Shown here in pieces: positions 1 to 47,795 of a stretch of 47,795 nt of DNA. Each line of letters begins with the position of its first letter. The first letter of the stretch is position 1. The stretch is from Cyclobacteriaceae bacterium (GTDB taxonomy: Bacteria > Bacteroidota > Bacteroidia > Cytophagales > Cyclobacteriaceae), in assembly GCA_019638285.1 (NCBI GenBank), contig JAHBUB010000030.1:1-47795 (forward strand). Direction: 5' to 3'. Position numbers and translations under genes: made by a program. The notes under the pieces were generated by a model that worked only from the letters and a program-made list of their open reading frames with translations, was not told where the DNA came from and made no database searches.

Positions 1-141
1 TAATTGATTTAGAAAAAGGGACTCAGCGGTTACTGTATAGGTGGCTATAAAGATACCCATAAAAAATCCTGTACTCAGCATAAGAAGAACCTGCTGTTGT
101 TCTTCCGGCTTTATGTTCAACATAGTAAGTACAGACTTCAT
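1..141 (-). CDS. N-terminus of a membrane transporter-like protein (partial, runs off left edge)
   Basis: The minus strand is open from an ATG at 141 to the window edge, giving 47 codons without a stop. The peptide has a short polar N-terminus (MKSVLTMLNIKPEEQQQ) followed by a hydrophobic stretch with glycines and small residues (VLLMLSTGFFMGIFIATYTV), which reads as the first membrane span of a polytopic protein. In Bacteroidota this kind of start resembles MFS or ADP/ATP-carrier-like proteins that often carry a C-terminal cyclic-nucleotide-binding domain. That family call is from memory of such N-termini and is weak. An AAGAAGG tract abuts the first ATG, and an internal ATG at 123 is an alternative start. 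The rest of the gene lies outside the window, so function cannot be judged. Confidence 0.55.
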   Translation of the reverse strand, partial: MKSVLTMLNIKPEEQQQVLLMLSTGFFMGIFIATYTVTAESLFLNQL

Positions 142-246
142 CCTTCTTTTCGATTTCTTTGGCTACCGTTGATGGTTATAAACCCTGGTAGAAGGTTTGC
201 CCATCAGCATGCAATCTGAAAATTAAAACATATGAATCAAAAAAAG

Positions 247-271
247 AAAAACCGGCAATTCACCGGTTTTT
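247..271 (-). terminator. Intrinsic terminator after the OmpH-family gene
   Basis: A 9-bp perfect stem (AAAAACCGG at 247-255 and CCGGTTTTT at 263-271) encloses a 7-base loop. Read on the minus strand it lies about 30 bases past the OmpH-family stop and is followed by a T-rich run. It separates that gene from the next minus-strand gene starting at 141. The plus strand also has a T run, so it could work in both directions. Confidence 0.8.
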
Positions 272-299
272 TTTAATACTTATAAATCTAAATCCTACC

Positions 300-923
300 T
301 TATTTCACTTTTGTGGAGTCGCTCGTCTGGGCTTTTTCATTTTTATACCCCTCGTTTAGGCCTACAATCACATCTTTAGTAATATCAATGGCATCACCTG
401 CATACAACAAGTCGCTCGTCAAATCAAACTTTAGAACCGCATGAATCCCGTTGTTGGCACCATATTCTTTTAAGTAGGCTGTAATTCGATCATACAATTC
501 CTTATTGAATTTATTCTCTTCCACGGCCATCTCCTGCGAAAGCCTGTCCTGATAAACCCTTAAGTTCTGTTGTTTCTTTGTCAAATCCTCTTCCAGCGCC
601 CTAGCCTGTCCTATCGTTAAATTAGCAGCCGTATTCTGATAAGAAGCAATCTCTCTCTGTAGCCCTTGTGCACGAGTATTCAAATCTGCATCTAACTTCT
701 TGCCCTTGGCCTCTAGTTTTTCGCGATTTATCTTATAGTATTCATAATGTGTCAAAACAGAATCTGCATTGATGTAAGCTATTCTTAAATCACCTTGCAC
801 GCCTGTAGCTCCACTAAGAGTAGCGGTAGATGAGGATGGGGTACCGCTTCGAAAATGGAGATAATAAAGAATGGCCACTGCCACTGCCAACACAATATTT
901 ATGATAATCGAGACTTGCTTCAT
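300..923 (-). CDS. OmpH/Skp-family periplasmic chaperone
   Basis: The 207-residue protein has an N-terminal hydrophobic segment (about residues 4-24) acting as a signal or membrane anchor, then a Ser/Thr-rich linker. From about residue 46 comes the OmpH signature: a beta strand (LRIAYINADSVL) followed by a long charged helical hairpin rich in Glu, Lys and Gln (about 65-145), and a C-terminal YLKEYGANNGIHAVLKFD stretch typical of the Skp body. Skp-type trimers hold unfolded outer-membrane proteins in the periplasm. At 207 residues it is longer than the usual 160-180, because of the anchor and linker. It is transcribed alone, with a terminator 30 bases downstream and a TAnnTTTG box upstream. 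The family is secure; whether it is the main Skp or one of several paralogues cannot be told here. Confidence 0.85.
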   Translation of the reverse strand: MKQVSIIINIVLAVAVAILYYLHFRSGTPSSSTATLSGATGVQGDLRIAYINADSVLTHYEYYKINREKLEAKGKKLDADLNTRAQGLQREIASYQNTAANLTIGQARALEEDLTKKQQNLRVYQDRLSQEMAVEENKFNKELYDRITAYLKEYGANNGIHAVLKFDLTSDLLYAGDAIDITKDVIVGLNEGYKNEKAQTSDSTKVK

Positions 924-946
924 GTTTATTCTTAAAGTTAAGGGCG

Positions 947-954
947 CAAATATA
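947..954 (-). promoter_or_regulatory. Bacteroidota -7 box upstream of the OmpH-family gene
   Basis: The minus strand reads TATATTTG followed by CG, an exact match to the Bacteroidota -7 consensus TAnnTTTG, 23 bases before the start codon. A possible -33 element (ATTG, plus-strand 978-981) is 23 bases away, slightly longer than the usual 19-21, so the -33 half is uncertain. Confidence 0.6.
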
Positions 955-1114
955 GAAGACTATACGCGATATTGAAGCAATCTGAAGTCCGGATTTCAGC
1001 AATAAAGAACCATTTTCCATGAATTAAATGAGTGCACAATGCCAAATAATTCAAATCATTCAACTTGACATTGTGAATTTAAAATGAGTCTTTGCCAACG
1101 AAAACCACTTTTCC

Positions 1115-2488
1115 ATGATGACGAAAGCGCATAATCTCACCCTACTCCTATTCCTAATCACCCTTGTTCATTGTACTGCTCAGAAAATGAAAAAAGAGGA
1201 GATCGCTGTAGATTCACAGATTTCAGAAATGATAAAACAAGTATCTGAAGACAGTATTAAGAGTTATGTAGAACACATGGTAAGTTTTGAAACAAGGCAT
1301 GCACTAAGTGATACCTTAAGTGATGTGAGGGGAATTGGTGCTGCTAGAAGGTGGGTAGCCTCAAAGTTTCTTCAATTTCGCCAAAAATCCAATGCAAACA
1401 TGACCGTTGAACTGGACCCCTTTGTAGTTAAAGGTGGAGCTCCAAGGGTACCCTATACTGTTACCATGAAGAACGTAGTGGCCACATTGAAGGGATCAGA
1501 TCCAAACGATGGCAGGGTAATCTTAATAAGTGGTCACCTTGATTCAAGAAATAGCGACATTTTAGATAGTGTTAATACTGCTCCGGGAGCTAATGATGAT
1601 GCCTCGGGGGTTGCCGTGGTGATTGAGTTGGCAAGAGTTCTGTCGCAGTATCATTTTCCCTGTACTCTAATTTTTATTGCGGTACAAGGAGAAGAACAAG
1701 GGCTTTTGGGAGCAAGACACATGGCGGAGAGAATGAGAAAGGAGAAGATCAATCTTATCGCCATGTTGAACAATGACATCGTGGGCAATTCCAGAGCCAG
1801 CGAAACCAATGATAAGAACGATAAGACCATTCGCATATTCAGCGAAATGATACCTGCAGTTGAAAGTGAATTGGATACCAAAAATCGGAGTGCAATGAAA
1901 TCGGAAAATGATAGCCCCTCGAGGCAACTGGCGAGGTATATTAAGGAGGTTGGAGAATCATATCACTTCGGTTTTTCCGCAACCCTAAACATGAGGCCAG
2001 ACCGCTTCCTGCGCGGTGGAGACCATACACCATTTCTTCAAAATGGGTTTATTGCAGTAAGATTTACAGAATTTAATGAGAATTACAACCATCAGCATCA
2101 AACCCTTCGCAATGAACAAGGTGTTGAATATGGTGATAAATTGAAGTTTATGGATTTTGGCTATGCAGCTAATGTGGCTAAAATGAACCTTGCCACCATG
2201 GCATCATTAGCTAAGGCCCCTTCCCCTCCAAAAGAAGTGAGCATGCAGGTGAACCTCAGCAATATCACCAATCTTTGGTGGGAAGAACCAATAACTGGCC
2301 CTAAGCCAAAGGGCTATAACGTGCTAATGAGAGAAACTTATCAACCTTTTTGGGAAAAGAAGATCTACGTTGAAGAAACAAAAATAGAACTCCCCTACTC
2401 TAAAGACAATTACTTTTTTGCTGTACAAGCAGTGGGTGAAAATGGACACTTAAGTCAGATTGTAATCCCAATACCAAAACGAAAATGA
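1115..2488 (+). CDS. Secreted M28-family zinc peptidase with C-terminal FN3-like domain
   Basis: A 457-residue protein (or 456 from the second ATG at 1118) with a signal sequence ending in LVHCTAQK, possibly but not convincingly a lipobox. The M28 aminopeptidase core shows the metal ligands in order: GHLDSR (His), GANDDASG (bridging Asp), GEEQGLLG (catalytic Glu and ligand Glu), NNDIVGNS (Asp) and NHQHQT (His). It should be an exported di-zinc exopeptidase cleaving N-terminal residues from peptides. The last ~85 residues form a fibronectin-III-like beta domain (TNLWWEEP, KGYNVLMRET, NYFFAVQAVGENG), common on secreted Bacteroidota peptidases. The stop codon abuts that of the convergent gene at 2489. 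Substrate preference cannot be read from sequence. Confidence 0.92.
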   Translation: MMTKAHNLTLLLFLITLVHCTAQKMKKEEIAVDSQISEMIKQVSEDSIKSYVEHMVSFETRHALSDTLSDVRGIGAARRWVASKFLQFRQKSNANMTVELDPFVVKGGAPRVPYTVTMKNVVATLKGSDPNDGRVILISGHLDSRNSDILDSVNTAPGANDDASGVAVVIELARVLSQYHFPCTLIFIAVQGEEQGLLGARHMAERMRKEKINLIAMLNNDIVGNSRASETNDKNDKTIRIFSEMIPAVESELDTKNRSAMKSENDSPSRQLARYIKEVGESYHFGFSATLNMRPDRFLRGGDHTPFLQNGFIAVRFTEFNENYNHQHQTLRNEQGVEYGDKLKFMDFGYAANVAKMNLATMASLAKAPSPPKEVSMQVNLSNITNLWWEEPITGPKPKGYNVLMRETYQPFWEKKIYVEETKIELPYSKDNYFFAVQAVGENGHLSQIVIPIPKRK

Positions 2489-3001
2489 TCATTTTTTAAA
2501 CCATTCCGCATACATAGGATAGTTTTTAGCTGTTCGATCAATCACTGCCATCATATCAGTGCTAATGTCTTTGACCTTTCGGGCAGGCATGCCTGCATAG
2601 ATAGATCCAGGCTCTACTCGAGTGCCTGAGAGCACCACTGCGCCTGCAGCAACTACAGACCCATTCCCAATTACAGCATCATCCATAATAATAGCCCCCA
2701 TACCTACCAATACGTTATCTTCTATTGTACACCCATGAACTACGGCAGTGTGCCCCACAGACACATTATTGCCAATTACCGTTTTGGATCTTTCATACGT
2801 ACAATGAACGATTGCACCGTCCTGAATATTTGTGTTGTTCCCGATAGTTATTGTGTTCACATCCCCTCTTACCACCGCATTGAACCAAATGGTGCAATTG
2901 TCGCCCATGGTCACATCTCCTACCACCACAGCATTTTCGGCCAAAAAACAATTATCTCCCATTTTAGGTGTAAATCCACGTACTGATTTAATAATGGCCA
3001 T
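2489..3001 (-). CDS. Gamma-carbonic anhydrase family protein (left-handed beta-helix)
   Basis: A 170-residue hexapeptide-repeat protein with isoleucine/valine-led turns throughout (GDNCTIWFNAVVRGD, IGNNTNIQDGAIVH, GHTAVVHGC, GMGAIIMDD). Three histidines at 66, 84 and 89 sit at the zinc-ligand positions of the gamma-carbonic anhydrase/YrdA/PaaY group, and the RGD motif with Arg45 and Asp47 is present. Members bind Zn or Fe as trimers in the cytoplasm. Some hydrate CO2 and others act as CoA-thioesterase partners, so the enzymatic role is unproven. The gene has a good -33/-7 promoter of its own and faces the M28 peptidase tail to tail with no intergenic base. Confidence 0.9.
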   Translation of the reverse strand: MAIIKSVRGFTPKMGDNCFLAENAVVVGDVTMGDNCTIWFNAVVRGDVNTITIGNNTNIQDGAIVHCTYERSKTVIGNNVSVGHTAVVHGCTIEDNVLVGMGAIIMDDAVIGNGSVVAAGAVVLSGTRVEPGSIYAGMPARKVKDISTDMMAVIDRTAKNYPMYAEWFKK

Positions 3002-3018
3002 TTTTCAAGAATTTGAGG

Positions 3019-3051
3019 CAAAAATACGATATGCAGGGAATTCTGATCAAA
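3019..3051 (-). promoter_or_regulatory. -33/-7 promoter of the gamma-carbonic anhydrase gene
   Basis: On the minus strand TTTG (3051-3048), a 21-base spacer and TATTTTTG (3026-3019) match both halves of the Bacteroidota housekeeping promoter (TTTG, 19-21 bases, TAnnTTTG). It lies 18 bases upstream of the ATG at 3001. This is the best two-part promoter seen in the window. Confidence 0.72.
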
Positions 3052-3112
3052 AAATGCCGTTTTATACACAGTAAGCACATGACAAGATGTCACTTTAAAT
3101 GAGTAAAAACAT

Positions 3113-3120
3113 TAAATTTG
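3113..3120 (+). promoter_or_regulatory. -7 box of the miaB operon
   Basis: TAAATTTG followed by CACC is an exact TAnnTTTG match 18 bases before the ATG at 3139. It includes the TTG at 3118 that could be mistaken for a start codon; transcription would begin downstream of that TTG. No clear -33 TTTG is seen at the expected distance. Confidence 0.65.
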
Positions 3121-3138
3121 CACCTTGAAATAAGAAGT

Positions 3139-4593
3139 ATGAAGGAATTGATACAGGATATAGATTTGATTGACCCTGCAGAAGTGGAGCGCAATGGGGT
3201 AAAGGTATCGCCAAATGCAAACTCTGGCCAAAACAGAAAGCTATACATAGAAAGCTACGGATGCCAGATGAATTTTTCAGATAGTGAAATAGTGGCCTCC
3301 ATCCTTGCGAAAGAAGGCTATGATACTACTTCGGATATAGAACAGGCTGATCTCATTTTTATAAATACTTGCTCCATACGGGAAAAAGCAGAGCAAACCA
3401 TAAGGCATCGACTGAAGCACATCAACGGTTTTAAAAAGCGCAAGCCAGGCTTGTTGGTAGGCGTGTTGGGGTGTATGGCCGAACGATTGAAAACAAACTT
3501 GCTGGAAGAAGAGAAAATTGTAGACCTCGTGGCCGGCCCAGACGCCTATCGCGACTTACCAAAACTGATTAATCAGGTTGACGATGGCCAGAAAGCGGTG
3601 AACACATTCTTGTCCAGAGAAGAAACCTACGCAGATATTAGCCCCGTTCGACTTAACTCAAATGGGGTTACGGCATTCGTCTCCATCATGCGTGGCTGCG
3701 ATAACATGTGCACATTCTGTGTTGTTCCTTTTACCCGAGGAAGGGAGCGCAGTCGAGACCCACACTCTATTATGGCTGAGACGCAGGCATTATTTGACCA
3801 GGGCTTTAGGGAGGTTACTCTACTGGGGCAAAATGTAGACAGCTATAAATGGAGTGAAAAAGAAAATAACAAAGCAAGAATTGAAAAAAGTGGTGCAGAG
3901 GGGATCATTAACTTTGCACACCTCCTTGAAATGGTGGCAAAGATTCATCCTGATCTACGAATACGCTTTTCAACTTCACATCCAAAGGACATTACCGATG
4001 AAGTGTTACACACAATGGCCAGGCATGAAAACATTTGTAAAAACATACACCTTCCAGTTCAGAGTGGCAACAGCCGCATACTTGAGCTAATGAACAGAGG
4101 CTATACCAGGGAATGGTACCTCAAAAGAATTAACAAAATAAGAGAGATACTTGGTAAGGACTGCGGTATATCTTCCGATATGATTATTGGATTCTGTTCC
4201 GAGACTGAAGAAGAGCATCAGGATACACTTAGCCTTATGGACATCGTGGAGTTTGACTTTGCCTATATGTTCTATTACTCAGAGCGCCCCGGAACACTTG
4301 CAGCAAAAAAATTAACAGATGATGTTCCGTTGGAGGTGAAAAAGAGAAGACTGGAGGAAATTATTCGAAAGCAGAGACTGCACGCTGAAAAAAGTAACAA
4401 GTCAGATGTAGGCAAAGTGTTCAGAATATTAATTGAAGGGACCTCTAAAAAATCTGAGCAATACTTACAGGGACGCAGCTCAAACAATAAAGTGGCAGTG
4501 TTCGAAGCACAAAACAAAAACAAAGGTGAGTATGTAAATGTTTTAATCACCGAGTGTACAGGTGGAACATTATTGGGAAAGATAGTAGCGTAA
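3139..4593 (+). CDS. miaB: tRNA-2-methylthio-N6-dimethylallyladenosine synthase MiaB
   Basis: From ATG 3139 the protein is 484 residues. The N-terminal UPF0004 domain holds cluster-binding cysteines in [20 protein letters not shown] and LGCMAERLK. The radical-SAM centre is [15 protein letters not shown], with Cys187, Cys191 and Cys194 in CxxxCxxC spacing. A C-terminal TRAM domain (about 415-484) follows. MiaB uses two [4Fe-4S] clusters and SAM to add a methylthio group to i6A37 of tRNAs reading UNN codons. A reading frame extends upstream to a TTG at 3118, but that TTG is inside the -7 box, so ATG 3139 is preferred. The next gene begins 9 bases after the stop, making miaB the first gene of a five-gene unit. 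Confidence 0.96.
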
Positions 4594-4602
4594 GAAAGAA
4601 TT

Positions 4603-5844
4603 ATGACGATTAAAGATTCAGAAATACAAAGTATAAAACAACGGTTTGGAATTATCGGCCACTCGACATTATTAAATAATGCAGTGCGCGTGGCCATGCA
4701 GGTGGCCCCTACTGATATGTCCGTACTAATTACAGGTGAAAGCGGTAGCGGGAAGGAATCATTTTCTAAAATCATTCATCACTTAAGTCCGAAGAAACAT
4801 GGGCAATTTATTGCCGTTAACTGCGGGTCCATTCCAGAGGGTACCATTGACTCCGAGCTCTTTGGTCACGAAAGAGGTTCATTTACCGGGGCGCATGAAG
4901 CTAGAAAAGGGTATTTTGAAGTAACCAATGGAGGAACAATTTTTTTAGATGAGATTGGAGAAATGCCATTGGGAACTCAGGCAAGACTGCTAAGGGTATT
5001 GGAAAACGGTGAGTTTATCAAAGTAGGTTCTTCCAAAGTGCAGAAAACAGATGTACGTGTGGTGGCTGCTACCAATATTAATTTAATGAAGAATGTAGAG
5101 GATGGGAAATTTCGTGAAGACCTATACTATCGACTCAGTACGGTCCCCATCTATGTGCCTCCTCTTCGCGAGCGAGGTGATGACATTGAGCTTTTATTTA
5201 GAAAGTTTGCATCTGATTTTGCTGAAAAATATAAAGTAAAGCCCATTACGCTTACTGATGACGCAAAGAACTTGCTGCTTAAATACCGTTTTCCCGGAAA
5301 CATCCGGCAATTAAAAAATCTGGTAGAGCAAATATCAGTGCTCTCTCCTGAAGTCAAAGAAATTGACTACATACAACTTCAGAAATACCTACCGAAAGAT
5401 TCTATGTTGCCTACACTTTATAAAATGGAGGGCACCGAAAATATATCAGAGAGAGATATTCTCTACAAGGTATTATTCGAAATGAGGAAAGACGTCAATG
5501 ATCTCAAGAAGTTGGTACTCGAAAATGCAGTCAATCCAACCGATGCCGCGCAAATAGTAAAGGAAAATGCCGAACTGTTTGATGGTATCGAAGACGAGAT
5601 AAAACCCACCCTGGACTCCATAAGGGTGCTAAAACCCAACAACGCTCCTATTGAAGAAGATGAAGTACAAGACATCAGCCATGTAACCGAAGATGATTCA
5701 TTGTCTATTGAAAAGAAAGAAAAGGAGTTGATCGTAAAGGCACTTCGGAAGAATAACAACAAAAGAAAATACGCGGCACAGGATTTAGGGATATCCGAGC
5801 GAACACTCTATCGCAAAATTAAACAGTACGAACTTGAAGGATAA
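4603..5844 (+). CDS. Sigma-54-dependent transcriptional activator without a sensor domain
   Basis: The 413-residue protein begins almost directly with the AAA+ sigma-54 interaction domain: Walker A GESGSGKE at 45-52, the GSFTGA loop (a GAFTGA variant) at 92-97, Walker B TIFLDEIGEM, and the sensor/arginine region RLLRVLENGEF to DVRVVAATN. After a variable acidic linker (about 270-365) comes a Fis-type helix-turn-helix at the C-terminus (KRKYAAQDLGISERTLYRKI). Such proteins remodel RpoN-holoenzyme at -12/-24 promoters. There is no receiver, PAS or GAF domain, so activity is probably set by abundance or by a partner protein. It lies between miaB and lptE, an order I recognise from many Bacteroidota. 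The lptE reading frame starts inside its last codons. Confidence 0.93.
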   Translation: MTIKDSEIQSIKQRFGIIGHSTLLNNAVRVAMQVAPTDMSVLITGESGSGKESFSKIIHHLSPKKHGQFIAVNCGSIPEGTIDSELFGHERGSFTGAHEARKGYFEVTNGGTIFLDEIGEMPLGTQARLLRVLENGEFIKVGSSKVQKTDVRVVAATNINLMKNVEDGKFREDLYYRLSTVPIYVPPLRERGDDIELLFRKFASDFAEKYKVKPITLTDDAKNLLLKYRFPGNIRQLKNLVEQISVLSPEVKEIDYIQLQKYLPKDSMLPTLYKMEGTENISERDILYKVLFEMRKDVNDLKKLVLENAVNPTDAAQIVKENAELFDGIEDEIKPTLDSIRVLKPNNAPIEEDEVQDISHVTEDDSLSIEKKEKELIVKALRKNNNKRKYAAQDLGISERTLYRKIKQYELEG

Positions 5845-6373
5845 TAAGAATAAGGGTAAAGTGCAGCGGAGTCTCTTAACATTATGCCTGCTCTCAATTA
5901 TCTGGGGGTGTGGGGTTTACTCCTTTACAGGGGCGTCTACCGCTGCAAAGACCATAGTGGTGGCAGATTTTTTCAATAATACTGACCTCGCTCCTGCCAA
6001 CCTGGCCCAAACTTTTACAAACGATCTCAAAGACTTTTATCAACGCAACTCCAGCCTGAGCGTGGTGCAAGAGAATGGCCAACTCAGAATTGAAGGAACC
6101 ATAATAGAGTATGCCATTCGACCGATGGCGCCCGTCTCATCCGGGAATATGCAACAAGTGGACGTGGCGGCACTGACTCGCTTAACCATTGCTGTGAAGG
6201 CGAGTTACGAAGACTCCCTGGAACCCAAAAACAGTTTCAAAGACAAGACTTTTTCATTTTATGCAGATTTCCCCAACACACAAGATATCACGAGTGTGCA
6301 AGAGCAATTGGAGAAAACCATTTTTAACCAAATCCTGCTCGACATTTTCAACGCCACTGTAGCCAATTGGTAA
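5834..6373 (+). CDS. lptE: LPS-assembly lipoprotein LptE
   Basis: The frame opens with TTG at 5834, overlapping the upstream gene by 11 bases; a GTG at 5861 is an alternative start. The protein has a lipoprotein signal ending in IIWGCGVYSFTG, where the cysteine would be lipidated, then about 150 residues of mixed alpha/beta sequence (TIVVADFFNNTDLAPANL, LRIEGTIIEYAIRPMAP, NQILLDIFNATVANW). These match the Bacteroidota LptE family. LptE plugs the LptD barrel in the outer membrane and takes part in the last step of LPS export. Family assignment rests on the CGVYSFTG start and on gene order; both are typical. Confidence 0.88.
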   Translation: MKDNKNKGKVQRSLLTLCLLSIIWGCGVYSFTGASTAAKTIVVADFFNNTDLAPANLAQTFTNDLKDFYQRNSSLSVVQENGQLRIEGTIIEYAIRPMAPVSSGNMQQVDVAALTRLTIAVKASYEDSLEPKNSFKDKTFSFYADFPNTQDITSVQEQLEKTIFNQILLDIFNATVANW

Positions 6374-6392
6374 TTTTCATAGGTTGTGATTA

Positions 6393-6413
6393 ACTTCAAC
6401 TATTGGTTGAAGT
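6393..6413 (+). other. Hairpin between lptE and the helical-repeat gene
   Basis: ACTTCAAC (6393-6400) and GTTGAAGT (6406-6413) form a perfect 8-bp stem with a 5-base loop. No T run follows, so it is unlikely to be a strong terminator. It could be a processing or stability element inside the operon, or a partial attenuator. Confidence 0.5.
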
Positions 6414-6473
6414 ATCAAATTCCATTACCTTTACCTTCACTTCATTGTAACAATTTTGAAAAAAAGTAAATTC

Positions 6474-7412
6474 ATGTTCCTGCTGGTGAACAGCAACTCT
6501 CTTTCTTCTGATGAGACCAGAGCATTGGAATTACTTCTAAATGAATTTCCATATTCTCAGGTTATCCACAACCTGGTAGCGCGTGGGTATCACCTCAACG
6601 ATTTACCAGAAAAGCAATCCAAACTGAACAAAGCAGCAGTCTATGCAACCGATCGCACTGTATTAAAGTCGATCATTATCGACCCAGCATTTGAAAGGGA
6701 ATCTATTGAAAACAGAGAGCCTCTACATTCCTCCATCACGGATGAAAAGGTGGTAGGGACAGCAAAACCTAAGAATGATGGTGCGGTCACTGAATCCATC
6801 AAACCCATAGAAAAGACTGAAGAGAAGAAGGATACCAGCAAGAAATCGGATGTAGCGCTCTATCCTGAGCAAGTGATTACTGATAAGGAAGAGTTTACCC
6901 CATCAAAACTAAACGGTGATGAATTATTAGATGAACTATTTCAGGATTTAGAAAGATTAAAGAAACTAAAACATGGATTTGAAGTGGCTTCTGCCAATTT
7001 TGATGGTGTTCCACCCCCTGAGCAAGCGGTGATTAAGAAAAAAGAGGAGTCAAAAGAAACTGAAAAACCTGCACCCGCAGGTAAGAGTATTATAGCAGAA
7101 ATTAAGAGCACCAAAAAGAAAATAAAGCCAAGTGACCCTAAGCAACAAGAGCAATTGGATATCATCGACAAGTTTATAAAGTCCAATCCAAGCATTAGAA
7201 AGAGGAAAACAGGCGTTACAGAAACTGTAACTGCTGATTTAGCAGAAAGTAACAGCGTTTTTACCGACAACATCGTGTCAGAAACCCTTGTTGAAATACT
7301 GATCAAGCAGGGAAAAAAAGAGAAAGCTGTGGATGTTCTTAGAAAGCTGATTTGGAAGTTTCCACAAAAAAAGGCTTACTTTGCGGCTCAAATTGAAGAA
7401 TTGACAAACTAA
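6474..7412 (+). CDS. Helical-repeat (TPR-like) protein of the lptE-secG operon
   Basis: From ATG 6474 the protein is 312 residues; the frame is open to a TTG at 6456, which adds six residues. The N-terminus (about 70 residues) is helical, with NEFPYSQVIHNLVARGY resembling a TPR helix pair. The middle is long, charged and low in complexity (Lys/Glu/Pro-rich, about 75-255), likely disordered. The C-terminal 45 residues (VSETLVEILIKQGKKEKAVD and on) form a TPR-like hairpin. No signal peptide is evident, so it is probably cytoplasmic. Proteins of this shape occur between lptE and secG in other Bacteroidota. Its function is unknown to me; a scaffolding role is only a guess. secG starts three bases after its stop. 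Confidence 0.8.
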   Translation: MFLLVNSNSLSSDETRALELLLNEFPYSQVIHNLVARGYHLNDLPEKQSKLNKAAVYATDRTVLKSIIIDPAFERESIENREPLHSSITDEKVVGTAKPKNDGAVTESIKPIEKTEEKKDTSKKSDVALYPEQVITDKEEFTPSKLNGDELLDELFQDLERLKKLKHGFEVASANFDGVPPPEQAVIKKKEESKETEKPAPAGKSIIAEIKSTKKKIKPSDPKQQEQLDIIDKFIKSNPSIRKRKTGVTETVTADLAESNSVFTDNIVSETLVEILIKQGKKEKAVDVLRKLIWKFPQKKAYFAAQIEELTN

Positions 7413-7415
7413 GCC

Positions 7416-7754
7416 ATGTATACGTTATTTATAAGTCTGGTACTCGTTTCAGCCATACTCCTTGTTTTGGTAATACTCGCCCAAAATTCTAAAGGAGGAG
7501 GATTATCCAGCCAATTTGGAGGCTCGGGTGCTAGTAATCTCATTGGAGTAAAGAAAACAGGTGATCTTTTGGAGCGCCTTACTTGGGGATTTGCCATTGC
7601 CATTATGGCATTTTCTTTGGCGACTAACTTCACTACACCAAATACATTTAACCAATCTGATGATATATTGAACCGTGCTAAAGAGCAACAAACTGCTCCA
7701 GGGCTTGATTTGAATAGGATTACCCCTGCTGCACCTGCAGATAGCACTAAATAA
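7416..7754 (+). CDS. secG: Preprotein translocase subunit SecG
   Basis: The 112-residue protein has the SecG plan: a first membrane helix (about 3-22), the cytoplasmic loop QNSKGGGLSSQFGGSG with its conserved glycines, then a second helix (WGFAIAIMAFSLATNF) and a short polar tail. SecG associates with SecYE and stimulates SecA-driven export. It is the last gene of the miaB operon and is followed after 30 bases by a hairpin terminator. Confidence 0.93.
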   Translation: MYTLFISLVLVSAILLVLVILAQNSKGGGLSSQFGGSGASNLIGVKKTGDLLERLTWGFAIAIMAFSLATNFTTPNTFNQSDDILNRAKEQQTAPGLDLNRITPAAPADSTK

Positions 7755-7784
7755 TAGACCCGATCATTCAGTAATTATTTATTG

Positions 7785-7808
7785 AAAAGTCCATACTTAT
7801 GGGCTTTT
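7785..7808 (+). terminator. Bidirectional terminator between secG and the gene at 7821
   Basis: AAAAGTCC (7785-7792) pairs with GGGCTTTT (7801-7808) with one G-T pair and an 8-base loop, followed by T and CAAT. The flanking ATTG/CAAT bases extend the pairing. Runs of A before and T after suit termination of the convergent genes on both sides. Confidence 0.75.
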
Positions 7809-7820
7809 TCAATTTAACAT

Positions 7821-8534
7821 TTATCCATCTTTTGATACCTCCTTTACTAGCATTCTTTTGGCTACAGGCATAAGTGTGGGTGTAAATGGAAATTTGAGTT
7901 TTGATAGAATAAGAAAAGTAGCAGGATTGGGTAAATCCTGAAATTGCCTAATGAGCTTCAGCTTTATCTTCTCATAACTGTTGCTAAGGGTACGCTTTTC
8001 TTTAAACACGTAATCCAAGGCTATTCCCTTATATGGATCAGTGCTACTGCCAAAAATAGTGGTGTGATATCGGTAAATTTTAGTTTCCGTTTCCGGAGGC
8101 TGCGTGATGAAAAGGTACCCCTCATTAAGTGCCAGAGACGAAAGCCCGATGGGTTCAATTTCACATTTAGACGCCACATACTCATAAATAACAGATCCCT
8201 CTTCCAGGTGTGATTTCAGCATGGGCAGCGCAAAATCAATGATCGATTCGATCTCTTTCATAATAGCATCATCCTCCATAATGGTCCTGTAGTTGAGTTC
8301 CAGATTTTTAATATCCTCAGAAGACAATTCCTTTGGAAAAGCATCATAAATCATGGATTTATTGGCTTGTACGGCCAACAGATTGCGATAGTGGTACACC
8401 ATGTCCGATAAGAACGGGTAAAGCTCTACCCGATGGAAGGACTCCTTTACTTTTTTTAGGTAGGCTAAAAGAATATACTTTTTGTACTCAAAATCTATTA
8501 GCCCTTCCGTTAACCAGTTTTCGTTAAGTACCAT
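7821..8534 (-). CDS. Conserved hypothetical protein next to groESL
   Basis: A 237-residue cytoplasmic-type protein with no signal peptide or membrane span. The first 120 residues are helical (YKKYILLAYLKKVKESFHRV, LSSEDIKNLELNYRTIMEDD). The second half has strand-like segments (LALNEGYLFITQPP, TKIYRYHTTIFG) and a C-terminal helix. I do not recognise the family. The codon use matches its neighbours, and the gene lies convergent to secG and divergent from groES. It may be a structural or regulatory partner of the neighbouring chaperone or export genes, but nothing in its sequence shows a function. Confidence 0.75.
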   Translation of the reverse strand: MVLNENWLTEGLIDFEYKKYILLAYLKKVKESFHRVELYPFLSDMVYHYRNLLAVQANKSMIYDAFPKELSSEDIKNLELNYRTIMEDDAIMKEIESIIDFALPMLKSHLEEGSVIYEYVASKCEIEPIGLSSLALNEGYLFITQPPETETKIYRYHTTIFGSSTDPYKGIALDYVFKEKRTLSNSYEKIKLKLIRQFQDLPNPATFLILSKLKFPFTPTLMPVAKRMLVKEVSKDG

Positions 8535-8754
8535 AAGCTGTCAGTTTTATCAATACGAGTATACAAAAACATTTAAAAATATGACAATCTGCCACGTTGT
8601 AAACGTCCAACTCTGACAGGTCGTGTAAACTTCATCGTATAAAATGACCTTTACTGAAAAACTGTCTGAAAACACGCACAGTTCAAGAAATGGCACAAAA
8701 ATGGACGATTGCAGCCTTTGTTAAACATTCACTATCAAACAAATTTAAATCCAT

Positions 8755-10694
<1,940 letters not shown>

Positions 10695-10709
10695 TTCATA
10701 TCCTAAGCG

Positions 10710-10749
10710 ATCAAAAAAGGCTTCATTTCACGATGAAGCCTTTTTTGAT
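10710..10749 (+). terminator. Strong intrinsic terminator after groEL
   Basis: A perfect 17-bp stem (10710-10726 and 10733-10749, core AAAAAAGGCTTCAT) with a 6-base loop and a six-T run within the 3' arm. It lies 15 bases after the groEL stop. Confidence 0.93.
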
Positions 10750-10779
10750 TATTTTTAAGCTCAATCGCATTCATATCCT

Positions 10780-11160
10780 ATGATTATTCATGACAATTTC
10801 GCTGACTTTGTATTGTTCCTATACATCCACATGGCACATGCTGATGGTGAGTACCATCACTCAGAAGAAGAAGCCATATTGAATAAAATTCCTAAGCTCT
10901 ATCATAATGAGGGAGATCCTGTAGCAAAACTGAAGGCTGGCCTTATCGCATATAAGAAAGTAAAACCAGCTGATATAAAAAAAATAGTACACGACACATT
11001 CGTGCATTTCGATCACATCAAATTTTCTCAGAAGTACAAAGTGTATACAGATATGTTTGATATCGTAAACGCTGATGGCAAAGTACACGAAGCAGAAAAG
11101 CGCGCCTTAAGTGAACTTAAAGAAATTATTGATGCCGGTTCCGAAATGAATAAAAGCTAA
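10780..11160 (+). CDS. TerB-family (TerB-like) small protein
   Basis: The 126-residue all-helical protein carries two acidic motifs spaced as in TerB domains: HADGEYHHSEEE near residue 20 and NADGKVHEAEKR near residue 95. In TerB these bind divalent metal. The fold is linked to tellurite resistance and, more widely, to membrane-associated stress sensing. Here it is a single-domain protein with its own transcript after the groEL terminator and no other ter genes nearby, so a tellurite role should not be assumed. It converges on the OPT transporter with 12 bases between stops. Confidence 0.8.
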   Translation: MIIHDNFADFVLFLYIHMAHADGEYHHSEEEAILNKIPKLYHNEGDPVAKLKAGLIAYKKVKPADIKKIVHDTFVHFDHIKFSQKYKVYTDMFDIVNADGKVHEAEKRALSELKEIIDAGSEMNKS

Positions 11161-11172
11161 ACCTGCTTACGC

Positions 11173-13122
11173 TCAGTCAACCTTAGCTTTGGCAAATCGA
11201 AATACCACGTAGGCCATCAAACCAAACATCAAAATTGAAATTAAATCCCCTCCTTCAGGAATGACACTGTGCACAGCATGATGGATAACAGCAATCACAG
11301 ATTGTGGTCCTTCGCTGGTGTTTACATTTGTACCTAATAAAACAGCCACCAAGATGCCCGTGAGTGACCCTCCGGCTATTAGACCCGAGCTAAAGAGAGC
11401 GCCTGAGCCAACTTCTGACTCACCCTCCTTTCTCTTGGTTAATCGGTCGGCAATTTGTTTAATCATACCCCCCACAAATATGGGCGAAGTGGTAGATAAA
11501 GGCAGATACGCACCCACTGCAAAAGCCAAAGAACTCACTCCACACAATTCAACCACTGCAGATAGTCCCATCCCAGCTATCACCAAACCCCAAGGGAGAT
11601 TCTGGCTCAACAGACCTTTGATTACAGTGGCCATTAGCGTAGCCTGAGGTGCGGGAAGTGGATTAGGATGCGCTTCTGTTACTACACCTATTCCCAAGGT
11701 ATCATTCAGCAGAAGCAAGGTAAAGCCTACAGCCACTGTGGAGACCAGCACACCAATCAACAAGCCCAATTGTTGTTTTGCCGGAGTGGCCCCTACGAGA
11801 TATCCGGTTTTCAAATCCTGTGAGGTCGCTCCTGCATTGGAAGCGGCTATACATACAATGGAGCCTACTACCAATGCAATGGGTTGATAAAAATCTCCCG
11901 TCCATCCTATTCCAATAAAAATTAAACTGGTGGCCATCAGCGTGGCAATGGTCATCCCTGAAACAGGACTAGAAGAAGATCCGATTAGTCCCACAATTCT
12001 TGATGCAACCGTCACAAAGAAAAATCCAAAGACCACAATCATGATGGCGGATAGAAAATTCGTGGGGATATTTGGCAATACCGACATGAGTATGACCAAC
12101 CCAATAGAACCTACAATAACATATATCAATGGAAAATCCCTTTCTGTTCTAAGCTTTTCGGAAGAAGCTTGCGTATCCTTCGACCTAAGATCTTTAAAAG
12201 AATCCCTGAAGGCACTCACGATAGTAGGCAATGTTTTTATCAGGGTAATAATCCCACCGAAGGTCACAGCTCCTGCACCGATGTAGCGAATGTATCCGTT
12301 CCAGATTTGACTTGGTGACATCTCAGATATGAGCATCGAAGTCTCTGGTGCCAACGGAATAGTGAGTTCATCCCCTATTAAGGTAATCAAGGGGATTAAC
12401 ACCAGCCAGGAGAGCACACCACCCGCCACCATAATTCCTGAAATGCGAGGGCCTATGATATAGCCAACGCCCAATAATTCAGGGGTAATTTCTGCATTGA
12501 TAGTACCATTTGGCAAGGAGGATTTTCTTCCAAATACATATTGGGGTACATCTTTCCACAAGCCTGCAATAGACATGAGTGCTTTGTACAGAAAAGCAAT
12601 ACCCAATCCGAGGAAAACATTCCGTGCCAACTTGCCTCCCTTTTCACCTGCCATCAGCACATCCGCACACGCGGTACCCTCAGGGTATGGAAGATTATCA
12701 TGCTCTTTAACTATTAAGGATCTTCTTAGTGGTATCATAAATAGAACTCCCAACACACCTCCTACCAATGCCAGTACAAATATTTGAAAGTACTGGAAGT
12801 AGGCTTCACCACCTGACAAAAAGAGAAGCGCAGGAATTGTAAAGACAACACCGGCAGCCACTGACTCCCCTGCTGAGCCAATAGTTTGTACAATATTATT
12901 TTCGAGAATAGTGGCATTGCCCAATTTTTTAAAAATGGATATAGCCAACACCGCAATCGGAATAGAAGCACTTACGGTAAGTCCTACCTTAAGCCCGAGG
13001 TAAACAGTTGCTGCTCCAAAGATGATTCCAAAAACAGAACCCAATATGACAGCTTTTAGTGTAAACTCAGGTATGAAATCATGCGCTGAAACATAGGGCT
13101 TAAAGGGTTTATTTTTTTCCAT
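11173..13122 (-). CDS. OPT-family oligopeptide transporter
   Basis: A 649-residue protein with about 14-16 hydrophobic spans. The N-terminal EFTLKAVILGSVFGIIFGAA and GLKVGLTVSASIPIAVL, the NNIVQTIGSAGESVAAGV motif and PLRRSLIVKEHDNLPYPEGT are OPT-family signatures, as is the later AGATSQDLKTGYLVGATP. Bacterial OPT proteins import di- to oligopeptides or related amino-acid conjugates across the inner membrane, probably with protons. It is monocistronic and divergent from a sodium symporter, with 92 bases between starts. It could supply peptides released by the secreted peptidases in this window; that link is inference. Confidence 0.92.
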   Translation of the reverse strand: MEKNKPFKPYVSAHDFIPEFTLKAVILGSVFGIIFGAATVYLGLKVGLTVSASIPIAVLAISIFKKLGNATILENNIVQTIGSAGESVAAGVVFTIPALLFLSGGEAYFQYFQIFVLALVGGVLGVLFMIPLRRSLIVKEHDNLPYPEGTACADVLMAGEKGGKLARNVFLGLGIAFLYKALMSIAGLWKDVPQYVFGRKSSLPNGTINAEITPELLGVGYIIGPRISGIMVAGGVLSWLVLIPLITLIGDELTIPLAPETSMLISEMSPSQIWNGYIRYIGAGAVTFGGIITLIKTLPTIVSAFRDSFKDLRSKDTQASSEKLRTERDFPLIYVIVGSIGLVILMSVLPNIPTNFLSAIMIVVFGFFFVTVASRIVGLIGSSSSPVSGMTIATLMATSLIFIGIGWTGDFYQPIALVVGSIVCIAASNAGATSQDLKTGYLVGATPAKQQLGLLIGVLVSTVAVGFTLLLLNDTLGIGVVTEAHPNPLPAPQATLMATVIKGLLSQNLPWGLVIAGMGLSAVVELCGVSSLAFAVGAYLPLSTTSPIFVGGMIKQIADRLTKRKEGESEVGSGALFSSGLIAGGSLTGILVAVLLGTNVNTSEGPQSVIAVIHHAVHSVIPEGGDLISILMFGLMAYVVFRFAKAKVD

Positions 13123-13214
13123 AAAATAACGAGTTGGGTACTCTCAGGTCATTCGTTAAAAGCTGGGAAATGCTAAATTTTGTTACTTTTAGCATTCAGC
13201 GCTAACACAATTAT

Positions 13215-14687
13215 ATGATTTATTCTTTAGTTACCATCGTTTACCTGGTCCTTTTGATAGGCATAATCATATATAAAAGTCGGACGGTGAGGAGTGAGGA
13301 AGACTTTATCGTAGCCGGAAGAGGAGTGCCTGTCTACCTTCTTGTAGGAACATTAGTTTGCACATGGATTGGTTCTGGTAGCTTATTTGGTAATGCAGGA
13401 CTTAGTTTTCGCACAGGTTTTGGCGAGCTATGGTTCTCCGCAGGTGCCTGGATTGGAATTGTCGTAATCTATTTTATCGCTGGGCGCGTACGGAAAATAT
13501 CCAAATTTACACTTACCGACATATTGGAAAAACGGTATAATCACACCGCCAAAATCCTAGGGACTGCCACCATCATTGTAGCCTATCTTGTAATTGCAGG
13601 CTATCAATTTAAGGGTGGCGGTAGGTTTTTGGCAATACTCTCCAATGGTGCCATTGATGTGGAAACAGGTGCGCTTATTTCATGCGTCACAATTATCATT
13701 TTTACTGCAATGGCTGGAATGGTTTCGATTATTTCCATTGATATTTTCAATGGCATTCTTATGATCGTTGCTCTATTCACTGCATTGCCTTTTGCCATTG
13801 CTGCTCATGGTGGGATAACGGAAGTAATGAATACCATTAACACTACAAATCCACAACACTTTTCGCTCACTGAAGGCCGAGATCCCTGGTGGATTGTGGG
13901 AATTATCCTTCCCACCTTCATTTTGCTAGTCAGTGAAAGTAGTATTTATCAAAAATTTTCATCAGCCAAAGATTCTACTTCAGCAAGGAAAGCAGTTTTT
14001 GGAATGTTTATAGGTGTGGTGGCAATTGAATTTGTCATTTGTGCCATTGCCATAGTGGGGTATGCCATATACGCTAACGATCCTCGTTTCTTCCTGACTG
14101 ACGGATCGATTAATCAAGCAATGGCCGAGGAGGTCATATTGAGAATTGGATATGAGCAGGTACCCTCCTTTGTGGGCGCTATGCTTTTTGCTGCAGGAGT
14201 CGCCATCATTTTATCCACAGGAAATACTTTTCTGATGGTTACATCCACCAATCTGACTCAAGACATATTGAAGCCTTACTTTTTCAAAAAAACCATTGCC
14301 GCCAAGAAGTTAATTCGAATCCAGCAAACAAGTATTGCACTGTTGGGGTTATTGGCATATGTGATGGTCACTCAATTTGAAACCGTTCTTGAAATGGCAT
14401 TTATTTCCTATACCATGATTGGTGCCTCATTGGCGCCCGCGCTATTGGCCAGTTTTTTCTGGAAAAGAGTTACCTCAGCGGGAGCAATAAGTTCAATACT
14501 CGCTGGTATGATTATCCCCGTGCTCAATAAAGTATTGGAGGTAACCAGCTTATCCTTTGGCCCTCTTCCGGTCAATACCGACTATATTGCAATTCCCTCA
14601 CTGGCAACCTCTCTTACTTTATTAATTGTAGTAAGCTTGCTTACCGCCAAACCAGCCGAAGAGAAATGGAAACCCTTTTTTGAATAA
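13215..14687 (+). CDS. Sodium:solute symporter (SSS family)
   Basis: The 490-residue membrane protein has about 13 spans and SSS-family motifs: SEEDFIVAGRGVPVYLLVGT, TWIGSGSLFGNAGLSFRTGF, the RVRKISKFTLTDILEKRY loop, and FAAGVAIILSTGNTFLMV. These proteins use the Na+ gradient to import sugars, amino acids or carboxylates; the substrate cannot be read from sequence. The start ATG is 92 bases from the divergent OPT transporter. An imperfect -7 box (AAATTTTG, 13175-13182) is the only promoter-like element seen. Confidence 0.92.
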   Translation: MIYSLVTIVYLVLLIGIIIYKSRTVRSEEDFIVAGRGVPVYLLVGTLVCTWIGSGSLFGNAGLSFRTGFGELWFSAGAWIGIVVIYFIAGRVRKISKFTLTDILEKRYNHTAKILGTATIIVAYLVIAGYQFKGGGRFLAILSNGAIDVETGALISCVTIIIFTAMAGMVSIISIDIFNGILMIVALFTALPFAIAAHGGITEVMNTINTTNPQHFSLTEGRDPWWIVGIILPTFILLVSESSIYQKFSSAKDSTSARKAVFGMFIGVVAIEFVICAIAIVGYAIYANDPRFFLTDGSINQAMAEEVILRIGYEQVPSFVGAMLFAAGVAIILSTGNTFLMVTSTNLTQDILKPYFFKKTIAAKKLIRIQQTSIALLGLLAYVMVTQFETVLEMAFISYTMIGASLAPALLASFFWKRVTSAGAISSILAGMIIPVLNKVLEVTSLSFGPLPVNTDYIAIPSLATSLTLLIVVSLLTAKPAEEKWKPFFE

Positions 14688-14835
14688 TTCTACATTGACA
14701 CCTCCATTTTGTGTCTCTAGAATGATTAATAAATCAGTACTGAAGTAATTGTTATTTATCGAGGCAAACGGTCATTAGGCATAAAATTGAGCCTTTTCTG
14801 AGCAATTACTAGAGTCGGTTCTGTGAATATTTTAT

Positions 14836-14843
14836 TAACTTTG
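14836..14843 (+). promoter_or_regulatory. -7 box of pckA
   Basis: TAACTTTG followed by CACCC is an exact TAnnTTTG match 23 bases before the pckA ATG. No clear TTTG lies at the -33 position, which might point to activator-assisted transcription. Confidence 0.6.
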
Positions 14844-14866
14844 CACCCTCATTAAAATTCCCTGAA

Positions 14867-16480
14867 ATGCAAGAAAGTGGAGTCAAACCTACCAATACCT
14901 CAATCAAAGATTTAGGAATTAAAGACGGAATAGCACACTGGAATTTAGCCCCAGCGGAGCTTGCAAAAATAGCCGTGGATTCAAAACAGGCTACCCTTAC
15001 CAGTACCGGAGCAATTGCCGTGGATACGGGCGAATTTACCGGACGGTCGCCAAAAGATAAGTTTACCGTAAAAGATGACATCACAAAAGATTCCGTATGG
15101 TGGAACAACTTCAACATTCCTTTCGAATCGGAAAAGTTTGATAAACTACACCAAAAGGTGATCAACTATTTTAACGGAAAAGAATTCTATGTGCGTGATG
15201 TGTATGCCTGCGCAGATCCAAGATATCAGATAAATATCCGGGTAGTCACTGAATTTTCCTGGTCCAGTTTGTTTGCAAACAACATGTTTCTGCGTCCCAC
15301 TCAGGAGGAACTCACCAAATTTAAACCTGAGTGGACTATTCTTTGTGCACCCAATTTCATGGCCAATCCCGAAGAAGATGGAACGCGCCAGCATAATTTC
15401 TCCATGGTTGATTTCACAAAGAAAGTAATTCTAATCGGTGGAAGTGCCTACACCGGAGAGATCAAAAAAGGGGTATTCTCTGCCTTAAATTTTATACTTC
15501 CCCATCAAAAAAATGTGCTCTCCATGCACTGCTCTGCAAACACAGGCAGCGATGGCGATACCGCCATTTTCTTTGGATTGTCCGGAACTGGAAAAACCAC
15601 ACTTTCAGCCGATCCGAGTAGAAAGTTAATTGGTGATGATGAACATGGATGGACTCCTGATAATGTAATCTTTAATTTTGAAGGCGGTTGCTATGCAAAA
15701 GCCATTGACTTGTCTGCTGAAAAAGAGCCTGATATTTTTGGCGCCATCAAAGAAGGTGCTTTGCTTGAAAATATCTCCTACAAAAAAGGAACTAATGAAG
15801 TCAACTTTGCCGACAGCTCTAAGACAGAAAATACGCGTGTTAGTTACCCGATAGATCACATCAGCAACATAGCTGTACCCTCATTGGGGAAAAACCCAAA
15901 GAATATTTTCTTTCTTACCTGCGATGCCTACGGTGTACTACCTCCTATTTCTAAACTCACGCCAGGGCAAGCTGCCTTTCATTTTATCTCTGGATACACC
16001 GCTAAGGTTGCTGGAACTGAGGCTGGTATAACAGAGCCTACCACCACTTTCTCTACTTGTTTTGGTGCTCCCTTTATGCCTCTTCATCCCACACGTTATG
16101 CTGAAATGCTAAGCAAAAAAATGCAGGAAGCCAATGTGACCGTTTGGTTGGTAAATACCGGCTGGTCTGGTGGCCCTTACGGTGTGGGCAGCAGAATGAG
16201 TTTGAAGTATACACGCGCGCTCATCGCTGCAGCTTTAAGTGGTGACTTAAACGATGCGAGTTATATAAATCATGATATCTTTGGTGTGGCTATGCCTACA
16301 TCATGTGCAGGTGTACCTTCTGAAATCCTAAACCCTAGAAACACCTGGAAGGACAAAGAAGCATACGATAGAAAGGCAAATCACCTTGCAGCTGCTTTCA
16401 ACAAGAACTTTGAAAAGTTTGCCGATAATGCCAACAAAGAAATACTTGATGGTGCTCCTCAGGTAAAAGAGAGCGTATAA
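14867..16480 (+). CDS. pckA: Phosphoenolpyruvate carboxykinase (ATP)
   Basis: The 537-residue enzyme contains all ATP-PEPCK landmarks: TGEFTGRSPKDKF, the LIGGSAYTGEIKKGVFS region, the kinase loop GLSGTGKTTLSADPSR near residue 237, the metal site GDDEHGW, and FEGGCYAKAI. It converts oxaloacetate and ATP to PEP and CO2, the first committed step of gluconeogenesis from TCA intermediates. The gene stands alone between a -7 box and a strong terminator. Together with the glycerol genes and the long GAPDH in the same window it points to an active gluconeogenic metabolism. Confidence 0.97.
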   Translation: MQESGVKPTNTSIKDLGIKDGIAHWNLAPAELAKIAVDSKQATLTSTGAIAVDTGEFTGRSPKDKFTVKDDITKDSVWWNNFNIPFESEKFDKLHQKVINYFNGKEFYVRDVYACADPRYQINIRVVTEFSWSSLFANNMFLRPTQEELTKFKPEWTILCAPNFMANPEEDGTRQHNFSMVDFTKKVILIGGSAYTGEIKKGVFSALNFILPHQKNVLSMHCSANTGSDGDTAIFFGLSGTGKTTLSADPSRKLIGDDEHGWTPDNVIFNFEGGCYAKAIDLSAEKEPDIFGAIKEGALLENISYKKGTNEVNFADSSKTENTRVSYPIDHISNIAVPSLGKNPKNIFFLTCDAYGVLPPISKLTPGQAAFHFISGYTAKVAGTEAGITEPTTTFSTCFGAPFMPLHPTRYAEMLSKKMQEANVTVWLVNTGWSGGPYGVGSRMSLKYTRALIAAALSGDLNDASYINHDIFGVAMPTSCAGVPSEILNPRNTWKDKEAYDRKANHLAAAFNKNFEKFADNANKEILDGAPQVKESV

Positions 16481-16498
16481 AAATTCATATACAAATAG

Positions 16499-16535
16499 AT
16501 AAAGCAGGCTCCTTACGAATGGGGGCCTGCTTTAT
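16499..16535 (+). terminator. Intrinsic terminator after pckA
   Basis: ATAAAGCAGGC (16499-16509) and GCCTGCTTTAT (16525-16535) form a perfect 11-bp stem with a 15-base loop, 18 bases after the pckA stop. Confidence 0.85.
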
Positions 16536-16618
16536 TATTGGAGGCTCACCCTCTCCATACACATGGGTAATGTGCAAAAAGCTGATTTCTATTTGTGACA
16601 TCAGGCCATAAAATAAAA

Positions 16619-16648
16619 AGAGGAAATTGAAGTACTTCAATTTCCTCT
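16619..16648 (-). terminator. 30-bp perfect palindrome, probable terminator of the cytochrome c gene
   Basis: AGAGGAAATTGAAGT is followed at once by its exact reverse complement (centre between 16633 and 16634). On the minus strand it lies 83 bases beyond the cytochrome c stop and is followed by TTTTTATTTTATG, so an RNA hairpin with a four-base loop plus U-rich tail is possible. A dyad of this symmetry could instead bind a dimeric protein. Confidence 0.65.
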
Positions 16649-16731
16649 AAAATCCTTCATCTAAAAATCTGGTGAGTGAGAGAATGACTATCGATTAACT
16701 ATGTAGTGTGGAAAGCGCTACAGGTCAGGGT

Positions 16732-17157
16732 TTACTTCGATTCCTTCTCACCATCTAAAGAAAGCACGTACATGGCCATCTTTTCCGCATCAGGCTCTGA
16801 AATATTAGGGTGTGGTGTCATCGGAATCTGTCCCCAATTACCGGTACCTCCCTTAATAATTTTTTCGGCCAACATAGTCACATTTTCAGGTGTAAATGCG
16901 TACTTCTCAGCAACCTCTTTGTGTGAGGGGCCTATAAGTTTGTCGGTTTGATGGTGGCAGGTGGTACAATCATTTTTAGCTACAAGTGCTGCACCTTGTG
17001 CAATCATGTCCGCCTCCGATACTGGTGCTGCTGGCTCTACTTTTTCAGTTTGTGCAGCAGGCTCACCATAATCTTCAGTATTTACTTTTTCAGTTTTTGA
17101 ACCACAGGCCCAAGTAATGCTGGCCATTAATAAAAATGGATATATTCTGTTTATCAT
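16732..17157 (-). CDS. Class I cytochrome c lipoprotein
   Basis: From the ATG at 17157 the protein is 141 residues, with a signal peptide ending in ASITWACGSK, a plausible lipobox; an upstream in-frame ATG at 17181 adds eight residues that would spoil the signal and is disfavoured. A 45-residue Pro/Glu/Ala-rich linker precedes one haem-binding domain with CTTCH (covalent haem c, His proximal ligand) and GQIPMTPHP, whose Met is the likely distal ligand. It is a mono-haem electron carrier of the cytochrome c551/c552 type tethered on the periplasmic side. No oxidase genes are nearby. Confidence 0.9.
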   Translation of the reverse strand: MINRIYPFLLMASITWACGSKTEKVNTEDYGEPAAQTEKVEPAAPVSEADMIAQGAALVAKNDCTTCHHQTDKLIGPSHKEVAEKYAFTPENVTMLAEKIIKGGTGNWGQIPMTPHPNISEPDAEKMAMYVLSLDGEKESK

Positions 17158-17223
17158 ATCTATAAAATTTTGAAAGCCCAAATTAGATAAAATCCTAATT
17201 TAATCACACTCTTACAGGTAATA

Positions 17224-18165
17224 TTAATGTGATTGGGGAAAATGCCCCACTGTAAGAAACGCAGCGCCAAATACTCCGGCACTATCTCCTAATTTTGGTT
17301 TTACAATCGCAGTTTTTAGATAGTCGTTGAATACAAATCCTTTAAGAGACACTATTCCTTCGGTGTAAATGGCGTCTATGTTTCCCACGCCTCCTCCTAT
17401 TACTATAACATCCGGATCCAGGATATTTACCACTGTGCTCATGGCCTGCCCTAAAAAGTAGGTCAACCGATTAATAGTTAAAGTGGCGTCTTTGTCCATT
17501 CCGACAAGGTGTGCTTCGTATATTTCAGGTAACGCTATCTTATGATTGGTCAATGAGAAGTAATATTTTTCCAGAGCAGGTCCTGACAGAACCGTCTCCA
17601 CACATCCTGTTTTACCACAATAACAGCGTCCCCCGGATTCATGAAGAAAATTATGTCCCCATTCGCCACCAATACCGTGAAGACCATTAATAAGTTTGCC
17701 ATTCACAACTATCCCACCACCTACTCCGGTACCTATAATAACACCAAACACTACTTTTGCCTCAGTAAAATCACTCTTTACAATTCCCATATTCGTTTCA
17801 GCAAGAGCAAAGCAATTGGCATCGTTGGCAATTACAAACTCCATAGAAAGTTTTTTTTCAAGATCGTGCTTCAGAGGTTCACCATTTAAGCAAGTCGAGT
17901 TACAGTTTTTCATTAGGAAACTGATGGGGTCGAGAATTCCAGGAGCTCCCATACCAACTTTGGAAGGCCTGTAATGCAGGTCGTTGCTTAGCCTGTCTAT
18001 CACTTTACCTATTTGGCCCATCACATGTTGATAGCCCTTCTGACTCTCGGTCGCCAGTCTATGGCGGCTCAATACCTTTGGATTCGTTGGGGACTCAAGT
18101 ACTACACCCTCTATCTTGGTTCCACCAAGGTCTATCCCCCAAAGATGTTCATGTGGGTCACGCAT
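17224..18165 (-). CDS. ROK-family sugar kinase
   Basis: The 313-residue protein has the ROK/ASKHA pattern: the phosphate loop WGIDLGGTKIEGVVLES near the N-terminus, FGVIIGTGVGGGIVVNGK, the catalytic/hexose motif GIGGEWGHNF, and the zinc site CYCGKTGCVET. ROK kinases phosphorylate glucose, fructose, N-acetylmannosamine and related sugars; there is no DNA-binding N-terminus, so it is an enzyme and not a repressor. It begins three bases after glpD and is the last gene of the glycerol operon, an unusual partner for glp genes. The sugar cannot be named from sequence alone. Confidence 0.9.
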   Translation of the reverse strand: MRDPHEHLWGIDLGGTKIEGVVLESPTNPKVLSRHRLATESQKGYQHVMGQIGKVIDRLSNDLHYRPSKVGMGAPGILDPISFLMKNCNSTCLNGEPLKHDLEKKLSMEFVIANDANCFALAETNMGIVKSDFTEAKVVFGVIIGTGVGGGIVVNGKLINGLHGIGGEWGHNFLHESGGRCYCGKTGCVETVLSGPALEKYYFSLTNHKIALPEIYEAHLVGMDKDATLTINRLTYFLGQAMSTVVNILDPDVIVIGGGVGNIDAIYTEGIVSLKGFVFNDYLKTAIVKPKLGDSAGVFGAAFLTVGHFPQSH

Positions 18166-18168
18166 CTA

Positions 18169-19830
18169 TCAAACAATTAAAAAGTTTCGCGCATCCTTAA
18201 GAGCTGTTTCAAGCCTGGCCATATCCCTGTTCTTCTCCTCGTTACTCCAATTCAATAGTGACGCCAACTCATCGATAATTGGTATTTTATATTTCAAAAC
18301 ACTTTCAAAATAAAAATACAAACGACCAGTTCTGCGTATGAAAAAATCCAAAGAGGAACATGTCATTTCTTTTTCAACACAATAACGGAGTTCTGCTTTC
18401 AGCAGCACAAGATGAATATCTTCACCACTAACTATCTGTATCTTCTTTAAAATCTTTTCTGATTGCTTTCCATAATTTTCAATTAGATAGGTCGCAATAT
18501 TGGGGTCTAATCCCAAACCTGCCATTCGTTTTTTCAATATATTCACATACCTTCTCACCTGTTTAGAGTTGGTGAGTTGGCCATCAGACAACCTGATCTT
18601 CTGGGTATAGCATTTTGACGTCTCCATTCTATGTGGATTGTTCTCAATCACCATATCTACAATCCTTTCTGCCATTTTTCTGTATCCGGTTAGTTTGCCT
18701 CCAGCGATAGAGTAAAGTCCACTCGGAGATATAAAAATCTCATCTTTACGCGAGAGTGCTGAGGCAGACTTCCCCTCTTCATGAATCAATGGACGCAGGC
18801 CTGCCCAACTAGATTCAATGTCTTCCATTTTTAGTTTCACTTGGGGAAAGTTTTCATTAATTCCCTTGATCAGGTACTGTGCATCTTCAATTGTAATCAC
18901 CACGCTGTCTATATCTCCCTGATAGTTGGTGTCAGTAGTTCCTACATAGGTAGTTCTGCCTCTCGGAATAGCGAAAATCATTCTACCATCCACAATATCA
19001 AAGTAGATGGATTGTTTAATAGGAAGTTTGTCTTTTGGTAAGACAATGTGTACTCCTTTTGTAAGATGAAGCCGCTTTCCTTCAAGTGACTTATCCATTG
19101 CACGAAGCTGATCTACCCAAGGGCCGGTAGCATTAATCACTACACGAGAATTAATAGTAAATGTTTCGTCAGAAATGAGATCGTGTACCTCTGCGCCACG
19201 CAAGCTTCCGATATCTGAATAATTAAGTTGGGCTACCTTGCAGTAATTGATAACAATAGCACCATACTTATTGGCCTTTTTAGCCACTTCAATGGTAAGT
19301 CTTGCATCGTCCGTCCTGTATTCAGCATAAAGTGCTCCCCCCTTCACATCATCCTTTTTAAGTAACGGTTCACGTCTTAAAGTTTGCTTGCGTGTAAGCA
19401 TCAACCTTCGGTCTTTGCCTGTAACACCAGCAAGCCAATCATACAATTTTAAACCCAACGAGGTCAACACGCTACCAAAGCCACGGTGTTCTCGTAATGG
19501 CAACAACATTTTTTCGGGCAAGACAAGATGTGGGGCGAGTTTGTGTATTACTGCCCGCTCACTGCCTACCTCTTTGACAAGTGCAAATTCAAATTGTTTC
19601 AAATAGCGCAGCCCACCGTGGATCAGTTTTGTAGAGCGGCTACTGGTGCCGGATGCAAAGTCATCCTTCTCTACCAGAGCCACCTTTAACCCACGGGAAG
19701 CTGCATCCAATGCGATGCCCACCCCGGTTATCCCTCCTCCTATTACCAGTACATCAAACGCATGCATCTTCAGGGATGCAATGAATCGATTTCGATCTGT
19801 GCTGGAGAAATTCATTGGTTTTTTTTGCAA
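18169..19830 (-). CDS. glpD: FAD-dependent glycerol-3-phosphate dehydrogenase
   Basis: The 553-residue protein starts with the FAD dinucleotide fold DVLVIGGGITGVGIALDAA, then VEKDDFASGTSSRSTKLIHGGLRYL, the signature of aerobic GlpD. It also shows NATGPWVDQLR, PRGRTTYVGTTDTNYQG and SIAGGKLTGYRKMAERI, and the C-terminal helical domain of the family. It oxidises glycerol-3-phosphate to dihydroxyacetone phosphate at the membrane and passes electrons to quinone. It sits 13 bases after glpK and 3 bases before the ROK kinase in the same transcript. Confidence 0.96.
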   Translation of the reverse strand: MQKKPMNFSSTDRNRFIASLKMHAFDVLVIGGGITGVGIALDAASRGLKVALVEKDDFASGTSSRSTKLIHGGLRYLKQFEFALVKEVGSERAVIHKLAPHLVLPEKMLLPLREHRGFGSVLTSLGLKLYDWLAGVTGKDRRLMLTRKQTLRREPLLKKDDVKGGALYAEYRTDDARLTIEVAKKANKYGAIVINYCKVAQLNYSDIGSLRGAEVHDLISDETFTINSRVVINATGPWVDQLRAMDKSLEGKRLHLTKGVHIVLPKDKLPIKQSIYFDIVDGRMIFAIPRGRTTYVGTTDTNYQGDIDSVVITIEDAQYLIKGINENFPQVKLKMEDIESSWAGLRPLIHEEGKSASALSRKDEIFISPSGLYSIAGGKLTGYRKMAERIVDMVIENNPHRMETSKCYTQKIRLSDGQLTNSKQVRRYVNILKKRMAGLGLDPNIATYLIENYGKQSEKILKKIQIVSGEDIHLVLLKAELRYCVEKEMTCSSLDFFIRRTGRLYFYFESVLKYKIPIIDELASLLNWSNEEKNRDMARLETALKDARNFLIV

Positions 19831-19843
19831 CTCACTAAGCTCA

Positions 19844-22053
<2,210 letters not shown>

Positions 22054-22085
22054 TTTAATTGTCCCTTAAAGTATCAATTTCAACG

Positions 22086-22117
22086 CAAACATGAAAAACC
22101 CGATAAACAATACCCAA
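22086..22117 (-). promoter_or_regulatory. Candidate -33/-7 promoter of the glp operon
   Basis: On the minus strand (C)TTG at 22117-22115, a 21-base spacer and CATGTTTG at 22093-22086 fit the Bacteroidota promoter with one mismatch in the -7 box (C for T). It lies 32 bases before ATG 22053. Confidence 0.5.
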
Positions 22118-22190
22118 GAGATATCTTTGGCTCTAAAGCAATGATTTAAGGCACTGAATTTGTTTATTTGCCTTGTAAACTAGTTTGTAG

Positions 22191-23300
22191 ATGAAATTAA
22201 GGCTTTATTCATACATACTTTTCTCTCTGTTGATATTCGATTCATGCTCTTCGGGCAAGGTTGCCTACAAACAAGGAGACTATTATCAGGCTGTTTTAAC
22301 AGCAGTACAACGGCTCAGGGCTAAACCAGATCATAAAAAATCAAAAGAGGTACTCAAACTAAGTTATCAGTTGGCTGTTGATTACCTGGAAACAGATGCA
22401 AAAAATCAAATTGAATCGAATGCCAATTTTAAGTACAAAACTGCCACTGAAAATTATGAGAAAATCAATCATCTCTATGAAGAAATACGCACCTCCCCTG
22501 GTGCTTTGCGCGTAATCCCAAACCCAGTTAACAAGTACAATGAGCTGACCACCGTAAAAGCTAAGGCAGCGGAAGAAACCTATGAAGCAGGTATTCAGGC
22601 CTTGTTAAAAAATACACGGGAAGATGCCAAGCAAGCCTATTTTCTGTTTAACGAAGCCAATACATTTTCCCCCGGCTACAGAGAGGCTATTGAAATGATT
22701 GAGCAATCAAAGTTCAACGCCACACTCAAGGTGGTAGTGCAGCCCTCATTCATTAATTATCGCGACTGGAATTTTGAACCAGTTGTTTTTGGGTATACTT
22801 CTAATCAGTTCGTTAAGTTTTATACGCCACAGCAGGCAGAAGACTCAAAACTTGAAAAAATAGATCAGTATATTAAGGTAATCGTAAATGGATATCAGGA
22901 AAGTCGCCCCGTAATCACCTCCAAGTCAGAATCTTTTTCTGACAGTGTAAAAACCGGAGAAAAAACAGTGAAGGGCGTAAAAACACCGGTCTACAGCAAA
23001 GTATCAGCTACCCTCACTACCTATACCAAAAAAATCACAGGTCGAGGTTCTATTAACCTCACTGTGACAGATGCGGTCAATCGGGTGGAACTAAAAAACT
23101 CGGATATTATAGCCGATGAAACCTGGAACGATTCCTGGGCCACTTATAAAGGAGATGTAAGGGCGCTCTCTGAAGGAAATAAAAGGCTCTGTGAGAAAAA
23201 GGAACCCTACCCTGAACGCAACTACATAGAGAACAGGGCCCGAAAAGAACTCGACAAAAAATTGAGCAATGAGTTGGGGTATTTCTACAACAAATATTAG
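22191..23300 (+). CDS. Hypothetical lipoprotein with TPR-like N-terminal half
   Basis: The 369-residue protein has a lipoprotein signal ending in LIFDSCSSGKVAYKQGDYYQ, where the cysteine is the likely lipidation site. Residues 20-180 look like helical repeats (GDYYQAVLTAVQRLRAKPDHKK, EAGIQALLKNTREDAKQAYF). The C-terminal half is mixed beta with many Ser/Thr/Lys. TPR-like lipoproteins of this sort are widespread in Bacteroidota and sit on the periplasmic face of the membranes. I do not recognise a named family. It is divergent from glpF and precedes msrA by 90 bases in the same direction. Confidence 0.85.
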   Translation: MKLRLYSYILFSLLIFDSCSSGKVAYKQGDYYQAVLTAVQRLRAKPDHKKSKEVLKLSYQLAVDYLETDAKNQIESNANFKYKTATENYEKINHLYEEIRTSPGALRVIPNPVNKYNELTTVKAKAAEETYEAGIQALLKNTREDAKQAYFLFNEANTFSPGYREAIEMIEQSKFNATLKVVVQPSFINYRDWNFEPVVFGYTSNQFVKFYTPQQAEDSKLEKIDQYIKVIVNGYQESRPVITSKSESFSDSVKTGEKTVKGVKTPVYSKVSATLTTYTKKITGRGSINLTVTDAVNRVELKNSDIIADETWNDSWATYKGDVRALSEGNKRLCEKKEPYPERNYIENRARKELDKKLSNELGYFYNKY

Positions 23301-23390
23301 TAGTCGCCAGCCAATAATGCGTATTTACACTAAACCATTTTAGTATAAGAATTGTATTGCTAGAACAGAATACATGCCACCCAAAAAACT

Positions 23391-23951
23391 ATGACGGATA
23401 CAACAAATAATACCACTGACAAAGCCATGATCACATTTGGCGCAGGGTGCTTCTGGTGTACCGAAGCGGTTTTTCTGGGTGTAAAAGGTGTGGAAAGGGT
23501 AGTTTCTGGTTATTCCGGAGGCAAAATAAAGAATCCATGTTACCGCGAAATTTGTACCGGTGCCACCGGCCATGCGGAAGTAACCCAGATTACTTACAAT
23601 CCTACTATCGTTTCCTATGAAACTATGCTGGAAATATTCTGGAATACCCATGACCCAACTACCCTCAATCAGCAAGGAGCAGATATAGGGTCTCAATATC
23701 GGTCTGTGATCTTTTATAACACCGAAAACGAGAGAATTATAGCTGAGGAATATAAAAAGCAACTGGATAAATCAGGGCTTTATAAGGGTCCTATTGTTAC
23801 AGAAATTAGCCCATTGGTTAATTTCTATACAGCCGAAGAAGACCACCAAAACTACTATGCCCTTAATCCTGACCAGGGGTATTGCCAGTACGTAATTAGG
23901 CCAAAAGTGGAGAAATTTCGTGAGAAGTTCATAGCCGAGCGTAAAGATTAA
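23391..23951 (+). CDS. msrA: Peptide-methionine (S)-S-oxide reductase MsrA
   Basis: The 186-residue protein shows the catalytic GAGCFWCTEAVF motif, the GYSGGKIKNPCYREICTGATGHAE region and QQGADIGSQYRSVIF, all diagnostic of MsrA. A resolving cysteine lies in GYCQYVI near the C-terminus. It reduces the S epimer of methionine sulfoxide in proteins, with electrons from thioredoxin. There is no signal peptide, so it is cytoplasmic. A terminator lies 120 bases downstream. Confidence 0.96.
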   Translation: MTDTTNNTTDKAMITFGAGCFWCTEAVFLGVKGVERVVSGYSGGKIKNPCYREICTGATGHAEVTQITYNPTIVSYETMLEIFWNTHDPTTLNQQGADIGSQYRSVIFYNTENERIIAEEYKKQLDKSGLYKGPIVTEISPLVNFYTAEEDHQNYYALNPDQGYCQYVIRPKVEKFREKFIAERKD

Positions 23952-24277
23952 GACACCCTTTCAAAAAAAAATGATTTTTATTTAAGAAATCAGCAACCTA
24001 ACCCAGCATCGTCCGTATTCATACTTAGAGCAGAGCAATTCTTCTCATAGGTTTAGGTTTAGGTACAGAGAACCCCTCCAACAAACGAGGGGTTTTTTGT
24101 TTTTTAGCCCTCCATTATATTCCCCGTGACAAGCGTGCTTATCGGATTCTGGCTAACACAATCCCACCAGCCCTGAGAAAGTGAGTAGGAACGAAGGACC
24201 AGGATGACGACCTCTTTCTTTCTCTCCCACTACAAATTACTTATCGTTATCTTTAACAGATTATTTTTAAACACTGA
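23952..24277 (+). other. Intergenic region with terminator and repeat-like segment
   Basis: The 326 bases between msrA and the antiporter hold the terminator at 24071-24094, a GGTTTA tandem just before it (TAGGTTTAGGTTTAGG), and a segment at about 24186-24215 that resembles in reverse complement the CCTTCGTCC repeats at the right end of the window. A 25-codon frame at 24204-24281 ends inside the antiporter start codon. Confidence 0.5.
24071..24094 (+). terminator. Intrinsic terminator downstream of msrA
   Basis: AACCCCTC (24071-24078) and GAGGGGTT (24087-24094) form an 8-bp stem with an 8-base loop, followed by TTTTGTTTTTT. Confidence 0.85.
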
Positions 24278-25762
24278 ATGAGCTTAACAATCGAGAACAT
24301 ACTCCTTATTGGTTCCATTTTGCTTTTTGTAAGCATTGTAGCAGGAAAAACTTCCTACAGGTTTGGAGTTCCCACTCTTATCCTATTCTTAGCCATTGGG
24401 ATGCTTGCAGGGTCTGAAGGAATTGGGGGTATCCTATTCAACGATCCCAAGCTGGCTCAATTCATCGGCATCATCTCACTCAACTTTATCTTATTTTCTG
24501 GCGGTCTTGATACCAGTTGGGCTACTGTAAAGCCCATCATGAAGAAAGGATTCATGCTCTCTACGGTGGGGGTACTACTCACTGCTTTGTCTTTGGGCAC
24601 ATTCGTCTGGTTTATTACCGATTTTACCATTTACGAAAGCATGTTACTGGGCTCCATTGTCTCCTCCACAGATGCAGCCGCTGTATTCTCCATACTTCGC
24701 TCCAAAAGCCTTGCGCTCAAGACCAACTTGCGGCCTACCCTGGAGCTGGAAAGTGGAAGTAACGACCCCATGGCATACGTACTTACCATCGCGTTTCTCT
24801 CTTTGGTTGTCAATCAGGACAAAAGTCTGTTGTCCATCATTCCAATGTTTCTGCAACAAATGATATTGGGGGGGCTTGCCGGATTTCTCTTTGGCAAACT
24901 GAGTAAATTAATCATCAATCGCATTCATCTCGACTTTGAAGGACTATACCCGGTACTCGTGATAGCACTTATGTTCATCACATTTTCTGCTACCGATTCT
25001 GTAGGCGGAAATGGATTTCTCGCGATCTACATCTGTGCCGTATACCTGGGCAATCAGGACCTCATCCATAAAAAGACTATCCTGAAAATGTTTGACGGTT
25101 TGGCCTGGCTGATGCAAATTGTACTCTTCCTTACCCTGGGACTGCTGGTCTACCCTCAAGATATCTTCCCTGTAATGGGAGTAGGACTGCTCATCTCTAT
25201 ATTTCTTATTTTGGTGGCAAGGCCTTTGAGTGTTTTTCTCAGTCTATTGCCGTTTAAATTAAGATTGAATAATCGTCTCTATATTTCCTGGGTAGGACTG
25301 CGGGGCGCTGTGCCAATTGTATTTGCCACCTATCCCTTGCTGGCTGGCATTGATAAGGCAGGAATGATTTTTAACATCGTTTTTTTTATTTCCGTGACCT
25401 CCGTATTGATTCAAGGCACTACTCTTTCCGTTCTTGCCAAGTGGCTGCATGTAGCGCTTCCTGAAAAAGTAAAACCACTTGATCCTACAGACCTGCTACT
25501 TGTAGAACACCCCAAAACTACCTTAACAGAAATAGATATTTTGGACAACAGTTATCCCATTAACAAGAAAATCGTAGATCTTAATTTCCCTCGAACTGCT
25601 ATCATTGCCATGATCAAACGCAATGAAAAATACATCACTCCACACGGATCTACCATTATTGAGGCCAACGACAAGCTTATTGTTCTGGCCAACACTCCCA
25701 AAGGTATCGACCAGGTATATGAGATATTGAGGATAAAAAAAGAGCATGAGCCGGTTGATTGA
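24278..25762 (+). CDS. Potassium/proton antiporter (CPA1, NhaP2/CvrA-like)
   Basis: The 494-residue protein has about 12 membrane spans with CPA motifs: GKTSYRFGVPTLILFLAIGML, the SSTDAAAVFSILRS ion-site region, and ELESGSNDPMAYVLTIAF with the acidic transport residue. The last ~80 residues form a TrkA-C (RCK-C) domain (DNSYPINKKIVDLNFPRTA, IIEANDKLIVLANTPKG) that binds small ligands to gate transport. This two-part plan is that of the bacterial K+/H+ antiporters. It would expel K+ in exchange for protons. It has no co-transcribed neighbour. Confidence 0.93.
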   Translation: MSLTIENILLIGSILLFVSIVAGKTSYRFGVPTLILFLAIGMLAGSEGIGGILFNDPKLAQFIGIISLNFILFSGGLDTSWATVKPIMKKGFMLSTVGVLLTALSLGTFVWFITDFTIYESMLLGSIVSSTDAAAVFSILRSKSLALKTNLRPTLELESGSNDPMAYVLTIAFLSLVVNQDKSLLSIIPMFLQQMILGGLAGFLFGKLSKLIINRIHLDFEGLYPVLVIALMFITFSATDSVGGNGFLAIYICAVYLGNQDLIHKKTILKMFDGLAWLMQIVLFLTLGLLVYPQDIFPVMGVGLLISIFLILVARPLSVFLSLLPFKLRLNNRLYISWVGLRGAVPIVFATYPLLAGIDKAGMIFNIVFFISVTSVLIQGTTLSVLAKWLHVALPEKVKPLDPTDLLLVEHPKTTLTEIDILDNSYPINKKIVDLNFPRTAIIAMIKRNEKYITPHGSTIIEANDKLIVLANTPKGIDQVYEILRIKKEHEPVD

Positions 25763-26056
25763 CTTCTACTATTTTATCAAGTCAATTGGAATAGTAATTT
25801 ATCATTTCAATTGGCCTCAGAATGACATGCCTCTACTCAAAAATAATTAACAGTATAGAATTCACTTATACTCTTAAGAGGAAAATACAGCGCTACGCAC
25901 AGCCACTATCGGGCAAATTTTAAATGTTAGAATAATATGTGTTTTCTTTATAATTAAAAAATCCAATATCAAAATAATATGTTAGCTTATACATGGGTAA
26001 TTCTTGGATTTGTTGTTGAGTTTAAAAATAGAAGTAGATTTTAAATCGTTAAAAGT
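25763..26056. other. Intergenic region, no gene seen
   Basis: About 294 AT-rich bases. An 8-bp inverted repeat ATTGACTT/AAGTCAAT (25758-25765 and 25779-25786) spans the antiporter stop and could be a weak terminator, although no T run follows. A short CTCAGAATGACATG segment resembles ends of dispersed repeats common in this phylum. Nothing else is recognised. Confidence 0.5.
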
Positions 26057-26452
26057 ATGCCAAGTGTTTTAATTGAAGTTCGAAAAGAGTACAGTAAAGA
26101 GCAAGAAATAAAAATTATAGATGCGGTACATTCTGCATTACAAACAGCATTTAAAATTCTTCCAACTGATAAAAATGTTAGATTGATTGTCCATCCACCG
26201 CACCGATTTGCTTGCCCACTGGATAAAAATAATCCCGAATACTACACGTATATAAGCATAGATGCTTTTAGCGGGCGATCCATAGGGGCCAAAAGAAATC
26301 TATACAAAACCATTGTTGATAACTTAGAAATTTTAGGAATTCCAAAAGACCACGTGGATGTCCTTCTCAGAGAATCTTCTGCGGAAAACTGGGGGCTGCA
26401 TGGAGGGCAAGTCGCAAGTGAAGTGGTCTTAGGCTATAAGATTGATGTATAA
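26057..26452 (+). CDS. Tautomerase-superfamily protein
   Basis: The 131-residue protein begins MPSVLIEVRKEYSKEQEIKI, placing a proline directly after the initiator methionine, as needed for the catalytic N-terminal Pro of the 4-oxalocrotonate tautomerase/MSAD superfamily. It has the beta-alpha-beta pattern repeated twice (VRLIVHPPH then YTYISIDAFSGRS). The length of 131 fits fused-dimer members. These enzymes tautomerise or hydrolyse small keto acids; the substrate is unknown. It stands alone, with long AT-rich flanks on both sides. Confidence 0.8.
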   Translation: MPSVLIEVRKEYSKEQEIKIIDAVHSALQTAFKILPTDKNVRLIVHPPHRFACPLDKNNPEYYTYISIDAFSGRSIGAKRNLYKTIVDNLEILGIPKDHVDVLLRESSAENWGLHGGQVASEVVLGYKIDV

Positions 26453-26788
26453 ATTTCAAATTGGTATTTCGGTTACAAAGGTTGCACAGTAATCCAAGTT
26501 GTTTGACCAAGACTTAAACTCGAAAATTTAATAAGAATTAGGATTTCCATTCTAATCCTATTTAGGCTGAACCAATCCACGAATTAGCATATAACATTGA
26601 GAAAGTTTCCTTGCGAGAGACCCCTTTTTGTTATTCAATTCCCTTATAATCCTCTTTCTACATTAATAATGGCCTAATCGGAAGAGTAATAAGCCGAGTT
26701 TGACAAATGCTTTCCTGACATTCTTTAATATCTGAAATATTATTGAACTTAGTAAGAATTATTGGTATCACCTGAGAATATCCACTAG
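26453..26788. other. Intergenic region before the signalling block
   Basis: The 336 bases hold a 7-bp hairpin, TAGGATT...AATCCTA, about 85 bases after the tautomerase stop, and no convincing promoter or gene. A TTTG in GAGTTTGACAAATG could be a -33 element, but no matching -7 box follows. Confidence 0.4.
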
Positions 26789-28297
26789 ATGAACAGTAAT
26801 TTCGCGAGAACACTTATCAATAATATTGATGCAGGTATCATTATCACAGATCTTGACTTCAAAATCAGGTTGATTAATCAGGTTGCGTTGAATCTTGCTA
26901 TAGAAGTTACAGGGAAAACTCTGAGTAAAGGGGATGACATACGAACACTATTAAAAAATCTGGAAAAAAAATATATTAAAAGCTTACTTGCCAAAATAGC
27001 CTCAAGTAAGGACTCAGAGAGAACTTTTTTTAATTTAGCTACAAACACAGGAGGAGAATTATTCCTTGACCTCAATATCATCCCTATCCGGAATCAGGAT
27101 AACCAACAAGATCACTATGAGTTTATAATCAACGACATTACACAGCAGAAACTATTTGAAACCAAATTGGTTAACCAAGCTAAAAACATAAGTAACTTTA
27201 TTGAAAAGGCTCATGCCATTATCATTGGCGTAGATACACGTGGATACATCACAGAATGGAATGAATTTGCATCAGTTACCACAGGTTATAAAAAAAATGA
27301 TGTGTATGCATTAAAGCTAGTTGATAAACTCATTCCAGAAGAGCACAGAAGCAGGGTTAATAAAATTATTGAAAGGGTCATCCATAAAAAAAATAACAGC
27401 AATTATGAAATCTCTATTTGCACGAATGATCAATCTCACAAAATAGTTCTTTTGGGTATCACGCAACGACTCTCCGCCACTGGAGAAGTGATAGGTGCCA
27501 CTTTAATGGGACAGGACATTACAGAGTTATCTCAATACCGGCAATCACTAGAGCGAAAAGTAGAAGAAAGAACAAAGGATTTGGAACAGTCTATCGGAAA
27601 AGAAAAGGAAGTACTCGAAATGAAAAATAGGTTTATTTCAATCGCCTCTCATGAATTCCGAACTCCATTGGATTCCATCCAATACAACGCAGCAGATATC
27701 AAGAAAAATAAAACGATTCAGAAGTCCAGAAGGCTTTTAGCACGAATCAATGAAATTGAGAAGCACGCCCAGCGGATGACGTTATTGTTGGATGATGTGC
27801 TCACCTACAATAAAAGCGAGCCTGGCAAGATAAATTTGATCTTGCATTCTATTAATCTTCCTGAGTTCCTGAATAAAACATCTGAAGAAGTTTATCTAAG
27901 CACTAAACAAACACATGTCATCAAAAAAGAATTCTTCAACTTACCAAAGTTTATAAATACTGACGAAAAACTTTTAAGGAATATTCTTATCAATCTCCTT
28001 ACCAATGCCATTAAGTACTCCCCCGGGAAAAATCATGTTTCATTAGTAGCAAAAGGAACTGAAGAACAATTAGAAATTGATATCCGAGATAATGGCATAG
28101 GTATACCTATGGGGGATCTCCCAAACATTTTTGAACCGTTCAATCGGAGTATATCAGCTGGTTCCATTCCTGGAACAGGATTAGGACTATCTATTGTTAA
28201 AAGAGCCATCGGTTTACTAAAAGGTAGTATTAAAGTAGATAGTCAAGTAAATTTGGGTACCGAGGTATCCATCACTATTCCCTTGACAATAAAATGA
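26789..28297 (+). CDS. Cytoplasmic PAS-PAS histidine kinase (HisKA type)
   Basis: The 502-residue protein has no signal peptide or membrane span. Two PAS domains (about 5-118 and 130-245) precede a coiled coil and a HisKA dimerisation helix with phospho-acceptor His288 in FISIASHEFRTP. The HATPase_c domain shows the N box (NLLTNAIKYSPG), G1 (DNGIGIPMGD) and G2 (GTGLGLSIVKRA). It would sense an internal signal, such as redox or a small ligand, and phosphorylate the regulator encoded immediately downstream, whose ATG overlaps its stop codon (ATGA). HisKA kinases usually pair with OmpR-type regulators, so the NarL-type partner is notable. Confidence 0.92.
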   Translation: MNSNFARTLINNIDAGIIITDLDFKIRLINQVALNLAIEVTGKTLSKGDDIRTLLKNLEKKYIKSLLAKIASSKDSERTFFNLATNTGGELFLDLNIIPIRNQDNQQDHYEFIINDITQQKLFETKLVNQAKNISNFIEKAHAIIIGVDTRGYITEWNEFASVTTGYKKNDVYALKLVDKLIPEEHRSRVNKIIERVIHKKNNSNYEISICTNDQSHKIVLLGITQRLSATGEVIGATLMGQDITELSQYRQSLERKVEERTKDLEQSIGKEKEVLEMKNRFISIASHEFRTPLDSIQYNAADIKKNKTIQKSRRLLARINEIEKHAQRMTLLLDDVLTYNKSEPGKINLILHSINLPEFLNKTSEEVYLSTKQTHVIKKEFFNLPKFINTDEKLLRNILINLLTNAIKYSPGKNHVSLVAKGTEEQLEIDIRDNGIGIPMGDLPNIFEPFNRSISAGSIPGTGLGLSIVKRAIGLLKGSIKVDSQVNLGTEVSITIPLTIK

Positions 28298-28968
28298 AAC
28301 CCGATAATAAGATAAAAGTATTGCTAACCGATGATCACAAATTAATTCGTGAAGGTATCGAAGCCATGCTTTCCAATACACCCGACATAGAAGTAATCGG
28401 CTCAGTGGGTTCTGGAGAAGATGCCGTAAATTATGTAAGGGAAAAAAGACCTGACGTAGTATTGATGGATATTGTAATGGGTGGCATGTCGGGTATCGAG
28501 GCTACCAGATGGATAAAAGACTTAGACCCAAGCATCAAAATACTGTTGGTAACAATGGAAATTAGCAAAGAATATGTTTCTGCAGGTATAAAGTCCGGTG
28601 TCGATGGGTATTTGCCCAAAGACATCGACAAGAAAATGCTGGTGGATGCCATTAAACAGGTGAGCCGCGGGGAGCGGTATTTTAATGAAGCCATCATGAA
28701 ACTCGTTTTTGAAGAGTTTTATACCCATGAAAAGCTAAAAAGCCCAATCAATAAACTACCCAATGACTTAACCAAAAGAGAATTTGAAATACTTGGTTTG
28801 GTAGCCTCCGGAAAAACCAATAAGGAATTAGCAGAAATGTTATTTATCAGTATAAAGACTGTAGAGACCCATAAGACCCATATCCTGGAAAAACTCAACT
28901 TGAAGAATACGAATGAATTGATCAAATATGCGATCAAACACAAGATCATTTCCATTGATAGCTTGTAA
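28294..28968 (+). CDS. NarL/FixJ-family response regulator
   Basis: The 224-residue protein has an N-terminal receiver with acidic pair DD (LTDDHKLIREG), phospho-acceptor Asp59 in VVLMDIVMGGMSG, and Lys in YLPKDIDKK. A LuxR-type helix-turn-helix is at the C-terminus (LTKREFEILGLVASGKTNKE, FISIKTVETHKTHILEKLNL). It is a DNA-binding transcription factor coupled translationally (ATGA overlap) to the upstream kinase, so the two form a two-component pair. Its targets are unknown; the PD40 gene 197 bases downstream is a candidate. Confidence 0.95.
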   Translation: MKPDNKIKVLLTDDHKLIREGIEAMLSNTPDIEVIGSVGSGEDAVNYVREKRPDVVLMDIVMGGMSGIEATRWIKDLDPSIKILLVTMEISKEYVSAGIKSGVDGYLPKDIDKKMLVDAIKQVSRGERYFNEAIMKLVFEEFYTHEKLKSPINKLPNDLTKREFEILGLVASGKTNKELAEMLFISIKTVETHKTHILEKLNLKNTNELIKYAIKHKIISIDSL

Positions 28969-28985
28969 CCCCTTTAAATATATCA

Positions 28986-28995
28986 GGGTATACCC
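28986..28995. repeat. 10-bp palindrome downstream of the first regulator
   Basis: GGGTATACCC is a perfect palindrome 17 bases after the regulator stop. It is followed about 60 bases on by two copies of GGCCTTTTT 21 bases apart. It could be an operator for the PD40 gene or part of a terminator; neither is shown. Confidence 0.35.
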
Positions 28996-29165
28996 CGAGG
29001 CCTCTTTAAAGCAGCTTTCATTTTAATTAGAATAAAAGAAGAATAACGGCCTTTTTGGTTCGGAATAGGCCTTTTTCCTGATTTAATCAAAATCAGATTT
29101 CCCCTGATGTAAACGAGTCAAGGTCTCCTGACATTTGATCTATCATTCAACTAAACAACAAGGAT

Positions 29166-30212
29166 ATGATAGTCAGCAGCAGAATTATAACCAGAATTTT
29201 AAATGCATTTTTTTTAATACTTGTTTTCCTCTTCGCAGGATTAATGGATTGCTTTGCCCAATCGAACGTACTCAATGTTAAAAACGCAAGCACAAAAATT
29301 CTATACCCAACCAATGTAAATATGGAAGCCAGGGCAGAAGCAGTTCATTCAAATATCAATAGCCCCTACCAGGAATTAAAACCAGCGCTTGATCCATCTG
29401 GTAAAATACTCTACTTCAGTCGTCTTAATTCTCCCCTCAATACTTCTGGTGAAAAAGATCACGAAGACATCTGGTATTCCAAATTTGACACCAAATCCAA
29501 TGTATGGTCCGAACCTATTCGCATGCCTGGAGAATTGAATAATGCCGGTCCTAATTTTGTGAATACTGTAAGTCAAACCGGAGATACACTTATTTTAGGC
29601 AACGAATATCTTAAGAAAGGAAAAATGCGGGCCGGTGTTTCATACAGTGTGAATGTCGATGGACAATGGTCCTTCCCTACGTCTATCGATATTAAAGGGG
29701 ATTACAATATGTCAGCCCATGCTAATTACTATGTATCCCTCAAAAGTGGAGTTATTATTTCTTCAGTGCAGCGAGCTGACTCCAAAGGAGAACGCGATCT
29801 ATATATCAGTATTTGGGATGGTGTTTCCGCCACCGAGCCTGTGAACATGGGAGCTGTTATTAATACGAAATTTGAGGAATCATCTCCTTTCCTCGCCAAT
29901 GATATGAAGACCTTATACTTTGCTTCGAAGGGACACAGTGGATATGGGGGCTTTGATATTTATGTAACCGAACGCCTGGATGATAGCTGGACTAACTGGA
30001 GTACACCCAAAAATCTTGGCCCTGCGGTGAATGGTGCCATGGATGATGAGTTTTTCAGTGTCTCCAATTGTGGAAGATTTGCTATCTTCTCAAAACAAGT
30101 CGAGGTTCACAATGTCGATCTCTATAAAATCTCAATGGAAGACCTTTTCCCCGAACCCAATAGAAAGGCAGCTCCCCTCACTACAGATATTTCTGCACTA
30201 TCTTCTCTTTAA
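29166..30212 (+). CDS. Secreted PD40 beta-propeller protein
   Basis: The 348-residue protein has a signal peptide (about 1-31, ending LMDCFAQ) and then WD40-like PD40 repeats: YQELKPALDPSGKILYFSR, HEDIWYSKFD, FEESSPFLANDMKTLYFASKGHSGYGGFDIYV, and MDDEFFSVSNCGRFAIFSKQ. In Bacteroidota such propellers often precede an OmpA domain at the outer membrane, but here that domain is absent and the protein ends after the propeller. It could be a periplasmic or surface ligand-binding partner for the neighbouring kinases. It has its own terminator downstream and lies between two kinase-regulator pairs. Confidence 0.88.
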   Translation: MIVSSRIITRILNAFFLILVFLFAGLMDCFAQSNVLNVKNASTKILYPTNVNMEARAEAVHSNINSPYQELKPALDPSGKILYFSRLNSPLNTSGEKDHEDIWYSKFDTKSNVWSEPIRMPGELNNAGPNFVNTVSQTGDTLILGNEYLKKGKMRAGVSYSVNVDGQWSFPTSIDIKGDYNMSAHANYYVSLKSGVIISSVQRADSKGERDLYISIWDGVSATEPVNMGAVINTKFEESSPFLANDMKTLYFASKGHSGYGGFDIYVTERLDDSWTNWSTPKNLGPAVNGAMDDEFFSVSNCGRFAIFSKQVEVHNVDLYKISMEDLFPEPNRKAAPLTTDISALSSL

Positions 30213-30230
30213 AAATTATCAGCTGCTGAC

Positions 30231-30259
30231 AAAAAAGGCTCCATAAAAGGAGCTTTTTT
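30231..30259 (+). terminator. Intrinsic terminator after the PD40 gene
   Basis: AAAAAAGGCTCC (30231-30242) pairs with GGAGCTTTTTT (30249-30259) with one bulged G and a 6-base loop, and is followed by more T. Confidence 0.88.
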
Positions 30260-30302
30260 TTATATACAATTCTTCCTTTCACTATAAAAATCCCCTCTGC
30301 TC

Positions 30303-30337
30303 TTTGATGTATGTTTGATGTAAGTTTCTCAATCAAA
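30303..30337 (+). promoter_or_regulatory. Direct and inverted repeats upstream of the membrane PAS kinase
   Basis: TTTGATGTA occurs twice (30303-30311 and 30314-30322), 11 bases apart, one helical turn. The second copy also forms an inverted repeat TTTGAT-N12-ATCAAA (ATCAAA at 30332-30337). The block lies about 100 bases upstream of the kinase start, a plausible binding site for a regulator such as the NarL-type proteins encoded here. Confidence 0.4.
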
Positions 30338-30428
30338 AGCAACTATTTATTAAGACCATTAAGTTTCTATAACTTTAATAAATAAAATACAATTGATCAC
30401 CGGAACAGAAACTAAACCAGTTAATCCG

Positions 30429-33245
30429 ATGAAATCAAAAACTGGAACTTTAGTCATCCCATCATTTCTGATTATCGCAGCTTTGCTCGTTATCGGTGCG
30501 ATCACTACCGCGATCATTAATAAGAGATACTATACACTGAGCAAGCAACTTCAAATAACAAACTATAACTTACTCCATCTGGAGGAGGTCAGACTTAAGA
30601 CCGGGGATATGGTAGCGTCTTCCTTGCGGTATGCCATCACAGGCTCCAGGAGTCAAAATACTCTCTTTTATACATCCTACAAATCCTTACAGTCTGCCAG
30701 TAAAGAAATCCTTGCGCCTGACACTGAAGCAACTCATAACTATATAGATAGTCTTTCACTTGCGATAGTATCTCTCCAGAAATTCAGCCAACAAATAGTA
30801 ACAGCAAGGGAGAAAGAGGACCCAAAATTAGTAAACACCCTGATGGGTACCGTAAATGGAGAAAATTTGCGAAGTGAAGTACACAGGTTAATCAATTCCC
30901 TCGAAAGTTTTAATAGATCAGAGCTACGTGCGTTAGAATCTGAACAACAATCCCTGGCTTCTAATGCAGCCTATATTAGCTATTTTGGCTTTTCCATTAG
31001 TCTGCTCTCCCTCACAGTTGTGTTTTACCTACTTAACAAAGAGCTCTCCAAAAGAAAAGTAGCAGAGTTAAGCCTTAAAAAATTGAATGAGACATTGCAG
31101 GAGGAAGTGAAGAAGAAAACATCAGAAGCGGATCAGGTTTTTAGCAGAATCTCAGATGCCTTTATTGCCTTCGATAAGAATTGGCAATTTACATATATTA
31201 ACAAAAGTGCTGCTGCATTTATTGGTAAAGATGCCGAAGAATTGTTAGGCAAAATAGTTTGGGATGAATTTCCTGAATCTGTTAACACCTCCTTCTATCA
31301 TTCCTGTTATAAATCCATGGATTTGCAGCAATATGTTTATCATGAAGCCTATTATGAACCTTGGGATATCTATGTAGAAACACGTATATACCCCTCTGAA
31401 AATGGATTATCCGTTTTTCTTAGAAATGTAAGTGAGTTAAAAAAGGCAGAGCGAAAAGAGAAAAAATTAGAAGAACAATTCAAGGCCATTGTTGATAATA
31501 CCAACGATATCATACTGCTGGCAAATGATAATGGCGAATACATTCAATGCAATGAAGCAGCCTGTCGGCATTTAGGTTATACCAAAGATGAAATATTAAA
31601 ATTAACAATCTACGACTTGATCGAATCAACTCATGATGCTATAGCAGAGGAACTCTGGAATGAATTTAAAGAGAACGGTACTTCTAAAGGACTGATTAAG
31701 TTAAAGAGAAAAAATGGAAAACTAATTGAATGTCAATACAGTGCAAAAGACAATGTCCAACCTGGTGTTCATCTATCCATACTAACAGATGTAACAAAGC
31801 TCATTAAAACAAATAAAAAACTATCAGTAAGCCAAAAAAGATACAAAAACGCAGAGTTCATCGGGCAATTAGGACATTGGGAACAAAATCTAGAAGACGA
31901 CAGCATTAAGTGGTCAGATGAAGTGTATCGAATTTTTGGAATCAGCAAGTCAGTCGCTCTCGACTATAAGTTGTTTTTTAGTTTCATTCACCCTGAAGAT
32001 CAGCAAGGATTCCAAAAAGAACATGAATTGGCAGTGACTGGTAAGCAACCTCTTGATGCAATTTATCGTATGATTAGAAGCGATGGCCAATTAAGATATA
32101 TTCATGAACGGGGGAAGATCATTAAAGACAAGCACGGTATCCCTGTTAAACTTAGTGGAGTAGCTCAAGACATTACAGAAAGAAGAGTTATAGAAGAAGA
32201 TACCATTCAATCGAAAAGACGATTTGAAGCCATTTTCAACGGCACAAATGACGCCATTCTGGTAGCCAACGATACTGGAAAATATGTACAGGTGAGCCCT
32301 GCAGCATCCAGGATACTTGGGTACTCTCAGGAAGAGTTGTTAAACAAAACAGTCATGCATTTGATGCTAGATAATGTAAATGATAATGACAAATATGCAA
32401 TGTGGGAAGATTTTAAAAAGGGTGGTTATCAAACCGGTACAATCGAATTGACTCGAAAGGATAAACAATTGATCACCTGCAATTATTCAGTAACAGCTAA
32501 CATATTGCCTGGCCTTCATTTATCCATTTTTACAGATATCACTGATAAGTACAAAGCCGAGCAAGAGCTTCAATTATCTTATCACCAGCTTAAGGAATTA
32601 ACAGGGCGGCTTCAAATTGTAAGAGAAGAAGAAAGAATTCACATTGCGCGAGAAATTCACGATGAATTAGGGCAGAAATTAACGGGTATAAAAATTGATA
32701 CATCCTGGCTTGGTAAAAAAATCGAGGATAACGAGGATGCCAAAAAGAAGATTGGGGAAATCATGAGCCTGATTGATGATACAATCGATACCACCAGAAG
32801 AATATCTTCTGAATTAAGGCCAGGACTGTTGGAATATTTCGGGTTGATTGTAGCCTGTGAATCACAATCCAAAGAGTTTGAAAAAAGGCATCAAATCAAA
32901 AGCAATTTTGTTTCAGAAATAAGCACAGTCAATTTTAGTTTTAATGTCGCACTAGGTATCTATAGGATTTATCAAGAGGCATTAACAAATATCGCTCGGC
33001 ATGCGCAGGCTACCTTGGTGGAAACGTTGATCACACAAGTTGATAATCATTTTATTTTGACGGTCAAAGACAATGGGTGTGGGTTTGATCAGAATGAAAT
33101 CAAAAAGAAACACTCTTTGGGTTTAGTTGGCATGAGGGAAAGGGCTAACCTCGTGCTGGGAGAGCTGGCCATTGAAAGTAATAAAGGGGCTGGTACATCC
33201 ATCTGGATCAAAATTCCCCTTGATCAAGAATTAAGTAAGTCATGA
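30429..33245 (+). CDS. Membrane-bound multi-PAS histidine kinase (HisKA_3/NarX type)
   Basis: From ATG 30429 the protein is 938 residues; a TTG at 30393 adds 12. Two membrane spans (near residues 8-30 and 180-205) flank a helical extracytoplasmic sensor of about 150 residues. Four PAS domains follow; the second and fourth are clear duplicates of each other (NTNDIILLANDNGEYIQ versus GTNDAILVANDTGKYVQ). The kinase core is HisKA_3, with the phospho-acceptor His near 744 in IAREIHDELGQKLTG, then EALTNIARHAQA, DNGCGFDQNE and GLVGMRERANLVLG. This is the NarX-like class that partners NarL-type regulators, and exactly such a gene overlaps its stop codon by ATGA. Confidence 0.94.
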   Translation: MKSKTGTLVIPSFLIIAALLVIGAITTAIINKRYYTLSKQLQITNYNLLHLEEVRLKTGDMVASSLRYAITGSRSQNTLFYTSYKSLQSASKEILAPDTEATHNYIDSLSLAIVSLQKFSQQIVTAREKEDPKLVNTLMGTVNGENLRSEVHRLINSLESFNRSELRALESEQQSLASNAAYISYFGFSISLLSLTVVFYLLNKELSKRKVAELSLKKLNETLQEEVKKKTSEADQVFSRISDAFIAFDKNWQFTYINKSAAAFIGKDAEELLGKIVWDEFPESVNTSFYHSCYKSMDLQQYVYHEAYYEPWDIYVETRIYPSENGLSVFLRNVSELKKAERKEKKLEEQFKAIVDNTNDIILLANDNGEYIQCNEAACRHLGYTKDEILKLTIYDLIESTHDAIAEELWNEFKENGTSKGLIKLKRKNGKLIECQYSAKDNVQPGVHLSILTDVTKLIKTNKKLSVSQKRYKNAEFIGQLGHWEQNLEDDSIKWSDEVYRIFGISKSVALDYKLFFSFIHPEDQQGFQKEHELAVTGKQPLDAIYRMIRSDGQLRYIHERGKIIKDKHGIPVKLSGVAQDITERRVIEEDTIQSKRRFEAIFNGTNDAILVANDTGKYVQVSPAASRILGYSQEELLNKTVMHLMLDNVNDNDKYAMWEDFKKGGYQTGTIELTRKDKQLITCNYSVTANILPGLHLSIFTDITDKYKAEQELQLSYHQLKELTGRLQIVREEERIHIAREIHDELGQKLTGIKIDTSWLGKKIEDNEDAKKKIGEIMSLIDDTIDTTRRISSELRPGLLEYFGLIVACESQSKEFEKRHQIKSNFVSEISTVNFSFNVALGIYRIYQEALTNIARHAQATLVETLITQVDNHFILTVKDNGCGFDQNEIKKKHSLGLVGMRERANLVLGELAIESNKGAGTSIWIKIPLDQELSKS

Positions 33246-33865
33246 GGGTGCTTATCGCAGACGATCATGCTATTGTAAGAAAAGGACTCATTGAGCTTTT
33301 GAAGGAAGAGTTTCCACTCCTCAATGTCACTGAAGCGAGCAATGGGGTGCAAGCGTTGGCTGAAATCAACAAAAAAATATGGGATATCATTTTGTTGGAC
33401 ATCTCCATGCCTGGCCAAAATGGAATCGAAGTGTTGAAACAAATGAGAGCGATGGGGATCAAAGCGCCCATACTGATGTTGAGTATGCACCCGGAAGAAA
33501 CATTTGCCATCAGGGCTTTGAAAGCAGGCGCCTCTGGTTTTCTGAATAAGGACAGGACACCCGAAGAACTCACAAGCGCCATACAATTAGTCTTGGCCGG
33601 AAGGAAATACGTCACCCCTAAAATTGCAGAACAATTGGCTGATTTGATGGATCCTTCCATGCAGCCATTGTACAACCGGCTTTCGGATCGAGAAATACAG
33701 GTTTTACAACTAATAGCCTCCGGTATGCAGGTATCGGATATTGCAGAAGAAATTTCGCTGAGCGTCAATACGATCAGCACCTACCGCACCAGAATCCTTG
33801 AAAAATTAGCACTGAAAAATAATGCTGAAATTACCCGATATGCGTTTGATAACAACTTGGTCTGA
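33242..33865 (+). CDS. NarL/FixJ-family response regulator
   Basis: The 207-residue protein has a receiver (IADDHAIVRKGLIELL, phospho-acceptor Asp53 in IILLDISMPGQNG, Lys in FLNKDRTP) and a LuxR-type helix-turn-helix (LSDREIQVLQLIASGMQVSD, SLSVNTISTYRTRILEKL). Its start overlaps the stop of the HisKA_3 kinase, the usual cognate class. It would act as a transcription factor activated by that kinase. The gene is followed by a perfect palindrome CCCTATAGGG at 33907-33916. Confidence 0.95.
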   Translation: MRVLIADDHAIVRKGLIELLKEEFPLLNVTEASNGVQALAEINKKIWDIILLDISMPGQNGIEVLKQMRAMGIKAPILMLSMHPEETFAIRALKAGASGFLNKDRTPEELTSAIQLVLAGRKYVTPKIAEQLADLMDPSMQPLYNRLSDREIQVLQLIASGMQVSDIAEEISLSVNTISTYRTRILEKLALKNNAEITRYAFDNNLV

Positions 33866-33906
33866 CCCAAGTGTAGTACAAACCACGACAAGACAATCAT
33901 TATTTC

Positions 33907-33916
33907 CCCTATAGGG
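33907..33916. repeat. 10-bp palindrome between signalling modules
   Basis: CCCTATAGGG is a perfect palindrome 41 bases after the second NarL-type gene and 18 bases before a near-consensus -7 box. Its position just upstream of a promoter would suit an operator. Confidence 0.35.
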
Positions 33917-33934
33917 CAGCACATCTAACTGCCT

Positions 33935-33942
33935 GACCTTTG
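33935..33942 (+). promoter_or_regulatory. Near-consensus -7 box of the second signalling module
   Basis: GACCTTTG differs from TAnnTTTG at the first base only and lies 33 bases before the ATG at 33976. Its TTG would be an in-frame alternative start codon (33940), but a start inside a promoter box is unlikely. Confidence 0.45.
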
Positions 33943-33975
33943 TATCACAAAAGAGTGATTAAAGGCAAAGTAATC

Positions 33976-34371
33976 ATGACCAAAAATATCAAAATAGTGA
34001 CCGTAGAGGATTCGACCATTGTCGTAAATCGGTTGAAGACCATGCTAGGTGCTTTAGATGGAGCAAATTATATGGGAAACGTGACCACAGTCGCCTCTGC
34101 TAAACTTCTAATAAATTCAATTCAGCCGGATGTAGTGATTCTAGATATTCATTTGGCAGAGGACGCACCGCACGCCAATGGCATTACACTGCTTCCCTGG
34201 TTAAAAGAAAATCATCCACAACTAATCATCATCATGCTAACAAACCAAGTGGAGCCTCACTATAGGAACACTTGCAATCAATGCGGAGCTCACTATTTCT
34301 TGGATAAATCAAAGGAATTTGACAAAGTAGCTCAAGTTATTACTGAATCCATGTCATCAAAATGTTTCTAA
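33976..34371 (+). CDS. Stand-alone receiver-domain response regulator
   Basis: The 131-residue protein is a receiver only: acidic site in VTVEDSTIVVNRL, phospho-acceptor Asp in VVILDIHLAEDA, the switch Thr in IMLTNQV, and Lys in YFLDKSKEF. An unusual CNQCGAH (CxxC) precedes the last strand. With no output domain it may relay phosphate or act by protein contact. The ATG at 33976 is chosen over the TTG at 33940, which falls within a promoter-like box. The next kinase starts inside its last codons, with an overlap of 10 bases. Confidence 0.9.
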   Translation: MTKNIKIVTVEDSTIVVNRLKTMLGALDGANYMGNVTTVASAKLLINSIQPDVVILDIHLAEDAPHANGITLLPWLKENHPQLIIIMLTNQVEPHYRNTCNQCGAHYFLDKSKEFDKVAQVITESMSSKCF

Positions 34372-35825
34372 CCAGCAAACACACAAACAGAGCACTCAAC
34401 AAATTAGGGTTTTTAGTGGTAATTGTCACTGCCTTTTTAGAATATATAAGTCCACTTGGCGTGTTTATTACTTGGGGATATATACTGGGAGTTCTTCTTA
34501 CCATTCCACACAATAAGAAAAGCAGTACCCTCGCAGCCTCTCTCCTTTCAGCAATCCTTATCCTACTATCCTTGTTTTATCAACCTGGAGAAGTAGATTC
34601 AAAAATCATTGTGCAGAATCGTCTGTATGCCATTGGTGGATTACTTTTAGTCACGCTATTTGCAATCAGGGGTATATCAATAGATAAAACCGATAAGAAT
34701 ACAAAATCTCTTATGGCCGGAATTCTTTCGCACGGTACAGAGGCCATTCTACTTATTGATGACCAATATAAAATCGTACTTGCTAATCCCTTTGCCAAGA
34801 ATTTATTTGGATATCAAAAGATTGAAATAGAGGGCAAGGACATTAATACCATAATACAGGGGTTTACAGATTATCCATTCTCATCTCATTCCGAGAAAAT
34901 AAACTATTATTTTTCTAAAGAAGAAAAAGACAGTAAGAAAGAATTATTAGGAAAGCATCAAAATGGATCTTTTTTTCCGATTGAAATTAGCTTCAATAAA
35001 TATAAATCTGGTGGAGAACCATTTATTGTCATTTTTGCATCTGATGTTACGCTCAGAAAGCAAAATGAACAACACTTAAAAGAAAAGAAAAGCGAATTAG
35101 AGGTTGCCATCCAGGAGTTAGAAGCTTTTACCTATTCAGTTTCACATGACCTGAGGGCACCACTGCGCGCAGTCGCGGGTTATGCACAAATGTTGTATGA
35201 AGATTATCATGATACAATTGATAGTGAGGGAAAGCGCTTATTGCAAAACATCCAATACAATGCAGAAAAAATGGGGAAGCTGATAGATGACCTACTCACC
35301 TTTTCCAGACTTGGAAAGAAAAAAATCAATAAGACTACTGTAGACCTGGAAGCAAACGTGAGGCAAATCGTCCACGAGCTGCGCGAAGTTACTCCTTACC
35401 ATGCACAGGTAGTTATCCATCCTCTTCACCATGTTCATGCTGATCAAAGCCTGTTGAATCAGGTAATAATTAACATGATATCGAATGCTTTAAAGTACTC
35501 ATCAAAAAAAGAAAATCCACTGATTGAGATTACCTCTGAGGAAAAAGAAGGTGAAATCCATTTTTCAGTAAGAGACAATGGAGCGGGTTTCGACCCAAAC
35601 TATACCCATAAGTTGTTTGGTGTATTTCAGCGACTTCATACAGAAATTGAATTTGAAGGAACCGGTGTGGGCCTGGCAATCGCTCAAAGAATAATTCATA
35701 AGCACAATGGAAAAATGTGGGCAGAAGGAAAAGAAGGAGAAGGCGCCACATTTTACTTCAGTTTACCCTACGAAAAAACAGAAGTATATCAACTCTTATC
35801 AACTCATCAAACAACTGTAGAATAA
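34362..35825 (+). CDS. Membrane PAS histidine kinase (phytochrome-like HisKA core)
   Basis: The 487-residue protein begins with three closely spaced hydrophobic spans (about 14-105), followed by one PAS domain (about 120-232) and a HisKA helix with His262 in YSVSHDLRAPLRAVAGYAQ. The ATPase domain has NMISNALKYSSKKENP, DNGAGFDPNYTHKLFG, FQRLHTEIEFEGTGVGLAI and a YFSLP end. The core is of the type found in bacteriophytochrome kinases, which typically work with small Rcp1-like receivers; such a receiver follows directly, its ATG overlapping this stop by one base. The membrane part probably senses a membrane or envelope signal. Confidence 0.93.
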   Translation: MFLTSKHTNRALNKLGFLVVIVTAFLEYISPLGVFITWGYILGVLLTIPHNKKSSTLAASLLSAILILLSLFYQPGEVDSKIIVQNRLYAIGGLLLVTLFAIRGISIDKTDKNTKSLMAGILSHGTEAILLIDDQYKIVLANPFAKNLFGYQKIEIEGKDINTIIQGFTDYPFSSHSEKINYYFSKEEKDSKKELLGKHQNGSFFPIEISFNKYKSGGEPFIVIFASDVTLRKQNEQHLKEKKSELEVAIQELEAFTYSVSHDLRAPLRAVAGYAQMLYEDYHDTIDSEGKRLLQNIQYNAEKMGKLIDDLLTFSRLGKKKINKTTVDLEANVRQIVHELREVTPYHAQVVIHPLHHVHADQSLLNQVIINMISNALKYSSKKENPLIEITSEEKEGEIHFSVRDNGAGFDPNYTHKLFGVFQRLHTEIEFEGTGVGLAIAQRIIHKHNGKMWAEGKEGEGATFYFSLPYEKTEVYQLLSTHQTTVE

Positions 35826-36265
35826 TGAAAAATACAAATATAGATATTTTGCTTATAGAAGATAGTCCGCATGATGCAGAGATGAGTTTGCGTGCTTTAA
35901 AGAAAAATAAAATTGCCAACGACATAATTCATTTAACAAACGGAGCTCAGGTGCTCAATTTTCTTTTTGGTTTAGGCGAATTTGAAGGAAGAGATGTGGA
36001 TAATAAACCCAAACTAATATTACTTGATCTAAAAATGCCGAAAATAGATGGCATTGAGGTGCTACAGAAAATCAAACAAAATGAATCTACCAAAAGGATA
36101 CCTGTTGTCGTGTTAACCTCATCGAAAGAGAATCCAGATATACAGAAATGCTATGACCTGGGTGCCAATAGTTACCTGGTTAAACCGGTTGATTTTAACA
36201 GTTTCATCCGATCAGTTACCGATTCTGGAATGTATTGGATGCTTTTAAACCAATTGCCTTATTAA
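35825..36265 (+). CDS. Rcp1-like single-domain response regulator
   Basis: Starting at ATG 35825 gives 146 residues: MKNTNIDILLIEDSPHDAEM, then NGAQVLNFLFGLGEF, phospho-acceptor Asp in LILLDLKMPKIDG, VVLTSSKENPDI and YLVKPVDFNSF. The insert around LFGLGEFEGRDVDNKP is typical of the Rcp1 family that pairs with phytochrome-like kinases. The frame runs further upstream through the kinase gene, but that part is Arg-rich and unrelated, so ATG 35825 is the true start. It lacks an output domain and is likely a phosphorelay intermediate or a protein-binding switch. Confidence 0.93.
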   Translation: MKNTNIDILLIEDSPHDAEMSLRALKKNKIANDIIHLTNGAQVLNFLFGLGEFEGRDVDNKPKLILLDLKMPKIDGIEVLQKIKQNESTKRIPVVVLTSSKENPDIQKCYDLGANSYLVKPVDFNSFIRSVTDSGMYWMLLNQLPY

Positions 36266-36301
36266 AGTTAAATAAACAGTAGAGAAGAGAGGAACGAGGA
36301 A

Positions 36302-38518
36302 ATGAGAAAAATAAAAATACTACACCTGGAAGATGTGAAGTCTGATGCAGATCAGATCAATCGCATTCTCAAGAAATCGAACATTGAATTCGAATCCAAA
36401 TTGGTGGATACCCGAAAGGAGTTTGTTGAAGCATTGACATCCTACCAGCCCGAAATCATATTGAGCGACCACAGTCTGCCTACTTTTAATTCACTGGAGG
36501 CGATGGATGAATTACTGAAACACCAAAAGAAAATTCCGTTTATTCTGGTCACGGGGGCCGTCTCGGAAGAATTTGCAGCCATTGCAATGAAAAAGGGGGC
36601 AGATGATTACATCCTAAAAGACCGTTTACAACGGCTTCCCTCTGCAGTCATCAGCGCAATAAAAAATTATGATGCAGAACAACAACAACAGTATGCCATT
36701 AAACAACTGAAAAATATCTCTGAATATTCGGAAGATGTGATATGCAGCTTTGATGGCGAAGGTAAATTTAAATATGTAAGTGCAGCTGCCGAGAGAATTT
36801 GGGGATACAAGCCAGAAGTACTAATCGGAACCTCTTTCTATAACCTGGTTTGCAATGAAGACATAGAGGCAACCAAAACGGTAGCCCGTCAAATTATAGC
36901 CGGTACGTCAGTGAGTACCTATGAAAACCGATGTATAAGAAAAGACGGAACCATAATTCCCATTATCTGGTCTTCAAAATGGGAAGAGAAGGAGAAAACA
37001 ATGTTTACCATCGGCAAAGACGCCACTGAGCATGTATTGGCCAGAAAGAAACTAGAAGAAAGTAAGCGCCAGTATGTGCATTTGGTAGAGAACTTACCAA
37101 AGGCAACCTATACATGCGATGCAGAGGGTCGTATAATCTTGTACAACCCTGCATGCGTCAATTTATGGGGAAGGCATCCCGATCTAAACAAAGATTTATG
37201 GTGTGGTTCCTGGAAAATATTAGATCAGAAGAACAATCCAATGCCTGTCGGTGATTGCCCCATGGCCAGGGCGATTAAAGAAGGAAGAGCCATTCGTGGA
37301 GAAGAGATTATCATTCAGCGACCCGATGGATCCAAGCGAATTGTACTCCCCTACCCAAGTCCTCAGTTTGACGAGTCAGGTGTTGTTACTGGCGCTATCA
37401 ATGTGCTGGTAGACATTACAGATCGGAAAGCGATAGAAGAAGAAAATCATAAACTAGCCCTGATTGCACGCGTTACGGTAAACGCAGTGGTGGTCACGGA
37501 TATTGAAGGAAGAATAACATGGGTGAATAATGGATTTGAACGCATCACTGAATATTCGATGGAGGAAGTGATTGGTCAAAAACCAGGCGATTTACTGCAA
37601 GGAAAATATACTGACCCTGCTACCATACTGCACATGCGAAAATGTAGGCAGGAAGGTAGAGAATTCAGGGTGGAAATACTTAATTATACTAAATCGGGCA
37701 AAGAATACTGGCTGGACATTGAAGTCATGCCCTTGAAGGACCATCGTCAAAAGCTGATCGGCTTTATGGCCATCCAACAAGACATCACTGAAAGAAAAAG
37801 GTCAGAAGTGGAAACTCAAAATATGATAGGTCGCCTCCAATCCATCAATAGAGACTTGAGACAGTTTTCATACATCGCTTCCCACAATCTGCGGGCTCCT
37901 ATAGCTAGGATATTGGGATTAGCTAACCTTCTAAATATCGACATGGAGGACCGACAAATATGTATTGATAGGATAGCACAAGAGACCATCAGTCTGGATA
38001 TGGTAGTGAAAGATATCAATCAGGTTATCTCTGCGCATGACACTAAAGTAGAGAAATTAAGTGAAGTGAATATGAGTCTAATGTATCAATCTGTAATGAC
38101 GACTCTGAAAAAAGAGATTCATACAAGCAATGCAATCGTTAATCCGAATTTTGATAATGCTCCCGTCATCTCATCTGTTGGTACGTATGTTTTTAACATG
38201 CTGTTCCATCTTATTTCAAATTCATTAAAATTTAGATCCGAAAACACCATCCCCCGTATAAATGTAACGTCATCTCAAGACCGAGACTGTAACTACATTG
38301 TTGTTGAGGACAATGGATTGGGGGTAGATCTAAAAATACACAGACAGAAACTTTTTGATCTCTATCAAAAATTTCATGGAGACCGCTATCCAGGAAGAGG
38401 CATGGGGCTTAATCTTATCAGGGCGCAGGCAGAAGCGTTGGGCGGTGGTATTGAGGTGGAGAGCGAGGTGGGCAAAGGATCAAAGTTTACCATTTACTTA
38501 AGGAAAAATAAAAAGTAA
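36302..38518 (+). CDS. Hybrid REC-PAS histidine kinase
   Basis: The 738-residue soluble protein starts with a receiver domain (ILHLEDVKSDADQI, phospho-site Asp in IILSDHSLPTF, LVTGAVSEEF, YILKDRLQRLP), followed by three PAS domains (about 140-245, 255-375 and 385-500) and a HisKA-type helix with His528 in YIASHNLRAPIAR. The ATPase domain shows LISNSLKFRSEN, DNGLGVDLKI and GRGMGLNLIRA. The N-terminal receiver would accept phosphate from another kinase and control this one. It lies 36 bases after the Rcp1-like gene and ends the signalling block. Confidence 0.93.
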   Translation: MRKIKILHLEDVKSDADQINRILKKSNIEFESKLVDTRKEFVEALTSYQPEIILSDHSLPTFNSLEAMDELLKHQKKIPFILVTGAVSEEFAAIAMKKGADDYILKDRLQRLPSAVISAIKNYDAEQQQQYAIKQLKNISEYSEDVICSFDGEGKFKYVSAAAERIWGYKPEVLIGTSFYNLVCNEDIEATKTVARQIIAGTSVSTYENRCIRKDGTIIPIIWSSKWEEKEKTMFTIGKDATEHVLARKKLEESKRQYVHLVENLPKATYTCDAEGRIILYNPACVNLWGRHPDLNKDLWCGSWKILDQKNNPMPVGDCPMARAIKEGRAIRGEEIIIQRPDGSKRIVLPYPSPQFDESGVVTGAINVLVDITDRKAIEEENHKLALIARVTVNAVVVTDIEGRITWVNNGFERITEYSMEEVIGQKPGDLLQGKYTDPATILHMRKCRQEGREFRVEILNYTKSGKEYWLDIEVMPLKDHRQKLIGFMAIQQDITERKRSEVETQNMIGRLQSINRDLRQFSYIASHNLRAPIARILGLANLLNIDMEDRQICIDRIAQETISLDMVVKDINQVISAHDTKVEKLSEVNMSLMYQSVMTTLKKEIHTSNAIVNPNFDNAPVISSVGTYVFNMLFHLISNSLKFRSENTIPRINVTSSQDRDCNYIVVEDNGLGVDLKIHRQKLFDLYQKFHGDRYPGRGMGLNLIRAQAEALGGGIEVESEVGKGSKFTIYLRKNKK

Positions 38519-38586
38519 GTCGCCTAGATTCTTAAATTTAAGCTAGCCAGGCGCTCAATCTCCTGAACCAATCTTTCAACTGCAAC

Positions 38587-38606
38587 ACCCTGACAGGGTA
38601 AACCCT
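38587..38606 (+). terminator. Overlapping alternative hairpins after the signalling block
   Basis: ACCCT/AGGGT (38587-38591 with 38595-38599) and AGGG/CCCT (38595-38598 with 38603-38606) share the same central arm. The second is followed by TTATTTTATT. It may be a weak terminator with an antiterminator, or simply overlapping dyads. Confidence 0.5.
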
Positions 38607-38805
38607 TTATTTTATTATACTCAAACCCTCAAACACGCCAGATTACCTCTATCCAGAGTCGCAATAGATCCAAAATTCGTGTGTGGTAAGTGGAAACCCC
38701 GAATTAATAAAATCAGGATTTCACTGTCGTTTGCGAAATGTTATATATAGAATTTAGTGCAATGAAATTTATTAAAAGATAAAAATCATTTAAACTTTAA
38801 TCTAT

Positions 38806-38913
38806 TATGTCGTTGAAAGAACTTACCGAACTAAACAGTATGTTTGTAATCCAAAGCAAAAGTGTCAGTTTTTCTGCATCGTATGGATATCTACTGTACT
38901 GCTATTGGGGTTG
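38806..38913 (+). CDS. Possible small protein (35 residues)
   Basis: The frame begins MSLKELTELNSMFVIQSKSV and ends in an aromatic, hydrophobic stretch (SYGYLLYCYWG). Codon use resembles coding DNA, but with only 35 codons this is weak. The charged helical N-terminus followed by a short Tyr/Cys/Trp/Gly-rich end recalls leader-core peptides, but no modification enzymes are nearby. It could equally be the start of a decayed gene whose later part lies in another frame. Confidence 0.25.
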
Positions 38914-39044
38914 ATTTGTGTGTTTTCTCATTATATGATTTATTAATTGAGTTGACAAAAAATAAAAAGCACTCCATATCAATAGTAAATATTATTGGTT
39001 CGGTTGCTTTGAAAAATATAGCTGCACAAATCCTATTAAACTGA
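38862..39044 (+). CDS. Possible small hydrophobic protein or gene remnant (60 residues)
   Basis: The frame (MSVFLHRMDIYCTAIGVDLC to IAAQILLN) starts within the small frame at 38806 but in a different phase. GTG is the codon at 38862. It looks helical and fairly hydrophobic, without a known motif. A single-base frameshift between the two frames would join them into one protein of about 80 residues, which is why both are listed. Confidence 0.25.
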   Translation: MSVFLHRMDIYCTAIGVDLCVFSLYDLLIELTKNKKHSISIVNIIGSVALKNIAAQILLN

Positions 39045-39264
39045 TTTTAAAGGATTCACTTAAATTAAAGAATCCTGTTAAATTATTATTTGGTTTTCAT
39101 AACAAATATACTAACAAGTATCAATGGTGCTCCACCTTTGTGAGTAAGGAATAAAAATTAGGAGTTTAGCAACTATCTATGCATTGTAAGCTTCTTTGAT
39201 TTTTGCCATTAAGGTTGTCCATTTTCAATCCGCTACTTATCTTGATAGCATAATTGTATAAAAT

Positions 39265-40965
39265 ATGAGTTTACGCCTTTTAGTAATTACACTTTTTACC
39301 CTTCCTTTTATCACAGAAGCGCAATTCACTCCATCTGAAATGTATCCGTTTTCTACCCAGTTCGAAGCAGATCGTGGGAGCTTGGAGCGTTTTTATGTCA
39401 TTGAAGGTTCGCCCGAGCGCAGGGCACGAATGATAGCCTTTTATAAAGACTATACTAAGAAACTGGAGCAACTTTCTTTTGAATTGTTTTCTACTGGTGG
39501 CAAGGTGGATTATCTGTTGATAAAGCGTGAATTGGAAAACGAACTGTACTTACTCAACCAAGAAGAAAAGGAAGCAGCACTCGTATCAGGATATACCACT
39601 TTAGCCAGTCCTTTGTATGAAATAGAAAAGCAACGCAGGCGTGGCAAATATTTAGAAAGTGAAAAGGTAGCACAGCAAATGAATGAAATGGCCGATCTAA
39701 TTACAGCCATGCTTAACAAACTCAATAGTGAACCCAATCTTACGCCATTACTTGCAAAACGAGCGAGCTCTATCATTGGCGGACAGCAATCCGCATTAAG
39801 AAGTGTGTATGATTTTTATAGTGGTTATGACCCTCAATTCTCCTGGTGGATACCAAAACCTTATCAGGAGTTGGATAGCTTACTTAGCACGTATGGTGAA
39901 GCTTTAAAATCAAAGATCGATCCTGCCAGTCAGCCTAAAGACGATGGCAGTGGAATTATAGGAAATCCTATTGGTCGTGATGAACTCATCCGGCTTCTTC
40001 AATATGAAATGATTCCCTATACACCGGAAGAGCTAATCAATATTGCCAATAAAGAATTTGCGTGGTGTGAGGTAGAGCTCCTGAAAGCTTCACGTGAAAT
40101 GGGTTTTGGCGACAACTGGAAAGCGGCCCAGGAAAAAGTAAAGCAATCCTTTGTTCCTGCAGGGCAACAGCCGGAGGCCATGCTTAAATTATACAATGAA
40201 TCTATTGCTTTCCTTAAACAGCACGACCTCATCACCATTCCTCCCATCGCAGAAGAAACCTGGCGCATGGATATGATTCCACCAGAACGGCAGCTGGTGA
40301 GTCCCTTCTTCCTCGGTGGAGAGACTTTACAAATATCCTACCCTACGGACGAGATGAACCATGAAGACAAACTCATGAGCATGCGGGGCAATAATCCACA
40401 TTTCTCAAGGGCAACAGTTCACCACGAACTAATCGCAGGACATCATATGCAGGGTTTTATGAATAAACGTTATCAACCCTACCGTCATTACCGTACTCCG
40501 TTTTGGGGTGAGGGATGGGCCTTATACCAGGAATTCATTTTGTGGGACATGAAGTTCCCACAATCGCCCGAAGACCGTATCGGTATGCTCTTCTGGCGCA
40601 TGCACCGTTGTGCACGCATTATATTTTCACTAAATTATCATATGGAAAAATGGACCCCTCAACAATGCATTGACCTTCTGGTAGATAAGGTGGGACATGA
40701 ACGTGCCAACGCAGAAGGCGAAGTGAGGAGATCGTTCACCACCGACTACGGCCCACTGTACCAGTTGGCCTATATGACTGGTGCCTTTCAGTTCTATGCG
40801 CTCAAAAAAGAACTGGTAGACAGCGGAAAGATGACTTACAAGCAATACCATGATGCAGTAATGCATGAAAATGCAATGCCGGTAGAGATGGTACGTGCGA
40901 TCCTCACCGATCAAAACCTAAAACGTGATTTTAAAAGTACCTGGAGATTTTACGATAAAAAGTGA
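39265..40965 (+). CDS. Secreted DUF885-family metallopeptidase
   Basis: The 566-residue protein has a signal peptide ending FITEAQFTP. The catalytic region holds HELIAGHHMQG at residues 387-393 onward, a variant of the DUF885 HExxPGHH motif with Ala in place of Pro, and FWGEGWALYQEF with the downstream zinc-ligand Glu416. These are the marks of this HExxH-type zinc-peptidase family, thought to hydrolyse peptides in the periplasm. The end of the protein (DYGPLYQLAYMTGAFQFYAL) is also typical. It follows the long intergenic region and precedes an unrelated membrane gene by 87 bases. Confidence 0.88.
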   Translation: MSLRLLVITLFTLPFITEAQFTPSEMYPFSTQFEADRGSLERFYVIEGSPERRARMIAFYKDYTKKLEQLSFELFSTGGKVDYLLIKRELENELYLLNQEEKEAALVSGYTTLASPLYEIEKQRRRGKYLESEKVAQQMNEMADLITAMLNKLNSEPNLTPLLAKRASSIIGGQQSALRSVYDFYSGYDPQFSWWIPKPYQELDSLLSTYGEALKSKIDPASQPKDDGSGIIGNPIGRDELIRLLQYEMIPYTPEELINIANKEFAWCEVELLKASREMGFGDNWKAAQEKVKQSFVPAGQQPEAMLKLYNESIAFLKQHDLITIPPIAEETWRMDMIPPERQLVSPFFLGGETLQISYPTDEMNHEDKLMSMRGNNPHFSRATVHHELIAGHHMQGFMNKRYQPYRHYRTPFWGEGWALYQEFILWDMKFPQSPEDRIGMLFWRMHRCARIIFSLNYHMEKWTPQQCIDLLVDKVGHERANAEGEVRRSFTTDYGPLYQLAYMTGAFQFYALKKELVDSGKMTYKQYHDAVMHENAMPVEMVRAILTDQNLKRDFKSTWRFYDKK

Positions 40966-41058
40966 GTGAATGGATATAAGATGAACCATTCAAGTTTGAT
41001 CTTAAGTAGTAGGTTATATTAAGCATACCTTTAAGAACAGAGGTATAACTTATTGCGC

Positions 41059-41733
41059 ATGCAACAACCTTCCATTTCTTTATTGGGTATAAGGATAGAC
41101 GAGCCGGTGAACATGTTCACCGATTTAATCGTTGCTGCGGTTTGCCTTATTGCTTATTATAAGTTAACAAGGCTAAAGCTGCCGGGTAAAACCCAACGCT
41201 ACTTCCGATTGTACTTTTTATTAATGGGACTCGCCACCTTCTTTGGTGGTGTAATAGGCCACGGTTTTTTGTATGCCTTTTCCTTTGCATGGAAACTTCC
41301 GGGATGGATTCTCAGCATGTTTTCCATTGCCCTTATTGAGCGATCCTCTATTGAAAATGCCAGACCGCTCATTGATCCGCGCATTGGTAAATCTTTCCTC
41401 ACACTCAATATCATCGAATTGATCATTGTGATGACCATCACAATTTATACCCTTAATTTTAAGTGGGTAGAGTTTCACTCCGGCTATGGCCTGCTTGCTG
41501 TAGTATTGACATTCCATGGTTTTGTGTATCTAAGGACACGCAATCCAGGAAGCAGCAATATTATTATTGGGGTAGGCATTGCCAGCATTGCCGCTTTGAT
41601 TTTCATGAATGAAATCTCTCCACATATCTGGTTTAACCATATTGACCTAAGTCATGTGCTCATGGCAGTAGCGGCTCAATTCTTTTACAGAGGGGCTTTG
41701 AAGCTGAGTAGCCCATCCCCTCAACCCAATTAG
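41059..41733 (+). CDS. Integral membrane protein of unknown function
   Basis: From ATG 41059 the protein is 224 residues (a TTG six bases earlier is the alternative). Six to seven hydrophobic spans are evident, with HGFLYAFSFAWKLPGWILSM, FHSGYGLLAVVLTFHGFVYL and NHIDLSHVLMAVAAQFFYRG. Histidines near the span ends (GHGF, FHSGY, FHGF, DLSHVLM) recur and could bind metal or haem. It resembles uncharacterised Bacteroidota membrane proteins of the DUF6962 type, a tentative match. Its stop abuts that of the convergent CHAT gene. Confidence 0.75.
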   Translation: MQQPSISLLGIRIDEPVNMFTDLIVAAVCLIAYYKLTRLKLPGKTQRYFRLYFLLMGLATFFGGVIGHGFLYAFSFAWKLPGWILSMFSIALIERSSIENARPLIDPRIGKSFLTLNIIELIIVMTITIYTLNFKWVEFHSGYGLLAVVLTFHGFVYLRTRNPGSSNIIIGVGIASIAALIFMNEISPHIWFNHIDLSHVLMAVAAQFFYRGALKLSSPSPQPN

Positions 41734-44547
41734 CTACATTCCGATCATAACAAAGGCACCCCAGTAATAGGGCTCTTTGTATTTGGCGAGAAGCTGTACC
41801 TGGGCTTGTTTAAAAGCTTTCTGCTTGTTGCCGCTTTTTATCCAGTTGGTATAAAAGCTTGACATCAATAGTTGTGTGGCCTCGTCATCCACTTTCCATA
41901 AACTCATGATAAGTGCGTGGGCACCCGCCACCTGGAAAGCTCTTTGTAAACCATATACACCCTCGCCTGATTTCACATCACCCAGTCCCGTTTCGCAAGC
42001 ACTCATGATTACTAAATCTGTTCCTTCGAGATCGAGGTTCATGGCCTCGTATGCGGTAAGTATTCCATTTTCACTGTGGGTGATATCAACCGCTTTTGTA
42101 TCGTTGATGGCACCCTTCGCATCAGCCAAAATCAAACCACTGCGCAGCAATGGATTATGAGAAGCATTCTCTGCATCTACCCCATAGACAGAACCATGGG
42201 CACCCTTCACATCTTGAAGAAAATAACCATGCGTAGCAATGTGTACAATCATCGGTGCCTTTATGGCCTTAATGCTCTTCTCCGTAGCTTCCTTCTGCAT
42301 GCGCTGTGTTACACTGTAGTTGGCCGATTTCAGCACACGAGATATATTCTCTAACTCCACCTTGGTTCCCGGCAGTGGCGGCACCGCATCCGTGGCATAA
42401 TCGGGGAAACCCAAAAGAAAAGCATTCTTTGCCCCTGCATGCGGCTTGCGCGCCTTTATATCGATCAAGTCCTTCGCGTTTCCTAAGATGGCAATGTCAT
42501 ACCGATTGATATTAAACTCCCCTTTCTCGTTTTTAAGGGTATTCAGGTTTATTTGACTGTACACACCATCAGGAGAAATATAGAGCACCTTCTTGCCAGT
42601 CAATAAGGGATCAATACGGCCCCAGAATTGATCATAAGAATACTCATCGGGCACACGTTGTTGTATAGCAGTACGATAGTACTTTCCATAACGTGTTTCC
42701 AATTGGGTGCCATTATCCAATTCTACTACCTGAAGGTCGCCCGTCTTTTTCAATACAAAGGCAACATATTTTGCATCGTCTTTAAAGTCCTGATCAAAGA
42801 GCCTCACCCGCACAATATCTACGATCGCTTCATTGTCGCCCAATAGGTTAGTCAACTCTTGGTGATCGGTTTGCTTTGATGCATAACCAGCAGTGAAAAG
42901 AGAAGACCTTTCGGACAATGATCTTTCCATTGTATTCACTTGGCGCTCCATTTCCGGCAGGTTAATGTTCTGCTCCGCCAGTTTCTCTTTGGAGAATCCA
43001 TACATCTGTGCCAGTTGTTCTTTCTGATCCAGCCAATTGATATAGTCTGTTTTCAATGCAGCATCACTGCTACTGAGAATAGCCTGCTTTACCTTGTTGG
43101 TGCTATTGATTAATAGTGCTTTGGTAGCAATGTGATAATTATAAAAATCAGCTTTTAACGCTTTCACGGTACCCATATTCTCTAAAGAGAAATTATAGAA
43201 TCGCTGGAAGCGTGGTGCGGTGATATCCCAAAACTTGGTTTTCTCCGCTTCGCTCATGGGAGGAAAATAACGATTAATAAAATCAATCGTCTTGTCCATT
43301 ACTTCCTTGTACAGTTTATAGGCTTCTTCAGGTCGGTTGGTTTTCCAATAAAGAATGGCCAAATCTTCTTCCGTACGAACGAAATCCGGATGCTGATGCT
43401 CCAGGATATTGCCCCTCACCTCATAAGCGCGGGTCAATTGCTTTTCCGCATCTTCATATTTCCCTGTCTGTCGATAAAAATTTCCAAGATCGTTGAGCAC
43501 TTTGGCGAAATACACATTCTGATCGCCAAATCTTTTCCTATAAATTTCTCCGGACTGAACGAGTAAGTCATGCACCAAATCATTCTTACCCATTTGAATA
43601 TAAAGTATACCCAGTTGATTCAGTAAGCCTGCATATTCAATGTTTTTGGATTGTCCCCTATTCTCAAACACTTTCTTGATGGCCAGAAAATTCTGCTCTG
43701 CCTCTTCAAAGCGACCTGATAACTGGTACATGGTAGCCAGGTTGGCGCGAAACTTTCTGTTGTCAAAAGAGTTCTCCCCAGATTTCAAAAACTTTTTCGG
43801 AGCCACCTCTGATGACTTCATCGCCAAATTCATTTGATCAAAGGCTTCTTCATAGCGCCCCATCACATGCAATAGCATGGCCTTATTATTTAAGATGATG
43901 GCCTTTTGCATGCCGTCACCAAAAAATGATTCACACAACTGAAGCGCTTCGGTAAATTCCTTTTCCGCCTCGTTGTATTTTCCCAGCGATTGATGAAGCT
44001 TAGCGTAATTGTTAAGATTGGCGATATAAGCGGCACTGGATTTGCCCAATGCCTTCTCACTATCAGAAAGAGATTCAACAATAAGCGATTCAGCAGCCAG
44101 CGCTTTACCTTGTACGAGGTATATCAAGCCGAGGTTTGATATCGTGCGCAGGTAAACCAACTCATTGGTAAGGCCCTCCTTTTCCAGCATCCCTTTTGTT
44201 TCCAACACATACAACTCCGCCATCTTGTACCTGTTGAACCCAAACAAACTGATGCCTGTCTCCAGGTTTTCACGGGCCAATTCAAGCTTGGTCTTATCCG
44301 CCTCATCCTTTAGCTGGTAAAGGAGTTTGGAGGAGGTCTCCCCTTTTTGTTCTACATCAAAGAATCCAGCGCTCTGGTTAAGAGAAATAGCAAATTGAAA
44401 ATCAACCGAGTCCAGACTGGCAACTTGTTCACTGCCCTTCTTACTTAGCTTTTTACTTAGTTTTTTTCCAAATAGATCCAACACATCCTGTGCAAAGACA
44501 TAGTTTGTCAAGGAGAAAAATAGAAAAACCAGAGAAAAGCGAATCAT
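41734..44547 (-). CDS. Secreted TPR-CHAT caspase-like protease
   Basis: The 937-residue protein has a signal peptide (about 1-20, ending YVFAQ). TPR repeats fill roughly residues 85-430 (NLGLIYLVQGKALAAESLI, NNYAKLHQSLGKYNEAEKEF, LGNFYRQTGKYEDAEKQLTR, LAILYWKTNRPEEAYKLYKE). A helical middle region leads to a C-terminal CHAT domain (about 640-937) with the His/Cys dyad of clan CD peptidases: His773 in IVHIATHGYFLQ and Cys851 in VIMSACETGLGDVKSGEG, followed by LIMSLWKVDDEAT. CHAT proteases cleave a specific partner protein. Here it is exported and encoded 13 bases after a small coiled-coil secreted protein, its likely partner or substrate; that link is inference. Confidence 0.92.
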   Translation of the reverse strand: MIRFSLVFLFFSLTNYVFAQDVLDLFGKKLSKKLSKKGSEQVASLDSVDFQFAISLNQSAGFFDVEQKGETSSKLLYQLKDEADKTKLELARENLETGISLFGFNRYKMAELYVLETKGMLEKEGLTNELVYLRTISNLGLIYLVQGKALAAESLIVESLSDSEKALGKSSAAYIANLNNYAKLHQSLGKYNEAEKEFTEALQLCESFFGDGMQKAIILNNKAMLLHVMGRYEEAFDQMNLAMKSSEVAPKKFLKSGENSFDNRKFRANLATMYQLSGRFEEAEQNFLAIKKVFENRGQSKNIEYAGLLNQLGILYIQMGKNDLVHDLLVQSGEIYRKRFGDQNVYFAKVLNDLGNFYRQTGKYEDAEKQLTRAYEVRGNILEHQHPDFVRTEEDLAILYWKTNRPEEAYKLYKEVMDKTIDFINRYFPPMSEAEKTKFWDITAPRFQRFYNFSLENMGTVKALKADFYNYHIATKALLINSTNKVKQAILSSSDAALKTDYINWLDQKEQLAQMYGFSKEKLAEQNINLPEMERQVNTMERSLSERSSLFTAGYASKQTDHQELTNLLGDNEAIVDIVRVRLFDQDFKDDAKYVAFVLKKTGDLQVVELDNGTQLETRYGKYYRTAIQQRVPDEYSYDQFWGRIDPLLTGKKVLYISPDGVYSQINLNTLKNEKGEFNINRYDIAILGNAKDLIDIKARKPHAGAKNAFLLGFPDYATDAVPPLPGTKVELENISRVLKSANYSVTQRMQKEATEKSIKAIKAPMIVHIATHGYFLQDVKGAHGSVYGVDAENASHNPLLRSGLILADAKGAINDTKAVDITHSENGILTAYEAMNLDLEGTDLVIMSACETGLGDVKSGEGVYGLQRAFQVAGAHALIMSLWKVDDEATQLLMSSFYTNWIKSGNKQKAFKQAQVQLLAKYKEPYYWGAFVMIGM

Positions 44548-44560
44548 AAAAAGGATATAT

Positions 44561-45073
44561 CTATTCTATCGGCTCGCCACGTGATTTAAGTTCGTCACCC
44601 AGCAGTTTCATGTCGTCCTGAAGCATTTGAGCAATTGACTTCATATTGCTTTTTGAGGAATCCAATCCTTCCGCAGATTTCTTGGTGTTTGCAGTGGCCT
44701 TGAGGGACTTCATTTTGGGAGTTATTTTACTGGCATTGGCCAGCATGTCTTTTCCTTTGTTATCCAGCTCTACAATATTGGAATTGATGGTTTCCACCTC
44801 TCCTTTAACGCCTGTAAGCGCCTTATAGTGTCCTTTAATCTTTTCGACACTCACCGTTGACATCACTCCCGAATATTCTTTGATTTCCTCGTCTATGTGC
44901 TTGAGGTTCGCATTCAATTTTGTGGACTCTTCTAGTATATTAAAGGAGCTGTTTTTAAAATTATCAAACTCACTCTCTCCAATGTCGGCCGGACGAGTGG
45001 GCGCTTTGTCTTGTGCAAACAAAGGGGCACTTCCCATAACAACGGCCAATAGGATCATATATGCTTGCTTCAT
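44561..45073 (-). CDS. Small secreted coiled-coil protein upstream of the CHAT gene
   Basis: The 170-residue protein has a signal peptide ending SAPLFAQDKAPT. The mature part is almost entirely alpha-helical and charged (FNILEESTKLNANLKHIDEE, VKGEVETINSNIVELDNKGK, MKSIAQMLQDDMKLLGDELK), with heptad-like hydrophobic spacing that suggests a coiled-coil bundle. No domain is recognised. It is the first gene of a two-gene minus-strand unit with the TPR-CHAT protease, with 13 bases between them. A TPR-binding partner or protease substrate would fit, but nothing in the sequence proves it. Confidence 0.8.
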   Translation of the reverse strand: MKQAYMILLAVVMGSAPLFAQDKAPTRPADIGESEFDNFKNSSFNILEESTKLNANLKHIDEEIKEYSGVMSTVSVEKIKGHYKALTGVKGEVETINSNIVELDNKGKDMLANASKITPKMKSLKATANTKKSAEGLDSSKSNMKSIAQMLQDDMKLLGDELKSRGEPIE

Positions 45074-45404
45074 AGTTGTAGATTTTTATATCTGATTTAA
45101 GGGGTTTAAAGGTCAAATTTTAGAAAAATTAACGTACATAAAAAGGAATGGTTATACAATAAACGTCTTATTTTCATAGCAGACTGCCGTATGAGAATTA
45201 ACAATGCATAAACAGTGCCGTAACTTGATTTGATCAGAAATCCTTTGGTCCAAAGGCAAACTTTGACCACCATGCAACCCGTTTTTTCAGATGATTTTGT
45301 AAAAGAATTTGATGACTAAAATCATTTACTCCTTGAGTAATATCATGGGCACCTTAATCTGAATTTTGCCATATTTGCGGACTTGTAATTATTAATAGGA
45401 AACA
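45074..45404. other. Intergenic region between the CHAT operon and GAPDH
   Basis: The 331 bases hold a hairpin CCTTTG-GTC-CAAAGG (45242-45256), an 8-bp inverted repeat ATGATTTT/AAAATCAT (45291-45298 and 45318-45325), and a near-consensus -7 box CATATTTG at 45370-45377, 27 bases before the GAPDH ATG. The inverted repeat upstream of the -7 box could be an operator. Confidence 0.45.
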
Positions 45405-46880
45405 ATGAAAAATCAAGTGACAAACACAGGAAAAGAGACCACTCAATACGAACAAGAACTCAACAATTGGATAAGCAAAGAAATGGCTGCCATTGACCTA
45501 ATCGGGTCCATTGGCGCACTTTTCTACGATAGGAGCATCGAACTGATGCTATTCAAAAACCGACTCATCGATCAAAGCGTTTCCGGCATACTGAGCCTGC
45601 ACAAATATGCCAAAGATGTAGTCAACAAACCCATTAACATCTTTGACTCTGCCGAGTTGGCAAAACTCATCGTTGCAGGCAACTATAGCCCCTCAAGAAT
45701 AGACATTGGAAGACTGGCTTATGAGTGGCAAGAAGAGAAGAGCAACTTTAGCGATAAATCCGATTTTATCAACCAAAAGCTAAAAGGTTTTGAGAATGGC
45801 CATGAGAAACCACTGGTTCCAAGGGATGTGATCTTATTTGGTTTTGGTCGAATTGGTCGCCTTGCTGCGCGTGAGTTAGTGCAAAATGCCGGAAAAGGTC
45901 AACAATTGCGACTGAGGGCCATTGTTTCGCGCGGCAACTCCGATGAAAACATCATTAAAAGAGCCGCTTTGTTAAGAACGGACTCAGTACACGGCCCTTT
46001 TAAAGGCGTGATTGTGGAAGACCTCGAAAACAAAACGCTACACATCAACGGGCAGATTGTGCACATGATCGAATCTGACAGTCCGGAAAAAATCGACTAT
46101 GAAGCGTATGGCATTAGCAATGCTTTGCTAATCGATAACACTGGTACGTTGCGCGACCGCGAATCCTTTGGAAAACATCTAAAAGCCAAAGGAGTAAGCA
46201 AAGCACTACTCACTGCGCCTGGGAAGGATTTCCCCAATATCGTGTATGGAGCCAACCATACCGATTTTGATTTGGATAAGGAAGACCTATACTCTGCTGC
46301 CTCTTGTACCACCAATGCCATTGTACCCGTTCTCAAAGTGATTCACGATAAATTGGGCATTGAAAAAGGACATATAGAAACCGTACATGCCTATACCAAC
46401 GATCAAAACTTGCTGGACAACATGCACAAGCACCACAGAAGAGGACGCTCAGCGGCTATTAATATGGTAATTACTGAAACTGGAGCAGGGAAAGCGGTCA
46501 CCAAAGTAATCCCTAACTTAAAAGACAAGCTTACTGCAAACGCAGTGCGCGTACCTACGCCCAATGGGTCACTTGCCATCATGAACCTTGCAGTAAGTAA
46601 GGAGACCAGCCTCGAAGAAGTCAACAGTCTCATCAAAGATGCAGCCCTCAACGGTGAGTTGGTAAGTCAGATTTATTATTCCATCAATCAGGAATTGGTA
46701 TCCAACGACATCATAGGTAACTCCTGCTGCTCTGTCTTTGACAGTCCTGCCACAATTATTCACCCCGACAAAAAGAACATAGTGCTTTACGTTTGGTACG
46801 ACAACGAATATGGTTACACTCGTCAGGTGATACGCCTGGCCAAGCACGTGGCCAAAGTGAGAAGGCTTACTTATTATTAA
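45405..46880 (+). CDS. gap: Glyceraldehyde-3-phosphate dehydrogenase, long form with N-terminal extension
   Basis: The 491-residue protein has a GAPDH body from about residue 140: Rossmann start ILFGFGRIGRLAARELV, active-site Cys301 in SAASCTTNAIVPVLKVI, HAYTNDQNLLDNMHKHHRRGR, the PNGSLAIMNL region and WYDNEYGYTRQV. Classic GAPDH is about 335 residues; the extra ~140 at the N-terminus (YEQELNNWISKEMAAIDLIG, SVSGILSLHKYAK) are helical and typical of a separate long GAPDH group found in Bacteroidota and some Proteobacteria, often considered gluconeogenic. It interconverts glyceraldehyde-3-phosphate and 1,3-bisphosphoglycerate. The gene is monocistronic with a clear terminator. Confidence 0.95.
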   Translation: MKNQVTNTGKETTQYEQELNNWISKEMAAIDLIGSIGALFYDRSIELMLFKNRLIDQSVSGILSLHKYAKDVVNKPINIFDSAELAKLIVAGNYSPSRIDIGRLAYEWQEEKSNFSDKSDFINQKLKGFENGHEKPLVPRDVILFGFGRIGRLAARELVQNAGKGQQLRLRAIVSRGNSDENIIKRAALLRTDSVHGPFKGVIVEDLENKTLHINGQIVHMIESDSPEKIDYEAYGISNALLIDNTGTLRDRESFGKHLKAKGVSKALLTAPGKDFPNIVYGANHTDFDLDKEDLYSAASCTTNAIVPVLKVIHDKLGIEKGHIETVHAYTNDQNLLDNMHKHHRRGRSAAINMVITETGAGKAVTKVIPNLKDKLTANAVRVPTPNGSLAIMNLAVSKETSLEEVNSLIKDAALNGELVSQIYYSINQELVSNDIIGNSCCSVFDSPATIIHPDKKNIVLYVWYDNEYGYTRQVIRLAKHVAKVRRLTYY

Positions 46881-46904
46881 GTAAAAAATAATCTTCAATC
46901 CATT

Positions 46905-46928
46905 TAGAGTCCCTCGAAAGGGACTCTA
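46905..46928 (+). terminator. Intrinsic terminator after gap
   Basis: TAGAGTCCCT (46905-46914) and AGGGACTCTA (46919-46928) form a perfect 10-bp stem with a CGAA tetraloop, followed by a run of ten T. Confidence 0.95.
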
Positions 46929-46998
46929 TTTTTTTTTGGATGTGCCTCGTTGTCACAGGATGAGCACGAGCGAGATGCTTGTGCCATTTGAGATTCCT

Positions 46999-47072
46999 CG
47001 GTCGTCCTTCGTCCTCCCTCTGAATGACGTAGTTATAGCTTGAAAACGCACTGATCAATACTATCGTCACTC
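46999..47072 (+). repeat. 74-base direct repeat, copy 1
   Basis: This copy starts CGGTCGTCCTTCGTCCTCCC and ends ATCGTCACTC. It matches 47184-47257 at 71 of 74 positions. It is non-coding and looks like a dispersed genomic repeat unit. Confidence 0.9.
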
Positions 47073-47140
47073 TCGCCCCTGTTGGTGTTCATCATCAACG
47101 GACGACTGAACTGTACATCTCAGTTTGTTGGTCAAGAAGA

Positions 47141-47159
47141 CTTAGCCTCTGTTGGTGTG
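47141..47159 (+). repeat. Inverted repeat arm, partner at 47321-47339
   Basis: CTTAGCCTCTGTTGGTGTG here is the reverse complement of 47321-47339 with two mismatches. The core CTGTTGGTGT also occurs at about 47079-47088. The two arms enclose repeat copy 2. Confidence 0.8.
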
Positions 47160-47183
47160 TGACTCTGCCTGCGGCAAGGCAGG

Positions 47184-47257
47184 CGGTCGTCCTTCGTCCT
47201 CCCTCTGAATGACGTAGGTATAGCTTGAAAACGTGCTGATCAATACTATCGTCACTC
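47184..47257 (+). repeat. 74-base direct repeat, copy 2
   Basis: Second copy, 185 bases after the first, with three substitutions. A GCCTGC-N6-GCAGGC hairpin lies immediately before it. Confidence 0.9.
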
Positions 47258-47362
47258 AGAGCAATAGCGAAGAGTCTGGCGCTAGCCCATGGTTGGTAAT
47301 TTTTACAACCACACAACCTAAACACCAACAAAGGCTAAGAATCCCTTTAAAGATGATTTGTT

Positions 47363-47412
47363 AATGAAACGGCGACCACCGAGATCTACACACCACGGTA
47401 CACCCTTTCCCT
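47363..47412. other. Illumina P5 adapter-like sequence (probable artefact)
   Basis: Positions 47363-47391 match the 29-base Illumina P5 adapter (starting AATGA, core GGCGACCACCGAGATCTACAC) with a single mismatch at 47368. The next 8 bases (47392-47399) occupy the place of an i5 index, and from 47400 ACACCCTTTCCCT matches the start of the read-1 primer with one mismatch. P5 is a synthetic sequence, so this is best explained by library contamination or a chimeric join. Confidence 0.85.
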
Positions 47413-47795
47413 CCACTCCTTTCGTTCCTCTTTTGAATGGAATGTCCAAGCTACAATTCGGCTAGATTTATTACCTGTTCCCATCGGAATCGTTTTGATC
47501 TGCTTCGCTTCAGTGTTTTCCAATTGGCTATATATACTTTTGAGATTAGATTGCTTGGATACTAAAGTTGAAAACCATAAGCAGTTTTTGGCAAACTTCT
47601 CGCTTTCTCTAATCATATTCTGGATGAATTTAGATTCACCCCCAGCACATATCAGTTCGTTGCTAATTCCGGCAAAATTAAGTTCAGGTGTCTTTACTTT
47701 TTTACCCAATAGATTCATGACTTTTCTCCGACTCCCCTCTTGCGCATCTTCGGCCGAAGAATGAAAAGGTGGGTTACATACCGTAAGTTCAACTT
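47386..47795 (-). CDS. rlmF: 23S rRNA adenine-1618 N6-methyltransferase RlmF, C-terminal part
   Basis: The minus strand is open from the right edge down to a TAG at 47386-47388. It reads VELTVCNPPFHSSAEDAQEG, whose NPPF is the catalytic motif of N6-adenine methyltransferases, then NELICAGGESKFIQNMIRES, KNCLWFSTLVSKQSNLKSIY and KTIPMGTGNKSSRIVAWTF, all characteristic of RlmF. The enzyme methylates A1618 of 23S rRNA. The ATG at 47718 is internal and not the start; the N-terminal half is outside the window. The stop codon lies inside the adapter-like sequence, so the last residues (about RERVYRGV) may not be genuine. Confidence 0.9.
   Translation of the reverse strand, partial: VELTVCNPPFHSSAEDAQEGSRRKVMNLLGKKVKTPELNFAGISNELICAGGESKFIQNMIRESEKFAKNCLWFSTLVSKQSNLKSIYSQLENTEAKQIKTIPMGTGNKSSRIVAWTFHSKEERKEWRERVYRGV

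Follow-up and report, generated by a model that had tools for sequence, protein, structure and literature searches.

Sequence from Illumina reagents has been described in deposited genomes. Where PhiX has contaminated the genomes of microbial isolates (PMC4511556, in the part of that paper available), Illumina reagent sequence was likewise carried into assemblies, although there it was the PhiX control genome and in the locus presented here it is an adapter oligo. Literature searches returned no paper dedicated to remnants of the P5 oligo specifically, only papers on general adapter or reagent contamination, as far as the available parts of these sources go.

P5 is also present in many other public assemblies, partly in contig interiors. 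Two scans placed its exact 23-base core at least 246 times in at least 240 public loci. Among the placements listed, 228 of 246 have the 5' side of P5 no more than 250 bases from a locus end, and the other 18 have more than 250 bases upstream of it; 8 of these 18 have their 3' side near a locus end and 10 are interior, although a public locus may end at a storage cut instead of a contig end, and L175, counted as "interior", lies only 276 bases from an end. The flow-cell oligo carries a T linker upstream of P5, and 137 of the 141 listed placements with enough upstream sequence show at least 7 T in the 9 bases preceding P5. The sequence downstream was sorted for 251 listed placements, five of them copies of our own locus: TruSeq accounts for 119 that lack i5 and for 6 with an 8-base gap, Nextera for 90 with an 8-base gap and for 1 with a 6-base gap, while 4 run off the end and 31 are of other kinds, including our five copies because of a mismatch in their primer. 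At least six loci (L070, L116, L145, L168, L179 and L185) have an interior P5 after a T run and neither index nor primer recognised downstream, and this arrangement is a recurring type of adapter scar in public contigs. The "complete genome" of Stella vacuolata ATCC 43931 (AP019702.1, locus L106) carries the P5 core, an 8-base gap and the Nextera primer at about position 7310.

The DNA analysed here (the window) is an entire contig of 47,795 bases (C24), with P5 about 400 bases short of its tip. On the plus strand, 28 of the 29 bases at 47363-47391 equal the Illumina P5 oligo, AATGATACGGCGACCACCGAGATCTACAC; the sole mismatch is at 47368, and none of 100 dinucleotide shuffles matches P5 at three or fewer mismatches. 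With up to three mismatches allowed, the last 22 bases of P5 occur once in the window's own assembly (3,978,398 bases in 85 contigs, scored 99.39% complete), namely at this site. The identity of 47363-47391 as P5 is near certain. An earlier note on this DNA had reported the 28 of 29 bases and had held that such agreement cannot arise by chance; the count is confirmed and the judgement holds for P5 itself, but less so for the primer bases that follow, since 47406-47412 lie within homology to the rRNA methyltransferase gene rlmF. The locus is like the public TruSeq dual-index remnants in its oligo, at least six of these likewise having an 8-base gap after P5, followed by the first 12 bases of the read-1 primer. 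Like the 18 listed placements with longer upstream sequence, it differs from the majority in that the 5' end of P5 faces a 47-kb contig body, which P5 connects to a 390-bp stub of rlmF at the tip. We conclude that the feature is almost certainly an ordinary artefact of the laboratory, namely Illumina adapter left behind at a chimeric joint. The view that an adapter is embedded in the assembly is sustained by the P5 match, by the termination of homology to rlmF at 47406, by a missing RlmF motif and by the many public cases. There is no biological function or mechanism to propose for the insertion.

The minus strand at 47386-47793 corresponds to the C-terminal part of RlmF, the 23S rRNA (adenine(1618)-N(6))-methyltransferase (positions 175-293 of 293 in profile NF008725, E 4.4e-48). 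Its score of 164.4 bits is below the whole-protein cut-off of 302, and the C-terminal part alone is present. The stub proper, the 3' part of rlmF (47406-47795, minus strand, 390 bp), is cut by the contig end and is uncertain in both placement and origin. When the full-length RlmF of a genus mate (G020) was searched against the window's own genome, the stub alone was matched (query residues 187-320 of 325), and residues 1-186, the 5' part of rlmF, were not found in that assembly. Because P5 is the stub's only link to the body and the 5' part was not found, neither the end of RlmF nor its location nor its membership of this genome can be relied upon. The doubt that the earlier note had cast on the rlmF C-terminus is therefore justified and has to be widened to the whole stub, and the link between rlmF and the repeat block, which it had also questioned, is indeed made through P5.

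A possibility to be taken seriously, though we do not favour it, is that the stub came from another organism or library by cross-contamination and arrived with the adapter molecule, which is compatible with an adapter at a chimeric joint and concerns the origin of the stub only. It is favoured by the sparse occurrence of rlmF in the genus (8 of 62 genomes, own included; the gene was found in 106 of 291 genomes of an order sample, own included and partial matches counted) and by its 5' part not having been found in a nearly complete assembly. Of the two genes that flank rlmF in G020, one has no match in the own genome, in a search run without a positive control, and the other a match of merely 32%. 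The stub is 83-84% identical to G020 at the DNA level, versus 66-71% for the four longest matches of window positions 27500-47362, the stretch covered by this comparison, in which 40 of 60 candidates were scored. Against this, shorter matches from the same region reach 88%, the GC content of the stub (39.4%) does not set it apart from the contig (40.9%), and no near-identical source was found, the best in the genus having 84% protein identity. The gene neighbourhood may also just be a different one, and the part of rlmF that is missing could have fallen into a gap in coverage. In a search for synteny, window ORFs of at least 120 aa were compared with 11-20 kb of sequence surrounding rlmF in each of four genus mates and gave three distant protein matches (23-30% identity) besides rlmF. 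We regard it as rather unlikely that the stub stems from another species of this genus that has not been sampled, in which case the rRNA methyltransferase reported by the assembly would be missing from the organism itself.

Downstream of P5, also on the plus strand, come 8 bases at the place of the i5 index (47392-47399, ACCACGGT) and then a stretch (47400-47412) that agrees at 12 positions with the opening 13 bases of the TruSeq read-1 primer. In a scan of gaps from 0 to 20 after P5, a gap of 8 scored 12 and the runner-up 7, which bears out the exact 8-base gap claimed before. The earlier count of 12 of 13 primer bases is likewise correct, but 7 of the 13 (47406-47412) are shared with rlmF, possibly as microhomology, and support independent of rlmF comes from 47400-47405 alone, where 5 of 6 bases match; at least 5 of these 6 bases are matched at 0.42% of window positions. 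The index and primer reading is for this reason likely, and weaker than first claimed. Over the whole 33-base primer 21 bases match, short of a complete primer, and the sequence after the first 13 bases is rlmF, so that the adapter is at most a truncated one. Neither ACCACGGT nor its reverse complement appears as a whole word in the literature searched, and the 8-mer is accordingly not identified as a catalogued index. One published text has its letters inside what we take to be 16S rRNA gene sequence. Although the available part of that text (PMC8387020) contains both these letters and P5, it was for that reason rejected as evidence of a published index. P5 followed by an index and a truncated primer is nonetheless a probable composition of the adapter.

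How far the foreign sequence extends can be judged from the end of rlmF. As the earlier note had stated, the stop codon of the rlmF frame (47386-47388) falls inside P5. The nearest genus mates found (G335, G313 and G020) share 84, 83 and 82% RlmF protein identity with the window, and when the window was compared by blastn with the DNA of the rlmF regions in these genomes, the identities were 84.6, 81.8 and 82.8%. The earlier note had proposed that the C-terminus be compared with relatives, and in all three of these the homology terminates at 47406. A motif W-x3-[R/K]-W lies near the RlmF C-terminus in each of the 20 loci in which a terminus could be located, from a survey of 30 loci in which the 10 whose terminus was missed by the motif are left outside the count; the displayed C-termini do not include that of G335. 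In a second RlmF set of 7 loci, 4 had a terminus that could be located; 3 of these carry W-x3-R-W, and the fourth (L007 of G003) ends earlier. The window RlmF has no W-x3-[R/K]-W and reads WRERVYRGV up to the stop. Given this missing motif and the homology end at 47406, 47363-47405 is very likely adapter; judged from sequence comparison, this segment is most likely not rlmF, and the last residues of the window RlmF would most likely be adapter-coded.

It is improbable that only a bare P5 is foreign and that the 8-base gap and primer-like bases are the true 3' end of rlmF, which would also make the feature an artefact. The six public loci in which P5 follows a T run with no index or primer recognised agree with such an arrangement, as does the sharing of 7 of the 13 primer-matching bases with rlmF. 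RlmF C-termini do vary: in one relative (locus L007 of G003, a genome 77% complete) the protein ends shortly past a WTY motif without W-x3-[R/K]-W, an observation that also counts against the explanation preferred here. However, homology to the three relatives halts short of the primer-like ACACCC and of the 8-mer, the terminal [R/K]-W common to the 20 loci is missing, and the primer start stands at exactly gap 8. That the segment is genuine genomic sequence resembling P5 is hardly conceivable and was rejected, for nothing more than its presence in a contig speaks for it, against 28 of 29 bases of a synthetic oligo, no match in any shuffle, a single copy found and the break of a conserved gene end.

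On the preferred explanation, that of leftover adapter at a chimeric joint, P5 would have been part of a library molecule, most likely together with an i5 index of 8 bases and an incomplete read-1 primer, and this molecule would have been fused to the 390-bp rlmF fragment. Since 47406-47412 belong to both primer and rlmF, the fusion may have occurred by annealing of the primer at the shared bases, probably through mispriming or template switching at TTTCCCT. Untrimmed reads of this molecule would then have been attached by the assembler to the 47-kb body at its repeat-rich end, the point of attachment being the 5' end of P5 or a position shortly before it. Several observations run counter to this explanation. 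Neither P7 nor the 28 bases that make up the rest of the TruSeq primer for read 1 has a match in the own assembly at up to three mismatches, the orientation of P5 in the window is that of a minority among the public placements listed, and ACCACGGT lacks a whole-word match in the literature searched. The T count before P5 in the window, 6 of 9 bases (47354-47362), is also below the mark of at least 7 seen in nearly all listed placements.

The same 6 T, a count reached by 2.7% of window positions, hint at a joint located within a damaged read of the linker; the limits of this joint, where the contig body meets the 5' end of P5, are estimated at 47340-47368. The significance of the feature is one of quality control alone. 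The contig should be trimmed before about 47340, and no reliance should be placed on the annotated end of RlmF, on its adjacency to the repeats and to a glyceraldehyde-3-phosphate dehydrogenase (GAPDH) gene, or on its occurrence in this genome. No repeats spanning the joint were found in 47260-47470. Two 74-base direct repeats (46999-47072 and 47184-47257), 96% alike and containing CATTCAGAGGGAGGACGAAGGACGA on the minus strand, adjoin it; shorter related stretches are present on contigs C7, C10, C11 and C26, and the 74-base unit is a dispersed intergenic repeat, which is perhaps the cause of a contig break near the joint. The GAPDH gene (45405-46880) encodes a 491-aa protein of type PRK08289, whose best match in each of the 8 genus mates searched is 36-37% identical and starts at query residue 141-144.
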